A DNA stretch of 64,000 nucleotides from Candidatus Mnemosynella biddleae (GTDB lineage: Archaea > Halobacteriota > Archaeoglobi > Mnemosynellales > Mnemosynellaceae), in the NCBI GenBank assembly GCA_002011165.2, contig MTMI02000010.1:1-64000 (forward strand). Direction: 5' to 3'. Positions 1-64,000 of this stretch are shown here, in pieces. Position 1 is the stretch's first letter, and each line of letters begins with the position of its first letter. The notes beneath the pieces are model-generated. The model was not told the DNA's origin. It was given only the letters and a program-made list of their open reading frames with translations, and did no database searches. The position numbers were made by a program, and so were the translations under genes.

Positions 1-322
1 AAAGATCGTTTTCATTATCAAGATCGAAGATGATACCATCGATGACTGCAGTCTCCCGGATCCAAACTCCGTTCTCATCGATTTCCGTGAAGGAGAAGTT
101 CGAAATATAACAGTCTTTGAAATCGTTCTTTTCTGAGAGCCAGAGAATTCTCTCTGGGTCCCTGACAATCGTGTTTCGGTAAAACTTCTTCTTAATAATG
201 AGATCTCCCGTTTTTCGATCTCTCTTTTGTTTGAGCTCTCTCCTCGCAAATTCTCTTGGGTATCGAGAGCGGGTGAAAACGTCAATCGCCTGGATCCTAT
301 CCTCTCTGGGTATTTCAACCAT
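1..322 (-). CDS. Primase small-subunit-like protein (PriS/AEP), N-terminal part, cut by window edge
   Basis: Only the first 107 codons lie in the window. The frame is open throughout and starts at an ATG preceded by GGAGGTGG, overlapping the upstream ATPase gene by 8 bases. The N-terminus has a RYPREFARREL stretch like the region of archaeal PriS just before its catalytic core, and about residues 97-103 read IIFDLDNEN, which resembles the metal-binding DxD motif of archaeo-eukaryotic primases. This would be an element-encoded primase working with the ATPase translated just before it. The resemblance is from motif memory, not a search. Another AEP/PrimPol family member is possible, and the C-terminal half is outside the window. 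Confidence 0.6.
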   Translation of the reverse strand, partial: MVEIPREDRIQAIDVFTRSRYPREFARRELKQKRDRKTGDLIIKKKFYRNTIVRDPERILWLSEKNDFKDCYISNFSFTEIDENGVWIRETAVIDGIIFDLDNENDL

Positions 323-2528
323 CGAGCCCCACCTCCTCCTTAAGTTTTTTAATCAACCTATCCCTCTCGACCTCGAAAAAGGCGAGAATGTCTTTCAGAA
401 GTTTGATTTCATTCCTCTCCTTATCCCCACTGAGAATCTTCCTGAACTTAATGCCAATATCGGGATCCCGAGCGTAAACCCGATCTCTAATTGTTTTAAA
501 TAGTGTTTGAGTTGCCCGATCGAGGTCTCCCCGTTCCAGAGCATGTAAGAGCTCAACTCTCATATTCTGGAATCTCTCGTCAGCGAAAATCGAATGCTCG
601 ATCGCTCGAGCGTTTTCTTCCCACTTCCGTGCGGGGGAATACTCATTGAAATTTATTTTTGTGCACAAACTACTTATCGAAACCTCTTCATAATCCCCCT
701 TTTCCTCTAAATCAGTTTCTGAATTTCCACGAATTTCCATCGAATTTTCACTGGTGATATCTTCATCTAACTCGTCAGTATCTTCTTCCGATTGAAGTTT
801 CCACTTTTCCACCGAAATATTGTTGTATATATGTTTTTCATCGACCTTGTCCCTGAGTGGATAATAGACAAACCCCTTAACGTCATCGAAACATATATGT
901 GCATATATATCCCTGGAAAAGTGGAAACTTCGATCGAGCCAATCTTTGAACTCCTTTTCGCTGAAAAACTCCTCTAAATTTTCGGTGGAAATTACTGGAA
1001 ATTCACCGTTCTCCTCTGAGTAATTCAGCACTTTATAGACGTTTTTCCTTCCACGCCCCCCTTCGACCAGTTCGAAGAAACCCCAAGCCTCCAAGTCCCT
1101 GACCAGCTCGTGCAACCGGGATTTCGATATATGGAAGTGTGGTCGAAGATCGTAGACGGTAAACTTACCGTCCTCTCCTACACTTTTTGAAACCTCAAGA
1201 ATCTTTTCATGAAGCGGAGTCAAACCGGTGAGAGTGGGTTTTATTGAACTCCTAACGAGCTCCCAGACAAGATAGAAATCAGCAAGTGTGGCAATGATAA
1301 CCCGTTCCGTGCCCATATCAAGAACCTTCCTATTCCGTTGATGCAAAAAAGCCGAAACCTTAACAAGATCGAGAATTTTCTTGAAATCCCTTCGAACTCT
1401 GGTCATTTTCGATGGAAAAATTGAAGCGAGCTTCCTCGCAAAGGGAATTAAAACTCTTACAGGCTTTTCATGATTCTCACTCCGTAAAATCCTTACCGCA
1501 GCTCTGAGAACCTCAAAATCCTCCTCACCCAGATCCTGGAGCTCCCCTGACGCTAACCCAGCTTCAAACTCGAGCACTTTTTTGGTCTGCTCCTCTCCTG
1601 AGTCTGGAGTCAGCACCCAGATTCTCGTTGCTCTCTCCTCATCGAAACGAGCTTTCGTGGTTGTTGACACGAAAACGGGTTTGCCTTCCGTTGATACCTC
1701 CACAACCTGTAGATTTCCGTTCTCGTCTTTGATTGTAGTTAAGAGGCTCAACCTCCCCTCGGAGATCCAGGCTCTGAGCATCGCCTCAGCTTCCTGGCTC
1801 AAACCGGCTGTTTCTTCGATCACAAAGACTTTGCCTGTGAGATTCCTCCCAATCCGATCGAGGGCAGCCGGAGTCACCCTTGAGAACCACAGGACATCTT
1901 CAATGAAAATCTCAGAAATTTGCCCCACAGTGTAACTCTTTCCAGCCCCGCTCTCTCCAACAAGGATTACAGCCTGAGGAGCAACTTCTTTTGACAGGAA
2001 AATCATGAAAAGAAGGAGCTTCAGATCATCCTCTCCAACTATTCGCTTATCCAGAATCTCTCTAACCCTTTTCAGGATCTCTGGATCCTTCAGGAGTTCT
2101 TCAGCCTTTTTCCTGATCTCGTCGGGGATAACCTCTTCTCTTTTCTCCTCTGCTTTTTGAGCCCCCTCAAAAGATCTAAGCCAGTTGAGAAAATCCTCTG
2201 AAGAGTGGAGAAGAACGAACATCCCTTCCACTTCAGCCCGTGAAACGTCCAATCCTAATGCACAGAGCTTTCTTCGAACTCTATCAATCTTCGGATTGAA
2301 CAAATCCTCAAGCTCGAACGTTACACGCAGCCCATCAAAAGAAAATGTGCAGAGAAATCCCCGCTCCTTTCTCTCGAAGACGGCGGCAACCCGCTCTCCC
2401 CCAATATTAAACACGACAACAAACTGCCTCCCCTCACCTTCAACTTCAATAGATTCGAGGGAAAGATTTAATACTTGAGAAGTCCCACTCTCTTCTGTAG
2501 ATCTAACCGCTTTCTCCTCCCCGTCCAT
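315..2528 (-). CDS. P-loop ATPase with winged-helix domain, putative replication protein of the integrated element
   Basis: This 737-residue protein has a Walker A motif GESGAGKS at about 191-198 and a Walker B-like VFVIEE at about 235-240. A winged-helix-like segment follows near residue 450-500 (HISKSRLHELVRDLEAWGFF), then an acidic linker and a charged, helical C-terminus. The start follows GAGGTGAA about ten bases upstream. It sits between a ribbon-helix-helix gene and a primase-like gene, all on one strand with 8-13 base junctions, so a helicase-loader or helicase role in element replication is the natural inference. I do not recognise the exact family. No zinc or primase motif is visible in it. 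Confidence 0.6.
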   Translation of the reverse strand: MDGEEKAVRSTEESGTSQVLNLSLESIEVEGEGRQFVVVFNIGGERVAAVFERKERGFLCTFSFDGLRVTFELEDLFNPKIDRVRRKLCALGLDVSRAEVEGMFVLLHSSEDFLNWLRSFEGAQKAEEKREEVIPDEIRKKAEELLKDPEILKRVREILDKRIVGEDDLKLLLFMIFLSKEVAPQAVILVGESGAGKSYTVGQISEIFIEDVLWFSRVTPAALDRIGRNLTGKVFVIEETAGLSQEAEAMLRAWISEGRLSLLTTIKDENGNLQVVEVSTEGKPVFVSTTTKARFDEERATRIWVLTPDSGEEQTKKVLEFEAGLASGELQDLGEEDFEVLRAAVRILRSENHEKPVRVLIPFARKLASIFPSKMTRVRRDFKKILDLVKVSAFLHQRNRKVLDMGTERVIIATLADFYLVWELVRSSIKPTLTGLTPLHEKILEVSKSVGEDGKFTVYDLRPHFHISKSRLHELVRDLEAWGFFELVEGGRGRKNVYKVLNYSEENGEFPVISTENLEEFFSEKEFKDWLDRSFHFSRDIYAHICFDDVKGFVYYPLRDKVDEKHIYNNISVEKWKLQSEEDTDELDEDITSENSMEIRGNSETDLEEKGDYEEVSISSLCTKINFNEYSPARKWEENARAIEHSIFADERFQNMRVELLHALERGDLDRATQTLFKTIRDRVYARDPDIGIKFRKILSGDKERNEIKLLKDILAFFEVERDRLIKKLKEEVGLDG

Positions 2529-2541
2529 TTTTTATTTCACC

Positions 2542-2718
2542 TCACTCCTCACTTTTCTCCTTTCCTTGTTCGAACTCTACCCCGAGTAAATCCACGTAAA
2601 CGTCGATGGCTCGCCTCACAACCTCCGACTCAGAGCTCACACCCAAGCGGTTCTTGATGACTGTGATCTTCCTAACATAGGCTGGCGGGAGGCTGACGAA
2701 TTTTCTCACGACATTCAT
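2542..2718 (-). CDS. Small ribbon-helix-helix (CopG/Arc-like) regulator
   Basis: The product is 58 residues: a short beta-strand (RKFVSLPPAY) followed by two helices around the turn LGVSSESEVVRRAID, the usual ribbon-helix-helix layout. The start follows GGAGGTGTAAAAA. It is the first gene of the minus-strand replication operon and starts immediately beside an inverted repeat shared with the divergent winged-helix gene, so autoregulation is likely. The function is inferred from fold pattern and position only. Confidence 0.7.
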   Translation of the reverse strand: MNVVRKFVSLPPAYVRKITVIKNRLGVSSESEVVRRAIDVYVDLLGVEFEQGKEKSEE

Positions 2719-2819
2719 TTTTTACACCTCCAACATTTTATTCCTACAACATAATGTAGCAACAATTATATATAAGGTTTTCGCCATAATGTTGTATAGC
2801 AAAAAATGGAGGGTGTAAA
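2719..2819. promoter_or_regulatory. Divergent promoter/operator region of the tRNA-Val element
   Basis: The 101 bases separate two divergent regulator genes. A near-perfect inverted repeat lies at 2745-2756 (TACAACATAATG) and 2785-2796 (CATAATGTTGTA), with an AT-rich TATA-like core TTATATATAAGG between them at about 2766-2777. Each gene has a mirrored leader, GGAGGTGTAAAAAATG on the minus strand and GGAGGGTGTAAAATG on the plus strand. The layout fits an operator controlling both directions, with the ribbon-helix-helix and winged-helix products as candidate ligands. Confidence 0.6.
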
Positions 2820-3146
2820 ATGAATGACCTCGTGTTAAAATATGGCATGCCCACCCTTAAAACAATTCTAAAAAACGGAAATAAAGCGAGATACAAACAG
2901 ATTCTCGAAGAATTTCCAGCCACATCAGGGACTCTTAGCAGAGTGTTAAAAGCTCTTGAAGAAGAGGGGTTAATAGAAAGAATTGTAGATTCAAACTTAC
3001 GTCCACCAGTGAGCTATTATTCTGTGACGGAGAGGGGGCGTGAATGGATTAAGGAAGACACCAAAACCATGGCACTTTTAGTTTTTGATCATAAAGAGAT
3101 TGAGGATCTCATTGAAAAACTACGAAAGCTCATCGAGAAAAAATGA
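2820..3146 (+). CDS. Winged-helix transcriptional regulator
   Basis: This is a 108-residue single-domain protein. Residues about 10-70 form a winged helix of the HxlR/MarR type: KYGMPTLKTILKNGN, then a recognition helix TSGTLSRVLKALEEEGLIERI and a wing ending YYSVTERGREW. The start follows GGAGGGTGTAAA. It is translationally coupled (4-base overlap) to the unknown gene that follows and divergent from the replication operon, suggesting a lysogeny-type or copy-control regulator. Confidence 0.7.
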   Translation: MNDLVLKYGMPTLKTILKNGNKARYKQILEEFPATSGTLSRVLKALEEEGLIERIVDSNLRPPVSYYSVTERGREWIKEDTKTMALLVFDHKEIEDLIEKLRKLIEKK

Positions 3147-4015
3147 AGCCAAACTTTCCTTTTTTAATTCTCAATTTTGAGGGTGTGGTTAAAGAGAAGG
3201 ATGAAATTATTCTTCCAGTCGAAACAAAAAGAGGAGAGTTTGTTTTTAGGATTCTTCCTTCTCGAGTGGGGCAGACCGCTGATTATGAGATGACGATAGT
3301 AGAGCGAAACGGGGAGATCTGGGGTGAGATCTACACGAGAGAGTTCGATCTGATGAAACGGGGCGAGGTAAGTGATGAGATGTTGATCAAACTCTATCAC
3401 GAAGTAACGCACGGAGATGAGAGAGTTATCTGTCCGCTCAATTCCGCTCTCAGGATGTATCGAGAGAAACATCCCGATGTATTTAGATTCCATAGGTTTG
3501 AAAATTACATGAGAATAGAAAACCTTATGGAAGATGTTCTTTCCGTCCCAGTGCTGACGTTTTATTTTGAAAGAGAAGACATAATCAAAACTTTGAGGAT
3601 ATCTAAGAATAGGCTGATATTGAGAGAGAGCTTTCAATCACTTTATGATTTTTCTGGGGATGTTGATAAGAAAAATTATTTCAAATTTCACCGGTTGTGG
3701 GCAAGAAAGACGTGTATCTCTTCGGATCTCAAAGAGATTGAAGATAAAATCCTCCAAGGAAAAATTAAGTGGAAAAGTGAATACATCAATCGAACGTTCT
3801 CGAGGTTGGATGAGTTCTTCATCTTCATGGAAAATCTCGAATTTACTCCAAGACTCAAGTTTTATCGCCCCACTTTTTTAAAGTGGTTAATTCGAAGACC
3901 GAGAAACTACCGATCTCTTCTCTCTTTTGTCGAAGAGAAACTTAGGATGTGCTCACTCTTCGAGAGACCAAGGTGGGAAATGGAGAAAGAAAGGATCCAG
4001 CGAATAATCGATTAA
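3143..4015 (+). CDS. Hypothetical protein of the integrated element
   Basis: The product is 290 residues and I do not recognise it. It is soluble-looking, rich in Arg, Glu and Phe, with no transmembrane segment, Cys cluster or P-loop. The N-terminal 80 residues look beta-rich and the rest helical, ending in a basic segment. It overlaps the winged-helix gene by ATGA, so the two are co-transcribed and probably act together. Confidence 0.6.
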   Translation: MKPNFPFLILNFEGVVKEKDEIILPVETKRGEFVFRILPSRVGQTADYEMTIVERNGEIWGEIYTREFDLMKRGEVSDEMLIKLYHEVTHGDERVICPLNSALRMYREKHPDVFRFHRFENYMRIENLMEDVLSVPVLTFYFEREDIIKTLRISKNRLILRESFQSLYDFSGDVDKKNYFKFHRLWARKTCISSDLKEIEDKILQGKIKWKSEYINRTFSRLDEFFIFMENLEFTPRLKFYRPTFLKWLIRRPRNYRSLLSFVEEKLRMCSLFERPRWEMEKERIQRIID

Positions 4016-4348
4016 TTTCCCTCTTTTCATTTTTCCCTTCCCCCAAAGGTTTTTCGATCCCTGTCTTTTTGTCATCAGTTAAAAAATGTTTTATATATTA
4101 AATTCGCCTCGAGTAAAGTGAGGATTTTAGACATATACTCAAACCTTTGAGAAAATTTAAAACACACACAAATATAGAAAACTCGAAAAGAGAGGAAAAA
4201 TATGTGTGTGCAGAAAATATGAATAGAAAGAAAACCCCCTTCAAAACCCTCACTTTACTCGCACCCATTTTAATGTTAAATTCGAATTTTTATAATAAAA
4301 TGGGATAGGGAAAGGTTTTATGCCCATTTTATGCGCATAAAACTAATC
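4016..4348. repeat. Repeat-rich non-coding block (candidate origin or control region)
   Basis: No gene is visible. Instead there is a nest of repeats. A perfect 14-base inverted repeat CGAGTAAAGTGAGG lies at 4110-4123 with its complement at 4248-4261. Inside it are a CTCAAA/TTTGAG palindrome near 4139 and a CACACACA/TGTGTGTG pair near 4165 and 4203. Further right CCCATTTTA occurs at 4264-4272 and 4323-4331, with its complement at 4296-4304. A perfect 16-base palindrome TTTTATGCGCATAAAA lies at 4327-4342, just before the integrase start. A TATA-like TTTTATATATT sits at about 4089. An origin of replication, a partition site or integrase control are all possible. Confidence 0.6.
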
Positions 4349-4615
4349 ATGCCGAGGCCTAATCATAACAAAACGAGGGTTCACCTCACCATAAACAAAG
4401 ACATCCTCGAAGCTTCCCGCCAATACATTCCAAATCTAAGCCAGTTCTTCGAAGAAAAGCTCATTGAGTTCTTAAAATATCTGAATCGCCCGATAACAAA
4501 AGATTTTTATGGGTCCGCCCGGATTCGAACCGGGGACCTCCTGCGTGTGAGGCAGGCGTCATCACCACTAGACCACGGACCCTTAAAAACTCCATATCAA
4601 TTTGAACTATATTAA
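4349..4615 (+). pseudogene. int(N): N-terminal fragment of an SSV-type integrase running into tRNA-Val
   Basis: Residues 1-50 begin MPRPNHNKTRVHLTINKDIL, a small ribbon-helix-helix-like head common at the N-terminus of euryarchaeal SSV-type integrases. The frame then crosses the antisense of tRNA-Val; SARIRTGDL is the T-arm translated, a classic sign of an integrase gene carrying attP. The frame ends 33 bases past the tRNA. The catalytic half is not here and would lie at the far, unseen left end of the element. I prefer the ATG at 4349; an in-frame ATG at 4331 lies inside a palindrome. A free-standing small antitoxin-like protein running into the tRNA is the alternative. Confidence 0.6.
4511..4582 (-). 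tRNA. tRNA-Val(CAC), integration site
   Basis: The 72-base cloverleaf has a 7-bp acceptor stem (GGGTCCG/CGGACCC), a D arm, an anticodon stem CCTGC/GCAGG with loop CTCACAC (anticodon CAC) and T arm CCCGG-TTCGAAT-CCGGG. No CCA is encoded. Its 3' end faces left, toward the integrase fragment and the repeat block, so it doubles as the attachment site of the left element. Confidence 0.95.
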
Positions 4616-4683
4616 TTTGATGTCCTAAACCTTTAATTTTTTATAGAAATGATTATATACGACATCGCCAATAAGTGGAAAAC

Positions 4684-6015
4684 ATGTCTATGAAGTTTTT
4701 CTCCGAGAAAATTATAGGAGGGGATTTCCCGGAGGGTTCGATGATCCTCATAGCCGGGGAACCCGGAACTGGAAAGACAATTTTTGTCTCTTCTCTCGTT
4801 AACGAAAAGCTTTCGGAAGGAAAAAAGATTCTTTTTGTCTCATTTAACGAGACTGAGAAGGAGTATTTTGAACTCATGAAAAATATAGGGCTCAAATTTG
4901 ATAAGGAGAACTTCAAATACATTGAACTCTTTACAGCTGGAAAAGAAGTTGCAAAAGCCCAACTGGGATTTATTTACGAGGAAATTGAAGATTTCCACCC
5001 AGATATCATTGTGATAGATTCAATAACCTCACTTCTTAGTGTTTTCGGAAGAGAAAATGTAAGAAGTTTCCTTCATACGAGTCTTGGGAAGTTTGTGAAG
5101 AAGGTTGGAGCGACAGCATTTCTCATTGCGGAAAAACCGCTGGAGTCTCGCGGACTCGGTTATGGGATTGAGGAGTTCGTGGTTGATGGGATCATCATCT
5201 TGAAATATGAGAAGCATGGGGAGCATTACAGAAGAGTGATGGAAATACCGAAGATGCGAGGTAGAAAAATCAGAAAACCGTCGTATGAATATGCCATAAC
5301 CGATAAAGGATTTGTGTTCTTCGATATTCCAGAACTTGAGAGGACCTACAGAGAGATTACCTTTGAAAGAGTTACAACTGGAATCGAAAAATTTGATGAA
5401 TTGGTTGGAGGCGGATTTTATCGCGACTCAATAACTCTAGTTATAGGAAATACGGGGGCTGGAAAAACAACCTTTGGAATCCACTTCACCTACAGAAATG
5501 CTGAGAATGGAAAAAGAGCGCTTTTTGTTAGTTTTGAAGAGAATGAAAATGCCATTCTCAGAGCGATGAAGAGTTATGGAATGGACTACGAGAGTGTGAA
5601 AGAGAATCTCAGAATTGTGAGTTGGATTCCAGAAGCGCAAAGCCCGATAAGTTACTTTGTTGATCTTCTCGAAATAATAGATAAGTTTAAAGCGGAGGTT
5701 ATCTTCATTGACAGTCTCTCCGCTCTTAAAGAGCGCATGAATGATGTGGAGCTCAGCAAACTGATGAGATATCTTCAGCTCATGATAAAGAAGAACAACA
5801 TCACGATGGTTATGACGATGAATCTTGATGGAGAGCTCAGTAGAATACCACAAACAGGTGTGAGTACCCTTTCAGACAATCTAATCCTTTTATGGAACGA
5901 GTTTGAGGATGGAGAGATCATTAGGAGGCTGATTGTGCTCAAAACAAGAGGGAGTGATCATTCGAGAAGGATCCATAGATACGAGATTACCAAAAAAGGA
6001 ATCGTATTGGTGTAG
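4684..6015 (+). CDS. KaiC/RAD55-family ATPase with two RecA domains
   Basis: Both halves carry an intact P-loop: GEPGTGKT near residue 25 and GNTGAGKTT near residue 258, with Walker B strands IIVIDSITSL and VIFIDSLSAL. Each domain also has the VSFNE/VSFEE segment typical of KaiC-like proteins. The length (443 residues) suits a tandem KaiC-like protein of the archaeal signalling type; no circadian role is implied. I place the start at the ATG 4684 because a TATA-like TTATATAC lies about 28 bases upstream, as expected for a leaderless transcript; a GTG nine bases earlier is possible. A small unknown gene follows after 14 bases and probably shares its transcript. Confidence 0.8.
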   Translation: MSMKFFSEKIIGGDFPEGSMILIAGEPGTGKTIFVSSLVNEKLSEGKKILFVSFNETEKEYFELMKNIGLKFDKENFKYIELFTAGKEVAKAQLGFIYEEIEDFHPDIIVIDSITSLLSVFGRENVRSFLHTSLGKFVKKVGATAFLIAEKPLESRGLGYGIEEFVVDGIIILKYEKHGEHYRRVMEIPKMRGRKIRKPSYEYAITDKGFVFFDIPELERTYREITFERVTTGIEKFDELVGGGFYRDSITLVIGNTGAGKTTFGIHFTYRNAENGKRALFVSFEENENAILRAMKSYGMDYESVKENLRIVSWIPEAQSPISYFVDLLEIIDKFKAEVIFIDSLSALKERMNDVELSKLMRYLQLMIKKNNITMVMTMNLDGELSRIPQTGVSTLSDNLILLWNEFEDGEIIRRLIVLKTRGSDHSRRIHRYEITKKGIVLV

Positions 6016-6029
6016 GGAGGGGTTTAAAA

Positions 6030-6329
6030 ATGATGGAATCGCTAAAAGATGTGATTGTTGCAGCTGTAAGAAAAGCTGCGAACAAAACAAATCCAGCGTT
6101 TGAAGAAGTTCTAGAAACCCATCTTAAGAGAAACCTTGGAGCAGGATTTGAGATCGCTTATGAGGATCCAAAAAAATTTAAGGAAAGTCTTAGAGATCTT
6201 TTCGGAGAGTATAGTTCGAGATTCTTTGAGATACTCGTGGTAAATGAAGTTATAGAAACGCTAAAACTTGCAGAAAAACCAAAGAGTCTTGAGGAGCTAA
6301 TAGATCTTCTAAGCTGGTGGGAAAGATAA
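6030..6329 (+). CDS. Small hypothetical protein downstream of a KaiC-like gene
   Basis: The 99-residue product is mostly helical, with no Cys, no membrane segment and a Trp-Trp near the C-terminus. The start follows GGAGGGG. Small helical proteins of this size often sit beside KaiC-like ATPases in archaea and may act as partner or output domains, but I do not recognise the family with certainty. Confidence 0.55.
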   Translation: MMESLKDVIVAAVRKAANKTNPAFEEVLETHLKRNLGAGFEIAYEDPKKFKESLRDLFGEYSSRFFEILVVNEVIETLKLAEKPKSLEELIDLLSWWER

Positions 6330-6413
6330 ATTAAAATTGTCCTATTTTTCTTTTTACTTCCAAAACTCTTATATTTCTATAACGAGAAAATTTCTTCTTC
6401 GGAGTAGATTGAA

Positions 6414-7815
6414 ATGAACAGAATCAGTACAGGGATTGAGGGACTTGATAAACTTCTTAATGGGGGACTTATACCAAAAAGAGTCTATCTTATCAGCGGT
6501 CCTCCGGGAACCGGAAAAACAACCTTAAGTTTGCATTTTCTAAACGAAGGAGCGAAAAAGGGAGAAAAAGTTCTAATGATATCCCTAATGGAATCTGAAG
6601 AGAGCTTGAGAAGGACAATTGAGCATTTCAAAATGGAAGACTCTATCGAAATTCTTGACTTGAGTCCCTCAATTGAGCTGATGAAGGATGGAATCCATCT
6701 CTTCGGGGAAGAGCCATATGATGGGGCTCGTTTAACAATTAGAAATGCTATAATTGAAAAAATTGAATCAGTAGGACCTAAAAGAGTTGTAATAGATGGA
6801 ACAAGTTCTCTTAGAAGTCTTCACTCAGACATCTACTTATACAGACAGCAGATTCTCTCTCTACTGAGATATCTCCTTTCGAAATCTGCAACCGTAATGT
6901 TGGTTTCAGGAGTTACAGAAGAAGTGAAAGATGATGACCTTAGATTAATTGCAGATTGTGTTATCTCGATAAAGAAAGATGAGGAATCCGGTGAACTAAA
7001 GATAGGTGTATTGAAATACAGAAACTCGAGACATGAAAGAGGATATCACCATATGAAGATTGATGAGGAAGGGATTACCGTCTATCCTCGAATTCATCCA
7101 CAACGATTCTTGAAGAGTTTCGAACTCGAGAAAATTCCTTCAGGAATATCTGAGCTCGATGAGATGATGAGAGGAGGGATTGAGAGAGGAAGTGTCACTA
7201 TTGTCGGTGGCCCTCCTGGGATAGGAAAGAGCACGTTAATCTCTCATTTCATAAAAACAGCGGCAGAAATGGGTAATAACTCTGCAATCTATCTCTTTGA
7301 TGAAAAACTTGAGATGATGCTGAAAAGATGTGAGAACACCGGAATTCCAATGAGAGAAATGATAAAAGAGGGGAAGGTTCTCATCAGAGAGATCGAACCT
7401 CTTGAGTACACCTCGGAAGAATTTACTCACCTCGTATTGAAGGAGACTGAGGAGAGAGATCTTAAGGTGGTTGTGATTGACAGTCTTGATGGGTATGAAT
7501 GAACTCTCTATAAGAGGAGAAGATCTTGATAGAAACCTAAGATCTCTTTGTAAAGCTCTGACGAACATGGGAATTGCAGTTTTTCTTGCTAATGAAGTAA
7601 AAGAACTTGAGGAGGTCGTGATAACCGAGAAGCACATTAGTTATTTTGCCGATAATATAATCCTCATGCGCTACATATCACCCAGTGAGAGAGACTCAGA
7701 AATCAGAAGACGTCTGGGAATTCTGAAGATGAGAACAAGTGATTTTGAAAGAAGAGTTGCAGAATTCGAGATTACAAACGAGGGCTTGAAGCTCAAGGAA
7801 ATAGTCACGGAATGA
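6414..7815 (+). pseudogene. KaiC-like two-domain ATPase interrupted by a frameshift
   Basis: The first frame (6414-7502) holds a full RecA domain with Walker A GPPGTGKTT near residue 30 and a second domain with GGPPGIGKST near residue 265, then stops eight bases after the second Walker B strand VVVIDSLDGY. The rest of the second domain (NELSIRGEDLDRN through the C-terminus) continues in the +1 frame to 7815. Reading TAT-ATG-AAT instead of TAT-GAA-TGA, that is restoring two missing bases near 7497, would rejoin the two parts. Options are real decay, an assembly error, or two separately translated pieces. A weak TTG lies at 7477 but no convincing ribosome site is seen. The end overlaps the convergent radical SAM gene by 11 bases. 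Confidence 0.7.
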
Positions 7816-8842
7816 TCTCAGTTGTGTTCGGATATTTTGGATATTTCAGCAACTCTTTTGGGAGATGTTTTAATATTTCGTCTTTTCTCTCAAGTAAAAC
7901 ATCAATAAGATTCTTCGCGGTGGAGCAAACAAGCTCAAAACCTTTCTGACCCCAAAAACGTTCTCTGTTAAAGAAGAGACACCTACCGCCGCAAAAACTG
8001 AAATACTCGCATTCTGGACATGGATCAATAATCTCTACGCTTTTTATTCTCCCCTCATAAATAGTTCCTAGTTCGTTCCACTCGAAATCTGGACAAATTG
8101 GACATGCGAGTATCCTTCCGTCTGGTGTTATTGCAAAAGAATTGAACCCTGAACCACAAGGAGGATGATCGTACCCTCTTTCCATCGCAGAGAGGACTCC
8201 AAGAAAAGGAACAACTCCGTGCACTATTCCTCTTTTCATCTCTTCCAGCCAGAAGTCAACAAGTTTTCTGATATCTCTGTTATACCTTTCTGTCCAGCTC
8301 TTAAATTCCTTCCAAATTCCTTCATTACTCCAAATAGCATCTATCTGCCAGTGAACATGAGTGAAGATATTGAGGGAGAGAACATGAAGAACATCTTTGA
8401 AGATCTCTGTTCTCTGAGTTGCGACCATTCTAGCTATGAGTTCACCATGGAAGCTCTTTTTAAGGCTTCTTACATTTTTGAGAACCCTATCATAACTCCC
8501 TTCTCTGTAAAAATCGTGAACTTGTTTTCTACCGTCGAATGAGACTAAAATCGTGGAGAACTTACTCAAATAATCCCTTTCGAGAGAGTTAAGAAGAGTG
8601 CCGTTTGTTTGAAGGATGAATCTCTTTGCCTCTATCTCATCTATCACCTTTTTCATCATTTTCACTTCTAATAGAGGTTCTCCGCCGTAAAAGGCTATGA
8701 TGGGCTCTTTATCAGTAGAAAGGAAGTCCCGAAGATCTTTCAGCTCGTAAGTTATCTTCTCACTCATCAATCCTTTTTCAAAACCTCCACAATATTTGCA
8801 CCTGAGATTGCACCTCGGAGTAAGAATGATGAGATAAAGCAT
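7805..8842 (-). CDS. Radical SAM enzyme with SPASM-type C-terminus, putative peptide modifier
   Basis: The N-terminus carries the radical SAM motif CNLRCKYC (residues about 11-18), followed by YGGEPLL. The C-terminal third has a Cys-rich SPASM/Twitch region (CGSG, ACPICPDF, CPECEYFSFCGGRC) that would bind auxiliary [4Fe-4S] clusters. Such 340-residue archaeal proteins are usually annotated as peptide-modifying or sulfatase-maturation-like enzymes. No sulfatase or obvious short precursor peptide is visible nearby. The start follows GAGGAGGG. It is convergent with the frameshifted KaiC gene and divergent from the MATE exporter. Confidence 0.8.
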   Translation of the reverse strand: MLYLIILTPRCNLRCKYCGGFEKGLMSEKITYELKDLRDFLSTDKEPIIAFYGGEPLLEVKMMKKVIDEIEAKRFILQTNGTLLNSLERDYLSKFSTILVSFDGRKQVHDFYREGSYDRVLKNVRSLKKSFHGELIARMVATQRTEIFKDVLHVLSLNIFTHVHWQIDAIWSNEGIWKEFKSWTERYNRDIRKLVDFWLEEMKRGIVHGVVPFLGVLSAMERGYDHPPCGSGFNSFAITPDGRILACPICPDFEWNELGTIYEGRIKSVEIIDPCPECEYFSFCGGRCLFFNRERFWGQKGFELVCSTAKNLIDVLLERKDEILKHLPKELLKYPKYPNTTEIIP

Positions 8843-8924
8843 AGATACCCTCCTCTTTTTTGAGAAGATTTATATTTGAAGTTCTCATTGAAATCCCCTT
8901 TGATTAATTCTGTGAGGCGATGAG

Positions 8925-10310
8925 TTGGAGAGAACTACTGAAGGTGTTCGAATATTAACTGGCGAGCCCGAAAAGGCGATAGTAAAGCTTTCTATTCCGA
9001 TGATGATAGGGATGCTTCTTCAGACAATCTACAACCTTGCTGATGCTATATGGATCTCCGGGTTAGGACATGAAGCTCTCAGCGCAATCGGAATTTTCTT
9101 CCCGATTTTCATGGGAATTGTGTCACTCTCTTCTGGGCTAAGTATAGGAGTTAGTTCAGCAATTTCAAGAAGAATAGGAGCAAAGAATAGAGAATCTGCA
9201 AATAGATGCGCCTCTTACGGCTTGAGTCTCTCGCTTATCCTTGGAATATCAATAACACTTCTCCTTCTGGCAACCATGGAGAAAATAATTGATCTAATGA
9301 GTGTTGAGGATTTGGTGGCATCTTTAACGATGATTTATTCGAAAATCATCATATCGGGGTCTATTTTCCTCGTTCTCAGCATGATGCTTGGAGGAGTTTT
9401 ACGAGGAGAAGGAGATGCAAAAAGATCCACTTATGCTCTCGCTTTCGGCTCCATCCTTAACATTATACTTGATCCGATTTTCATTTACCTTCTCGACCTC
9501 AGGATCGCGGGAGCCGCATACGCCACGGTGCTCTCGATGATTCTCTCCAATGTTCTCCTTCTATACTGGCTTTTTGGAAAGAAGGATAGCTTCATTGAGA
9601 TCTCCTTCATAAAACTCTCTCTTGATAGAGATCTCAGGGAAATTTTCAGGGTGGGAGTTCCCTCCTCTGCCTCTCAACTCTTAATGTCAATAGCGATGTT
9701 TGTGCTCAATACACTCATACTCAGCGTGGGAGGAGAGGAAGGGATTGCAATCTTCACAACTTCCTGGAGAGTGATCACTTTTGGAATAGTGCCTCTTTTT
9801 GGCATGGCTTCAGCTACCACCGCAGTAACGGGAGCTTTTTACGGAGCAAGAGATGCTGATAAGCTTGGGAAAGCCTATTTTTATTCCATAAAACTCTCAT
9901 TTATCATAGGACTGCTTGTTTCCTCCATTATAATCATTTTTGCCCCACAAATCTCCCAGCTCTTCACGTACTCCATTGAATCCCAGAGCTTCTACAGAGA
10001 ATTGATTTCTTCAATGAGGATTTTGGCTTTCTTCCTTCCTACCGCACCGCTTGGAATAATGACCGCTTCCATGTTTCAGGGGATTGGAAAAGGAGAGAGA
10101 GCGCTTCTGGTAACTATATTTCGAGCACTTATTTTACAACTTGCCTTTGCCTATCTCTTAATCCGTCTTTTCCCTCTCGGACTCATGAGCGTGTGGTTCG
10201 GAATAGTTCTCGGAAATGCTTTTGCTGCGTTTCTCGCTTTCTTCTGGGGATTCCTCACAATAAGATCTCTCAAAAGAGCTTTCCGTAAGTATTCCGAGAT
10301 CTCTGAGTAG
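8925..10310 (+). CDS. MATE-family multidrug/cation antiporter
   Basis: The 461-residue protein has about twelve hydrophobic helices. The typical MATE N-terminus is present (PEKAIVKLSIPMMIGMLLQT, then YNLADAIWISGLGHEALSAIG). The second half repeats the pattern from about residue 230. It would export organic cations or metabolites using an ion gradient. I use a TTG start eight bases after GAGG. Its last 150 bases are overlapped on the other strand by the tail of the DHH gene. Confidence 0.9.
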   Translation: MERTTEGVRILTGEPEKAIVKLSIPMMIGMLLQTIYNLADAIWISGLGHEALSAIGIFFPIFMGIVSLSSGLSIGVSSAISRRIGAKNRESANRCASYGLSLSLILGISITLLLLATMEKIIDLMSVEDLVASLTMIYSKIIISGSIFLVLSMMLGGVLRGEGDAKRSTYALAFGSILNIILDPIFIYLLDLRIAGAAYATVLSMILSNVLLLYWLFGKKDSFIEISFIKLSLDRDLREIFRVGVPSSASQLLMSIAMFVLNTLILSVGGEEGIAIFTTSWRVITFGIVPLFGMASATTAVTGAFYGARDADKLGKAYFYSIKLSFIIGLLVSSIIIIFAPQISQLFTYSIESQSFYRELISSMRILAFFLPTAPLGIMTASMFQGIGKGERALLVTIFRALILQLAFAYLLIRLFPLGLMSVWFGIVLGNAFAAFLAFFWGFLTIRSLKRAFRKYSEISE

Positions 10311-11111
10311 CTCCTCCATTCTCTCGCTGCTAACATTTGCGCCACTCGCTTTCAGATGCCCTCCTCCACCAAACTTCTTTGCAATTTCAAGAACGTTTTC
10401 TTCAGTTTGCGTTCTAAATTCTACTCTTGCTCCGTTTTTATTAAGATAAACTATTGCAATGATATCTATGGGTTCTTCACTCTTCCTCTTCAGTTCCTCC
10501 AGAACCATGAAAGTTGGAACCGGATTCTCTGGAAATACAACTGAGATTCTCTTACCTTCTTTTTCGAGGACTCTCACAGTTAGATTTTCCAGCGATTTTA
10601 CGGCATATCTTTCGAACTCCTCTCTTATGCCTCTGTAATCATCTCTCTCAATAACCTCTATACCTTCGTTCGCAATATCGCGAGAGAGCTGAGATAGCTT
10701 TCTTTCCATGAAATTACCTCTGAACTTGAACCTTATGCCTGCTATCAGTCTCCTCAGCTTTTCTCCCTCTTCACTTCTAACCTCATTCACATCTATTTCA
10801 TCCGCAAGTGAGGAGAAGTCGAAAACGGAGAGATAACGAGAGACTATGGAGGTTGCACTCCTCTGAGTTGAATCTATCAAAAACTCCACATTATCAGGTT
10901 GAAGTTCGGGACTCCAGACGTGGTGATCGATCCAGAGAACTCTAGAATAAAGAGATGCGGCCCGAATCGCATCTCTGTTCCCCGAAATGTCAAGAACAAA
11001 GAGTTCATCCGATGTCGAAGCTCTTAGAAGGGTTCTTAAAATATCCCGAAACAATCTGTTGTGTGTACTGAACTTTATAAGAGAGACTTCTGAACCGCAT
11101 GCCTTCAGCAT
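10158..11111 (-). CDS. DHH/DHHA1-family phosphoesterase with anomalous start and antisense tail
   Basis: The reading frame contains WIDHHVW (the DHH motif) near residue 80 and the DHHA1 signature FGGGGHLKASGA near residue 245, so this is a NrnA/RecJ-like phosphoesterase acting on short oligonucleotides or related substrates. Two things are odd. The first in-frame ATG is 11111, yet the preceding codons encode the conserved first strand and HNDSDG motif, running back to about 11165 with no ATG, GTG or TTG. The gene may begin at a rare ATC (11165) or the sequence may contain an error. Also, after the domain end the frame runs about 50 residues into the antisense of the MATE gene. Confidence 0.8.
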   Translation of the reverse strand: MLKACGSEVSLIKFSTHNRLFRDILRTLLRASTSDELFVLDISGNRDAIRAASLYSRVLWIDHHVWSPELQPDNVEFLIDSTQRSATSIVSRYLSVFDFSSLADEIDVNEVRSEEGEKLRRLIAGIRFKFRGNFMERKLSQLSRDIANEGIEVIERDDYRGIREEFERYAVKSLENLTVRVLEKEGKRISVVFPENPVPTFMVLEELKRKSEEPIDIIAIVYLNKNGARVEFRTQTEENVLEIAKKFGGGGHLKASGANVSSERMEELLRDLGILTESSFERSYCEESPEESEKRSKSISENYSEPHAHESEREKTD

Positions 11112-11169
11112 TGTTGCGGCTGAGAGGACTCCGTCAGAATCATTATGCGTTACGATGACCTTGATCTCA

Positions 11170-12363
11170 CTACCCCCCTACAATTAATATTGTAACAAGA
11201 TCCCCGAGAAAAATTGCAAAGATGAGGCCCGCAGTAAGAGGTACCATAAATGGAACTCCATAAGTAACCCACACCTTTTCCTTTCTTTTCCGAAGCTCTA
11301 TTAAATCTTTCTCATCGAAATCGAATCCTCTGTAACTCAAAATGATCTCATCTCTGGAGACTTTTTCCAGTATCTTGAAGCGGGAATATCCGCTTTTTCT
11401 TTTTCTTTCCTCTTCAATGAGATCGTCCAATCTTTTTTGAGTTGCATAAAATACCATCAGAGGTTTCGGTGGCTTTTCACCTTCCTTCATATTTCTGAAG
11501 AAATAGAGGAATATCAGAAAAAGAGAGAGAAGATTGAAAATAACCGCATTGAAGAGGACTGAGAGTGGAAAAGTCCCGAAAGAGATTAGAAGAGACGCAA
11601 ATAGGAGTGGAAAGGTGAGAGGAAAGTGGAGATTCAGGAGTTTGAAGACTACATGTAAGAAGAGAGAGAGAAGAGTTATCAGAATAAGTGGTTTGATGAG
11701 AAGAAGAGGGTGGAGAAGAGCGAGTAAAGGAGGATGAGTCGGAGAGAAGAAGGTGGGATAATAGGGAAAAATTATGGAGAGAGACCAAAGAGCTTTCGCA
11801 TCTGCACCTCCGAAAATCCCATAGAGATAGAGAAGATATCCAAAGGTGAAAGAGGAGAGGAATGAAATTAAAAAGCTTGAAGAGATTCCTCCTGCTCTGA
11901 AAAGTACGAGTGCGTTAAAAACTACGAGAATAGAAGAGAGAGTGAATGAAAGAGGAATGAAATATTTGGCTTTTGGAGTGAGGAGTGTGGAAAGGGACAA
12001 AAGTAGGACTATAAGAAGGAGAGTTGAAGAAAAAGAGATAATAAGATGAAATATAGAAGAGACCAGAATCAAGACAAGAAGTATCAGAATTGTTTTGTAA
12101 GACTCGAGCTGAAGATTTTCAAATTCAAGAAAATCGGATATGAGAAGATAGGAGAGGAAAAAGGAGAGAATAAATGAGATTGAAGTGATAGCCAGAAGAG
12201 GTTTTCCCAAAGAGAGAAATTGAGAGGAAAGAATTGCCAAACCCAGAGAGGATGAGACGATCCAGAGATTGTTGGAAACCCTTCTCTCCCTGATATCGGT
12301 GTAGCACGCATAAATGAAGATTGGGATGACCAAAAGAGCTCTCAGAAGATCAAATTCTAAAAT
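11170..12363 (-). CDS. Archaeal prepilin/archaellin peptidase (A24 family, FlaK/PibD-like)
   Basis: This polytopic membrane aspartic peptidase has the two catalytic motifs of the family: YTDIRERRVSN in the first loop and GGADAKAL near the middle. A long hydrophobic stretch lies between them, and a soluble C-terminal segment ends in a final membrane helix. It would cleave the class III signal peptides of archaellins and pilins and is the expected processing enzyme for the flaB product near 51 kb. The strong ribosome site AGGAGGTGAT lies inside the stop region of the preceding gene, and the best-spaced downstream codon is ATT (12363). A TTG at 12381 precedes the ribosome site, so it is an unlikely start. 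Confidence 0.85.
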   Translation of the reverse strand: MLEFDLLRALLVIPIFIYACYTDIRERRVSNNLWIVSSSLGLAILSSQFLSLGKPLLAITSISFILSFFLSYLLISDFLEFENLQLESYKTILILLVLILVSSIFHLIISFSSTLLLIVLLLSLSTLLTPKAKYFIPLSFTLSSILVVFNALVLFRAGGISSSFLISFLSSFTFGYLLYLYGIFGGADAKALWSLSIIFPYYPTFFSPTHPPLLALLHPLLLIKPLILITLLSLFLHVVFKLLNLHFPLTFPLLFASLLISFGTFPLSVLFNAVIFNLLSLFLIFLYFFRNMKEGEKPPKPLMVFYATQKRLDDLIEEERKRKSGYSRFKILEKVSRDEIILSYRGFDFDEKDLIELRKRKEKVWVTYGVPFMVPLTAGLIFAIFLGDLVTILIVGG

Positions 12364-12367
12364 CAGA

Positions 12368-13045
12368 TCACCTCCTCGCAACCTTTATCTCTGGAAGATC
12401 TCCGTAAAATGCGCAGGAGTCTTCAAAGACCACGAGAGCTCCAAAAACGCCCTTCTTAGACACTATTTTCCTGAGATCTTCCTCCACCGTCTCTGGAGTT
12501 GCAATGTTGCAGAGAGCGGTTGCACCCGCATCTGCCAAAATTGCATCTTCTGCAACCACTGTTGCAGCGTTTGCAACACCGAAGCTTATGGAATGACCGA
12601 TGGAAGAAGATGATGTGCAGATTCCAACAATTCTCTCGGAGGGAGGAAACTCCATGAATACTCTGAAGTTCTTGTTACCGTGATGAACTTCTATCTTCCT
12701 TCTCCTACTGTTCTTCATCGCTATATCGCCCCCGTTCTCCACAAAACCGTCTTCGCATCCCATTTCCACAAGCCTCTCCATCGTCATCTGGGCTATCGCA
12801 CCCGCAACAGATGCCATGGGACCTACTCCAAAAATAGATGATGCATTACACATTCTTTTAACTATCTCTGGAGCGTCTTCAAAAGGTTCATGAGGTTCAA
12901 GAGTGACTGCAAAAATTGGATCTCTAATAATATAAGCTTCAAGCTGTCCACGAAGAAATGCAATCGTTCTTTCAGCCTCTTTCAAGAATTTTTCGTCTGC
13001 TTCAATCGTTGCAATCGTCTCTTTAATCCTCACCGTCCTTCTCAT
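12368..13045 (-). CDS. UPF0280/COG2122 (ApbE-like) protein of the homocysteine pathway
   Basis: The protein starts MRRTVRIKETIATIEADEKF and has the glycine-rich VGPMASVAGAIA and ENGGDIAM segments characteristic of the UPF0280/ApbE-like fold. In Methanosarcina the COG2122 protein was linked genetically to homocysteine formation together with the two proteins encoded just upstream here. The start overlaps the preceding ferredoxin-like gene by ATGA, so translation is coupled. The exact reaction is not established. Confidence 0.85.
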   Translation of the reverse strand: MRRTVRIKETIATIEADEKFLKEAERTIAFLRGQLEAYIIRDPIFAVTLEPHEPFEDAPEIVKRMCNASSIFGVGPMASVAGAIAQMTMERLVEMGCEDGFVENGGDIAMKNSRRRKIEVHHGNKNFRVFMEFPPSERIVGICTSSSSIGHSISFGVANAATVVAEDAILADAGATALCNIATPETVEEDLRKIVSKKGVFGALVVFEDSCAFYGDLPEIKVARR

Positions 13046-13431
13046 ATCGTCACCAAGGATAGAGCTCCATGGGGACATGAAGTAACGCAAAGACCGCACT
13101 GAACGCACCTATCCTCGTGAAGTTTCAACTTGAAATCGGTGTCGAAAGAGAACGCCGAAGTCGGACAAATCGATACGCAGAGCCCACAATCCACGCAGAG
13201 ATCTGTGTTGTGCTCCACAACACTTTTTACTTCCTGCACCTCAACTCCATATCTTTCGAACTCTTTTTTGACCTCTTTGCAGAACTCATCTGGGACTTCA
13301 AGCAACATCTCTCCTCCATTATGATCGATTCTTGCTCGGAGTATATTTATCGGTGCTTTCGTCGCAAGGACTACTTGAGAAATTATCGGATTTCTCACGA
13401 TTCTGTGAGAGAACTTTATGTGGAGTCTCAT
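13042..13431 (-). CDS. NIL-domain protein with two [4Fe-4S] ferredoxin motifs
   Basis: The 129 residues comprise an N-terminal NIL-like domain (about 1-75) and a bacterial-type ferredoxin domain with two clusters, CVDCGLCVSICP and CVQCGLCVTSCP. It is the partner of the DUF39/CBS protein in sulfide-dependent homocysteine synthesis in methanogens, presumably supplying electrons. It overlaps the upstream gene by ATGA and the downstream gene by ATGA, so the three form a tight operon. Confidence 0.9.
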   Translation of the reverse strand: MRLHIKFSHRIVRNPIISQVVLATKAPINILRARIDHNGGEMLLEVPDEFCKEVKKEFERYGVEVQEVKSVVEHNTDLCVDCGLCVSICPTSAFSFDTDFKLKLHEDRCVQCGLCVTSCPHGALSLVTI

Positions 13432-14921
13432 GAATATCGCCTCCCAACAAGTTTGCTTATGTCCTCAGTGGTCACGATGCCTATAACCTTTCTTCCAGAG
13501 GTTATTACTGGTAAAGCTGAGATGTCATGCTGTTCCATTTTTCTTGCTGCACTCTCAATACCTTCATCAGGAATTGCGGTGACGACATTTTTGGTCATCA
13601 CCTTTTCGACGCTTCCTTCTACTCCTCCCGCAACCGCTTTGGCGATATCAAAGGATGTAACAATTCCCACGAGTATCCCGTTTCTCACAACGGGGAGATG
13701 ATTTATTCCGCTCGTGACTATCAGTTTGGCAACATCTTTGATATTCGCATCCGCCGAGACTGTGACTGCGGGAGAGGTCATGACATCTCTTACTAAAACA
13801 CCTCTTTCATGCTTCATCGGTCTGAACTCTCTGTCTCTCGGAAGCCTCTCCACTGGAGCGCTCAGGAAAAATTCTCCTCTTTCAATCCACTTCTTAAGTT
13901 CATCCGCAATTTCGAGAGCAGTTCTGTAACTCGAAAGAGGTGAGACCGGAACTTCTTCTCCGTTTATTTCCACCTTACCGCTCTTAAGTTCCGCATAACT
14001 GACAGTTCTGATAACAGGTCTGTTTCGAGATGCAATCCCATAATCTAAGATGTTAACTTTTATATCCTCATCCTTTATTGCAGTTTTTCTCGCCATATCG
14101 GCATCAAGAATTGGAATTGGAATCCCAATTCCAACATAAAGAGATGTCCCGTATTTCGGGAAAGTTGCAGCATCCAGAAATTTGGGGCTCATCTCCTTTA
14201 AATTTCCGCAAACCATGAGAGTGCCAAAGTGATTTTTAGGAGAGTGCTGAGTCCCTTCTCCTATGACGTATCCTCTGGCTCCACAGAGGAAAATTCTTGT
14301 TCCAATCCCAATTGTTCTATATTCGGGATCATTATTCAAAGGTGAAAGAGCTCCCGCACCCGAAAATGTTACATTTCCAAATCTTGGAAGCAGAGTTCCC
14401 ATGTATGTGTAGAGGGTTCTGTCTGTAGAGTTCGTTGCAGCATTGTAGCGCTGATACGCATTTCTGGGATTCACCATGATGGCCTGATTGAGATCCTCTA
14501 TTGTTATCGTTGTTCTTATCTCCTTTCTCGGATAGCAATCGGTCCCATAAGCTGTTGCTCTGAGTTCCACAGACTTTCTGAGTACAAGATCCTCTATGAC
14601 ATGAGCACCTCCATACTCCATTCCCCTCGTTTCTGAGAGTTGAGTTGCACCTATATATGCATCCACCGCAGCAACACCGGTGTAGGCTTCCACATCATTT
14701 AGCCAAATCCTCTGCATTTTAATCGGTGGTTCAGCATGACCGAAATTCAGGAAAACGCCAGAAGAACACATGGCTCCAAAGGTTCCGGTCGTCACAATAT
14801 CCACTTCCTTCGCCGCTTCTTCAGCTCCGAGTTCCTCAACAATCTCTGGCATCTCATCTGCTCTGACAACGCAAACGTTTCCCTCTCTGATTTTCTGGTT
14901 GATCTCCTCTATGGTTTTCAT
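13428..14921 (-). CDS. Homocysteine biosynthesis protein (DUF39/COG1900) with C-terminal CBS pair
   Basis: The 497-residue protein has the long DUF39 domain (about 1-365, with VVTTGTFGAMCSSGVFLNFG near residue 45 and a conserved TDCYPRKEIR) and two CBS motifs at about 378-495 (VRDVMTSPAVTVS and VEKVMTKNVVTAI). In methanogens this protein helps convert aspartate semialdehyde and sulfide to homocysteine. The CBS pair suggests control by an adenylate or SAM-like ligand. It leads the three-gene operon and is preceded by a TATA-like TTTATATT in the intergenic space shared with the divergent kinase-like gene. Confidence 0.9.
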   Translation of the reverse strand: MKTIEEINQKIREGNVCVVRADEMPEIVEELGAEEAAKEVDIVTTGTFGAMCSSGVFLNFGHAEPPIKMQRIWLNDVEAYTGVAAVDAYIGATQLSETRGMEYGGAHVIEDLVLRKSVELRATAYGTDCYPRKEIRTTITIEDLNQAIMVNPRNAYQRYNAATNSTDRTLYTYMGTLLPRFGNVTFSGAGALSPLNNDPEYRTIGIGTRIFLCGARGYVIGEGTQHSPKNHFGTLMVCGNLKEMSPKFLDAATFPKYGTSLYVGIGIPIPILDADMARKTAIKDEDIKVNILDYGIASRNRPVIRTVSYAELKSGKVEINGEEVPVSPLSSYRTALEIADELKKWIERGEFFLSAPVERLPRDREFRPMKHERGVLVRDVMTSPAVTVSADANIKDVAKLIVTSGINHLPVVRNGILVGIVTSFDIAKAVAGGVEGSVEKVMTKNVVTAIPDEGIESAARKMEQHDISALPVITSGRKVIGIVTTEDISKLVGRRYS

Positions 14922-14958
14922 GATTAGAGGTTATAACAATAGTTAATATAAATAACTT

Positions 14959-15915
14959 ATGGTAATAACCTGCGAAGGTTTTTCATCTCAGAAAACAGAA
15001 ACTTCTTTGAATATGCCTTGGTTAGAAATAAACTCCCTTGGGGGTATATCAGAAGCATTTAAAAAACTCCCACCTCTAGATCAGAGCAGAATGATTCCCA
15101 GAGCAACATTACCGATAAATATCCTTGATATAAAAGAGGTGGAGAGATTTTTGAACGACAACGAGGAGATTAACCAGATACTCTCCGAAAAAAAGAAGGT
15201 GATTCTCATAGAAGGTTACTTTCCTCCGAAACTCGGAATATGGAGCACGCATAAAGTCCTCAGGATTAACTTCCTGATGGAGGGAAGGAGGAGATTCGTA
15301 ATAGCAAAAGTCATGCCCGAAAAGGCTGGGGAAAAGGAGATGAGATTGCTCATGAAACTCAACAAAATTCTGAATGTTCCCCTTCCTTACACCTTTCACT
15401 TCGATGAAGGACTTTTAAAAGAGGGATTTTCGAGAGTTCAGGGGATACTGTGGATGAAGTTTGTAAGGCATCTTTCTAACATCGAAGAATTTCTTGTGGA
15501 CTGGTGCTTTGGAAATGTGGATTACATGAATCTTGAGGATTTTTTCCAGCTTATCCACAGAATGTGGAGTATGGGAGTAATGCACAACGATCTGAAAGGG
15601 GAGCACGTTCTCTTCGACGGTCAGAACTGGTATATCATAGATCTCGACAAAGCTGAAGAATACTGTGGAGCAGAGTCGAGAAGAATAGATGCAACAGTTC
15701 TGATAGGTGATTCCACAATCTACTTAGACAAATATCTGAGATTCTATCAAATGACTCCAAATGAGGGATTCATGAAGAGGTATAAGATGTTTGTTGATTA
15801 TTTAATGGAGGGTTTTGAAGTTGAGGCGCTGAAGAAGGATCTCATGGCTCATCAACTGAGAGTCATAAAAAATCCCAAGATTAAAGAAATTCTCAGAAAT
15901 ATACCTACAGCTTGA
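14959..15915 (+). CDS. Protein-kinase-like (RIO/Kdo-kinase-type fold) protein
   Basis: The C-terminal half contains a kinase catalytic loop, GVMHNDLKGEHVLF (about residues 209-222), followed by WYIIDLDKAEEY, matching the HxDxxxxN-like and DxD elements of small atypical kinases. A candidate ATP-binding lysine is in FVIAKVMPE near residue 117. The substrate is unknown. The start is uncertain: ATG 14959 is only a few bases from the TATA-like AATATAAATA, so a TTG at 15007 or an ATG at 15013 may be the real one. It is followed by a CooT-like gene after a few bases. Confidence 0.7.
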   Translation: MVITCEGFSSQKTETSLNMPWLEINSLGGISEAFKKLPPLDQSRMIPRATLPINILDIKEVERFLNDNEEINQILSEKKKVILIEGYFPPKLGIWSTHKVLRINFLMEGRRRFVIAKVMPEKAGEKEMRLLMKLNKILNVPLPYTFHFDEGLLKEGFSRVQGILWMKFVRHLSNIEEFLVDWCFGNVDYMNLEDFFQLIHRMWSMGVMHNDLKGEHVLFDGQNWYIIDLDKAEEYCGAESRRIDATVLIGDSTIYLDKYLRFYQMTPNEGFMKRYKMFVDYLMEGFEVEALKKDLMAHQLRVIKNPKIKEILRNIPTA

Positions 15916-15925
15916 GGTGATGAAG

Positions 15926-16144
15926 ATGTGTGAGTCCAAACTTTACGAGATCTCTGAGCAAGAAAGAAAACTTGTGATGGAGGACGTAATTAAGATCGTG
16001 ATAGATGATGATAGGATTTTGGCAATGGACATATTAGGAAATCAAAAGGAGATTAAAGGGAGACTGAAAGAGGTGAATTTGGGATCGCATGAGATAATTG
16101 TTATTTCTGATCCGAGGTGTCGAAATGAGGCCGAACCTCGATGA
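15926..16144 (+). CDS. CooT-family small nickel-binding protein
   Basis: The product is 72 residues and starts Met-Cys-Glu. The adjacent Cys is the metal ligand in CooT-type proteins, and the small beta-rich body ([22 protein letters not shown], split by one turn) matches the family. I chose the ATG at 15926 because it leaves Cys at position 2 and follows GAGGTGAT with normal spacing. CooT proteins are associated with nickel supply to CO dehydrogenase. No such enzyme is in this window. The gene overlaps the deaminase gene by 20 bases. Confidence 0.75.
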
Positions 16145-16634
16145 ATACTTCATGAAGATTGCAGAAGTGGTCGCCACACGATCCACATGCTTGAGAAATA
16201 AGGTTGGGGCGGTGATAGTGAGAGATAAGAGAATTCTGACCACGGGTTATAATGGTGCTCCAAAGGGTATGCCACACTGCTTAGAGATTGGATGTTTAAG
16301 AGATGAGAATAACATACCCTCTGGAGAGAGGCACGAGATCTGCAGAGCGGTTCACGCAGAGCAAAACGCAATAATTCAGGCTGCTCTTCACGGTGTGAGT
16401 ACTGAGAATGCAACCATCTATTGCACACATCAGCCATGTATTCTCTGTGCGAAGATGATAATAAATGCGGGAATTAAAAGAGTCGTCTATAAGAACAGCT
16501 ATCCAGATGAAAACGCACTGAAATTCCTGAGAGATGCCGGAATAGAAGTGGTGAAGCTTGAATGCGAGAGTGATGAGGAGGGAGTGAGCAAAGAAGAAAG
16601 TATGAGAGAGTCGTTGATGACTTCGGATAGATGA
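16125..16634 (+). CDS. dCMP deaminase-family zinc enzyme
   Basis: The 169-residue protein has the deaminase motif HAEQNAI and the zinc ligands PCILCAKM, plus the CxxxxxxxxxC/H insertion (CLEIGC, RHEIC) typical of dCMP deaminases. It would convert dCMP to dUMP for dTTP synthesis. The chosen ATG follows GAGGTGTCGAA. The C-terminal 25 residues are acidic and probably disordered. Confidence 0.85.
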
Positions 16635-16819
16635 TGCTTTAAAAGGTACATTACCAAATATTTTTTATTTCATTCGGATCCTAAAAGTTTTAATAGGAGA
16701 AAAGAGGAGACGATTGGAGAATCTGCGAAAATGGAGTGTAAATTCTCGCCATTATATCCAAGGTTGAAATTTATTATTCTTTTATCAGTTAGTATTCTGA
16801 TAATTCTCCTTTGCATTTT

Positions 16820-16945
16820 TGTGCGGTATACGACGAGGTGAACTACTCCGCCCTTTACGGACGGAGCTACTACCTTCAAGGGCTTCTGCCCTATCATCGG
16901 TAGTTCGGGCTGTTCACAACAGCCCTCGCTCCTTTACGGAGCACT
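16820..16945 (-). other. Hairpin cluster at the 3' end of a TnpB remnant (IS200/IS605 end, omega-RNA-like)
   Basis: Several hairpins are packed here: GGGCTGTT-CAC-AACAGCCC at 16907-16925, GCTCC-TTTAC-GGAGC at 16928-16942, GGGC-TTCT-GCCC near 16880, and CTCCG/CGGAG near 16847-16866. They overlap and follow the end of a tnpB fragment on the same strand, where IS200/IS605 elements carry their right end and the TnpB guide RNA scaffold. The assignment is by position and structure only. Confidence 0.45.
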
Positions 16946-17115
16946 TTAGTTAGACCAAACTTAAGGATGTTCTTAGCTCCATTAACATCTCTGTCATCCT
17001 CGTAACCACATTCAAGACATCTAAAGTGTCTATCATTAACTTCTGTTTTCTTTGAACCGCATTCAGAGCATCGTTTGGTGGACGTCCGTTCATTAACTAT
17101 TATTGCTTGTTGTTG
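16894..17115 (-). pseudogene. TnpB (IS200/IS605-type) C-terminal remnant
   Basis: About 70 codons remain open. They encode the TnpB zinc ribbon (CSECGS...CLECGY) and the final catalytic stretch DDRDVNGAKNILKFG. Upstream the frame is closed by a TAA at 17116-17118 and no further TnpB sequence is seen, so the RuvC domain and tnpA are gone. It lies between the deaminase and P-type ATPase genes. Confidence 0.8.
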
Positions 17116-17207
17116 TTAAGAGATTATGGTCCTATGCACACCGCTTCTAAGGTTCATTCGGCATTGTTGAGTCGAATTTTTCATATTAATGCCTAACATT
17201 AAGCATT

Positions 17208-19910
17208 TTACGATTTTCCAAATCGCTTTATCAGAAGTTTTTCTACCTCGATTACGATAAACCCAAAAGATGCTAGCAGGATTATTAGTATCCACAACTC
17301 TAATGGAATAGCTGCCGTTCTAAAAGGAACCTGAAGTGAGGGTATATAAACTATCATAAGTAGTGTTGCTATGCTTATAACAACACCTATGAGCACCCAT
17401 TTATTGGAGAACGGACTAAATTTTAGTGCGGATTCCGTTATTGATCTCGCAGTAAAGAGATAGAAGATATGAACCATTATTACGGTGGCAAACGCTGCGG
17501 TTTGTGCTTGAGTTAGCAATTGTTCATCTAGTGAATTTGAGAAAGCTTTTACCCCGTAATAGTAATACACGGTAAATCCCGCAATTGCCATCACCATAGC
17601 AACAAGTCCAACTTTTCTGAAAAATAGACGGTTGATTATTTGCTCTTTGGGATCGCGTGGAGGTTTTTTAAGCAATCCCTTTTCCTTAGGTTCCATAGCG
17701 AGAGGTAAAGCTAAGAATACCGCATCAGCCAGATTTATCCAGAGGATTTGTATTGGCTCTAAAGGAAGGCGCAGTGTAAATAGGGGTATGAATGGTGCCA
17801 ATATTACAGCCAACAACATCATCAATGCTTGTCCCCCATTGGTGGGAATCGTATAAAGGATGATCTTACGGATATTCTCGAAGATATACCTGCCCTCCTC
17901 TACTGCGTCGACTATGCTGGCAAAGTTATCATCAGCCAAAATCATATCAGCTGCATCCTTGCTTACATCCGTTCCCATTATTCCCATAGCTATTCCTATA
18001 TCCGCTACCTTTAGCGCTGGAGCATCGTTTACACCATCTCCTGTAACAGCAACGACGTGACCTCTTTTCTGCAACTGTCTTACTATACGAAACTTGTGCT
18101 CTGGAGAAACCCTCGCATATACGTAAACCTCATCCACGATTTCGTATAACTCTTCGTCACTCATTCTCGATAGCTCTTCACCTGTCAGCACCCTATCCTC
18201 TTCACCACAAATTCCCAACTGTTTTGCAATAGCCTTTGCAGTTTGAGCATGGTCGCCAGTTACCATCACTACCCTTATGCCAGCCTTCTTGCACTTTTCA
18301 ACAGCTTCTATCGCCTCCTCTCTCGGTGGGTCTATCATCCCCTGAAATCCAAGAAAAGTCAGATCTTCCAGATCTTCCACTGCAAGTTTCCTCTTGTCCT
18401 CAGACACGATCTTATAGGCAAAACCAAGCACCCTCAAAGCTTCTTTTGCCATTTCATGTGCAACCCTCAACAGCTCTTCATACCTTATAGGTTCAATTCG
18501 ACCGTTTATCAGCTGATTTTTGCACATCCTTAAAATCCTTTCTGGTGTGCCTTTCACGTAGATGATATTCTTCCCATTGCCTTTGTGCAGAGTTGCCATG
18601 TACTGCCTTTCCGAGTCAAAGGGTATCTCGTCTATTCTTGGGTAATCCTTGCCAATGCCAGCCTTTATTGCTGAGACAACCAAAGCACCTTCGGTAGGAT
18701 CGCCCACGATTTTATACCCCTCTTCATCCATAATCAGATCTGCATCGTTACACAGGATACCCGCTCTTAGGGTTTCAACTAAATCCCCATCCAGCAAAGG
18801 GTCAATTTTCCTATTACCTAAGATGAACTCCCCCTTGGGTTCGTATCCAACTCCAGTTGCACGGTAGTGTTTTCTTCCACAGTATACCCTCACCACGGTT
18901 ATCTGGTTTTTTGTGAGAGTGCCAGTCTTATCCGTGCATATAACCGTAGTACAGCCTAACGTTTCAACTGAGGGTAGCTTCTTTATGAGTGCATTTTTGC
19001 GTGCTAAAGCAGTCACGCCTAAAGCTAAGGTTATGGTTAGTACAGCCGGCAACCCTTCAGGTATCGCCGCTACAGCCAAGGCTACAGAAGCCATTAGAGA
19101 ATACAAGAAGTCGTATCCAAACACAATACCCAATACGAAGTTGAGGACGGCAACTGCAAGTGTAGCGATGACTATAACCTTTGTGAATTCCGCCATCTCC
19201 CTCATCAGTGGTGTGCTTATTTCCCTTGTTTCCATCACAATCTTCGCGATTTTGCCTAACTCTGTCTGCTCTCCAGTTGCTACCACAATTCCTCTTCCAG
19301 AACCCCGTGTGACGAAAGTTCCGCTGAACGCCATACAGCGCTGATCTGCAGGAGGCAAATCTGGTCTTGAAATAGGTTCAACGCTCTTCTCCACCGGTAT
19401 AGACTCTCCGGTAAGTGTCGACTCATCGATAAACAGGTTTTTTGCGTAAAACAGGCGTAAATCCGCTGGTACCTTATCACCGCTCTTAAGTAGGATAACA
19501 TCGCCCGGAACAAGCTCACGTGCTAATATGGTCTTCTTTTCGCCATCTCTTAGCACCGTGCAATAGTGAGGCATCATCTTCTCCAAAGATTCTATAGAGG
19601 ATTGGGCTTTTCCCTCAAGGATAAATCCTATTATCGTATTTGCAATGACAACACCCATGATAACTACGGTATCTGTGTAGTGTTCAAAATAGGCGGTAAC
19701 AAGAGCGGCAATGAGCAGAACGTATATCAAGGGGTTATGAAACTGTAACAGTAATCTGATGATAGGACTAATCTTTCTAAACTTCAGCTCGTTGTATCCG
19801 TATTTTTCCAGCCTTGCTTTTGCTTCGCTGGTGGTAAAACCAACACCACTTGATTTTAGAATTTCAAAAACCCGTTCTACTGGTAGCCGATACCACTCGG
19901 TGTTTGACAC
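17208..19910 (-). CDS. P2-type cation-transporting ATPase
   Basis: This is a roughly 900-residue P-type ATPase with the actuator motif TGES near residue 175, the phosphorylation site DKTGTLT near 325, KGTPER in the nucleotide domain and TGDGVNDAPALK near 610. There are ten predicted membrane helices, including the C-terminal cation ATPase domain. The family moves Ca2+ or other cations; IPEGLPA in helix 4 is typical of type IIA pumps. I start at the GTG 19910, which follows GAGGAGATG; an upstream GTG at 19925 would put the ribosome site inside the gene. It appears to be a single-gene unit. Confidence 0.9.
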   Translation of the reverse strand: MSNTEWYRLPVERVFEILKSSGVGFTTSEAKARLEKYGYNELKFRKISPIIRLLLQFHNPLIYVLLIAALVTAYFEHYTDTVVIMGVVIANTIIGFILEGKAQSSIESLEKMMPHYCTVLRDGEKKTILARELVPGDVILLKSGDKVPADLRLFYAKNLFIDESTLTGESIPVEKSVEPISRPDLPPADQRCMAFSGTFVTRGSGRGIVVATGEQTELGKIAKIVMETREISTPLMREMAEFTKVIVIATLAVAVLNFVLGIVFGYDFLYSLMASVALAVAAIPEGLPAVLTITLALGVTALARKNALIKKLPSVETLGCTTVICTDKTGTLTKNQITVVRVYCGRKHYRATGVGYEPKGEFILGNRKIDPLLDGDLVETLRAGILCNDADLIMDEEGYKIVGDPTEGALVVSAIKAGIGKDYPRIDEIPFDSERQYMATLHKGNGKNIIYVKGTPERILRMCKNQLINGRIEPIRYEELLRVAHEMAKEALRVLGFAYKIVSEDKRKLAVEDLEDLTFLGFQGMIDPPREEAIEAVEKCKKAGIRVVMVTGDHAQTAKAIAKQLGICGEEDRVLTGEELSRMSDEELYEIVDEVYVYARVSPEHKFRIVRQLQKRGHVVAVTGDGVNDAPALKVADIGIAMGIMGTDVSKDAADMILADDNFASIVDAVEEGRYIFENIRKIILYTIPTNGGQALMMLLAVILAPFIPLFTLRLPLEPIQILWINLADAVFLALPLAMEPKEKGLLKKPPRDPKEQIINRLFFRKVGLVAMVMAIAGFTVYYYYGVKAFSNSLDEQLLTQAQTAAFATVIMVHIFYLFTARSITESALKFSPFSNKWVLIGVVISIATLLMIVYIPSLQVPFRTAAIPLELWILIILLASFGFIVIEVEKLLIKRFGKS

Positions 19911-20018
19911 TGAACATCTCCTCACATTGTCTTCTATACTGACGCTTTTTAATCTTATTTATGTTAGTTTCCTTCATTATTGATCGTATTATCCGGAATT
20001 GATGAATAAAAAGATAAA

Positions 20019-20126
20019 TCAACAAAAAAGCGATATAAAGCTTAAATCCTGAGCTTTATTAAACGATTCTATGGCTTCCATTGCCTCAAGTATGTCCCTA
20101 AGAAAAAGCCTATGATCTCTTTTCAT
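20019..20126 (-). pseudogene. HepT-like (HEPN) toxin, N-terminal fragment
   Basis: An ATG overlapping the end of the nucleotidyltransferase gene (ATGA) opens a 35-residue frame, MKRDHRLFLRDILEAMEAIE, which matches the start of HepT/DUF86 toxins. The frame ends after SLFC. The rest of the HEPN domain, including the R-x4-6-H catalytic motif, is missing, so the toxin is inactive. Confidence 0.65.
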
Positions 20127-20416
20127 ACTGTAACAACCTCTTTCAGTATTTGCTCTTTTAGCTCTGGTCTCAAAGCTCTCTCAGAAACGACGTCCACTTT
20201 GATACCAATCCGCTCCTCAAGAAACTCCGCAAGCCCAACCAAATCAAAGAGAGTCGCACCCTCTTTAAATCTGACGAGGATGTCAACATCGCTCTCAGGT
20301 TTTTCCTCACCACGCACATATGAGCCGAATACACCTATTATTTCAGCCTTGAACTCTCTTTCAATCTCATCTCTATGCTTTTTCAGTATTTCCTTTGTTT
20401 CGTCAAGGGTTTTCAT
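20123..20416 (-). CDS. MNT-type nucleotidyltransferase antitoxin
   Basis: The 97-residue minimal nucleotidyltransferase has GVFGSYVRGEEKPESDVDILV, the GSxxRG...DxD active site of MNT antitoxins that AMPylate or otherwise neutralise HEPN partners. It is coupled to the truncated HepT that follows, so it is an antitoxin without a working toxin. It lies 12 bases after the PIN gene. Confidence 0.85.
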   Translation of the reverse strand: MKTLDETKEILKKHRDEIEREFKAEIIGVFGSYVRGEEKPESDVDILVRFKEGATLFDLVGLAEFLEERIGIKVDVVSERALRPELKEQILKEVVTV

Positions 20417-20428
20417 CTTATCCCCACC

Positions 20429-20839
20429 TTAGAATATTCTCTTCAACAACTCTACCACATCCAAATCCGCATCATTGCTGATGATTGTTCCATCGCAGTA
20501 TTTTAATGCAAAAGCAGCATGAATGGCATCTCTCGGAAAAAGCTTATATTTCTCGACAAGTTTCTGGGCTTCCTCACAAATGGCATGATCAACATCCAGA
20601 AACTCAAGGAATGGTATTTTAAGCAGGATTTTTCCAGCTTTAATGCTTTCTTCAATTCCAGCAACTTTTCTAACAGCATAAACGACCTCATCCCACGTTA
20701 GTGATGATGTATATGCCTTAAACTCACCTTCCGAGGCCATTCTGAGGTATTTCATTGATTTTTCAGCAAGTTCGCCTTTGTAGAGAATCGCATAGATGAA
20801 AATGTTCGAGTCAAGATATGCGCTCCCCAATTTCTTCAT
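20429..20839 (-). CDS. PIN-domain ribonuclease (VapC-like toxin)
   Basis: The 136-residue protein has YLDSNIFIYA at the N-terminus (first catalytic Asp), WDEVVYAV in the middle, FPRDAIHAAFA (third acidic site) and ISNDADLD at the end, the PIN pattern. I start at the ATG 20839, which places the first strand at the N-terminus as usual. It overlaps the AbrB-like gene by 29 bases, forming a toxin-antitoxin pair. Confidence 0.85.
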   Translation of the reverse strand: MKKLGSAYLDSNIFIYAILYKGELAEKSMKYLRMASEGEFKAYTSSLTWDEVVYAVRKVAGIEESIKAGKILLKIPFLEFLDVDHAICEEAQKLVEKYKLFPRDAIHAAFALKYCDGTIISNDADLDVVELLKRIF

Positions 20840-21065
20840 AGTAAAGCCTCTTAAGTTCTGCGGGTTCAGGAGCCTCAAGCTTCTCTTTAACAATAGACGC
20901 AAGCTCTTCTATGAACTTTCTCCCGCTTTTTTCCGGTTTTATCACTATCTCATCCTCTTTAATCTCAAAGGATACTCTGTCCCCCTCTCTTAGCCCAAAT
21001 TTCTCTCTAATTTCTTTGGGTATGGTAACTTGTCCTTTCTTTCCGATAGTCCTAATTCTTACCAT
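20811..21065 (-). CDS. AbrB/SpoVT-fold antitoxin (VapB-like)
   Basis: The 84-residue protein begins with the swapped-hairpin signature IGKKGQVTIPKEIREKFGL followed by EGDRVSFEI. This is the DNA-binding half of AbrB-type antitoxins. It is the first gene of the pair with the PIN toxin, which it should repress and neutralise. Confidence 0.9.
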   Translation of the reverse strand: MVRIRTIGKKGQVTIPKEIREKFGLREGDRVSFEIKEDEIVIKPEKSGRKFIEELASIVKEKLEAPEPAELKRLYYEEIGERIS

Positions 21066-21131
21066 CAGGTATGAATTTAATTTGATGAGATTAAAAAGGT
21101 TTACTCCAGTATTCTTTGATCTGACTCGCAG

Positions 21132-21737
21132 CTACCACCCGTGAACATATTTCTCCATCATCCTCCGATCCTCCTCGGTGAAGGGCATGCTGAGGTAGTG
21201 CTGAACTGCCGTTAGCATCGTGTGACCTTGACTTTGAATGATCTCGATCTGTCTCTCTGGATAGCAGAACACGAGCCAGCTCTCCCAGGTCTTTCTCGTT
21301 GTCTTCGCACCCAGACCGCTTGGATCCAGGGATGCTCTCTTCGCCCATCTGATGAGGTTCTCCTTCCAGACGTGAGCATCGGGAAGAGGTTTGTTCTCGA
21401 AGAAGAAGGGAAGAATCGTTCTTCCCATGAGGCTCAGGCGGATCCATCGTTGCCTCTGTTTTCTTCTCCTCTTCTCCTTCATCTCCGGAATTCTGATGAA
21501 GTTCCCGTCAAACCACTCTGGATATTCCTGAAGTCTCCTTGCTTCTTCGTATCTGAGCCCTGTGAGGAGGAGGACATCGAGGTTCAGCTGGTTCTCTTTT
21601 CTTCGAGCTCCCTGCTTCAAAAGTTCATATTCCAGAGGTCTCAGGATCCTGAATGGTCGCTTCTCCTTCGGCTTTCTGTTTCGATACTTCGGGTCGTCCG
21701 GAGCTTCAAGGAGGATCGGGTGAAGGTTATTCTGCAT
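21132..21737 (-). CDS. Small tyrosine recombinase (integrase catalytic domain)
   Basis: The 201 residues are essentially a catalytic domain: LTGLRYEEARRL (first Arg), then GAKTTRKTWESWL, which replaces the usual HxxR box, then QGHTMLTAVQHYL with the GH and nucleophilic Tyr. There is no core-binding domain, so it may be a naturally short viral-type integrase or a C-terminal fragment. No tRNA lies beside it. The start ATG lies inside a 22-bp palindrome and about 25 bases after TTATAAA, as for a leaderless gene. Confidence 0.75.
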   Translation of the reverse strand: MQNNLHPILLEAPDDPKYRNRKPKEKRPFRILRPLEYELLKQGARRKENQLNLDVLLLTGLRYEEARRLQEYPEWFDGNFIRIPEMKEKRRRKQRQRWIRLSLMGRTILPFFFENKPLPDAHVWKENLIRWAKRASLDPSGLGAKTTRKTWESWLVFCYPERQIEIIQSQGHTMLTAVQHYLSMPFTEEDRRMMEKYVHGW

Positions 21738-21758
21738 ACATTTCTTTGAAGAAACGTA
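21737..21758. promoter_or_regulatory. Palindromic operator at the recombinase start
   Basis: The 22-bp palindrome TACATTTCTT-TG-AAGAAACGTA has 9 of 10 arm matches. It covers the recombinase start codon and presumed transcription start, so a bound protein would block expression. A relative of it lies at 21823-21863. Confidence 0.55.
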
Positions 21759-21822
21759 GGTTTATAAGGTTTGAAAAGCTCTCAGGTGTGAATTCTCTTC
21801 GATCTCACGGCGATTTTCAGAT

Positions 21823-21863
21823 GATCAACCTACATTTCTATGTATAGAAATGTATGTTTGATC
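21823..21863. promoter_or_regulatory. Long palindrome between recombinase and hsdM
   Basis: TACATTTCTA-TGTA-TAGAAATGTA is a perfect 10-bp inverted repeat (21831-21854), extended by GATCAA and TTTGATC on the outside. It shares the TACATTTCT half-site with the recombinase operator. It could be an operator, a recombination core or a restriction-modification control site. Confidence 0.55.
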
Positions 21864-21957
21864 TTGGAGTGGTTGTATCTTGGAGAGGATCAAGAATAAC
21901 TAAGCCATTTAGAAAGATCAAAAATAATATCAACCGAGAAAAATAAAATTCTGAATA

Positions 21958-23481
21958 ATGTCTCTTGCTGAATTCATTGATATTGAGATTACAAAGGATG
22001 AACTCCTCAGAGCTTGCAAGCAGGCTGCTGATCTGATAAGAACAAGAGTTGATTACAAGTACATTCTCGTTCTCCTATTTCTCAAGAGATTGAGTGACGA
22101 ATGGAAAAAGGAGTACAACGAAGCTCTCAGGTATCTGATTGAAGAGCAAAAATTGAACAAAGAGGAGGCTGAGGAACTTGCGAAGGATGGATCATTTCAC
22201 CGTTTCATGTATCCTGAGAAATACACGTGGGAAGAGCTGAGAAAGAATATCAATGAACTCCCTGTAAGGCTTTCTGAGGCATTAAAGCTTCTTGCTGAGA
22301 AAAATCCCGAATTGCAGGGAGTTATTGATAGGTTGGATTTTCTTGAGTTTACGAGACATAGGGATAATTTTGATATCCTTGTTCAACTCTTTGAGCTCTT
22401 CAGCGGATTGAATCTTGGAAGAACGAGTGATAGTATTCTTGGAGATGCCTATGAGTGGATAATCGGCTATTTTGCCCCTCAGAAAGCCAAGGAGGGGGAA
22501 GTTTTCACTCCCTCAGAAGTTGTTGAACTCATTGTTAAGATCACAGATCCCAAACCAATGGATAGCGTTTACGATCCTGCTGCTGGATATGCGAGAATGC
22601 TGATAAGAGCCTATGACCATGTGAAAAACAAGTATGGAGAAAAAGAAGCGAAGAAGCTCTTTCTCTATGGACAGGAAGTGAATCCCACAACCTACGCGAT
22701 AGCGAAGATGAACGCAATCGTTCATGGGATCAAGGACATCAACCTCGTTGTGGGCGATACGCTGAAGAATCCGAGGTTTAAGGAAGGAGAGACATTCAAG
22801 AAATTCGATATTGTCATCGCCAATCCACCATGGAATCAGGACGGGTATGGGGAGGAAGAGCTCAAGAAAGCTGAATTTTACGACGAACGCTTCAAGTATG
22901 GTTTTACACCAAAGCAATCAGCTGACTGGGCATGGATACAGCACATGCTGGCCTCTGCAAAGAAGAAGGTGGGAGTAGTAATTGACAATGGCTGTCTTTT
23001 CAGAGGAGGAAAGGAGAAGCTGATACGGAAGGCGATAATCGAAGAGGATTTTGTAGAATGTGTTATTTTGCTCCCTGAAAAACTGTTTTACAACACTGGA
23101 GCACCAGGAGCTATAATCATCTTCAACAAGGAGAGGCCAGAGGAGAGGAAAGAGAAGATACTATTTATTAACGCCTCGAATGAATACGAGAAGCATCCTG
23201 AGGTCAGGAAGCTTAACAGGCTTGGAAAGAGACACATCGAGAAAATAGTGAATGCCTACAGGGAGTTTAAGGATTGTGATGGCTTCTGCAGGGTTGTCTC
23301 GCTTGATGAGATAAAGGAGAACGATTACAACCTGAACGTTACGCTCTACGTGTTTCCGAAAGAGGAAGTTGAGGAAATTGATGTTGCAAAGGAGTGGGAG
23401 GAGCTTAAGGTTATTGAGGGGGAGATAAGGGAGGTTGAGAAGAAGATTAGAGAGTATTTAGAAGAATTGGGTGAAATATGA
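21958..23481 (+). CDS. hsdM: Type I restriction-modification DNA methyltransferase subunit HsdM
   Basis: The 507-residue N6-adenine methyltransferase has the N-terminal helical HsdM domain, the SAM motif DPAAGYARML near residue 205 and the catalytic motif NPPW near residue 285. With HsdS it methylates the recognition site and with HsdR it forms the restriction complex. It leads a plus-strand operon and overlaps the next gene by ATGA. Confidence 0.95.
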   Translation: MSLAEFIDIEITKDELLRACKQAADLIRTRVDYKYILVLLFLKRLSDEWKKEYNEALRYLIEEQKLNKEEAEELAKDGSFHRFMYPEKYTWEELRKNINELPVRLSEALKLLAEKNPELQGVIDRLDFLEFTRHRDNFDILVQLFELFSGLNLGRTSDSILGDAYEWIIGYFAPQKAKEGEVFTPSEVVELIVKITDPKPMDSVYDPAAGYARMLIRAYDHVKNKYGEKEAKKLFLYGQEVNPTTYAIAKMNAIVHGIKDINLVVGDTLKNPRFKEGETFKKFDIVIANPPWNQDGYGEEELKKAEFYDERFKYGFTPKQSADWAWIQHMLASAKKKVGVVIDNGCLFRGGKEKLIRKAIIEEDFVECVILLPEKLFYNTGAPGAIIIFNKERPEERKEKILFINASNEYEKHPEVRKLNRLGKRHIEKIVNAYREFKDCDGFCRVVSLDEIKENDYNLNVTLYVFPKEEVEEIDVAKEWEELKVIEGEIREVEKKIREYLEELGEI

Positions 23482-24968
23482 CATCTGAGTATGAACAGAC
23501 TATAAATAATATACGAACTTGGTTTATACGACTTATCAAATTGTTTAGAACTGAGTATGATAAATTGAACGAGGTAGAAAAATCGTTTATAACTAACGCC
23601 GATGACTATAGGCCACCATGCCAAATTGAAGTATTCTGGTTATCTGAACCATTGGAATATCAAATCATCGTCATTTCACATGATCCTGATAGACCGGACA
23701 AAGAAATCATAATCAATGGACCCTTCAAAGGACACGAATTTGTAAACGAAATTGAGAAAATTATGAACGAACCAAGATGGAAAAAACCTATACCAAAGGA
23801 TTCACCATATCTTGGTGCAAAGACAGGTAAAATTAAGCGTTCAGACGTGTTCGCAACCAGACTTAGCGGTTTTCTGAATCTAGTAAGGAACTCTGTGTTT
23901 TTCAAAATTGAAAAGGGGCATCTGGGTGGGATGATTTTAGATAGTAATTGCTGGTGTTGGTACGTAAAAGGTAGAGTGGATGAACTTGATTATTTTGATT
24001 TCGTAAATAAAATTATTAATGATATTAAACAAAGAGTAGAGATCGCTAAGAGTAAACCTGAGAATGTACAAATGGAAGCTCAACCTAAACCTAAACTGAA
24101 GGGTTATGGCACTCATTTTTATCCACCTATTTGGATCGGTGAAATTCCTGAAAGGACTTTTAGGCAAAAAGTTTCTGGCCAGTTATACCCACCACCCTCA
24201 AAAATACTCGATTTCAATTTCAACGGCAGAACGCTTGTTATCAATTCGGATGGTTTTATAGGTGTTGAAGCCGAAAATAAGGGTGGAGCCCTTCGAATCC
24301 TAAATACAATTTTTGGTATCGCTTTCATGTCTGGTATTGATTGTTTATCTGCACGAGAGTTGGAATTAGCTGAAATAGAGATAGTTCCTGACTCTTTAAC
24401 AATTTCCGCAACTACATGGCAAATTTCATCTTTAAGATCTCTCCTTATGGAATGGCTGAGACCTGATTCTCTCTTTTACCTACGAAAAGAAGTATCCAAA
24501 GAGGTTATAGAAAAGATTTTGAATAAAGCCAAAATTGTGGCAAAAAACGAAAAATTGGCTGAGTTAGTGACTTTCCTAATCGAGGGATATACACATTATT
24601 CTAACTCGGAATACTCTCAGTCTTTTATAATCAACTGGCTAATCGTGGAGAGGTATTTATCTGAACTTTGGGGGGAATTCATAAAAGAACGACAAGTTAA
24701 CGGTGATAGAAAAAGTAAACTTAAAAATCCTATCCAATGGGGCATCGATCATATACTTGAGACTTTAAATTTAACTGGGAAACTAAATGATGAGACCTAC
24801 AAATTACTAATAGATCTGAAAAACAAAAGAAACAGATTCGTTCACAGAGGAGAAACTATTGATAAACCAACTTCAGAAAAACTACTGAATTTTAGCTTTA
24901 AAATAGTTGAAAGTAGATTATCACAACTTTTTGATGGTGATTGGAATGAAGAGTCAGGAGAAATATAG
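23478..24968 (+). CDS. HEPN-like protein inside the type I R-M operon
   Basis: The 496-residue protein is unrecognised over its first 350 residues. The C-terminal 130 residues are helical with WLIVERYLSELWGEF and the motif KNKRNRFVHRGE, which fits the R-x4-6-H box of Apea-like HEPN ribonucleases. It is translationally coupled to hsdM (ATGA) and overlaps hsdS by 23 bases, so it is an integral part of the operon. Its base composition is more AT-rich than hsdM. I infer an accessory anti-phage RNase or a regulator of restriction; no membrane segment is seen. Confidence 0.65.
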   Translation: MTSEYEQTINNIRTWFIRLIKLFRTEYDKLNEVEKSFITNADDYRPPCQIEVFWLSEPLEYQIIVISHDPDRPDKEIIINGPFKGHEFVNEIEKIMNEPRWKKPIPKDSPYLGAKTGKIKRSDVFATRLSGFLNLVRNSVFFKIEKGHLGGMILDSNCWCWYVKGRVDELDYFDFVNKIINDIKQRVEIAKSKPENVQMEAQPKPKLKGYGTHFYPPIWIGEIPERTFRQKVSGQLYPPPSKILDFNFNGRTLVINSDGFIGVEAENKGGALRILNTIFGIAFMSGIDCLSARELELAEIEIVPDSLTISATTWQISSLRSLLMEWLRPDSLFYLRKEVSKEVIEKILNKAKIVAKNEKLAELVTFLIEGYTHYSNSEYSQSFIINWLIVERYLSELWGEFIKERQVNGDRKSKLKNPIQWGIDHILETLNLTGKLNDETYKLLIDLKNKRNRFVHRGETIDKPTSEKLLNFSFKIVESRLSQLFDGDWNEESGEI

Positions 24969-26193
24969 GGAAACACCAATTGGCAAAATTCCAGAGGATT
25001 GGGAGGTTGTAAGGCTTGGTGATATTGCTGAAATAAAAGGTAGAATTGGATGGCACGGTCTAAGAGACGAAGACTACCTCAAGGATGGTGATTATTATCT
25101 GGTGAGAGGTATTGATTTCGAAAACGGGAGAATTGCGTGGGATAAGTGTGTTTATGTAGCTAAAAAGTGGTATGAGAAAGATTCCAATATTCAGTTGAAA
25201 GAAGGAGATATTTTAATAACTAAGGATGGAACAATAGGAAAGGTAGCTTTAATTGACTATTTACCGAAGAAAGCAACTTTAGGAACTGGAATATTCCGGA
25301 TAAGATTAAAAAGTAGTGAATATTTGCCACAGTATATTTACTATGTTATGAAATCTCACTTTTTCGATAAATTCGTACAACTCCTTAAGGCTGGCTCGAC
25401 GCTTTCGCATTTATATCAAAAAGACCTGGTTAACTTTGAATTTCCCCTCCCACCCCTCGAAGAACAGCAAAAAATCGCCGAAATTCTGAGCACGGTTGAT
25501 AAAGCAATCGATAAGGTTGACGAGGCGATAGCGAAGACTGAAAGACTGAAGAAAGGTCTGATGCAGGAGCTTTTGACGAAGGGCATAGGGCACACGGAAT
25601 TTAAGGATACGGAGATTGGCAGGATTCCGAAGGAGTGGGAAGTTGCTAAACTTGGTAGAATATGTGAATTCCTTGATCACCTCAGAGTTCCAATCAAAGA
25701 ACAAGATAGAGCAAAAAGAAAAGGTCCTTACCCGTATTACGGAGCACAGGGTGTAATAGATTGGATAGACGACTATATTTTTGATGGTGAATATATTCTA
25801 CTTGCGGAAGATGGAGAAAATTTAAGGTCAAGAAAACTTCCTATTGCTTTTAAAGTATCTGGGAAGTTCTGGGTAAATAATCACGCACATGTCTTGAAGA
25901 TTACAAGTGATACAGTGAATGATGATTATTTAGTTTATATTCTGAATTTTATCGATATACGTCCATATATCGTTGGTTCGGCACAACCAAAATTAAACCA
26001 ATCAGACGCAAAGAAAATAAAAGTCCCACTCCCACCCCTCGAAGAACAGCAAAAAATCGCCGAAATTCTTTCAACTGTGGATAAAAAACTTGAACTCGAA
26101 AAGAAACGGAAGGAGAAGCTTGAAAGAATTAAGAAGGGTTTGATGAATGACTTGCTGACTGGAAAGAGGAGGGTTAAGGTTGGGCAATCCTGA
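24946..26193 (+). CDS. hsdS: Type I restriction-modification specificity subunit HsdS
   Basis: The 415-residue protein has two target-recognition domains, each beginning with a PxDWEV- or PKEWEVxKLG-type segment, and two nearly identical conserved regions, PLPPLEEQQKIAEILSTVD, near residues 170 and 370. This pseudo-symmetry is standard for HsdS. The two repeats are almost identical at DNA level, which permits domain exchange by recombination. I start at the ATG 24946; upstream codons lie within the preceding gene. Confidence 0.95.
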   Translation: MKSQEKYRETPIGKIPEDWEVVRLGDIAEIKGRIGWHGLRDEDYLKDGDYYLVRGIDFENGRIAWDKCVYVAKKWYEKDSNIQLKEGDILITKDGTIGKVALIDYLPKKATLGTGIFRIRLKSSEYLPQYIYYVMKSHFFDKFVQLLKAGSTLSHLYQKDLVNFEFPLPPLEEQQKIAEILSTVDKAIDKVDEAIAKTERLKKGLMQELLTKGIGHTEFKDTEIGRIPKEWEVAKLGRICEFLDHLRVPIKEQDRAKRKGPYPYYGAQGVIDWIDDYIFDGEYILLAEDGENLRSRKLPIAFKVSGKFWVNNHAHVLKITSDTVNDDYLVYILNFIDIRPYIVGSAQPKLNQSDAKKIKVPLPPLEEQQKIAEILSTVDKKLELEKKRKEKLERIKKGLMNDLLTGKRRVKVGQS

Positions 26194-27055
26194 ATGGGAG
26201 ATATTGGAGATATTGATTAAGCAAATTGGCGGATTTATCAATGAGCTCGGATCGTTCCTACCCGATTTCAGAGAACTATCGTTTTTATTGATCGTATTTG
26301 CAGCAGCTTTTTTGTATTTTGGGAGAATTGTAGGGGATACCAGAGTAGAAAAATACGATAAGGCTGGATACTATCTGGCAGGTTTTTATTTTACTATAAT
26401 TTACGTATTCCTCTCCTTGGCTGTTACGATCAAATTGTACCCATATTTCGGTTCTAAACTAAATTTGCCATTAGTATTTGCGATCCATGTTTTGATATTG
26501 TCATTTCTTCTTGTGAATTTTAGAGCGCACCATATTCTGAGACAGCACGGATTTATTGAGGTTTTCAAAAAAGAGCTTGAAAGAAAAATTTCAGAAATGA
26601 AGAGAAAAAAGACAACGTTGGGAAAACTAATGGAGAAATACGAGCCAAAATTGGGAATTAGTTATGTTGAGTTCATCATGAAAATATTCTACGAGTATCC
26701 GATCAAAGTATTCAGTAACCAATATGTTCTCCTTTTTCTTTCTATTTTGGTATTCTCAGCTCTGCTCAAGGTGATTCAGACAGAAATCGACCTGCTAGTA
26801 CTCACAGGGATATTTATTCTTACATTATCGAATTTAACAATGATGGCATTTGCGTACGGATATGGATCCGCATATTACCCACCTGCAAAACTTATACTCG
26901 ATGATGAGACAGTTATTTGCGGAAAGATCTTGAAATTTGGCGAATTCATTTATTTGATTGATGGAGACAGGAAGATCTTCGTTAACAGCAGTAAAGTGAA
27001 GGTAATTGAAGAAAGTTTATTTAAAGACGTTGATCCGTGTAAGGGTAAAAAATAA
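26180..27055 (+). CDS. Membrane protein of the R-M operon, unknown function
   Basis: The 291-residue protein has about five hydrophobic helices (near residues 30-50, 65-90, 95-115, 180-200 and 205-225), separated by a basic cytoplasmic-looking loop at about 120-160, and ends in a soluble beta-rich domain. The TTG start lies inside the end of hsdS, so it is co-translated. I recognise no family. Membrane partners beside nucleases suggest a defence effector, but that is inference. Confidence 0.6.
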   Translation: MGNPEWEILEILIKQIGGFINELGSFLPDFRELSFLLIVFAAAFLYFGRIVGDTRVEKYDKAGYYLAGFYFTIIYVFLSLAVTIKLYPYFGSKLNLPLVFAIHVLILSFLLVNFRAHHILRQHGFIEVFKKELERKISEMKRKKTTLGKLMEKYEPKLGISYVEFIMKIFYEYPIKVFSNQYVLLFLSILVFSALLKVIQTEIDLLVLTGIFILTLSNLTMMAFAYGYGSAYYPPAKLILDDETVICGKILKFGEFIYLIDGDRKIFVNSSKVKVIEESLFKDVDPCKGKK

Positions 27056-27368
27056 CGGCATTGAAAAGAATGATGGTCCCTTTTCAAAGTTTGATCATTC
27101 TGATTTTCCGTAGGTCTGAAATACCACTTAGAGTTGAAACTTTTCTTAAATAGAAGACATAGGTTGATTAGTTTATCAAACTCCTCTTAGCTACGACCTC
27201 ATTCCCTTTTTGATTAGGATAAAAAATAGCAGATCTTCCCAAGCTTGAAAAAGAAGTAGAAGAAAAGAACAATAGGGTTGCAAGAAAGAAATGCGACTAA
27301 AGTAACAAAAACTAACTTTCAATATCTTCGAAATAATTTTATCTGCGTGAACTGTAAACTCGGTTATA
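27056..27368. other. Gap before hsdR, with one hairpin
   Basis: The 313 bases contain no coding sequence that I can support. Just after the upstream stop, TTGAAAAG (27061-27068) pairs with CTTTTCAA (27080-27087), which may be a transcript end. Its weak AT-rich stem is not followed by a T-run. The rest is featureless and AT-rich. Confidence 0.4.
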
Positions 27369-30251
27369 GTGAGAAGAGAGAAAATTCAATCTGAAGATTA
27401 TCTTTCGAAAATTCTGGAGTTGTTTGGCTGGGAGTATAAATCTCTAAAACCAGACGATGTTCTGGCAATAGAGGAATTCAGGAATTCTTTAAAAAGAATT
27501 AATGACGTTAGCGATGAGGAAATTGATGAAGTTATAAATTACCTCACAACTCGCTCCTTCGATGCTGAAGGTTGTATTCAGATCCTTGAAGCGATAAAAA
27601 GGGGAGTAACGATAAAGGATAAAGAGGGCAATCTGAAAACCATAAAGGTGATCGATTTCTCAAATCTGAAAGACAACAGCCTCGTTTATGCGAGACAAGT
27701 AGATTACGGCAGCATAATTCCAGATATAACGCTCTTCGTTAACGGCATACCCATTGCGATCATCGAATGCAAGAGAATGGCAAAGAGCTGGAAGGAGGGA
27801 TATGAGCAGATAAAGAGATACGAAAGAGATGTTCCCGAGCTTTTCAAATACGTTCAGGTGGGCTTCAGCTTTGCCGACAGGCTCGTTTACTTCCCGGTAG
27901 TTAGATGGCTTGAAAGTGTTCCCGTTTACGAATGGAAGCCAGAATTTGAAATTCTCAAAACAGAGACTCTCCTCGACATAATTCGCCATTACACTTACTA
28001 CAGAGAGCGGGACGGGGAGATCGCGAAGGTTCTCCCGAGATACATGCAGTACAGAGCGGCGAATGCAATAGCAGATAGAGCCGTAAAATACGCTAAAGGA
28101 ATAGAAGACAGGAACAAAGGGTTAGTATGGCACTGGCAGGGAACGGGAAAAACATTAACAATGATCTTTGCCGCTGAGAAGATTAGAGATTTGCTCGGCA
28201 ATCCAACAATCTTCTTCATCGTCGATAGAGTTGAGCTTCAAAACCAGCTCTCAGATGAATTCAAGAACCTGAAAATTCACGCTGAGATCATTGGAAGCAT
28301 TGATCATTTGAGACGGGTTTTAAGCCACGCTGACGGAAAGAGAGGCTACTTCATAACCCTTGTTCACAAATTCAGGGAGGAGGAGCTTACAGATCTGAGA
28401 AAAGAGATGGAGAGACAGAACTGGAGCATAATGAAGAGAAAGGACGTGATCTGCCTGATTGATGAGGGTCACAGAACGCAGTATGGTGAGCTTGCAGCCA
28501 GCATGAGAAGTTTACTGAGGAATGCAAGCTTCTTTGCATTCACGGGAACGCCGATAGCGAAGAAGGGCAGAGATACTTATGCTGTCTTCGGTTACCCAGA
28601 TGAGCCTTACATCGATAAATACTTCATAGTCGACTCTATTCAGGATGGATTCACCGTAAAGATTGCTTATCAGTCAAGGCTTGATGAAGTGCATCTCGAT
28701 AGAGAGAATTTGGAGGTATTTCTATCATCAAAGCTTGAAGAGATTCCGGAGGAATATAGAGAAAGGGTTGAGGAGGATCTAAAGAGAAGGCTGAACAGGA
28801 TTAAAGTCATCCTTGAGGATGAAAAAAGGATTGAGAGGATAGCGAGAGATATTGCGAGCCACTACATAAAGAACGTGAAGCCATTCAAAGCGATGGTCGT
28901 TGGTGTTAGCAGAAAAGCATGTCTCTCGTACAAAAAGGTTCTCGACAAGTTCCTAAAACCGCATGAAACTGAGATCGTTATGACATTCTCACAGAATGAT
29001 TCCAAACAAATGCTTGATTACATGCAGGAGCAGATGAAGAAGTACGGGAAGAATGAGTTAAAGCAGGTTCACGAAGAGATAATTATGAGGTTCAGGAGAG
29101 CAGAGAATCCCAAGATCCTTATAGTTACTGATATGCTCCTTACAGGCTTTGATGCTCCAATTCTGCAAACCATGTATCTCGATAAACCGCTGAAGGAGCA
29201 CAGGCTACTACAGGCAATAGCAAGAACGAACCGGCCGTTCATGAAAGAAGGTGAAAATCTGAAGGGAGCAGGATTGATAATTGATTATGTCGGAGTCTTC
29301 AAGCATTTGAAGAGGGCTTTCGAGATGTACGAAGAGGAGGATATCAGAGGTGCTGCATACAATCTGAATGAGATCAAAGAGGAGCTTAGAATGAAGATTG
29401 ACGAAATCTTCAGCCTTTTTGAATTCCCCTTATCTCATGACAGAGAGACTATGGATCGGGCTATTCTTGTTCTTGATGAAAAGATCGATGAATTCAGGAA
29501 ACTCTACTTCGAAATCAGAAATCTCTACAGGCTTCTGCTTGAAGATAGGGTTGAGTTCAAAGAAAAATTCGATCTGCTTACCGAACTGTATTACGCTTAC
29601 TTACAGAGAAATAACGGGCTCGATGCGGAAATTGAGCAGAAAAAGGATCAGTTCTACAGAGAAGCTCTGAAGTTCATACACGAAACCATAGATGTTGGGA
29701 GAATAAAGAAAGACTATCCTGCTGTTGTTATTGATGACGAGTTCATAAAGAAGATCGCAGAGAGAAGGGATGGAAGAAAGTTCTATGATCTACTCTTTGC
29801 TGTCAAGAGCTACACGAGAGATGCTGCTGACGAGACGATTGTAGAAAGAGTTAACAGGATTGTTAGAGAGTGGAATGAGAGAGCAAAGGATATTGAAGAG
29901 CTTTATAATGAGCTCAAAGATATAGCTGAGAGAATAAACGAGGAGAGGAAGGAAAAAGAGAGGCTCGGACTGAGCGAAAAAGAGTACAGAATTTTCAGGC
30001 TTTTGAAGGGACATTTAATCGCTGAGATCGATGATGTCAAAATCGTTAGCCTGTTGAGGGAGATGATGAGTGAAATTGAAGGCATGCTGTTTCCGAGGTG
30101 GTATGAGAAAGGTGAGATGGTTAATGAGGTTTCAAGAAAAGTTCTGCTGTTTCTAATTAGAAACTTTAAAGATAAGCTTGATGTGCAGAGAGTGAGAGAC
30201 GATATTGTGCGATTTATGATAATATATGCCGAGAGACATGAGAATGGATGA
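27369..30251 (+). CDS. hsdR: Type I restriction endonuclease subunit HsdR
   Basis: The 960-residue protein has the PD-(D/E)XK nuclease motif IAIIECKRM near residue 133. Its SF2 motor has Walker A WQGTGKTLTM near 257, DEGH near 364 and the motif VI segment QAIARTNRP near 617, and a helical C-terminal region binds HsdM. It translocates DNA and cuts unmethylated foreign DNA. It starts with GTG after a 313-base gap, so it may have its own promoter. It overlaps the metallopeptidase gene by eight bases. Confidence 0.95.
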   Translation: MRREKIQSEDYLSKILELFGWEYKSLKPDDVLAIEEFRNSLKRINDVSDEEIDEVINYLTTRSFDAEGCIQILEAIKRGVTIKDKEGNLKTIKVIDFSNLKDNSLVYARQVDYGSIIPDITLFVNGIPIAIIECKRMAKSWKEGYEQIKRYERDVPELFKYVQVGFSFADRLVYFPVVRWLESVPVYEWKPEFEILKTETLLDIIRHYTYYRERDGEIAKVLPRYMQYRAANAIADRAVKYAKGIEDRNKGLVWHWQGTGKTLTMIFAAEKIRDLLGNPTIFFIVDRVELQNQLSDEFKNLKIHAEIIGSIDHLRRVLSHADGKRGYFITLVHKFREEELTDLRKEMERQNWSIMKRKDVICLIDEGHRTQYGELAASMRSLLRNASFFAFTGTPIAKKGRDTYAVFGYPDEPYIDKYFIVDSIQDGFTVKIAYQSRLDEVHLDRENLEVFLSSKLEEIPEEYRERVEEDLKRRLNRIKVILEDEKRIERIARDIASHYIKNVKPFKAMVVGVSRKACLSYKKVLDKFLKPHETEIVMTFSQNDSKQMLDYMQEQMKKYGKNELKQVHEEIIMRFRRAENPKILIVTDMLLTGFDAPILQTMYLDKPLKEHRLLQAIARTNRPFMKEGENLKGAGLIIDYVGVFKHLKRAFEMYEEEDIRGAAYNLNEIKEELRMKIDEIFSLFEFPLSHDRETMDRAILVLDEKIDEFRKLYFEIRNLYRLLLEDRVEFKEKFDLLTELYYAYLQRNNGLDAEIEQKKDQFYREALKFIHETIDVGRIKKDYPAVVIDDEFIKKIAERRDGRKFYDLLFAVKSYTRDAADETIVERVNRIVREWNERAKDIEELYNELKDIAERINEERKEKERLGLSEKEYRIFRLLKGHLIAEIDDVKIVSLLREMMSEIEGMLFPRWYEKGEMVNEVSRKVLLFLIRNFKDKLDVQRVRDDIVRFMIIYAERHENG

Positions 30252-30906
30252 AATAGTGGTAGAGAGGAGGCACGTAAAGAACGCGAGAATCTCGATTCTT
30301 CCAGATGGCATAATCAGAGTTGTAGCTCCTCCAAATTTCGATGTGGAGAGCTTCGTGAGAGAGCACGCAGAGTGGATTGAGAAAAGAAAGAACGAAATTG
30401 AAGAAGTTGCGAAGGAAATCAAAGGTAAAGAAGATCTCTTCCTCTTCAACGGGAAGTTCTATCATCTTGTAACGGATGAGAGCTTTGAAGTACAAAAAGG
30501 TGATGAGATTGGAATCGTAAAGTATCGCACTCTCAAAAATCTGAAAAAAGAGCTCGTGAAATTGTTGCGAGATGAACTGAAAGATGTCGTAGCATTCTAT
30601 TCGAGACTTCTTGGTGTGAAATACAGGAGAATTTTCATAAGAATGCAGAAAACTAAGTGGGCGAGTTGTTCCTCTAAACTGAATCTGAGCTTCAATCTTG
30701 CGACGCTCGCTCTACCGAGAAACCTGAGAGAGTATATAGTTATTCATGAGCTGACTCATCTCATTGAGCCAAAGCATTCAAAGGCTTTTTGGGAGCTCGT
30801 TGGCTTCTATTATCCGGATTACAGAAGAGCTGAGGAAGAGCTGAAAACTTACTGGATCTTTGTTGAGAGGAACAAAGTCTGGAAGAAGATGAGAGAGATT
30901 AGATAA
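30244..30906 (+). CDS. YgjP/DUF45-family zinc metallopeptidase
   Basis: The 220-residue protein has the helical segment VIHELTHLIEPKHSKAFW, the HExxH-type zinc site with a downstream His, and WASCSSK upstream of it, both characteristic of the DUF45 (YgjP-like) group. Genes of this family are often attached to type I R-M operons, as here. The role in restriction is unknown. The ATG 30244 overlaps the hsdR stop. Confidence 0.85.
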   Translation: MDEIVVERRHVKNARISILPDGIIRVVAPPNFDVESFVREHAEWIEKRKNEIEEVAKEIKGKEDLFLFNGKFYHLVTDESFEVQKGDEIGIVKYRTLKNLKKELVKLLRDELKDVVAFYSRLLGVKYRRIFIRMQKTKWASCSSKLNLSFNLATLALPRNLREYIVIHELTHLIEPKHSKAFWELVGFYYPDYRRAEEELKTYWIFVERNKVWKKMREIR

Positions 30907-31042
30907 CAAGTGAGAATTATGGCTTATTGTCTTTCAACTCTCTTTTCAGTTTTCCTCGAAAATTCCACTAACTTTTTATGAATCTTTCTGTGAAAAATCT
31001 TTAAATCTCGATGAGAAGAGATCTCTTTTCAGGTGAATTTCC

Positions 31043-31401
31043 ATGCCCTACTGGCTCTGCATCACCAATGAAGAAAACTGGAAGGTGATCAAAGAAAAAA
31101 CATCTGGGGCGTTCCTGAAAGACATGAAAACACCATCGCAAAAGTCAAACCCGGAGATAAGCTTCTGATTTACGTTAAACAGGAAAGAGATAAAGACGAG
31201 GTGAGAGAGCTGAGGATCGTTGCTGTTTACGAAGCAGCTTCTGAAGTTTTCAGAGATTCTTCAAGAATCTTCAAATCTCCACCGAAGATGAGGAACGAAA
31301 CTTTTCCGCTGAGGATTAAGCTCAAAAACTCATATGTACTTATTTTCAAAATTAACCACTTACAATTTCCGATACAAAAGAGGTCTTCCCCCTTAAAATG
31401 A
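31043..31401 (+). pseudogene. EVE-domain protein, frameshifted and truncated
   Basis: The start [19 protein letters not shown] follows AGGTGAATT. The frame then breaks in the A-run near 31095; restoring one A gives [26 protein letters not shown], the EVE/PUA-like core. The second frame runs on from 31201 as [17 protein letters not shown] but the domain end is replaced by sequence antisense to the rhomboid gene. EVE proteins bind modified bases and accompany modification-dependent restriction, so this is a dead defence gene. Confidence 0.75.
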
Positions 31402-32170
31402 TATACAGCAAATATGGCACGATAATCCCAAAAATGAGGCCGAATAGATGGCCCGGAATGTTAACTATATTTCCATTTGATATTAGATCTTTTGGAAACA
31501 TGGATGTAAGGAAAAAGAGATACGCTATTATCAACCCAAATCCAGCTGTTATTCTCTTTCTTTTGGCTCTGTTTCTTGCATGCCTGTTAGCAACTACGTA
31601 AAACGGTAATAGGGCAATAAGTAGCATACCAAGAGAGAAGACATTCAGTATCCCAAAATAGGTAGAGACGAAATAATATAAAGTGGTGCACATGAGAAAT
31701 AAGAAGGAGTAGGAATAATCTTTTTCATCAAATGTAATCAATAAAACAGCGCCATAACCAAACAATCCCATTACAGCTCCAACAACAGCAGAAAATCCGT
31801 AAATACTGCTCTCGCCACTATAATATGGTATGGCCCATAGTGAATAAATTGAAGAGAGAAAAGGGACTACTACTAAAATTGAGAGTAGTGAATATCTAAA
31901 AATTTTAATGTAACCAAAGTAGTTGTAAAGAAATAGTGAAACAAATCCAAATACTAAATAGTAAGTTAGATTTCCTGTTAAGTGATTCCACTCGTAGTGA
32001 ACAAAATTTGTGGTGTAAAGAGATAGAATGGATAGATCTTCTGCGTTTAGAGTAATTACTTTCTTAAATTCTGGTGGTAAGTAATAGATCAATAAGCATA
32101 CAAATGTTGGAAGCAAAAAGAAAACGATCTCTGGAAGGAATTTCTTACGTATCTGGAGTGCATCTAACAT
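31352..32170 (-). CDS. Rhomboid-family intramembrane serine protease
   Basis: The 272-residue protein has seven or so hydrophobic helices. Rhomboid hallmarks are present: [11 protein letters not shown] in loop or helix 2, the serine site [12 protein letters not shown] near residue 128, and the histidine helix [10 protein letters not shown] near residue 242. It would cleave membrane-anchored proteins. It starts three bases after the preceding small gene, with GGAG upstream. A decayed homologue lies inverted at 33.9-34.1 kb. Confidence 0.85.
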
Positions 32171-32173
32171 CTT

Positions 32174-32449
32174 TTACCATTCTCCTCTTGATATCCTCCT
32201 GTCATGTAGTATTGCCCAAACATATGCCGGTCCTCGCACAATATTATTGATGACTCCCGGTCCCTTTATTGGAACCATCTCATAAGCCTTTTCGAAATTG
32301 CTTCTGTAGAGCGGGTATCCTGTTCTGTCCGGAATAACATACTCTCCTTCCACTCTGTAAACAAACTTAAGTCCGGTTTTAGTTCTAAATGTCTCGCCTG
32401 CGTGCTCCTCTATCCGCCTCCAGACCTCACTAAAAGGTGGCTTGGACAT
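32174..32449 (-). CDS. Small hypothetical protein
   Basis: The 91-residue soluble protein starts MSKPPFSEVWRRIEEHAGE. It has an aromatic, charged core and no recognisable motif. It is three bases upstream of the rhomboid gene and so co-transcribed with it. Proteins that start like this occur near archaeal defence genes, but I cannot assign a family. Confidence 0.5.
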   Translation of the reverse strand: MSKPPFSEVWRRIEEHAGETFRTKTGLKFVYRVEGEYVIPDRTGYPLYRSNFEKAYEMVPIKGPGVINNIVRGPAYVWAILHDRRISRGEW

Positions 32450-32663
32450 AGAAACTCACCGAAAAAGAGATCTCTTCTAACCGAGATTTAAAGATTTTTT
32501 AACAACATGGCTCTGGTAACTTAATGTTGGTAATAACGACTTGGGGGGTATGTGGAGCTCGAAGGTTTTTGGGGAAACGTAAGCGAACTGCATACACCTA
32601 TGTAGCAGACCCAAGTGTACCAAGGAAGAGACACAAAGTACCAAAAGAGTTCTGGAGGTTCGC

Positions 32664-33827
32664 TTACCTTTTGATAAATTCGACGATTTCATTTGTATCC
32701 AACCTATCAACTGCAAAATACAAATCATAGAAGCTGTAGACTTCTGATAATAAGTCAAAGACTTCCTTAAGTGGCAGGTTCTTTAGTAGTGTCAACTTAA
32801 TGATTCTCTCAAGATTTTTCAGGAGTTCCTCAATTTTCCTTTCTTGTCCATAGGATTTGGAACAATTCCTCAAGATAATCTTCCCATCTTCACTTAAGGT
32901 AATTATACCTACATCCTCGAAAGGAATAAATCCTAGTTCCTCAGGTTTTCCTCCAATAGTTTTTGCTCTTTCTTCCTCGAATGGAAGAGCAACATACCCT
33001 TCATTATAACATCCGTAACCCAGATATTTCAACACCTGTCGTCGTCCAGCAGAAAATCTCCCAGAATCCGTTGGGCTTTCTACCTCAATTACCACAGATT
33101 TTGTTTCTTCAATTCTATGTCTCGCTGTTCTCTCACCCAATACATCCAATAACTCAAGTTCATTTAAATAAAAGCCACCACTTATGATCTTTAAGTCTAT
33201 CAGCTTGTTCTGCAGTTCTGGTATCTTTACGGCAAATAAATCTGGACCTCCTGGCCCCATTGTTAGCCTCTCACTGAATTTGTCAACAATAAAACCTTTA
33301 CCTCTAAGGAACGAAGAAGTAATATACTCCATTATACCTTCATCTATGTATCTTCGAGGTAATCCTCCACTCCTCTCGTAATAGCCTTCTCTGAATAAAA
33401 TAAAATCTGTTGGATTTAATCCTTCTGCTTTAATTTCCTCTAACACACTACTGTCATTCCCAAAAAGCAAATATTTTTCTTTTGAATCAAAGAATTCAGG
33501 TACCATCTTTTTTATAAAATTCAAGGAAGGAGATAATAGTGGATTTAGTTGCGAATCCATTGTACTCTCATTCAAAAAAATATCTTCCACACGCACAGAT
33601 GGGCAAGGATTAGGAAAACGTAATACTTTACCATCTTTTGTTGGAATTGCTACTCTAAAAGGGGCCCTCCACCATAAATCAAAATCAGTTGGCCCAGGTG
33701 GGCCCATAACCTGAGACATATAGATTGCTTCATAAATCGGAATTTTAAAAGCAGTTCTTCCTAGGATTGTTGTTTTTTCAAATCCCAAATTACTGAATAC
33801 ATTTTCCCAAAATTCATTTGAAATCAC
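32664..33827 (-). CDS. Putative PD-(D/E)XK nuclease-like protein
   Basis: The 387-residue protein has GPGGPDLFAVKI near residue 206 and SVVIEVESPTDSG near residue 258, which fit the D...ExE/K core of restriction-like nucleases, followed by QVLKYLGYG. The N-terminal third is unrecognised. It starts with GTG. Its high AT content and place between two rhomboid genes suggest acquired DNA. A substrate cannot be inferred. Confidence 0.5.
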   Translation of the reverse strand: MISNEFWENVFSNLGFEKTTILGRTAFKIPIYEAIYMSQVMGPPGPTDFDLWWRAPFRVAIPTKDGKVLRFPNPCPSVRVEDIFLNESTMDSQLNPLLSPSLNFIKKMVPEFFDSKEKYLLFGNDSSVLEEIKAEGLNPTDFILFREGYYERSGGLPRRYIDEGIMEYITSSFLRGKGFIVDKFSERLTMGPGGPDLFAVKIPELQNKLIDLKIISGGFYLNELELLDVLGERTARHRIEETKSVVIEVESPTDSGRFSAGRRQVLKYLGYGCYNEGYVALPFEEERAKTIGGKPEELGFIPFEDVGIITLSEDGKIILRNCSKSYGQERKIEELLKNLERIIKLTLLKNLPLKEVFDLLSEVYSFYDLYFAVDRLDTNEIVEFIKR

Positions 33828-33909
33828 GGTATCACTTTCATAAAGGTATTAACTTCTGAAATTATTAACTCTTGCGAACTCCCCGAATTTCGTTAACAAA
33901 AGAACATTT

Positions 33910-34099
33910 GAAGCAGTACGGAATTTCTAGATGCTCTTCTATCGAACATCCTCTTCTACGCCCTCTCGCTCTTCTTCCTCTTCTCCGAAGTCTTGATTGT
34001 GGGGGGCGCATCATAAACGTCCACGCCCATCTCTTCGGCCTGTTCATCGGAGCGACAACTCCCTATCTGCTGACCCTCAGGAAAAAAGAGCTTCAGTAG
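33910..34099 (+). pseudogene. Rhomboid protease C-terminal remnant
   Basis: One frame reads FLDALLSNILFYALSLFFLF, a membrane helix, up to a G-run near 34000. After a one-base shift the next frame reads INVHAHLFGLFIGATTPYLL, which aligns with the last catalytic helix of the intact rhomboid gene at 31.4-32.2 kb. Everything upstream is lost. The end overlaps the convergent Hef-like gene. Confidence 0.65.
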
Positions 34100-36168
34100 A
34101 TCACCTCCCTCACCCTCATGCAGAGAACTCCATCCTTCCTGTAGAGCTCGCCTCTGACTCTGAGCCTCTCTCCCTTCCTCAAACCAGAAGACAGAGGAAA
34201 ATCCTCGGCCATGAGCTTCGCTCTGAAGCTGTTGTTCACTAAGAGAGTTGCTCCTCCGTGATAGATCCTCTCCACAAGCACGTCGAAAATCCCGCTCTCT
34301 GGCACAGGAATCGAAATGGTGTCCCAGGTTGGAAGATAGATCTCTCCTCTTTCAGCAAGAACCTTCACCGCCTTCTTCAGGATCTCAGCCGAGAATCCCA
34401 TCTCTCTGGCCTCTCTGAAGATCCATCCGAGAGAGATCCTTCCAACTCCTCTCTGCATCTCCCTCCTCAGGGTCTCAAGGATCCACCTCTCAGCTCTCGA
34501 AACCTCTCTCAGAAGCTCCGGATCCTGAGACTCCTTCTCTGCGAAGTCCTCCAGCGTGACCTGAAATCTTACGGGAGCGGGTCTCCTGATCTCTCTCCTC
34601 TCAGGTTCAGCACGGGAGACCTCGGGTCTCTCACCTCTCTTCAGCTGCCTGAGCTCCCTGTTGAGTTCTCTCATGATCCTCCTCATTCTTCTCGCTCTTC
34701 TCAGGCTGGAGTAGAAGTACCCCATGTCCACGGTTCTCTCCGCCGCAAGTATGATCACGCGCCCTTTCCTCTTCCTTCCCGTTCTCCCCTTCCTCTGGAT
34801 GAAGCGGATCTCAGAGGGAACGGGCTCGTAGAAGATCACGAGATCGGTTGAAGGAATATCAAGTCCCTCCTCAGCTATGCTCGTCGCAGCTATCACCCTT
34901 ATCTCTCCGCTCCTGAACCTCCTGAGAACTTCGATCTGCTCCTTCTGACTCAATCCTGAATCGCTGTTTCTCGATGCCTGACCGACGAACCTCTCGGCTC
35001 TGATTCCCCTCTCCCTCAGAGTCTCAACGATCTCATTCACCGTATCCCGGAACTGAGAGAAGATGATGATCCTCGAAGTTTCATTCGAGAGTTCCTCCTC
35101 AACGATCTTCACGAGCTCCCCGATCTTAGGATGAGACCTGCTCTTCTCCGTGAGCTCAAGAAGTCTTGAGAAGGAGAGATGAGAGGTTATCAGCTCGTAA
35201 CTCCTCTTCTCCTCATCTCCAAGCTTCAGAAGGAAGTTCCTGAGCTGCCTCATACCCTGGGTCTCGAGAAGTTCGAGAGCGTGGAAGAGACTCAAGCACG
35301 CGCTCTGCTCAACAACAGCCTGATAGACCCATCCGCTCCTCTCTCCACCGTTCATGAGCTCTCTCAGCTCCTCACCGAGAGACAGGAGATCGCTCTTCGT
35401 CACGTGCTTCGGACTCTTTTTGATGAGTCCCATATTCTTCAGAGATGAGAGACGCTCCTCGATCATGCTCCTGAGGATCCTAGAGACCTCCCGATATTCT
35501 TCAGGAAGCCTCACCCTCCTCCACTCTATCTCTATGCCTGGAATGTAGGGCTTCACATCTTCATCCTCTTCGGATCTGTAGACCACGCGCTCGATGAACA
35601 GAGACTCGCAGACGCTCCTTATTCTCTCCTTATCCCCACCGGGACTTGCGGTTAAAGCGAGAATCACGGGGAAGGAGCTCCTTCTGATGTAGTCTCTCGC
35701 AACGAATGTGTACGCGTAGTTCTTCACCGCTCTGTGAGCTTCATCGAAGATCAGGAGGGAGAACTCGGAGAGATCGAGGATTCCCCTCTCGATGTCGTTC
35801 TTCACGATTTGAGGTGTGGAGAAGAAGATCCTTCCGCCTCTCCACAGCATCCTCCTCTTTTTCGGATCCACCTTTCCGGTGATTGCAACGAGAGATCTCT
35901 CCTCAACGTTCATCATCTCAGCGAAGCTATCTCTGTGCTGGAGCACGAGAGGTCTCGTCGGAGCCATCATGAGAATCTTCATCTCCGGATTCCTCTGGAG
36001 GTAGTAGGCCGAGAGAAGAACAGCTATCACCGTCTTTCCGAGAGCGGTGGGAAGGACGACGAGAGCATTCCTGTCTATGGTCTCAATCAGAATGCTCTGC
36101 TGATAGAGCCTCGACTCAACCTTTCCGCTTTTTATCAGCGGGTGCTCCACGTAGCTCACTTCACTCAA
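34093..36168 (-). CDS. Hef/FANCM-type SF2 helicase without a nuclease domain
   Basis: The 691-residue protein has N-terminal SF2 motifs: VVLPTALGKTVIAV (Walker A, near residue 37), LIFDEAHRA, LALTASPGG, and later FIQRKGRTGRKRKG near residue 465. This is the Hef/MPH1 helicase pattern, with the usual helical insert between the motor domains. The C-terminus, about 540-691, is a helical and OB-like region, not the XPF nuclease of full Hef. It would act at stalled forks. The TTG start follows GAGGTG in the end of the upstream nuclease gene, so the two are coupled. Confidence 0.8.
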   Translation of the reverse strand: MSEVSYVEHPLIKSGKVESRLYQQSILIETIDRNALVVLPTALGKTVIAVLLSAYYLQRNPEMKILMMAPTRPLVLQHRDSFAEMMNVEERSLVAITGKVDPKKRRMLWRGGRIFFSTPQIVKNDIERGILDLSEFSLLIFDEAHRAVKNYAYTFVARDYIRRSSFPVILALTASPGGDKERIRSVCESLFIERVVYRSEEDEDVKPYIPGIEIEWRRVRLPEEYREVSRILRSMIEERLSSLKNMGLIKKSPKHVTKSDLLSLGEELRELMNGGERSGWVYQAVVEQSACLSLFHALELLETQGMRQLRNFLLKLGDEEKRSYELITSHLSFSRLLELTEKSRSHPKIGELVKIVEEELSNETSRIIIFSQFRDTVNEIVETLRERGIRAERFVGQASRNSDSGLSQKEQIEVLRRFRSGEIRVIAATSIAEEGLDIPSTDLVIFYEPVPSEIRFIQRKGRTGRKRKGRVIILAAERTVDMGYFYSSLRRARRMRRIMRELNRELRQLKRGERPEVSRAEPERREIRRPAPVRFQVTLEDFAEKESQDPELLREVSRAERWILETLRREMQRGVGRISLGWIFREAREMGFSAEILKKAVKVLAERGEIYLPTWDTISIPVPESGIFDVLVERIYHGGATLLVNNSFRAKLMAEDFPLSSGLRKGERLRVRGELYRKDGVLCMRVREVIY

Positions 36169-36709
36169 ATTTCACACCTCTCTGAAGCGCCATCTCGCAG
36201 ACTCCGCTGAAGGAACACGAGAGGCATCTCCTCTCGCTCTCGTGATTCCTCTCAATCTCACCGCTCCTCAGAACTCTCCTCATCTCACTAACGGTGGAGA
36301 GAAGCTCCTTCTTCAGCTCCTCGGTGTACTCGATCCTGTGCTGGGCTCCGTTCGAGTACACCAGAATTCCGCAGGGAACTCTCGTGCCATAGCTCTCCTC
36401 GACGAGAAGGCAGTAGGCAGCAAGCTGAAGGACGTGGCCGCGATGGGGTTCATCTGCATTTCCGCTCTTCACCTCCACGGGGATGAGCTCCCCTCTCTCA
36501 TTCCTCACGATGTAATCGGGTCTTCCCGCAATCAGATAGCGCTCCGAGAAGAGGGGCCTTGCGGGCTTATCGAGATCCGAATAGGTGATCTCCCCCTCAG
36601 GAATTCCGTATTCTCTCCTCACCCTTTCAACCGATTTCGATGTTCTCCTTGAGACGAGGAAGAGGAAAAGAGCGAGGAAAAGCAGTGACGCGATGATGAG
36701 CTCGATCAT
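36161..36709 (-). CDS. Cas4/RecB-like nuclease half with N-terminal membrane helix
   Basis: The 182-residue protein begins with a membrane helix (IELIIASLLFLALFLFLV) and then carries the RecB/Cas4 nuclease core: AGRPDYIV (Asp), LIPVEVKSG (ExK) and LQLAAY (QxxxY). It ends with three cysteines, CLSCSFSGVC, that would hold a [4Fe-4S] cluster with a fourth Cys supplied elsewhere. The missing first Cys and the motif His are found in the preceding gene, whose stop overlaps this ATG (ATGA). It probably works as a two-chain, membrane-tethered nuclease. Confidence 0.75.
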   Translation of the reverse strand: MIELIIASLLFLALFLFLVSRRTSKSVERVRREYGIPEGEITYSDLDKPARPLFSERYLIAGRPDYIVRNERGELIPVEVKSGNADEPHRGHVLQLAAYCLLVEESYGTRVPCGILVYSNGAQHRIEYTEELKKELLSTVSEMRRVLRSGEIERNHESERRCLSCSFSGVCEMALQRGVKFE

Positions 36710-36978
36710 AGCCACCACACCAGGAACAGCAGGAAGAGGGCTGCGAGGACGAGAATGAGGACGATCCTCGTCAGAGCTGCGGAGATCTCCTCTCCCTTCT
36801 GCACGTACTCCACCATTCTTCCAACTTCCCGGTGTTTTTGCGCTCCTTCATCAAGCTTCGGGGACTCCGGAGAGCACCCGCACCTCTGGAGGTACCACGC
36901 AACAGGGCAGAAGGAGTACTGAGCTATTTCCGATGCGCTGATGACGTATCTGCGATTCGGCTTTTCGCCCTCCCTCAC
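36706..36978 (-). CDS. N-terminal half of a split Cas4-like nuclease with C-terminal membrane helix
   Basis: The 90-residue protein has ISASEIAQYSFCPVAWYLQ (the first Fe-S Cys of Cas4-like proteins) and EGAQKHREVGR (the motif His) in its first 55 residues. It ends in a membrane helix, LTRIVLILVLAALFLLFLVW. It lacks the Asp, ExK and QxxxY motifs, which are in the next gene. The GTG start is inferred from the position of the conserved segment. Confidence 0.7.
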   Translation of the reverse strand: MREGEKPNRRYVISASEIAQYSFCPVAWYLQRCGCSPESPKLDEGAQKHREVGRMVEYVQKGEEISAALTRIVLILVLAALFLLFLVWWL

Positions 36979-37130
36979 AATTCAGATTCTCTGCGGAAAA
37001 GCATATTAAAGTTCGCTCAGATGGGCGAAAGTGTTCTCAGCTCTTTCGCAAAAGTAAAGGGATGAGACAATAGACGCACTCGGGTTTTCCGGCCATGATT
37101 TGAAAGAAGTGTTATCGGACCAAAAAATGA

Positions 37131-37260
37131 GGTTTAAGTTGAGAAGGCGTTTTAAGGTGGCCCCTGCCTACTCCATCCCACCCCGCTTACGCGGGGCTCA
37201 TTGTTTCGGCAGGAGGGGGACAGCAGAGCTGTCCGACCTTACCCACCTTACACAACCATG
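37131..37260 (+). ncRNA. Candidate structured RNA
   Basis: Between 37154 and 37249 the strand folds into a three-way junction: outer stem AAGGTGG (37154-37160) with CCACCTT (37243-37249); one arm CCTGCC (37163-37168) with GGCAGG (37208-37213), enclosing hairpin CCCCGC-TTAC-GCGGGG; and a second arm GGACAGC-AGA-GCTGTCC (37218-37234). A weak TATA-like TTTAAG lies about 25 bases upstream. No coding sequence covers it. The large internal loop could be an H/ACA-type pocket, but no known RNA family is recognised. Confidence 0.5.
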
Positions 37261-37408
37261 TGACCAACCCTACATAATCATACCGATCAGGGTTCTGGGA
37301 AAAATAGGAGATGTCCGAAGCAGAATTCCGCTAACAATACTTTCACTTCACTCTCGACTCATTTTTTAAGTTTTAACCGGCTGTGTGCGATAAAAGTGTT
37401 CCCGAAAC

Positions 37409-37675
37409 TCACCCGTAGATATTTTCTCTCTTTCCGATTTTCAAAATCTTAATCGTCTTCTCCTCTTTCTCATACTCAAATATTATTCTGTAACCTCCAA
37501 CTCTCATCCTGTAAATCCCTTCGTAGCCTCTGAGCTTTTTAACGTCAAGATGTATCAGAGGGAAAAAAGCCAGTTTGGAGATTCTATCTTTTATCAGCTT
37601 TCTTTCATCTTCTCCCAGATCCTCGAGTTCTTTCAGCGCTTTTCTGGAGATTAATATTCTGTTCTCATAACTCAT
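37409..37675 (-). CDS. RelE/ParE-family toxin
   Basis: The 88-residue protein has the RelE-like pattern: RKALKELEDLGEDERKLIKDR, then KKLRGYEGIYRMRVGGYRIIF, which carries the basic active-site surface. The fold is an mRNA interferase or gyrase inhibitor. It overlaps the putative antitoxin gene by 11 bases. Confidence 0.85.
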   Translation of the reverse strand: MSYENRILISRKALKELEDLGEDERKLIKDRISKLAFFPLIHLDVKKLRGYEGIYRMRVGGYRIIFEYEKEEKTIKILKIGKRENIYG

Positions 37676-37871
37676 TTTCGGCTACATCCCAGTCCAGAAA
37701 TTCGTCCTCTCTTCTCTCCTCGACAGCTCTCTTCTCCCAGTCCTCAGCCTCCTCCTCCTGAATTAACTCGAGATTGACCTCGATCAGTGACTTTAGATAA
37801 TTCTCGATGTTCTCGATCTTTTTACTCAGTTTTTCCAAAGCCGCGTCCATGATTGTAAGTTTGATCCTCAT
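37665..37871 (-). CDS. Putative antitoxin of the RelE-like toxin
   Basis: The 68-residue acidic, helical protein (LEKLSKKIENIENYLKSL then EEEAEDWEKRAVEERRED) sits just upstream of the RelE-like gene and overlaps it. It has no clear DNA-binding head. The assignment rests on size, charge and gene order. An ATG seven codons downstream (37850) is an alternative start. Confidence 0.65.
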   Translation of the reverse strand: MRIKLTIMDAALEKLSKKIENIENYLKSLIEVNLELIQEEEAEDWEKRAVEERREDEFLDWDVAENEL

Positions 37872-38091
37872 CTAATTAAGATTATGGTTTCCCGACGGCG
37901 ACTTTGAACCTGAGAGCACGGTGTGAGAATACTTTCGCCCCGCTCTCGGCTCACCTTTTTAAGGGAGTTGATCCAAGTTTTTATGTGCCTATCCATCCCC
38001 TCTTTTTCCGCCCCCCACATCTTCTGGTGTTCTCCATCACTCGGTAATCCTGCTCAAGTTTCCAGCTCTATTTTCTAAGAAAGAGCTCTTC

Positions 38092-39489
38092 TCACTCAAT
38101 CTTCTCAAACTCTACTCTCGGAAAACCCTCAGAGAGATCAAGAGTCATCGCATAATATTGAGTCTTCGGCTTCATCCCTCTGATCACTGGAACTCCGCAG
38201 AAATTCTTCATTTTTATGTGTACATCACTTAGATTGGATAACTCTTCCGTAAACGGAAAGCCAGGCTTGGTAACTCGAATGAGGAGACCCTTAGTGTCCT
38301 GAACAAAAACATTCCCTTCCTCAAAAACTCTTATGACCTCATCCCCATATCTTGAATAGACCGAGTCCACCCCAGTAATGTGAAGATCCTCGTAACTTCC
38401 TCCTCTCTCCCTATCAACGATCTCATAAGTTCTCTCAGCCTCTTCTATAGCCTCCTCTCTTCTCAACCTCTCTCTGCCCCATCCTCTCTCGATGAAGATA
38501 AAATTCTTCAACTCTGTCCCTGTTACAAAAAGAGCTATCCTTCTCACTATATCCTCCCTGTTGGTACCGAGAGTCGGAATATTATAAACTTTCCTCATAT
38601 TCCTCAAGAAATTCAGTGAAAATAACTCCAAGAACGGGTAGTACATTTCCCTTGTGACGTCCTTTTCAATTTCAAACAGAATGGTGCTTCCTTTCCTGAG
38701 ACCTCCTCCAAATATCTCATCCAGAGATCTTGATCCGGATGAAAAATGCTCCTCATCTGGATCCTCAAGAGGTTCGAAGAGTCTGGGCTCTTTCGGAGGT
38801 TCGTACGAGAACGGTTTGAATACACTGAATTTCCCATCCTTCAGAGTGAACAGATACTCGGGTTGGGATATCTGGATTCCCCTGAGCTTGTGAATGATGA
38901 TTCTCCTCAAAACCCCTTCATCTATAATCTCCCTCCTTAACTCGACGACTCCGTCAACGAAGTAATCTGCTCTCCCTCTCTCACTTCTTTCGACTACAAG
39001 GACAAGCTTGAAGTCAAACTCATCACTCATCTCAAGAAGGTCCTTTAGAATGTCTCTCTCGACATACTCTTCAATGGCTTCGAGAGAGTCAATAATAACA
39101 AGGGAGTTACTCTTATTTCTAAGGAGGAATACAAGCTCCTGGAGAAAGCTGGGTTTATCTTCATATTTCATCCAGAGAATCCTAGAGGATTTCTCATCTC
39201 TCAAGTCTGAAGCAAGTTTACGAATTCTTGCATCAATTATAATTGAACTCCCGTGAACATCAATGACGTCCTTCTCATCAAAGATCTCTCTCAGAAATGG
39301 ATAAGTCTCAAAGAGATTCTTGGCTGAGATCCTAGTTGAGATGTAAAAAGAGTTCCTCAGCTCCTCCGCAATTCTCAGTGCTAGAAGGGTCTTCCCACTC
39401 CCGGGCTCACCCCTTATAAGAAGGGATGCTCTGGGTCTTTTCAGAAATTCGGCGATAGAAGGACAACACCACAAATTTGGGCTACTCAA
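38092..39489 (-). CDS. KaiC/GvpD-like ATPase, paralogue A
   Basis: About 465 residues form two RecA-like halves. The first has an intact Walker A, GEPGSGKTLLAL, and the Walker B strand LVIIDSLEAI. In the second the P-loop position reads STILFEIEKDVTREMYY, so the glycines, Lys and Thr are lost and the half is probably structural. The C-terminus VPVIRGMKPKTQYYAM matches the paralogue at 44.2-45.6 kb almost exactly. I choose the TTG 39489, which follows GGAGGGGG; a TTG at 39525 is the alternative. The biological role is unknown. Confidence 0.7.
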   Translation of the reverse strand: MSSPNLWCCPSIAEFLKRPRASLLIRGEPGSGKTLLALRIAEELRNSFYISTRISAKNLFETYPFLREIFDEKDVIDVHGSSIIIDARIRKLASDLRDEKSSRILWMKYEDKPSFLQELVFLLRNKSNSLVIIDSLEAIEEYVERDILKDLLEMSDEFDFKLVLVVERSERGRADYFVDGVVELRREIIDEGVLRRIIIHKLRGIQISQPEYLFTLKDGKFSVFKPFSYEPPKEPRLFEPLEDPDEEHFSSGSRSLDEIFGGGLRKGSTILFEIEKDVTREMYYPFLELFSLNFLRNMRKVYNIPTLGTNREDIVRRIALFVTGTELKNFIFIERGWGRERLRREEAIEEAERTYEIVDRERGGSYEDLHITGVDSVYSRYGDEVIRVFEEGNVFVQDTKGLLIRVTKPGFPFTEELSNLSDVHIKMKNFCGVPVIRGMKPKTQYYAMTLDLSEGFPRVEFEKIE

Positions 39490-39538
39490 TCTCACCCCCT
39501 CCCCCAAGTTTTTCGCATAAATCAAATCCCAAAATAAA

Positions 39539-39796
39539 TTATTGATCCTTCATTATTAAAAAAGTTGAACCAGAGTTATCAATATAGAGTAGAGATTGAC
39601 ACTCTCCACGACTGAAGTCGGGAGATTCTGGGTTTGTCAGCTTATGCTTCATCCTACCCAGTTCGGGCTGTGTCAAAGCAGCCCCTGCCATGGACATATA
39701 GCCAAAGGCTCGTTTCAAAATGTTTAAAGTCCCGTTATAATCTGCGTTTAATTCAACTCCGCATTTTGGACAAACAAATCTCCCGTTGTGTCTCAA
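39539..39796 (-). pseudogene. TnpB (IS605-type) C-terminal remnant with right-end hairpin
   Basis: The frame keeps the last part of the TnpB zinc ribbon (FVCPKCGVELNADYNGTLNIL) and the typical C-terminus NPESPDFSRGE, then runs into flanking DNA. The segment at 39602-39625 forms the hairpin of the IS right end (CGAC-TGAA-GTCG with CTCC/GGAG flanks). The rest of tnpB and tnpA are absent. It belongs to a different subgroup from the remnant at 16.9 kb. Confidence 0.8.
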
Positions 39797-40142
39797 ACCT
39801 TGGAATCAGATATACTTTGTTTCTTGAGTGTTGATAGCTGTTCACCTATCAACCTTGTGCTGTTGACATATTTAAACTTATCAACAACCCACCCACCTCT
39901 CCTAATTCATCCCATGGTTCAAACCATAAGCTTTCTTAGCGACATTCTGTAAAATTGCACAATCCTTCAAATTCTCAAACTTAAGAGGTTTTTACGGCTT
40001 AAGATGGATCGATGAGGGATATCTTAGCTGCTTAACAAAAACGAGTTCTTGCCGGCTCAGGGGATCAAACGGCAATGGTCGAGAGAACTCACACCCCCTT
40101 CTTTTTTCAGTTTTATATAGCCTCTCCTCGGAAATTCTCCTG
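39797..40142. promoter_or_regulatory. Gap with leaderless promoter of the HerA-like gene
   Basis: Most of the 346 bases hold nothing I can identify, apart from a short TTGCCG/CGGCAA hairpin near 40050. At the right end TTTATATAG (40112-40119) lies about 27 bases before the ATG 40143, the spacing expected for a leaderless archaeal transcript. The downstream plus-strand block probably starts here. Confidence 0.55.
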
Positions 40143-41393
40143 ATGGACGCCCTTCTCCTGAAACTGAAGCACCGAGAGCTCGGATCAGACCCTCCGAGAT
40201 ATCAGCCAAGAGATCCACCGAGATACGAGTTGCTCGAAAAGAAGAGGGTCATCAGAGTAGGGAGAAAGATCCGCGGAGGAGAGGGAGCAGTTGAAATAGG
40301 GTACATCAGCTCGCCGTTCAAGCCCTACATCAGAAAGCTCTACCTCAACCCGGAGAGGAGGTCTCTCGGAGAGGGGAAGGTGACTCTCGTGGTTGCACCG
40401 AAGGGAGTCGGGAAGACGAACCTCACGAGGCTCTACACTCAGGCGTTCTACAGAACAACTAGGAAGATGCCAATAGTGGTCTTCCAAGAGAAGCGTGGTG
40501 ATCTGGATTTCACGAGAAAGGAGGATCCGGAGAAGCTGATGAGCATGGGAATAGAGCCGATAAAGCTTCCCGAGGACTGCCAGAAGTTCCTGATTCCAGG
40601 AGAGAACTACAGGATTCCTCTCGCTGAAATCGAGTACTCTGAGCTCATGGAGTACATAGGGAAGAGGATTGGATCCTCACAGGGAGACAGGATCATTCAG
40701 AGGGTCTGGTACGACAGGAAAGGGAGGAACAGACATAGAACTCTGGAGGAGCTCGCCGAAGCCTGTGAGGAAGTCATCGAAACAATGGAGGAGAGGGAGG
40801 ATGCCAACATTTCAATCGTTAGAACCTCGATCAACAGATTCCTCGACCTCATAGAACTCGACAGGCTGATTGAAAGCTCCAGAGAGCTTAGCTTCAGGGA
40901 GATCATAGATGAGGAGAAGATCAACATCGTGGACCTCAGCAGGATAGGAGACGACGAGGAGAGACGCTTTGTGGTCTCCGCAACTCTCAGGATGCTAGAG
41001 AGGAACTACCACGAGACTCCGTGCTTCGTCGCTCTCACGGAGGCTCACGTCTACGCTCCTGTAGCTGGCAATCCTGCTTCAGCAAAGGTGATCAACAGGA
41101 TAGTCACGGTTCTTGCCCGCAGCTACGGCTGGAATGTCTTTCTCGAAACACAGTCTCCTCAGAACCTCAATCCGAGGGTCGTTGAGAACGTCGATGAGGT
41201 CTTCATTTTCGGCTTTACGTCGAAGAAGAAAAGGGAGGCTCTCATCAGATCGCTTCAGATGAAGCTTGAGGACGTTGCAGATCTCTTTTACTACGTCTGT
41301 AAGGACATCGGGAAGGGAGAAGGGCTCTACGCAACGATAAACGATCAGAGCACCCCGTACTTCGTTGTTACGTATCTCAGCCCCGTGGGCTGA
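40143..41393 (+). CDS. HerA/FtsK-superfamily ATPase of the tRNA-Phe element
   Basis: The 416-residue protein has Walker A VVAPKGVGKTNLTRL near residue 83 and a late acidic strand CFVALTEAHVYAP near residue 300, resembling the EEAH Walker B-like segment of HerA/VirB4-type translocases. IVDLSRIGDDEERRFV before it also fits. It begins a plus-strand block of unrecognised genes. Roles as a DNA packaging or transfer motor are the usual ones for such genes in archaeal elements, but neither conjugation nor capsid genes are recognised nearby. Confidence 0.7.
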   Translation: MDALLLKLKHRELGSDPPRYQPRDPPRYELLEKKRVIRVGRKIRGGEGAVEIGYISSPFKPYIRKLYLNPERRSLGEGKVTLVVAPKGVGKTNLTRLYTQAFYRTTRKMPIVVFQEKRGDLDFTRKEDPEKLMSMGIEPIKLPEDCQKFLIPGENYRIPLAEIEYSELMEYIGKRIGSSQGDRIIQRVWYDRKGRNRHRTLEELAEACEEVIETMEEREDANISIVRTSINRFLDLIELDRLIESSRELSFREIIDEEKINIVDLSRIGDDEERRFVVSATLRMLERNYHETPCFVALTEAHVYAPVAGNPASAKVINRIVTVLARSYGWNVFLETQSPQNLNPRVVENVDEVFIFGFTSKKKREALIRSLQMKLEDVADLFYYVCKDIGKGEGLYATINDQSTPYFVVTYLSPVG

Positions 41394-41426
41394 TTTTGGG
41401 TGAGACCGGTAAAGGAGGTGTGAGAC

Positions 41427-41543
41427 TTGGTATTTGGAGAGAAGAAGGTTAAAAGAATAAGAGAACTTCTCGAGAAAGGTGCGAGTTTACGCGGGAAAGA
41501 GCGGGTTTGCAAGTGGAAGATAAAGCACAACAAAGAGGTGTGA
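41427..41543 (+). CDS. Very small basic protein
   Basis: A 38-residue frame starts at TTG after AGGAGGTGTGAGA and is rich in Lys and Arg (KKVKRIRELLEKGASLRGK). The excellent ribosome site and the same TTG-plus-GAGGTGTGAGA signal used by the next gene support it as real. The function is unknown. Confidence 0.5.
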   Translation: MVFGEKKVKRIRELLEKGASLRGKERVCKWKIKHNKEV

Positions 41544-41546
41544 GAG

Positions 41547-41900
41547 TTGCCAAGGAAAAGAGGTAAGGGATGGCATGCAACGAAGAAAGAGGATCCCAGA
41601 AGAGGGGCCGTGGCTCTGAAGGGAGTTGAGGCGAGGAGATTGAAGAGGGTCAAACCAAAGAAGGAAAGGACCACAATCGTCCTGAAAAACAGAGCATCAT
41701 TCGAGGGTCATCTCTACAGGGTCTATGCTAGAGAGGGTTCCACCGTCAGAACGATTTTTCCGAGAGCAGAGAGACACCCGAAATTTGCAAGCGCTCCCTT
41801 CGGCAAGAAGTTCAGGGTGAGGTGGAAGGGGAAGGAGTATGAAGCCGTTAAAGAGGCGCGCTGGCAGGAAAACGGTGTGAGAGTTCCCTGTTTGGTCTGA
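41547..41900 (+). CDS. Small basic hypothetical protein
   Basis: The 117-residue protein, with TTG start after GAGGTGTGAGAG, is strongly basic and begins PRKRGKGWHATKK. The second half looks beta-rich (YRVYAREGSTVRTIFP). It could bind nucleic acid or be a virion or chromatin-like protein. I recognise no family. Confidence 0.55.
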   Translation: MPRKRGKGWHATKKEDPRRGAVALKGVEARRLKRVKPKKERTTIVLKNRASFEGHLYRVYAREGSTVRTIFPRAERHPKFASAPFGKKFRVRWKGKEYEAVKEARWQENGVRVPCLV

Positions 41901-41926
41901 TACGTTACAAAGGAGGCGGAGAAGAG

Positions 41927-43012
41927 ATGAGAAGATGGAATGCGGGAAAGAGAGGAAGAGGGTGGTGGGGAGAGAGCAGAAGACACAGCTTGGCTGCAAA
42001 GAAAGGATGGAGAAAGAGAGTCGCAAAAATGCCGAGAGTTCCGATGAAGACGATTGAAGCTGCTGAAGCCCTGAGACCGAAAAGAGCGAGAGTGGTGGAC
42101 AGGGCTAAAAGAGCTAAAGTGGTCCTAGATCCAGATGATCCGAGAGTGAACTTCTGGTTGAAGAGGCCTTACGAACTCGACGTTGAGGGCATAGATACTC
42201 CGGTGGTTGCGAAAGGGAGAGATCAACCTGAAAAAAATTTTGAAAAACAACGTGAGCTCTCGGTGAAGTTGAAGGAAAAAATCGTGGATCTGTTCTGGGA
42301 AGGAGGCAGAACCCGAAAGCACAATTGGAAGTTGAAACAAATAAAGATGGAGTTCTACGAAAAGCCGAAGCCTGCAACGGTCTTCAACTTGACGCTCGAA
42401 AACGACTTCGTCCTCGGTGGCGGCAGGTACATCCACGTGAGGGCGAATCCGGAGAGTTATGCAATTTTCGAGCTGAGAGATGCTAAGGGTAACGTCTTGG
42501 GAGCACTGGACTACAGGTGTAACAGCGGTGAAAAACTGTTAGAACTCCTCGAGAAGAAGGTTCTCGAGGGAGGATTCTTCCGCGATCTCATTGTGAAGCA
42601 GCATGCGTGGATGATCAAAGGAGAGCACAGGGATGAGGAGATCGAAAAGCTGAGAGAACAGCTCAAGGAGTGGGGGAGTAGAAGCGAGGAAAAGAGTGTG
42701 AAAGGATGGAGTGTACCACGAACGAAGTTTAACGAATGGAAGGGCTACTTCAGGAGATATTTCTTTGACTTGCACGGAGAACAACTGTTCTGGTATTCTA
42801 CTGCAAGACACCGCGAGTACATAGACCTGTACAATTGGAGTGATGAAGGAATTCTAATCAGGAAATCTGACATTGAGAAGTATGGATGGGACAGAATTGG
42901 GAAATTCCTCGAAGAGACGGCGAGAGAAGAGTACAAGCAATATACAGACTACCTCCTGAAATTCCTCAAAAAGGATACAGAGAGATTGTGGGGAAACATC
43001 ATACAGTGGTAA
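41927..43012 (+). CDS. Hypothetical protein with basic N-terminus
   Basis: The 361-residue protein starts after GGAGGCGGAGAAGAG and has a Trp/Arg-rich head (MRRWNAGKRGRGWWGESRRH). A mid-region at about 145-190 looks beta-stranded, and the C-terminus is aromatic-rich and helical. No catalytic motif is recognised. It ends at a TAA that is in the same frame as the peptidase gene that follows, with 28 open codons between them. Confidence 0.6.
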   Translation: MRRWNAGKRGRGWWGESRRHSLAAKKGWRKRVAKMPRVPMKTIEAAEALRPKRARVVDRAKRAKVVLDPDDPRVNFWLKRPYELDVEGIDTPVVAKGRDQPEKNFEKQRELSVKLKEKIVDLFWEGGRTRKHNWKLKQIKMEFYEKPKPATVFNLTLENDFVLGGGRYIHVRANPESYAIFELRDAKGNVLGALDYRCNSGEKLLELLEKKVLEGGFFRDLIVKQHAWMIKGEHRDEEIEKLREQLKEWGSRSEEKSVKGWSVPRTKFNEWKGYFRRYFFDLHGEQLFWYSTARHREYIDLYNWSDEGILIRKSDIEKYGWDRIGKFLEETAREEYKQYTDYLLKFLKKDTERLWGNIIQW

Positions 43013-43096
43013 ACAAATAGAAGGAGCTCTGCTGAAAGAGAGAACCTGAAGGGGAAGATAGAAAAGCTGATCTCCTCGATTTATCCTAAGGCGAAA

Positions 43097-44191
43097 GTGG
43101 AGACGATTGAGACCCCCTATGGATCCGCGAAAGCGTTCATGATCTCAATTGACGAGGATCTGAACATTTTCGACGGCATCGCGGTTACGAACAAGGCGAT
43201 TTACGAGAAGTACAGGATGAGGTCTCTCACCGGCTACAACATCAGGTGGGCGATCTATCCTGCGAGCGAGAGGCAGATCCTGATAAAAGACTTCAGGGCG
43301 AACAGGGAGATCAAAGCGTCACTCGATGATCTCGAAAAGATCCTGAAAGATCTCAGGTTCCTGGAATCGGGGTTTCGCAATCAGGCAGGATCCAGAGAGG
43401 TTTTTGAGCTTCCTTACATCAGAGATGCTGTGAAAAAGGCTGAAAAAGAGGGGTTGAGTGTCTCGCCTCTTCCGGGAAAGAGCGTGGAGTACAGAGGAGT
43501 TAAGGTCCCGCTGAGGTGGAAGATCGGGGAGCACGTCTACGAGTTCGTGGAGAGGGAGGCGAAGCCCAGAGGACGGAAAAAGCTCCTCTACGGTGATAAA
43601 AAGATCAGGGAGAAGTGGGTCGTCTCCAAGCATGACGGGAAGACAGTCTCAGGAAAGATAGGCGACGGAGAGATCATGCCTACGATTGACGTTGCGAACC
43701 TCATCCTCTTCGGGATCCATGCGGAGAAGAGGAGCAGAGTTAGAAAGAGCCTTGAAAAGCTGAAGACCGATGACTCCTGGAAGAGGATTGCGGAGAGATA
43801 CTACGGAGAGTACTCGAGAAAGCTCGGAATCAGAGGAATTCCGCTGAAGTTCAAAAGGGGATACACCAGATCTGGAGGCATCACGATCTTCGTGAAAGGA
43901 GAGCCCAGAGAAGTTAGAATTTCGGAGGACTTCTTCAGCAATTTCTTCGCGGTTGACGGGAGGAGGGCTGAGGAGGTCCTGAAGTTCACGATAGCCCATG
44001 AGCTCGCCCACATCCATCTGGAGCACGGGAAGAAGAAGTGGCCGAGATTCTTCATAGAGGAGGAGGCCGACAAGCTTGCTGAGAAGATAAGCGGGGTCTC
44101 GAAAGAGGAGAAAGAAAGACTCACCTTGGAGCTGGCGAAGAAAGTGAACGAGGTCGCGGGGGAGGAGGTGTTTGCTGCCATCGCCGAGTGA
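43097..44191 (+). CDS. Zinc metallopeptidase-like protein of the element (HELAH)
   Basis: The C-terminal 90 residues carry FTIAHELAHIHLEHG and a downstream acidic FFIEEEADKLAEKI, the zinc site and glutamate ligand of ImmA/IrrE-like or related minimal peptidases. The N-terminal 250 residues are unrecognised. ImmA-like peptidases cleave repressors to induce mobile elements, which fits the location. The GTG at 43097 lacks a clear ribosome site. The frame stays open upstream with plausible protein sequence but no ATG, GTG or TTG, so a CTG near 43046 may be used. Confidence 0.65.
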   Translation: METIETPYGSAKAFMISIDEDLNIFDGIAVTNKAIYEKYRMRSLTGYNIRWAIYPASERQILIKDFRANREIKASLDDLEKILKDLRFLESGFRNQAGSREVFELPYIRDAVKKAEKEGLSVSPLPGKSVEYRGVKVPLRWKIGEHVYEFVEREAKPRGRKKLLYGDKKIREKWVVSKHDGKTVSGKIGDGEIMPTIDVANLILFGIHAEKRSRVRKSLEKLKTDDSWKRIAERYYGEYSRKLGIRGIPLKFKRGYTRSGGITIFVKGEPREVRISEDFFSNFFAVDGRRAEEVLKFTIAHELAHIHLEHGKKKWPRFFIEEEADKLAEKISGVSKEEKERLTLELAKKVNEVAGEEVFAAIAE

Positions 44192-44248
44192 GGAGAACTC
44201 AGAGAAATTCTGAGAGAGTCTGCATCGTTTTTCCTCTCTTTTTTGTGT

Positions 44249-45622
44249 TCACTCAATCTTCTCAAACTGCACCCGGGGATAGCCTCTCGAGGTGTCCACA
44301 ATCATCGCATAATACTGGGTCTTGGGCTTCAATCCTTTAATCACAGGAACTCCGCATACGTTCTCCATCTTTATGTGAATGTCACAGAAATTTGATATCT
44401 CTTCCACAAGTGGAAATCCCGGTTTTGTTATGAGTATACCAAGACCTTTCGTATCTTTTATGTACTTTTCACCTTCCTCCACTGCTGTAAGCATGGCATC
44501 TCTGTACCTCGAGTGCACAGCCTCCGCATCCACAAGAGTTAATTCTTCCAGTTCTCCCTTTCTCACTTCACTGGCAATTTCGTAAGCTTTTTTTGCTTCT
44601 TGCAACGCCTCTTCATCTCTAAGATGTTCCATCGCCCATTCTTTTTCAACAAAAATCAAGTTCTTCAGCTCACTCTCACTTACGAAAGGTTTGGTCTCGT
44701 TTATAATTCTATCTACCTCAGTACTGAGAGTTGGGATCACGTACACCTTTCTCCCGTTTCTCAGGAAATTCAGAGCAAATGTCTGAAGAAATCTGTAATA
44801 CATCTCTCTTGTCACGCCCTCTCCAACATCTAAAATAATCGTAGTCCCTTTCCTGAATCCTCCATCAAATATCTCATCAAGAGAGGCTGAACCAGAGGAG
44901 AAGCGCTGAGCATCTGGATCTTCAATAGGCTCAAAGAGCTCCGGCTTTTCTGGACTCTTGTACGAAAAGGGTTTAAAAACTCTAAATCTCCCGTTTTTGA
45001 GGGTGAAGAGATAAGTGGGCTGCTTTATCTCAACTCCTCTGAGCTTGTGGATTAACATCCATCTCAGAATGGCCTCATCGACCATCTCCTTTCTAAGCTC
45101 AACAACCCCATCGGAAAGGAAATCCACTTCTGTGATATCGGTCCTCTCTCCGATGAGGATCGTCTTCATATCAAGTTCTCTGGACAACTCCACAAGATCT
45201 TCCACTATAGAGCTCTTCACTACTCTTTCAACGGCCTGAACGGAATCTATGATTATTTTTGGTAATTCCATATCCTTAAGAATTGAAATTATGTTCCTCA
45301 AAAAAGAGGGTTTGTCTCCGTATTTCATCGAGATGACAATTGAATCAACATCACTGAGGACTTGGTACCCACTCTCTCTTGTAACGTCAATTATGAAGTT
45401 TCCTGGTATCCTTCCCTTTATCCATGGATAGGTGGAGTAAAGAATCTCATGGGAGATTCCTATGGAAGCATAAAATGCACTTCCCTTCATCAGCTGAACG
45501 AGCTCGAGTGAGAGAAGAGTTTTTCCGCTTCCAGGATTGCCTTTAATGAGAAGGGTTGCACCATAAGGTTTCTCGAGAAACTCAAGAATTTCATCCGGAA
45601 TCAGAACCTCTGAGTTAGTCAT
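44249..45622 (-). CDS. KaiC/GvpD-like ATPase, paralogue B
   Basis: The 457-residue protein has the same architecture as paralogue A: Walker A GNPGSGKTLLSL near residue 30, Walker B IIIDSVQAV, and a second half whose P-loop is degenerate (TTIILDVGEGVTREMYY). The C-terminal 40 residues are nearly identical to A. The two copies flank the HerA-led block on the opposite strand. It is followed by a 185-base gap and the Orc1/Cdc6 gene. Confidence 0.75.
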   Translation of the reverse strand: MTNSEVLIPDEILEFLEKPYGATLLIKGNPGSGKTLLSLELVQLMKGSAFYASIGISHEILYSTYPWIKGRIPGNFIIDVTRESGYQVLSDVDSIVISMKYGDKPSFLRNIISILKDMELPKIIIDSVQAVERVVKSSIVEDLVELSRELDMKTILIGERTDITEVDFLSDGVVELRKEMVDEAILRWMLIHKLRGVEIKQPTYLFTLKNGRFRVFKPFSYKSPEKPELFEPIEDPDAQRFSSGSASLDEIFDGGFRKGTTIILDVGEGVTREMYYRFLQTFALNFLRNGRKVYVIPTLSTEVDRIINETKPFVSESELKNLIFVEKEWAMEHLRDEEALQEAKKAYEIASEVRKGELEELTLVDAEAVHSRYRDAMLTAVEEGEKYIKDTKGLGILITKPGFPLVEEISNFCDIHIKMENVCGVPVIKGLKPKTQYYAMIVDTSRGYPRVQFEKIE

Positions 45623-45806
45623 AACAATACCCCTTTAATAACTCTTATTTATTTCTTAACTCTTAAATTTTAAATCCGCTTCACTTTCAATCTTTTCGGA
45701 AACAACTTGGTTGTTTCATATTCCTTAATTATCTTCACAAGAAAGCATATTGACTGGGAAAACTATTAAAGGAGGGATCTCGTTTTTAAGCTTTGGCTGC
45801 AGTAAC

Positions 45807-46916
45807 TCACCAGCACTCCTTCAAAGCCTTCTCCATAAGCTCCCTTTCGTAGCGCCTGTAGATGTATCTCGTTCTCCCTCTCCCCTTCCTTCCGAAGACC
45901 ACGTCGATGAACCTCAGGCGCTCGAGCTTGTCGATTATCTCGTAGAATCTCTCATAATAGAGCCCGACCTCAGCCCTCATTATTGCGTAGACCTCTCCGG
46001 TTGTGATCTCATCTGTTTCGAGCGAGTAGATGATTTTGAGCGCCTCCCTTTCATCGGAGTTCAGAGCTGAGATGCTCTTGGCCAGGAAGACCTTTGCACC
46101 TCCTTCGTACACTCTCTCAACGTCTTCAGCTTCTATCCTCCTCTTCGCCCTCCTCTCCGCTTCAATTCCGGCTGCTCTCAGCAGGTAGAGACCGAACCTT
46201 ATGTCACCGGTTCTTGAGGTGAGGTCCACCACGCTTTCAAACGCCTCATCGCTCAGCACTCCATTTTGGAATCCGTGTCTCACCCTCCACTCGAGGATAT
46301 CTCTAATCTCATTTCTGCTGTACGGTGGAAAGTGCACCTCCGAGAAGTGAAACGCGGATCCAACGAGCGGATCGAGTTTTGAGATGAAGTCCATCTCGGT
46401 TGCGATGAGGATCGTTCCGATCCTTACACCGTGCTCATCTCCGCTTTTGATTATCACCTTCATGATCTCGTTCAGCGCCTCTTGATCGAGAAAGTTAACG
46501 TCGTCTAGAACTGCGATTAGAGTTTGATCTCTTCTCATAAGTTCACCGCAGACCTCAGAGAAGAGCTTCCACAGCGGAAGACCTTTCTGCGGAGCCATCT
46601 TTCCGCAGACGATCTCGTAGATCCTTGAGAGAATGTTGTACGCTGTTCTCATCACGGGACACCTGATGTAGGCCACGAGAACTCCCTCGAACTCAGAGAG
46701 CATGTTCAGCACGTATCTCACGCTGCTGGTTTTTCCTGTGGAGGGAGGACCAATGCAAAGAATATCGACCGGACGGAACCCCTTCGTTGCCGGTTTTAGA
46801 CTGAAAGCTAAAGAACTCACCTGCTGCTCCCTGTGGAGGATTGCATCAGGAAGGTACTCCGTGTCGAACACGGATTCATTTCTGAAGAGTGTCTCATCCC
46901 TCCAGAGAACCTCCAT
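45807..46916 (-). CDS. Orc1/Cdc6-family replication initiator of the element
   Basis: The AAA+ protein of about 370 residues has Walker A GPPSTGKTSSVRY near residue 60 and Walker B LIAVLDDVNFLDQEAL near 140. The sensor regions are IGTILIATEMDF and RTGDIRFGLYLLRAAG, and the C-terminal winged helix is about 280-365. This is the Orc1/Cdc6 layout, with the usual DEAD replaced by DDVN. It should initiate replication of the element. I start at ATG 46916 after GAGGGGGAG; it overlaps the integrase gene by 23 bases. Confidence 0.9.
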   Translation of the reverse strand: MEVLWRDETLFRNESVFDTEYLPDAILHREQQVSSLAFSLKPATKGFRPVDILCIGPPSTGKTSSVRYVLNMLSEFEGVLVAYIRCPVMRTAYNILSRIYEIVCGKMAPQKGLPLWKLFSEVCGELMRRDQTLIAVLDDVNFLDQEALNEIMKVIIKSGDEHGVRIGTILIATEMDFISKLDPLVGSAFHFSEVHFPPYSRNEIRDILEWRVRHGFQNGVLSDEAFESVVDLTSRTGDIRFGLYLLRAAGIEAERRAKRRIEAEDVERVYEGGAKVFLAKSISALNSDEREALKIIYSLETDEITTGEVYAIMRAEVGLYYERFYEIIDKLERLRFIDVVFGRKGRGRTRYIYRRYERELMEKALKECW

Positions 46917-48108
46917 CCCGTAACTCCCCCTCAATTCTCTCCTCAGCTATTTTCTTAAGTTCCTCGATTTCCCTCCACCTATCCGCGATGAGTTTGATGA
47001 ACTCCGGTCTCGAAAGTATCTCGAGGAGTTTCTTCTCCTCTTCTTCCCATCTCCTGATTTCGTGCGATGCCTCGCTCGTCAGAGGAAGGCCGCAATTCGA
47101 GCAGAACCTAGAATCTCCAGGGTTTATGAAGCTGCATCTTACACATTTTCTTACTTCGAGATCTCTCTCGCTCTCCTTCTTCAGCCCGTGCATCTCGAGG
47201 ATGGCGTTCTCTACATCTTTATCCGTGAGGTGGAGATAGACCTTCACCATTCTGCTCCCGGGAACCCAGCCCATGTACTTCGCTCCAATTGATTCCGTTA
47301 TCTCACCGAGGATCCTCGTCGCTCTGGTATGCCTGAAGAGGTGCGGATAGATTCTTTTCTTTATTCCAGCTCTCTTTGCAATCTTCTTGAGCTGTATCTG
47401 GAAGTCCTTGTACTGCATTGGAGCGGTGCGGTTCTTCCCTGTGAGTCTTATCCACAGAGGAGCTTCTGGATCCTCTTTAAGAGGGTGATCGGAGAGCCAC
47501 ATGCTGAGGAACTTCGTGGAGTAGACAATCCTGAGTCTTCTTTTGATGGTTTTCGATTTCGGAAGCCACACCACAGCTCCGAATTCATCGAAAGAGACAT
47601 CCTTAACTCTCATGCTTGCGATCTCACCAATTCTGGCACCAGTCTCGTATAGCAGTGAAATGAAGGCTCTATCTCTGGAATTCAGGCATGCGTTTAGCAT
47701 CTTCCTGAACTCATCCTCGGTTATGAGATCGTGTGGAGATACCTTTGTCTCCACACTTCCTATTGTAAACCAGTTCACGAGATCATCTCTGTTGAACCAC
47801 CTGAAGAACCTCTTTAGCGTCTTCTTCACCTCAAAGACAACGCTGTCTGAGAACTCTCCTCTGTTAACGAGCTCCTGATAGTGGACTATGACCTTTCGTA
47901 CATCTTCTTTCGTGAACTCTCTGAAATCCTTTTTCACGACATCCAGAATCCTCCTGAGGTAGTGTACGTAGCTTCTGACCCTGAGCTCAGAGATTCCCTG
48001 AGCGATGAGATCTTCCGAGAAGTTCCTCACAATCTCGTAGTGTTCTGGATACTTCTTCCGGAAGTTCTCGAGAACTCTGCTCAACTTTTGAGATGGATAG
48101 ATGTCCAT
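46894..48108 (-). CDS. Tyrosine recombinase (XerC/D-like integrase) with C-terminal zinc ribbon
   Basis: The 404-residue protein has an N-terminal SAM-like DNA-binding domain (about 1-115) and a catalytic domain with ETGARIGEIASMRVKDV, HLFRHTRATRIL, WVPGSRMVKVYLHLTD (Tyr nucleophile at YLHL). It adds a zinc ribbon, CVRCSFINPGDSRFCSNCG, near residue 335. It lies 79 bases from the 3' end of tRNA-Phe, so it most likely integrates there. The start is the ATG 48108 after GAGGTGATT. Confidence 0.9.
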   Translation of the reverse strand: MDIYPSQKLSRVLENFRKKYPEHYEIVRNFSEDLIAQGISELRVRSYVHYLRRILDVVKKDFREFTKEDVRKVIVHYQELVNRGEFSDSVVFEVKKTLKRFFRWFNRDDLVNWFTIGSVETKVSPHDLITEDEFRKMLNACLNSRDRAFISLLYETGARIGEIASMRVKDVSFDEFGAVVWLPKSKTIKRRLRIVYSTKFLSMWLSDHPLKEDPEAPLWIRLTGKNRTAPMQYKDFQIQLKKIAKRAGIKKRIYPHLFRHTRATRILGEITESIGAKYMGWVPGSRMVKVYLHLTDKDVENAILEMHGLKKESERDLEVRKCVRCSFINPGDSRFCSNCGLPLTSEASHEIRRWEEEEKKLLEILSRPEFIKLIADRWREIEELKKIAEERIEGELRDGGSLEG

Positions 48109-48186
48109 ACTAAAAATCACCTCGGGAAAGAATAAAACAGGAGACGCTAATTCGAGAGTTGTAAGGAACTGAAAATGAATAATTCA

Positions 48187-48260
48187 TGCCCTGGCCCGGA
48201 TTTGAACCGGGGACAATCGGATCTTCAGTCCGACGCTCTCCCTGACTGAGCTACCAGGGC
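48187..48260 (-). tRNA. tRNA-Phe(GAA), probable integration site
   Basis: The 74-base sequence folds with acceptor stem GCCCTGG/CCAGGGC and discriminator A, anticodon loop CTGAAGA (anticodon GAA) and T arm CCCGG-TTCAAAT-CCGGG. No CCA is encoded. Its 3' end faces the integrase gene. I could not find, by eye, the matching attachment repeat to the left. Confidence 0.95.
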
Positions 48261-48306
48261 TCAAATTTCTATACTGAGTCACCTTTATTAAAAGTTTTCT
48301 CAACTT

Positions 48307-48642
48307 TCATCTCCGCAAAAAGAAGTTGACTAAAAAAGAGGGAATGTTCAGAATCTTGGGAAAATAACTTTCCAGTTTTATTACTTTTGGAATATCCAAA
48401 AATTCTAGGTGAGACTTTGTTTCACTCTTTCTTTTCTCCTCTTCCAGAAAAAATCTCCTCTCTCGCTCTCCATCTCTTTTTCCCTGCTCATAATATATCA
48501 TCACATCAACGTTAAGCTCTCTGCCCTTCCTTTTCAACTTCTCCAGCTCTTTAAGAACCCAGCCAGTCTCCATATGCTTATAGTATCCTACGCTGAAACC
48601 CAGCTGATATGCTTTCTCCTTCAATCGCTCTTGAGGGTCCAT
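48307..48642 (-). CDS. Small hypothetical protein at the end of the archaellum-adjacent operon
   Basis: The 111-residue protein is charged and helical (EKAYQLGFSVGYYKHMETGW, then many Glu/Arg/Lys). It overlaps the KaiC-like gene by 22 bases and is the last of four genes divergent from flaB. I recognise no motif. Confidence 0.6.
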   Translation of the reverse strand: MDPQERLKEKAYQLGFSVGYYKHMETGWVLKELEKLKRKGRELNVDVMIYYEQGKRDGERERRFFLEEEKRKSETKSHLEFLDIPKVIKLESYFPKILNIPSFLVNFFLRR

Positions 48643-49358
48643 TCGAGCTCATCTCCAACTCTCAAACCTCTGGAAGTTATCTGGAGAGCCCTCATGTTAT
48701 TATCGTGTTTGGTTCCGCGCATCTTCATAATTTGAATTGCTCTGAACATTTTGTTGTTTTGCATGAAACTGTGGAAGAAGATTACGCTATGAGCGAAAAA
48801 TTGCTCTATGGAATATCTCCCTGGATCCAGCATCTCCGAAATTATTATGCCCGTACAATTCAGAGAGCTCAGATTCCGAATAAATCTTGCTATTTCTCTG
48901 AGCTCTTCTTTTATAACTCCTGAAAACTTGATGAGGGAAATTGAATCTATGACGTATCTGCTTGCATTAGTCCTTTTAATCGCTCTCTTTAATTCAAAAA
49001 ACAAAGTAGCAGGAGTCATTGAATAAACCTCTTCTTTCCTTTCTTCTGCCCAAAGATCTGAAGCATAACTCAAATAATCTTCGAAATCCAAAAAAATTAA
49101 TTTTTCTTCTTCTACAAGCTTTTTAATCTGTGGAAACATTCGAGAAGCATCTACAATGACGTTGGATTTAGCGTCTGTAAGCGAAAAATAAACCCCGTTT
49201 TCACCATTCATCGCTCCATCGACAAGAAACTGAATTGCAAAAGTTGTCTTTCCACTTCCCGGAGGACCGAGAATGAGGTGTGCCCTGTTCTTGGGCAAAC
49301 CACCCTCAATCAACTCATCTAACCCGGGAACTCCTGTCGGAACACAATCTTTTCTCAA
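48621..49358 (-). CDS. Single-domain KaiC/RAD55-like ATPase
   Basis: The protein of about 245 residues has GVPGLDELIEGGLP, Walker A LGPPGSGKTTFAI near residue 38 and Walker B RYVIDSISLIKF near residue 142. It is the size of ArlH/FlaH and of KaiC-like regulators. I prefer the TTG 49358 after AAGGAGG. Being in the operon divergent from the archaellum genes, it may regulate motility or act in signalling. Confidence 0.75.
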   Translation of the reverse strand: MRKDCVPTGVPGLDELIEGGLPKNRAHLILGPPGSGKTTFAIQFLVDGAMNGENGVYFSLTDAKSNVIVDASRMFPQIKKLVEEEKLIFLDFEDYLSYASDLWAEERKEEVYSMTPATLFFELKRAIKRTNASRYVIDSISLIKFSGVIKEELREIARFIRNLSSLNCTGIIISEMLDPGRYSIEQFFAHSVIFFHSFMQNNKMFRAIQIMKMRGTKHDNNMRALQITSRGLRVGDELEWTLKSD

Positions 49359-49371
49359 ATTCAGCCCCTCC

Positions 49372-50454
49372 TTAACCACCCTTATAAGCTACTATTATTC
49401 CATCTTCCCTAAAATCATCTTCGACCGTTAAATTTGCTTCTGTTAAGAGATTCTCGATTTCTTCATAGCTGTATGGCTTTACAAAACTCGGAATCAAAGA
49501 ATCAATAAAATCGTAAAGAGGCTCAGTAGAGAAAAGTTTCGTAAAGATTATTAGTTTCCCATCTTTTCTCAGGCCTCTGTTTGCGTTGTTAAAAACCCTT
49601 AGAGGGTTCTGAAGAAATGGCATAGTCAGAGAAAGAACCATCACATCGTATTTATCCTTGAAGAGAAGAATTGACTCGATATTCTCTTTTCGCACTTTTG
49701 CCCAATGAACCCTGTTAGATTCTATTTTCTTCTTACAGATTTCCACCATGTTTTTGGAATTATCAAGACCGACTGCTTTTCCCCTCGGTCCAACAATTTT
49801 TGCATAATGGATGAGAGAGGAGGTGCCACATCCTAAATCGAGAACGTAATCTCCTGAGCTCAAATTTGCAACATTGCTGAGAATTTCTCTGGTCATATTG
49901 AACCACTCATTCTCGAGCCATATACTCCAAAGATCTGCATCCTTATTGAAATCCACTGCCGCCATGGGATGTCTCTCATCCAAAAGAGCATATGGAAACG
50001 CTCTAAGCATTGCGGTTATAAAACTCACAAGATCATCAGTAACTTTATCAAGAACGAGGTCGTTTTTATTGAGTTCAAGTTTTATCCCATTTCTCAAATA
50101 AAACTCCTCTCCATCTCTTTCGAGAATTCCATATCTCTCCATGGTTTTGAGATACAAATAAACCAATTTTCTGTTCCTGTATCCATAGTTTGAGGCTATC
50201 GATTCTGCAGTTGTGTAACCTTCAGTTATACCGCTAAAGATATTTGTAACAACACCCATCTGAATTAAACTTCCAAGACATATGTTCCTCGCTTTTATTA
50301 AAGACTCTCTGATTCTTCTTGTAGAAACTGGAGTTGGAATAATTTCCTCCTGAAATTCTTCTCTCGAGATTGTTTTCAGCACCTCAATTAGTTTTCTGTT
50401 GTTCTCTACAATCTCTTTGAGTAACAAAAGTTCTTCATTCACTCTTCCTTCCAT
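49372..50454 (-). CDS. SAM-dependent methyltransferase with N-terminal winged-helix domain
   Basis: The 360-residue protein has a winged-helix-like N-terminus (TTAESIASNYGYRNRKLVYLY, then LEKDGEEFYL-type strand; about 60-125) and a class I methyltransferase core with the SAM motif VLDLGCGTSSLIHYAK near residue 207 and DVMVLSLTM (motif IV). The layout resembles small-molecule O-methyltransferases. The substrate is unknown. It is coupled to a winged-helix regulator upstream and a KaiC-like ATPase downstream. Confidence 0.8.
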   Translation of the reverse strand: MEGRVNEELLLLKEIVENNRKLIEVLKTISREEFQEEIIPTPVSTRRIRESLIKARNICLGSLIQMGVVTNIFSGITEGYTTAESIASNYGYRNRKLVYLYLKTMERYGILERDGEEFYLRNGIKLELNKNDLVLDKVTDDLVSFITAMLRAFPYALLDERHPMAAVDFNKDADLWSIWLENEWFNMTREILSNVANLSSGDYVLDLGCGTSSLIHYAKIVGPRGKAVGLDNSKNMVEICKKKIESNRVHWAKVRKENIESILLFKDKYDVMVLSLTMPFLQNPLRVFNNANRGLRKDGKLIIFTKLFSTEPLYDFIDSLIPSFVKPYSYEEIENLLTEANLTVEDDFREDGIIVAYKGG

Positions 50455-50458
50455 TTCC

Positions 50459-50809
50459 TCACCTTAAGTAAACCTTATTATAACCGGTGTTCTTCACGTA
50501 CATCTTCAGGAATTCTACTGTTTTCTTTCCATATTCTGAGAGTCGATAGTATTTAACGCCCTCCATCTCTATCACATCTACGAGTCCCATTTCAACGAGA
50601 GACGAGGAACCATTATAGCGATCCCCCATGCCTCTTAGAGCTCCAATGACGTTAGACGCATCTATCCCGGTATTTCTTGCTATTTCAGCAGGATAACTTG
50701 CATTCGGATAAATTTCATAAAGATAGAAGAGTGTTGTTGTTCTTACAGTACTCTTTTTAAGTGATCTAAGAACATGAGGGTCATATTGCAGAAATGAAGA
50801 CTTCATCAT
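50459..50809 (-). CDS. Winged-helix regulator divergent from the archaellum operon
   Basis: The 116-residue protein is a winged helix: LYEIYPNASYPAEIARNTGI, recognition helix ASNVIGALRGMGDRY and wing VEMEGVKYYRLSEYG-like strands. It lies 181 bases from flaB on the opposite strand. An EarA-like role in archaellum transcription is suggested by the position only. Confidence 0.7.
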   Translation of the reverse strand: MMKSSFLQYDPHVLRSLKKSTVRTTTLFYLYEIYPNASYPAEIARNTGIDASNVIGALRGMGDRYNGSSSLVEMGLVDVIEMEGVKYYRLSEYGKKTVEFLKMYVKNTGYNKVYLR

Positions 50810-50924
50810 AATCCCTCACCACATGTTTTTAAAATCCTTCATATTAAATTTTTTCCTGAATTGTGCATCTACACATTCCTCGATAATTGCAGTTGATCTG
50901 TTATTTGCGCACATATTTACACGA

Positions 50925-50990
50925 ATGAGTTTATTTATCCCAAAATTAAGCATTTTCTGAATAGAAAATTTGAAAAAGAGGTGAAAAGAG
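50925..50990 (+). promoter_or_regulatory. Promoter and ribosome site of the archaellum operon
   Basis: A TATA-like TTTATTTATCC lies at 50930-50939, and GAGGTGA at 50979-50985 precedes the GTG start by six bases. This gives a short leader of about 25-30 bases. The 100 bases further left, rich in A/T, separate it from the divergent winged-helix gene and should hold regulator sites. Confidence 0.55.
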
Positions 50991-51602
50991 GTGAAAGCAA
51001 ATAGGAAGTTTAGGATGAGAGAGGAGAGAGCTCAAGTGGGCATCGGTACCCTGATCATATTCATAGCGATGATCTTAGTTGCGGCAATAGCGGCGGCAGT
51101 TCTTATCAACACAGCAAGCTCATTACAGCAAAAGGCTCAAGCAACAGGAAAAGAGGCGATAGCTGAAGTTGCTTCTAACATTCAAGTTGAGAGCGTTGTG
51201 GGTAATAGATCTTCCGCCACTGATACAACTCTCGATTACCTGTTTTTGAAGGTCTCATTAGCTCCAGGTAGTGAACCTGTGGATCTGAGTCAAGTTGTGA
51301 TACCAATTAGTGATGGACAAACAACTCAAGATCTAACATGGGACTCTGCAAACGCCACTTCAACAACATTCACAGCCTCTGAGATAAGAGATGTAGATAA
51401 CTCATTCACAACGAGTACCCCAGTACTTACCTCTGGAGATCTGATTCAAATAGAGATAAACGCTACTGCAGTAGGTTTGAGCCTTGATCCGAGAACTGAG
51501 GTCTCAGTGACTCTCAGCCCAGAAACAGGAGCTCCAGCAATAGTCGAGTTCACAACGCCGAATTCCTATGGAACTGATCTGTACATAGAGCTCTATCCGT
51601 GA
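50991..51602 (+). CDS. flaB: Archaellin (major archaellum subunit)
   Basis: The 203-residue protein has a class III signal peptide (basic [14 protein letters not shown]) followed by [20 protein letters not shown], the conserved archaellin helix. Cleavage is expected before Gln15, with Ala instead of the usual Gly at -1. Three N-glycosylation sequons (NRS, NAT, NAT) lie in the outer domain. It is the only archaellin in the operon. A strong hairpin follows the stop. Confidence 0.95.
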
Positions 51603-51608
51603 ATGCCG

Positions 51609-51634
51609 GGACTTGAGGCTTAAACCTCAAGTCC
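51609..51634 (+). terminator. Hairpin after flaB (terminator or processing site)
   Basis: GGACTTGAGG (51609-51618) pairs perfectly with CCTCAAGTCC (51625-51634) around a six-base loop, and T-rich sequence follows. It sits between flaB and the accessory genes. It may partly stop transcription or protect the flaB mRNA, giving more archaellin than motor protein. Confidence 0.75.
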
Positions 51635-51674
51635 TATTCTTTAAAATTTTTCCATTGCAGAGGAGGGAGTAGTG

Positions 51675-52262
51675 GTGCCTTTCTTTCGAAGGAAGAAAAA
51701 AGAAGAGCGGAAAACAGAAGGAGTGAGGAGTGAGGGGGCAGTAAAGGCGCTCTCGAGCGAGGAGCCTGGAGAAGAACTGGTTGAGATAGAAGAGGAAACA
51801 GAGGACATGGTGTCAATCCTCTCTGAGAGAATGAGCGGAATCGAGAACAGGATGACGAAAATTGACATTTCAATTTCATCACTCAGAAGAGAGATCGATA
51901 ACCTTGGAAAAGAGATTGAAAGAATAGACAGCAGTCTTCAGGATGTTCTCACTCTCTATGAAATTGTTTCAAACCAAATTAATCCATTCGTAGATGCTTT
52001 CAAAAGCCTTGACTACAATGCCATAATCTCTAGATTTGAAGAAAATGAAGAAAAAATAAGAGAATTTGAAAAAGGTCTTTCAAATTTGAGAAAAGATCTT
52101 GAAATTCTTGCATTCGGTAGATTTGACTTTGATAAGCTGATTGACGAGTTTTTTGAGGAGAGAATTGAGAAAATGATCTCTACGAGAGATATTGAAGAGG
52201 AGGAGCATACCTCTGAGCAAGAGGAGGGTGAAGAGAATGAGTCTAACTCAGGAACAGATTGA
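51675..52262 (+). CDS. Archaellum accessory protein, FlaC/D/E-like (first)
   Basis: The 195-residue acidic protein has a basic head (MPFFRRKKKEERK) and a long coiled-coil region (MSGIENRMTKIDISISSLRR onward). FlaC/D/E proteins form the cytosolic ring-like accessory complex of euryarchaeal archaella and link the motor to chemotaxis. The GTG start at 51675 follows AGGAGG. Which of C, D or E it is cannot be decided by eye. Confidence 0.75.
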   Translation: MPFFRRKKKEERKTEGVRSEGAVKALSSEEPGEELVEIEEETEDMVSILSERMSGIENRMTKIDISISSLRREIDNLGKEIERIDSSLQDVLTLYEIVSNQINPFVDAFKSLDYNAIISRFEENEEKIREFEKGLSNLRKDLEILAFGRFDFDKLIDEFFEERIEKMISTRDIEEEEHTSEQEEGEENESNSGTD

Positions 52263-53022
52263 AGAGAGGTTGGCACCTTTAAGATCCAAAATACCCTCGA
52301 TTGTACTGGATAGAGTAGCCGAGAGATTAAGAGACGAGAGAATTACAGAAGAGGATCTTGAAGAGTTGACTCAGAGACTCGTAGAAAGTTACGCGCAACC
52401 CGAAAGAGAGCTTGAGACAATTGAGAAGAGACTGGAGAAGATGGAAAGTACTATCTCTTCACTTGAGGAGTTCCTAAGAAGTCAAATGAGAAGAGAGGGG
52501 GAGGGAGTAAAGAGGCCAGAGAGGGAGACCGCAATTGAGGAGAGAAAAATTGAAAGTGAGAGGTTGAAAGAGGAGAGAGAAGAGATCAAAGTGCTAAAAA
52601 AAGAGAGGATGCCGAAAGAGATCGTAAAAGAAAAGATTCAGTATGTTGAAGAGATAGGTCCAAGATTAAGAAAGATAGCACCAAATCTGGTGAATGACAT
52701 AGTGGTGATGAGATGGATCGAATTCATGATAGAAAGAGTTGGAAGAGAGAATCTCCCAGGACTTCTAGAATATTACGTGGACATCAACTGGATAAGTGAA
52801 GATGTGATGAACACGATCTTAAATTATGCCCGAGGATTCTCCTCTCAGAAAGAGAGCTACGAAGTTAAAAGGCTTGTTGACCTAAATGCAACTGATCATA
52901 TCAGATCGCTGCTCTTCATCGAGAAGTTAAGGGGCAAATGCATAAATAGAGCTCTTCTGATGTCTCTAGAAAGAGAGATAGCGAAAATACAAGAGGAGTC
53001 AACGGAGCTCTATGGGATTTAG
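52237..53022 (+). CDS. Archaellum accessory protein, FlaD/E-like
   Basis: The 261-residue protein has coiled coil at about 50-120. Its C-terminal domain, about 150-261, has KIAPNLVNDIVVMRWIEFMI and GLLEYYVDINWISEDV, the FlaD/E signature region. The ATG at 52237 follows GGGTGAAGAGA and lies inside the end of the preceding gene. It overlaps FlaF by 11 bases. Confidence 0.85.
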   Translation: MSLTQEQIEERLAPLRSKIPSIVLDRVAERLRDERITEEDLEELTQRLVESYAQPERELETIEKRLEKMESTISSLEEFLRSQMRREGEGVKRPERETAIEERKIESERLKEEREEIKVLKKERMPKEIVKEKIQYVEEIGPRLRKIAPNLVNDIVVMRWIEFMIERVGRENLPGLLEYYVDINWISEDVMNTILNYARGFSSQKESYEVKRLVDLNATDHIRSLLFIEKLRGKCINRALLMSLEREIAKIQEESTELYGI

Positions 53023-53440
53023 TGTTTCTATCTCGGTTGGGATACTCTTCATAGTTGTGATAGCTGTAGTGTCAGTAGTTGTCACGAATTTGAATATTGC
53101 AGAGGGATACATGGAAGAAGCGAAGAAGAGTTATAATGAGCTTCAGGAAAATAAATTGAATACAAAAGTCACAATCCTCTCTATTTCAGTCTCTGGGACT
53201 TCGGCAAGTTATTCGATTAACATTACGGTAAAAAACGATGGATCAACAGAACTGGATCCTTTGAAAATAAGTGTGTTGGTAGATGGTGATCCAAAGACCT
53301 TCTCGGTAACACCTTCAACTCTCTGGATACCAGAGAACGAGATAACGATAAGCGTGGAAAACCTCTCAGGCAGTGGGATGCACAGAGTCAAGGTGGTAGC
53401 AGAAAATGGAATTGCCGACTACTCAACCTATTCCATCTGA
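53012..53440 (+). CDS. flaF: Archaellum stator protein FlaF
   Basis: The 142-residue protein begins GFSVSISVGILFIVVIAVVS, a single N-terminal membrane helix, followed by a beta-sandwich domain with a CARDB-like repeat (INITVKNDGSTELDPLKISV). FlaF/ArlF links the motor to the S-layer. The start ATG overlaps the end of the upstream gene. Confidence 0.85.
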   Translation: MGFSVSISVGILFIVVIAVVSVVVTNLNIAEGYMEEAKKSYNELQENKLNTKVTILSISVSGTSASYSINITVKNDGSTELDPLKISVLVDGDPKTFSVTPSTLWIPENEITISVENLSGSGMHRVKVVAENGIADYSTYSI

Positions 53441-53451
53441 GGTGATCGAAA

Positions 53452-53886
53452 TTGGGATTTGGAACTACGGCAACTCACATAATCTTCTTCATAATCTCAG
53501 TTATCTTAGCAGCTTCAGTGGGATCTGCACTTCTCGTCACCACTCAGGGAGTCATGGGCTCCATAACAGAGAAGAGCAAGATATTAAGTTACAAACTTGA
53601 AACCGAAATAACGATAATAAACGATCCAGCTGCGACGAGCAACGTTTTCTATGTGAAGAACACTGGAAAAAGCGAGATCCCTCCTGATCCTATAGACGTG
53701 ATAATAGATGGAGAGTATATTGACCCCTCTAACGTTTCTGTTTCGGTAATAGGAGGCGGTGTAACCGCAAAACCGGGAGATGTTATAAAAATTGTTGTGA
53801 GTGGTGCACCTACTACCAGCGGAGATCATACGGTTAAGATAGTTGTTTATGGAGGTGTTTCAGACATCTTCGAGTACACAATCTGA
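53452..53886 (+). CDS. flaG: Archaellum stator protein FlaG
   Basis: The 144-residue protein starts TTG-GGA and has an N-terminal helix ATHIIFFIISVILAASVGSALL followed by a beta-rich outer domain similar in size to FlaF. FlaG forms filaments capped by FlaF in the periplasm-like space. It follows a GAGGTGATCGAAA site. Confidence 0.8.
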   Translation: MGFGTTATHIIFFIISVILAASVGSALLVTTQGVMGSITEKSKILSYKLETEITIINDPAATSNVFYVKNTGKSEIPPDPIDVIIDGEYIDPSNVSVSVIGGGVTAKPGDVIKIVVSGAPTTSGDHTVKIVVYGGVSDIFEYTI

Positions 53887-53895
53887 GGTGATTCA

Positions 53896-54591
53896 ATGGT
53901 ACTTCTTCACAAATTTGCTATAAAAAGAGATGAATTTGAGAGAAGGTTAGGAGGTGGAATTCCAAGCGGTTCCATAATGCTAATAGAGGGAGGTTATGGA
54001 GCAGGAAAGAGCGTTATATGCCAGAGAATGAGTTATGGATTCATAGAGAACAAACACTCTGTAACATACATCTCTTCACAACTCACCACAAAGAACTTCA
54101 TCAATCAAATGCACGCTTTGGATTACCCTATTGCGAAAGCCCTTTTTGAAAGAAGACTTATCTTTATACCCCTTTTTCCACTCATTCAGAGTCCAAAACC
54201 AAGATATGACTTCCCAGAGAGGCTCATGACTGCAAAACAGTTATTTGAAACTGAAGTCATTGTCATTGACTCTTTCTCAACTTTCATCTCTTCAATTGAT
54301 GATGGGAAAAAAATCATTCAGCTAATGTCATTCTTTAAAAAGCTCTCTGGACTGAACAAAACTATAATACTAACCGCAAATCCGGCAGAGTTGAATGAAG
54401 AAGCTCTTTCTATTCTTCGATCTTCCGCAGATGTATACTTGGAACTTAGCACAAGGATTCTCGGAGGAGATGTAAAGCACATGATAGAGGTGAAGAAATT
54501 CGTCGGTGCCAGGGGCTCTTTTGGTTCGATAATAGGATTCAGAGTTGAACCGAAGATAGGATTTGTCGTTGAGATCACCTCAGTTGCCTGA
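53896..54591 (+). CDS. flaH: Archaellum motor regulator FlaH
   Basis: The 231-residue RecA-like ATPase has Walker A EGGYGAGKSVICQ near residue 30 and Walker B VIVIDSFSTF near residue 118, typical of FlaH/ArlH, which binds FlaI and switches archaellum assembly and rotation. The start follows GAGGTGATTCA. Confidence 0.9.
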   Translation: MVLLHKFAIKRDEFERRLGGGIPSGSIMLIEGGYGAGKSVICQRMSYGFIENKHSVTYISSQLTTKNFINQMHALDYPIAKALFERRLIFIPLFPLIQSPKPRYDFPERLMTAKQLFETEVIVIDSFSTFISSIDDGKKIIQLMSFFKKLSGLNKTIILTANPAELNEEALSILRSSADVYLELSTRILGGDVKHMIEVKKFVGARGSFGSIIGFRVEPKIGFVVEITSVA

Positions 54592-54603
54592 GAGGGGTGA
54601 GAG

Positions 54604-56247
54604 ATGGGAAAGTTCGAAGATGCGATGAACAGAAATCCGCACCTGAAGGCGTATGTGAACTCTTTCGTCAGGAGATATGGAAGAGTTCCGGGTTTTGAGG
54701 AGAGACTATCGCGAGATATGGCAGAAATTGAACACCCCAATATAATTTATCCTGTCGGAGATCCAATTTTCATACACATTTATGGAGATGTGAAAAGAGA
54801 GAAAAGATGCATTGTGATAGAGCCAAGTCTGAATGAGTTAGAAGAGAAGAAATACAAACTAATTCTTTCCCTTATATTAAACAAAGCCCCACACGAACCC
54901 GTTCCCAAAGATGAATCTGAATTGAAAGACCTCATAACGAAGCTTCTAATGGAAAGCATTTCCATAGGTCCAGGTGGTACTTTACCCGAGGAAGAGGGAG
55001 GAAGACTGAAGATAAGGTTGAAGAAGATTAGTCAAGTTCCCGTAACTGAGGAGGAGTTCGATAAAATCCATTACATTCTCCAGAGAGACATCGTAGGAAG
55101 TGGAGTGTTAGAACCGTTAATGAGAGATCCGTACATAGAGGACATTCACTCCCTAGGAACTATGAACATCCACATCGTTCACAAAGTCTTCGGAATGATA
55201 GAGACTACTGTAAGATTCAAAAATGAGGAGGAACTGGACAGATATCTCAAAAACCTTGGAGAGAGGATAGGAAGACCGGTAAGTGATGCCAGACCGATCG
55301 TTGACGGAACGATGCCAGATGGATCACGTATCAACATCGTGTACAGCAATGATGTTAGCGGGAAGGGACCTAGTTTCACGATAAGAAAGTTCAGTGATGT
55401 TCCCATAGCAATAACACAACTCATAAAATGGGGTTCTATCAGTGCGGAAATTGCAGCGTATGCCTGGCTTTGCCTAGAGAATGGTATGAGTGCTTTTGTT
55501 TGTGGTGAAACAGCTTCGGGCAAAACAACTCTCTTGAATGCTCTTCTTTCATTTATCCATCCCAAATCGAAGATCCTAACTGCGGAAGACACTCCAGAAG
55601 TAAGACCTCCACACAAGGTATGGCAACAACTCATCACCAGAGAGAGTGGACCTCCAGAGTCGAGAGTCGAGATGTTCGATCTTTTGAGAGCTGCTCTGAG
55701 ATCGAGACCAAATTACATAATAGTTGGAGAAATTAGGGGGAGGGAGGGTGCGGTTGCATTTCAAGCCATGCAGACCGGTCATCCAGTATTAGCTACTTTT
55801 CACGCTTCTTCAGTGAGAAAAATGATCCAGAGGTTTACTGGAGATCCTATCAATGTTCCCGTGACCTTCATAGACAATTTAAACGTTGTTTTCATTCAAC
55901 AGGCTGTTTACAGAAAGGGCAAGTTCCTCAGAAGATGCACTTCGGTTGAGGAGATAGAAGGATATTTTGAGGAGGCTGGAGGAGTAGTCACCAGAGCAGT
56001 CTTCCAATGGGATTCAATTGACGACGTGCATATTTTCCGAGGTATGAACAATAGCTATATCCTAGAGAACAAAATTGCAGAAAGAGCGGGATATGAAGAT
56101 AAAAGAGAAATCTATGACGATTTGCTTTTAAGAGCTAAAATTCTTGATGAGATGGTCAACCGAGAGATTTTCGATTACAACCAAGTTAATAAAATAATTC
56201 GTGACTTCTACGACAGAGGGCTAGAAGGTATTCCATTTCCAATTTGA
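54604..56247 (+). CDS. flaI: Archaellum motor ATPase FlaI
   Basis: The 547-residue secretion ATPase has Walker A CGETASGKTTLLNA near residue 300, an ASP box, HASSVRKMIQRF and the Walker B EIRGREG near 380. These are the T4P/T2SS GspE-family motifs. It hydrolyses ATP for both assembly and rotation. The start follows AGAGGGGTGAGAG. Confidence 0.95.
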   Translation: MGKFEDAMNRNPHLKAYVNSFVRRYGRVPGFEERLSRDMAEIEHPNIIYPVGDPIFIHIYGDVKREKRCIVIEPSLNELEEKKYKLILSLILNKAPHEPVPKDESELKDLITKLLMESISIGPGGTLPEEEGGRLKIRLKKISQVPVTEEEFDKIHYILQRDIVGSGVLEPLMRDPYIEDIHSLGTMNIHIVHKVFGMIETTVRFKNEEELDRYLKNLGERIGRPVSDARPIVDGTMPDGSRINIVYSNDVSGKGPSFTIRKFSDVPIAITQLIKWGSISAEIAAYAWLCLENGMSAFVCGETASGKTTLLNALLSFIHPKSKILTAEDTPEVRPPHKVWQQLITRESGPPESRVEMFDLLRAALRSRPNYIIVGEIRGREGAVAFQAMQTGHPVLATFHASSVRKMIQRFTGDPINVPVTFIDNLNVVFIQQAVYRKGKFLRRCTSVEEIEGYFEEAGGVVTRAVFQWDSIDDVHIFRGMNNSYILENKIAERAGYEDKREIYDDLLLRAKILDEMVNREIFDYNQVNKIIRDFYDRGLEGIPFPI

Positions 56248-56257
56248 GGTGATTTCA

Positions 56258-57937
56258 ATGAGCTATATCAGTGCTATCCAAGCTCTAAACATTTCACCTA
56301 AAAGGTACTTAGCCCTTTACGGAGGTTCAGCCATAGGAACATCTATTTTAATAACTGTGACTCTGATTTCCCTCTTTCCCTCAGTATTTGGAGAGGGTTT
56401 AGGCAGATTTATAGCTTTTTCAATTCCGCTCTATGCTACTGTCTCCATTCTCCTTTACCCTCTTATCCTTAGAGAGAGAATAAAGAATGAAATAAACCAA
56501 AACATGCACTATTTCATAACCCACCTTGGAATTCTCGCAACTTCAGATTTGGATAGAAAGAAGATGATAGAGCACTTGGCAAATAGAAAAGAATTTGGAG
56601 CACTTGCAGAAGAGATAAGAAAGATATATGTTTTGATGGACACATGGAATCTCAGTTTAGCTGAAGCTTCGAGAATAGTTGCCAAGAAATGTCCCTCAAT
56701 AATTCTTGCGGATTTCTTGGATAGATTTGCTCATGCAGTTGATGCTGGAGAAGATCTCGAGGAATTTCTTAAAAGCGAGCAAGAAACTGTTATGAATCAG
56801 TATGCTGTAATGTATGAGGGGGCTCTCTATGATGTGGAGAATTTAAAGGAGATTTATGTTTCACTGACGATCTCCTTAGTTTTCGTAGCATGCTTCGCTT
56901 TGATTCTTCCTGCGATTTCTGGACAGGATATATCCTTTTTGATGTACTTAGTGATCTTTTCTTTTATTTTCGCAGAAATACTGATCCTTTACTATCTTAA
57001 AGTAAAAGTACCCAAAGATCCGGTGTGGCATTCTCTGAAGGGTTATCTAACCCAGTTGGAAAAAAAGTACACAAAGTATCTTGCAATCTCTATTCTGGGA
57101 TGTGTGATGATTTCGGGTCTGATAATTTTTGAGATGATGAGGCATCCCGAACTACTTGAAGGAGCCAGACCAGGATTATTGATTTCAGCAGGGATAACCC
57201 CCATGTACATTCTCGGAAGAATAACAAGAAAAGAAGAGGCGATGTTGAGAAGAAGAGATGATAACTACGGTGCTTTTATGAGATCGCTTGGGGGAGCTAC
57301 TGCAGCTCGTGGTGGAATGGTAATTCCTGCTCTTGGAAGTCTTCAGACTCATGATTTCGGACCTTTGACGCAAAACATAAAAGCTCTTTATAAACGATTG
57401 AAAATTAGAGTCGACAAAGAGAGAGCTTGGAAGCTTTTCTCAGCTGAAACGGGATCCAACTTGATTGATAGATTCACAGATATGTTCGTAGAGGGTTTAA
57501 CAGTCGGAGGTAAAGCCGATGTGATTGGAGAGATAATCGGACAAAACGTAACTAAAATAACTGGCTTGAGAAAGAAAAGGGATCAAACTGCAGGAAGTAT
57601 GACTGGTGTGTTTTATGGAATGATGGTCGGAGTGTCCTTCTCGCTCTTTGTCACTTTTCAAATAGTTGACATGATCAACACCATGTTCTCTCAGATGGGG
57701 GAGATTTCACCACTAGTAGCCGAGATCTTCCCGATATATCTTTTCACCATCCAGTATACACCATTCTATCTACTCATCATACTTATTGCTCATGCACTTC
57801 TCTCATCACTTATGATAAAAATTGTAGACGGAGGACATATAGCCAACATCTATACTCATTTCATCACAATGTTATGGATAGGAATGATAACTGCGAATTT
57901 AACAGAGTATTTCATATCACCTATGTTGTCAGTATGA
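56258..57937 (+). CDS. flaJ: Archaellum platform membrane protein FlaJ
   Basis: The 559-residue membrane protein has about seven helices in two groups. A TadC/GspF-like domain (LAKLCPS-type segment KKCPSIILADFL, then DAGEDLEEFL) recurs around residue 370-420. It anchors FlaI in the membrane. The true ATG 56258 follows GAGGTGATTTCA; a GTG at 56249 overlaps that site. Confidence 0.9.
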   Translation: MSYISAIQALNISPKRYLALYGGSAIGTSILITVTLISLFPSVFGEGLGRFIAFSIPLYATVSILLYPLILRERIKNEINQNMHYFITHLGILATSDLDRKKMIEHLANRKEFGALAEEIRKIYVLMDTWNLSLAEASRIVAKKCPSIILADFLDRFAHAVDAGEDLEEFLKSEQETVMNQYAVMYEGALYDVENLKEIYVSLTISLVFVACFALILPAISGQDISFLMYLVIFSFIFAEILILYYLKVKVPKDPVWHSLKGYLTQLEKKYTKYLAISILGCVMISGLIIFEMMRHPELLEGARPGLLISAGITPMYILGRITRKEEAMLRRRDDNYGAFMRSLGGATAARGGMVIPALGSLQTHDFGPLTQNIKALYKRLKIRVDKERAWKLFSAETGSNLIDRFTDMFVEGLTVGGKADVIGEIIGQNVTKITGLRKKRDQTAGSMTGVFYGMMVGVSFSLFVTFQIVDMINTMFSQMGEISPLVAEIFPIYLFTIQYTPFYLLIILIAHALLSSLMIKIVDGGHIANIYTHFITMLWIGMITANLTEYFISPMLSV

Positions 57938-58275
57938 TTGTCAAAGTAAAGTTTGAAAAGATGGAAATTGAATGTGAAGTTGCAAAAACTCTGATTAAAA
58001 AGATAATAGGTCTCTCCTTCTCATCTGAAAAAAGATGTATGCTATTCGTTTTCTCAAGAGAGGGGTACTATCCTTTCAGCATGCGTTTCATGAAATATTC
58101 TCTAGATTTCATCTTTATAAACTCCGAGCTGAGAGTTGTGGATCTCAGGGAAAGAGTGAGAAAAGGAGTCGTGAAGAGTAATAAACCATTTATTTATGCT
58201 ATTGAGGCTCCAGAAGGAACAATAAAGAAGTTGGGATTAAAAGTAGGAGACTCCGTCGAAATTAAACTACCTTAG
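57934..58275 (+). CDS. DUF192-family small protein
   Basis: The 113-residue protein has the DUF192 pattern: KKIIGLSFSSEKRCMLFVF, MRFMKYSLDFIFINSEL and YAIEAPEGTIKKLGLKVGD. The function of the family is unknown. It overlaps the flaJ stop by ATGA, so it is part of the same transcript. No signal peptide is present in this copy. Confidence 0.8.
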   Translation: MIVKVKFEKMEIECEVAKTLIKKIIGLSFSSEKRCMLFVFSREGYYPFSMRFMKYSLDFIFINSELRVVDLRERVRKGVVKSNKPFIYAIEAPEGTIKKLGLKVGDSVEIKLP

Positions 58276-59146
58276 CATTTTTTTCGTAAAACTTTTTGAG
58301 ATCGGAAACTCTGAACTCGTGCACTCCTGTGAGAGTTGGGAATTTACGCTTTCCGAGGATGAACTCTGATATTTCCTCTTTTAAAATTCTGGAAATGGAA
58401 AAGATTGAAGTCGTAATTCTCGGATTGACGTCAACAACAACTGGTTCTTCTCCAAGAACAAAATCAACCCCATAATATCCATGAAGTTCGAATATCTCTC
58501 CGCATCTAAGTGCAATATCAATAAGCTCTTTATTGAATTCTGAAGGACTTCTATTTCCCTCGTATCTTAATCTTCCATCTTCAAAAACTATGGATTGCTC
58601 GTTCACAGAAAGAAGGATGGATCTATCTCTTCTCACAACACTTACACTTCTGTGGACGCCTTTTACAAAAGGAGTTGAAATGAGCTCCTCTGACTCAACA
58701 GGATGAGAAGAAATGAACGTATTCTCACATCCGCAACCAAATCTTGGCTTAACCACATATCTATCTGAAGAGATTGACATCGGAGTTCTTATTCCCTCCT
58801 TTTCGAGAATCTCATAGCACCTCAATTTATCAGCACAGATTCTCACCGCTTCTGGCGATGAGCCGAGATTTTCGGAGGAGATTTCCTCGGTTAACTCGCT
58901 AAGAAGAATATCAGGAGCTATTAAAAGAGTTGCATCCACTTCCTTAGAGAACTTTCTGAGACTTTTCCTAAAATCTTCAATGAAAATTGGAGTTCCGCAA
59001 TTCATTAAAACATTTCTCGTGAAATAGAAGGTAGTGCATCCAATTCTCTCAAAAGAAGTTACAAGAGTATGTAACATTGCGAAGCCCTCGTAGATAAGTT
59101 CCTCCAAATTCTCCGCTGTTGCAAACTCTGCAATGAGGACTCTCAC
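58262..59146 (-). CDS. ATP-grasp enzyme, MfnD-like (tyramine-glutamate ligase family)
   Basis: The 294-residue protein is a short ATP-grasp enzyme of the COG1821 type: YVVKPRFGCGCENTF (ATP-binding strand) near residue 128 and GVDFVLGEEPVVVDVNPRITTS (metal and ATP site) near 226. In methanogens this family includes MfnD, which adds glutamate to tyramine in methanofuran synthesis. Another small-molecule ligase is possible. It is convergent with the DUF192 gene (14-base overlap) and divergent from surE. Confidence 0.6.
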   Translation of the reverse strand: MRVLIAEFATAENLEELIYEGFAMLHTLVTSFERIGCTTFYFTRNVLMNCGTPIFIEDFRKSLRKFSKEVDATLLIAPDILLSELTEEISSENLGSSPEAVRICADKLRCYEILEKEGIRTPMSISSDRYVVKPRFGCGCENTFISSHPVESEELISTPFVKGVHRSVSVVRRDRSILLSVNEQSIVFEDGRLRYEGNRSPSEFNKELIDIALRCGEIFELHGYYGVDFVLGEEPVVVDVNPRITTSIFSISRILKEEISEFILGKRKFPTLTGVHEFRVSDLKKFYEKNAKVV

Positions 59147-59192
59147 ATCATAAGAGAAGTTTTATAGGTTAATAAAATCAGTGATGGTTTTA

Positions 59193-59981
59193 ATGAAGAG
59201 AATTCTGATAACCAACGATGACGGTATTTACTCTCCAGGGATCAGAGAGGCTCATGAGGCTGTGAAAGATCTCGGTGAAATTTATATTGTCGCTCCAGCA
59301 TCTCAGAAAAGTGGAGTAGGGCGCTCTATCTCCATCTTCGAACCTATAAGAGTTTCTGAAGTTTTCGTGGACGGACTCCGAGGATACGCAGTTGGAGGGA
59401 CTCCAACAGATGCTGTAATCATAGGAATCTTTGCCAAGATGCCTTCAAAACCAGATCTTGTGATTTCGGGATTCAACGTAGGAGAGAATTTGAGCACAGA
59501 ATCAGTGACGACTTCTGGAACAATAGGAGCAGCTCTCGAAGCAGCAACTCACGGAATTCCTGCAATTGCAATCTCGGTTGAAGTGAGAGAAGAGGCAGAA
59601 AAATTTGATGAAATACCAAAAGCTGGCGATTTGAGAATTGGAAAAAAGCTTCTTAGGTCCCTTGCAAAGAGGATTCTCGAAAAGGGTCTACCTTCTGGAG
59701 TTGATCTTATAAATGTGAATATACCGTATGATGCAGATGATGAGACAGGCATCAGAATAACCAAATTGGCGAGAAAGGTTTTTAAAACCTCAGTGGAAGA
59801 GAGGAGGGATCCGAGAGGGAAGCAATATTACTGGATTAATGGAGGTCCGATTAAAAAAGCTCCTGCAGGAACGGATGTTCATGCTCTTTATCAGGAAAGA
59901 TGTATATCAATAACTCCAATTTCTCTTGACTGTACTTCAAAAATAGATTTCAAGATTGTGGAGGAGTGGTTGGGAGAATGA
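59193..59981 (+). CDS. surE: 5'/3'-nucleotidase SurE
   Basis: The 262-residue protein has ILITNDDGIYSPGI at the N-terminus and ISGFNVGENLSTESVTTSGT near 93, the metal and phosphate sites of SurE. It dephosphorylates nucleoside monophosphates. I start at ATG 59193 because a TATA-like TTTATAGG about 28 bases upstream fits a leaderless transcript. It overlaps rpiA by four bases. Confidence 0.95.
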   Translation: MKRILITNDDGIYSPGIREAHEAVKDLGEIYIVAPASQKSGVGRSISIFEPIRVSEVFVDGLRGYAVGGTPTDAVIIGIFAKMPSKPDLVISGFNVGENLSTESVTTSGTIGAALEAATHGIPAIAISVEVREEAEKFDEIPKAGDLRIGKKLLRSLAKRILEKGLPSGVDLINVNIPYDADDETGIRITKLARKVFKTSVEERRDPRGKQYYWINGGPIKKAPAGTDVHALYQERCISITPISLDCTSKIDFKIVEEWLGE

Positions 59982-60646
59982 ATCTCAAAAAAATGGCAGC
60001 TCTCTCAGCACTTAGATTAATTGAGGATGGAATGGTGGTTGGACTGGGAACTGGAAGCACAGCAGAAGAATTTTTGATTGTGCTCTCAGAAAGGATAAAA
60101 AAAGAGGGGTTGGAGATTGAAGGAATTCCTACATCATTTAGGACGAAAAAGAAGGCAATTAAGCTCGGAATTCCAATTACAAGCTTAGATGAGCATCCTG
60201 AGCCGGATATAGCGGTTGATGGTGCTGATCAAGTAACTGAACGACTTCACGCGATAAAGGGAGGTGGTGGAGCTCATACCTTAGAGAAGATCATCGCTTA
60301 TGCTTCGAAAAAATTCGTGATAATAGTCGATGAATCAAAGATGAGCGAAAAGCTGAGTCTTCCAATTCCCCTTGAGATCCTCACTACATCTCTCCCTCTA
60401 GTTGAGCGAAGAATTTCTGAGCTTGGTGGAGAGTTGAATTTAAGAGAGGGAAGCGGAAAATACGGACCTGTAATATCAGAAAACGGTAATCTGATAGCTG
60501 ATGCAAAATTTGGAACCATTGCACACCCAGAAAAGCTGGAAAGGGAGCTAAATGAAATTCCCGGAGTGATTGAGAATGGAATTTTCACAAGATGTGATGA
60601 AGTACACTGTGCGGGAAAGGAGCTTCGCATCCTAAAAAAGAATTAG
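59978..60646 (+). CDS. rpiA: Ribose-5-phosphate isomerase A
   Basis: The 222-residue protein carries [33 protein letters not shown] and DESKMSEKL, the RpiA signature segments. It interconverts ribose-5-phosphate and ribulose-5-phosphate. The ATG overlaps the surE stop. Its end overlaps the convergent aroC by four bases. Confidence 0.95.
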
Positions 60647-61725
60647 AGTCTTCTCGGGATGAATCCCGAGAGCATCATATGATCAGCTAAAACTATTCCA
60701 AGCATCGCTTCCGCAACAGGAACGATTCGTGGAACTATCGAAGGATCGTGTCTCCCTTTTATCGATATTTCCACATCTTTTTGTTCCCTCAGGTCAACAG
60801 TTTTCTGTGATTTCGAAATGGAGGGAGTGGGTTTAACCGCAATTCTAACTTTAAGCAACTCTCCTGTGGAGATCCCTCCCAAAACTCCTCCAGCATTATT
60901 GGAAGTAAAGACTATCCTACCATCTTTGAATCTCATCTCATCGTTCATCTCGCTCCCTCTCATTTCAGCAGATTTGAACCCCATGCCTATTTCCACACCC
61001 TTCACTGCACCAATGCTCATCATGGCTTTCGCTATATCTGCATCAAGCTTATCGAAAACGGGCTCTCCAAGTCCAGGGGGAATACCTGAGGCAAGTATTT
61101 CAACGATTCCACCAATACTATCTCCTGTTTCAGCAACCTCTTTTATGAGCTTCTCCATTTCCCTTGCAGCTCTCTCATCCACACATCTCACAGAATTTTC
61201 CTTATAGCTGAAAACTCTCTCTGGTGATGCTTCCGAAATCACATTCCCTATTCTCACAACATGACCCCGAATTTTAATTCCAAAAAGGGATAAGAGTTTC
61301 TTTGCTATCGCACCAGCACAAACTCTTCCCACGGTCTCTCTTCCAGAGGATCTTCCCCCTCCTCTGTGATCCCTATGGCCGAACTTCAGGAAATATGTTA
61401 AATCTGCATGTCCGGGTCTTGGAACATATCGGAACTTCTCATAAGGAGATGAATCTACATCTCTATTCCACACGATCATGGAGATTGGTGTTCCTGTTGT
61501 TTTTCCCTCAAAAACCCCTGAAAGAATAGTTACTCTATCTTTCTCCATTCTCTTCGAAGTAACTTCCGACTGTCCTGGTCTTCTCCTATTGAGTTCAACC
61601 TGAATATCCTCTTCGGAGAGGGGAAGATTAGAAGGACATCCATCTACAACAGCTCCTACAGCCACTCCATGGCTCTCGCCCCATGTAACAACTCTGAAAA
61701 CCCTTCCAAAGATGTTGCCGCTCAT
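60643..61725 (-). CDS. aroC: Chorismate synthase
   Basis: The 360-residue protein has the family signatures [39 protein letters not shown] and [17 protein letters not shown]. It converts EPSP to chorismate using reduced FMN. It overlaps aroA by four bases, so the last two shikimate steps are co-expressed. Confidence 0.97.
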
Positions 61726-63002
61726 TCCAACCTCAACCTCGCTCCTATATCATAAAGATCATAGAAGAAGTTTGGATAAGAGACGTCAACAACTTCAGCA
61801 CCTCTTATTATTGTTTCACCCTCTGCAATGAGGCCAGCTATAGCAAGAGACATAACTATTCTGTGATCTCTATGTCCGTAAACTTCACATCCAAAAAGAG
61901 AGCTTCTCCTCACTCTCAACGAGTTCCCCTCCACTTCAATATCTGCGCCCATTTTTCTTAATTCAGTTGAAATTGCCTCTAACCGATCGCTTTCCTTGTA
62001 TCGAAGCCTCCCTGCATTGTAAATAAGGGTTTCTCCCTCTGCAACTGTTCCAACAACAGCAAGAATGGGAACAAGATCGGGGATATCGGAGGCGTCGATC
62101 TCAATTCCTTGAAGCTCCGAGGGATAAACTTTAACAACCCTGCTCTTGAGGTCCCATCCCACCTCTGCGCCCATGTCTCCGAGAATATCTATAATTGCGG
62201 AATCTCCTTGTTCACTAGGTTCAAGATTTCTAACCCTCACGGAAGACTGGGTTACAACTGCACCACAGATTATAAATGCTGCAGAAGAGAAATCGCCTGG
62301 AATGCGGAAAAAGTTTGGAAATTCAAAATATTGATTTCCCGAAACTTTGAATGTGTCAGTCCTTTCTTCGATTTCAATTTTTGATAGTTCAAGCATCTGG
62401 AGGGTCATGTTGACATAGGGTCTTGATTCTATTCTCGAGGTAACGTGAATTTCTGTATCCTCTTCGGCCAGAGGAGTGGATATGAGAAGAGAGGAGAGAA
62501 ACTGAGAACTTACATCACCAGAAATTGATGTCTCTCCACCTCTCAACTTTCCCTCTATCACAAGAGGTGCTGTTCCATCTCCTTTAGTTGAAATGACGTG
62601 TGCTCCAAGCTCATTTAGAGAACTTATAAGAGGTGTATTCGGTCTCCTTCTTAAAGACTCATCCCCTGTGATGATAGATATTCCCTCAATCGTAGAGCAA
62701 ACTCCAGTCATGAATCTCAGTGTTGTTCCAGAATTCTCTGCATTTATAACATCGTCAGGAAGAGAGGGAGAGCTTTCAACACCTCTAACTCTCAGAATGC
62801 TTTCCTCTTCCTCGAATTCAATTTCAGCACCTATTTTCTCACAGGCTCGTATCGTTGCTTTAGTATCTCTGGAAATAAGAGGATTTTGAATTTCAGATTC
62901 TTCACTAAGAGATGCCAAAACTATTGCTCGATGTGTGTAACTCTTTGAGGGAGGAGCCAAGAGTTCTCCAGATAGCTTGGACTTCTTTATTATTACCTTC
63001 AT
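61722..63002 (-). CDS. aroA: EPSP synthase (3-phosphoshikimate 1-carboxyvinyltransferase)
   Basis: The 426-residue protein has [41 protein letters not shown] and [12 protein letters not shown], the substrate-binding segments of AroA. It catalyses the step before chorismate synthase. I start at the ATG 63002; a TTG immediately before it is also in frame. Confidence 0.97.
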
Positions 63003-63091
63003 CAAACAGATTTCTTTTACATCTCCTATTTCATTCTTTGCCTCGCTTAAGATGAAAAGGATTTTATAAAGCCCAGATAAATCGAGAATTG

Positions 63092-63931
63092 ATGAAAAGA
63101 ATTCTCATATTCCTTCTGATAGCTCCATTGTTTATAGCTTTTCTCCTTACAATCACCTTTTACCAAGAAGAAGATGAAAGGATAAATGTTGTTGTAAGTA
63201 TTCCTCCCCTTAAAGAAGTTGTCGAAAGAATTGGTGGAGAACACGTTAAAGTTTCTGTTCTTATCCCAGAAAATTCAAATCCGCACATTTACGAGCCTAC
63301 TTTCGAGATGATGAAGGATGTGAGCGGAGCTGAGATATACGTTCATTTCGGAACTCTGGAATTCGAAAAAGAGTTCCTTGAGGAGATTTTCTCTCTGAAC
63401 AAGAACGTCTTGATCCTGAATGTATCGGAAGGTATTCAGATCGATGAAAGTGACCCTCATGTGTGGATATCACCTCTGAATGCAAAAATAATTTCAGAGA
63501 ACGTTTTTAGAACTCTTGCATCTCTAGATCCGGTTAATGAAGAAGTTTACCTGAATAACAAAGAAGCTTACCTGAAGGAGATCGAAAAGATTCACAAAGA
63601 GAACGAGCAGTTCTTCTCGAAGACGGAGGAGGATGTAATACTCGTGTATCATCCAATTTTAACTTATTTCTCAAGAGATTACGGACTCTCTCAAATTGTA
63701 ATTGAAGAGGAGGGAAAACCCCCGAGTATTAAAGACATCATTCATCTTAGGAGAATTGTGGAGGAAAAAGGAATTAAGAAGATGATAGTTCCAATTCAGC
63801 ATGATTCCGAAGACGTTAGAGTTCTCGCTGAAGAGTTAAACCTTAGAATCATCACTGTGAATCCTCTTAGTGAGGACTATCTGAATGCCTTGAAAGATAT
63901 TTCAAGAGCTGTTAGAGAGGCAGTAATATGA
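63092..63931 (+). CDS. Metal ABC transporter substrate-binding protein (ZnuA-like)
   Basis: The protein of about 279 residues has an N-terminal membrane anchor (ILIFLLIAPLFIAFLLTITF) without a lipobox Cys, then the cluster A-I fold. Metal ligand histidines are in NPHIYEPTFEMM, DPHVWISP and VYHPILTYF. It would bind Zn2+ or Mn2+ outside the cell. The His-rich loop of some ZnuA proteins is absent. A TATA-like TTTATAAAG lies about 27 bases upstream. It overlaps the ATPase gene by ATGA. Confidence 0.85.
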   Translation: MKRILIFLLIAPLFIAFLLTITFYQEEDERINVVVSIPPLKEVVERIGGEHVKVSVLIPENSNPHIYEPTFEMMKDVSGAEIYVHFGTLEFEKEFLEEIFSLNKNVLILNVSEGIQIDESDPHVWISPLNAKIISENVFRTLASLDPVNEEVYLNNKEAYLKEIEKIHKENEQFFSKTEEDVILVYHPILTYFSRDYGLSQIVIEEEGKPPSIKDIIHLRRIVEEKGIKKMIVPIQHDSEDVRVLAEELNLRIITVNPLSEDYLNALKDISRAVREAVI

Positions 63932-64000
63932 AGGGGGAAGTTGTTAAGCTCAGAAACGTAAGCTACTCCGTGAATGACAGAATAATACTTGAAGATATTA
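63928..64000 (+). CDS. Metal ABC transporter ATP-binding protein, start only
   Basis: The first 24 codons read VVKLRNVSYSVNDRIILEDI, the usual N-terminus of an ABC ATPase before Walker A. It overlaps the binding-protein gene by ATGA and is cut by the window end. Confidence 0.75.
   Translation, partial: MKGEVVKLRNVSYSVNDRIILEDI

Follow-up and report, generated by a model that had tools for sequence, protein, structure and literature searches.

The block studied here lies in the window, a 64,000-nucleotide stretch from a heat-loving archaeon of the class Archaeoglobi, and consists of five ORFs on the forward strand: a HerA-core ATPase, basic proteins of 38 and 117 aa, a 361-aa protein, and a putative zinc peptidase (Table 1). 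All five had been proposed in a preliminary description of this DNA, and they are present at the positions listed and longer than chance gives; when the bases of the block were shuffled 200 times, the longest stop-free run averaged 158 codons and reached at most 304, compared with 416, 361, and 364 for the real ORFs. Charge counts bear out the two small basic proteins described there, as well as the basic head of the 361-aa protein (net +16 over residues 1–60). The 38-aa and 117-aa ORFs each start with TTG behind a GGTG-type ribosome site. A leaderless promoter had also been claimed, and the spacing fits, as the octamer TTTATATA ends 23 bases 5′ of the HerA ATG. Because the octamer occurs three times in the 64 kb against an expectation of 1.5, its identification as the leaderless archaeal promoter of the HerA gene is graded as plausible only.

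Table 1. Features of the window discussed in the text.
Feature	Position	Strand	Basis or remark
Short tyrosine-recombinase-like gene	21132..21737	-	
Genes reading as a type I restriction-modification cluster	21958..30251		Adjoin the recombinase-like gene
Hef-type helicase, foreign-looking second copy	34093..36168	-	Pfam; GC 0.53 island
Hef-type helicase, then Cas4-like nuclease and small membrane ORF	34093..36978	-	GC 0.53
DUF3800-X RNA	37155..37248	-	Rfam, 67.4 bits vs cut-off 38.2
ParE-type toxin and small upstream ORF	37409..37871	-	
GvpD/KaiC-like ATPase, left of HerA block	38092..39525	-	Low GC, multi-copy host family
TnpB C-terminal remnant, IS200/IS605-type	39539..39796	-	Just left of HerA promoter
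TATA-box-like octamer TTTATATA	40112..40119	+	Sequence, motif frequency
HerA-core ATPase, 416 aa	40143..41393	+	DUF87, homologues, alignment
Basic ORF, 38 aa, net +8	41427..41544	+	TTG start, GGAGGTG upstream; orphan
Basic protein, 117 aa, net +23	41547..41900	+	Conserved HerA partner
361-aa protein, basic N-terminus	41927..43012	+	Orphan
HExxH zincin, 364 aa, M78/IrrE- or SprT-like	43097..44191	+	Motif, weak family matches
GvpD/KaiC-like ATPase, right of block	44249..45622	-	52% identical to left copy
Orc1/Cdc6, element-type, second copy	45807..46934	-	ORC1-type above NCBIfam cut-off
Tyrosine integrase with C-terminal zinc ribbon	46894..48120	-	Phage_integrase E 2.8e-22
tRNA-Phe(GAA)	48187..48260	-	Presumed integration site
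KaiC-like ATPase and methyltransferase	48281..50490		Between tRNA-Phe and EarA-like gene

The assignment of the first ORF to the HerA-like ATPases holds, with a DUF87 match at E 1.5e-11 (45.3 bits against a Pfam cut-off of 23.2). Its Walker A (VVAPKGVGKTN) and acidic Walker B (TEAH), both conserved, are those of the HerA central domain, and in an alignment with five relatives the Walker A, TE-type Walker B, and ETQSP motifs are invariant. These relatives (genomes G056, G003, G013, G039, and G007; loci L030–L034) carry full-length homologues at 41%–49% identity and represent five of the 58 other genomes of the class Archaeoglobi, or six of 59 with the window included. A 393-genome sample of the phylum yielded the same six and no additional full-length homologue. 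The window protein shares its ATPase core with the archaeal HerA (DUF87) DNA-translocating ATPases, but differs from them in being confined to mobile-type loci, in having a basic-protein partner, and in lacking both features of the canonical HerA–NurA repair helicase. It aligns to residues 131–489 of chromosomal HerA (profile columns 41–44 start at residues 131–134) and is without the ~90 N-terminal residues that form the HAS-barrel region of the cellular protein, and no match to NurA was found among the neighboring genes scanned.

Profile comparison gives 97% probability over 325–341 columns against the chromosomal HerA of the same genus and is marginal against viral packaging ATPases (E 1.8e-4 for SNJ1, from a small set; >0.05 for the others). 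The HerA core is thus nearer to cellular HerA than to any viral packaging ATPase tested, which makes a DNA-processing role possible. Matches to other families are of several kinds. A PHROG annotated as terminase large subunit is hit weakly by all six HerA proteins (best E 2.5e-6). For the window protein, CedB (E 3e-7) and CedD (E 1.8e-4) are among the top NCBIfam hits, and PADLOC reports mad8 (E 3.5e-14). The CedB score of 29.5 against a cut-off of 700 marks that similarity as superfamily-level only, and such similarities do not by themselves indicate packaging.

Counterparts of the 117-aa protein were found by tblastn 3′ of HerA in L034, L031, and L030, at 54%–59% identity over 81–92 aa. In G007 and G003 they follow HerA immediately, in G056 they lie 1.5 kb downstream of it, and the TTG-start layout is kept in L031 and L034. 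A profile search detected the protein in four of the 59 class genomes, HerA carriers every one; the hypergeometric chance that all four would belong to the six genomes with HerA is 3e-5, a value that ignores relatedness. Since the 117-aa protein is found solely in HerA carriers, and at or shortly 3′ of HerA, the two form a pair that is inherited together within a family of mobile elements. In L032 and L033 its place is taken by non-homologous basic proteins of 115–126 aa, and the conserved unit of the gene block is thus HerA plus a small basic protein. AvPV1 gp07, considered as a homologue of the basic proteins in L032 and L033, was unsupported on comparison.

HerA is the final gene of a syntenic block in all five relatives. 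The genes preceding it encode large secreted proteins that contain Ig-like or glycine-zipper stretches (the L033 contig ends before these), an S8 subtilase anchored in the membrane, and further proteins of roughly 200, 117, 299, and 180 aa; by hydropathy, the membrane proteins have one to four spans. No remnant of this upstream membrane/secreted module is present in the window island, and the 299-aa protein, for which the AlphaFold model (pLDDT 45.3) was too poor for use, is missing from the whole window genome. A tyrosine integrase lies near HerA in four of the five relatives, or at five of the six loci counting the window. Two unrelated types are involved: L031, L032, and L030 have an integrase of the window's family, and L033 has an unrelated, AvPV1-like archaeal phage integrase (none was found within the 21 kb fetched for L034). 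In G003 (L031), the 16-bp ATGCCGAGGGGGGGAT stands at the 3′ end of tRNA-Met and recurs 29.4 kb away; the element bounded by these two copies also encodes PCNA, an SprT-like peptidase, and a second recombinase-like gene. The restricted distribution of HerA (6/59) and of the 117-aa protein (4/59), together with the integrases near five of six HerA loci, supports a mobile-element origin of the block, which we consider well supported on these comparative grounds. A conserved chromosomal context, the contrary observation named in the preliminary description, was looked for and not found. A further 29.4-kb element lies at tRNA-Ser in the 1,860,815-bp single-contig genome G026 (L100/L109; C1, about 817,030–846,400); this span encodes an S8 protease and a different DUF87-like ATPase and has a probable 15-bp att repeat.

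No relative of the 361-aa protein was found among the class genomes and the fetched loci or in viral contigs, phages, and plasmids, and the structure prediction proposed for this protein gave a model too poor for use (pLDDT 49.7), with which Foldseek returned nothing at E <0.001. The putative zinc peptidase carries the motif FTIAHELAH...EEEADKLA, in which HELAH and EEEADKLA fit the M78/IrrE pattern of HExxH plus downstream EAxxxA. Family scores are weak (M78 E 0.0036, 17.6 bits against a Pfam cut-off of 22; SprT E 0.007), so that its assignment as an HExxH zincin is weakly supported. Residues 13–88, within the first ~90, resemble a domain of methylase-like proteins, and no counterpart is present at the other HerA loci. 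PADLOC also matches the peptidase to CapP (E 2.2e-4). Taken with the mad8 match of HerA and the restriction-modification-like cluster at 22–30 kb, this would suit a defense or DNA-processing cassette on a genomic island, in which HerA acts with a CapP/IrrE-like peptidase. We regard this as highly improbable, as the HerA homologues accompany secreted/membrane modules, an S8 protease, and integrases, and no recognized defense genes; moreover, the 117-aa partner has no defense match in PADLOC, and the peptidase is missing from the other HerA loci.

To the right of the block, the Orc1/Cdc6, integrase, and tRNA gene that the preliminary description had noted nearby are all confirmed. The Orc1/Cdc6 is 53%–60% identical to full-length Cdc6 proteins beside integrases at other loci, and a chromosomal Orc1-like gene is present in the same genome (L115:16671-17918). 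The integrase is 49%–65% identical to integrases of other elements and 39% identical to that of L030. The same gene pair adjoins tRNA-Met, tRNA-Ser, tRNA-His, and tRNA-Cys in other genomes of the class. The pair at tRNA-Phe, a tyrosine integrase beside the tRNA 3′ end with an Orc1/Cdc6 as in tRNA-targeted elements of this class, is part of an integration backbone common among Archaeoglobi. G058, a genome of the same genus, has no integrase next to tRNA-Phe. A clean empty site could not be reconstructed from it, since some of its left flank is found at another place in G000. A direct repeat of the tRNA 3′ end, expected as the second att site, was found in neither the window nor the genome, and the ends of the window element are hence unproven. 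GC content is 0.38–0.42 in the flanks, 0.49–0.53 over much of 34–48 kb, and 0.49–0.51 in the HerA block. The left GvpD/KaiC-like ATPase is probably not a core part of the element. The second Hef-type helicase, 43% identical to the chromosomal Hef at L115:13450-15687, lies in a GC-rich island and is possibly the left part of the element.

Orc1/Cdc6 with an integrase is typical of archaeal integrative plasmids. The window could accordingly hold an integrated plasmid or conjugation-like element whose HerA, a relative of CedB/VirB4, would work in DNA transfer or partition, as the CedB and CedD matches and the membrane proteins of the relatives might suggest. We consider this unlikely. The similarity to the archaeal DNA-import ATPases is far under the equivalog cut-offs; hydropathy reveals no large multi-span channel, Ced-like or other, in the window block or in the relatives; and the large secreted proteins and S8 protease of the relatives are unlike T4SS genes. 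The combination of a VirB4/CedB-type ATPase and a multi-span channel that characterizes a conjugative or Ced system is therefore not seen here, and the transfer module of the preliminary description remains unproven.

Archaeoglobi have one described virus family and a sphaerolipovirus-like provirus (PMC10919331, PMC4158269). The described family, Thalassapleoviridae (AvPV1, ThalV2, and GacPV1), shares the host class, and the window integrase is 32%–33% identical to those of GacPV1 and ThalV2. However, neither the window block nor the HerA loci encode a homologue of VP3, VP4, ORF6, or the NTPase, so that the VP4-like fusogen, VP3-like membrane protein, and family NTPase that define Thalassapleoviridae and Pleolipoviridae are lacking. 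Proteins of the three viruses gave no match above 15% probability to the HerA-block profiles; a high score to single-sequence gp08 was discounted, as it reflects a short low-complexity stretch. Sphaerolipoviridae, Simuloviridae, Turriviridae, and ArcVen-P3, which is integrated at a tRNA gene, use HerA/FtsK-superfamily packaging ATPases (PMC4158269, PMC5332951). Compared with ArcVen-P3 and the tailless icosahedral viruses, the window ATPase shows marginal similarity and no capsid homologue accompanies it: searches with the capsid proteins of SH1, SNJ1, P23-77, STIV, and PRD1, a comparison at the sequence level only, found no match, and at that level the jelly-roll capsid beside a packaging ATPase that typifies Halopanivirales and Belfryvirales is missing. 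By sequence, no capsid, fusogen, or spike was found in the window block, nor was a conjugation channel seen there. The HerA-element family has no match in the IMG/VR or phage records searched, and pattern scans of viral contigs with the HerA, 361-aa, peptidase, 299-aa, 117-aa, and Cdc6 proteins (single proteins and alignments) found no relatives, although these scans require short near-exact motifs and are weak negatives.

These comparisons bear on the possibility that the window holds a complete, active virus of a new family, whose structural set would consist of the 361-aa protein, the basic proteins, and the peptidase in place of the relatives' membrane module. All ORFs of the block are intact, the HerA motifs are conserved, the block reads as a single operon that has a promoter and SD/TTG signals of its own, and the terminase match described above would be in keeping with packaging. 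Nevertheless, we judge a complete virus quite unlikely: hydropathy predicts no membrane span in any block protein, the 361-aa model is poor and gives no significant fold match, viral contigs, phages, and plasmids hold no match, and there is no attR. The preliminary description had seen here the structural or transfer module of a new archaeal virus or plasmid family. Its mobile-element part stands; its structural part finds no support in the window, where the secreted/membrane genes that precede HerA elsewhere are absent. The family does look new, being distinct from Thalassapleoviridae and unmatched in the viral records searched.

With moderate confidence we read the block as the motor end of an integrated tRNA-Phe element, a reduced or defective member of an uncharacterized family of Archaeoglobi elements. 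Because the membrane/secreted module and a recognizable second att are lacking, this copy is best taken as reduced or defective, or else as a satellite. It is plausible that the full relatives are viruses, given their large secreted proteins, protease, and DNA motor, and given that enveloped viruses infect this host class, but no capsid or fusogen was identified in them and the comparison with Thalassapleoviridae was negative. Gene content, conservation of the HerA–basic protein pair, its restriction to Archaeoglobi among the genomes searched, the integrase association, and the absence of the upstream module are observed; every biochemical step of the mechanism that we propose is inferred. The tyrosine integrase would insert and excise the element at the tRNA 3′ end, and the element's own Orc1/Cdc6 would fire its origin. 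The HerA-core protein may form a ring that pumps the element's double-stranded DNA, with the 117-aa protein binding DNA or coupling it to the ring. In the full relatives this ring might load an enveloped particle with DNA, or push the DNA through the membrane assembly whose genes lie just upstream; the window copy, without that module, would no longer disperse or would borrow the module of a helper. The zinc peptidase would most likely cleave a regulator or a DNA-bound protein.

A bolder proposal, which we hold very unlikely, is that elements with HerA and a basic protein form a new family of enveloped archaeal viruses with a HerA-derived DNA-loading ring, and that the window copy is their helper-dependent satellite. 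Just as speculatively, such a satellite would have kept nothing but its integrase, its replication initiator, the motor, and the partner that binds DNA, and particles of the helper would carry it. The HerA–117 pair and the conserved module preceding HerA mark a second, undescribed, tRNA-integrating lineage in Archaeoglobi, and the pair offers a concrete case for testing how a HerA-type ring came to be a mobile-element DNA pump.

The surroundings of the block hold several further features (Table 1). The TnpB remnant is possibly a scar from loss of the upstream module. GvpD/KaiC-like ATPases are multi-copy in the genus; those in L097, L098, and L099 are no more than ~1.2 kb from tRNA genes, and contig ends cut several of the copies. 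Stretches like the DUF3800-X RNA recur in several other Archaeoglobi genomes, and a gene related to the ParE-type toxin lies beside Cdc6 in the G003 element. The short recombinase-like gene is 42% identical to one inside that 29.4-kb element and 87% identical to one in G058, a genome in which tRNA-Phe and the EarA-like gene are ~60 bp apart.
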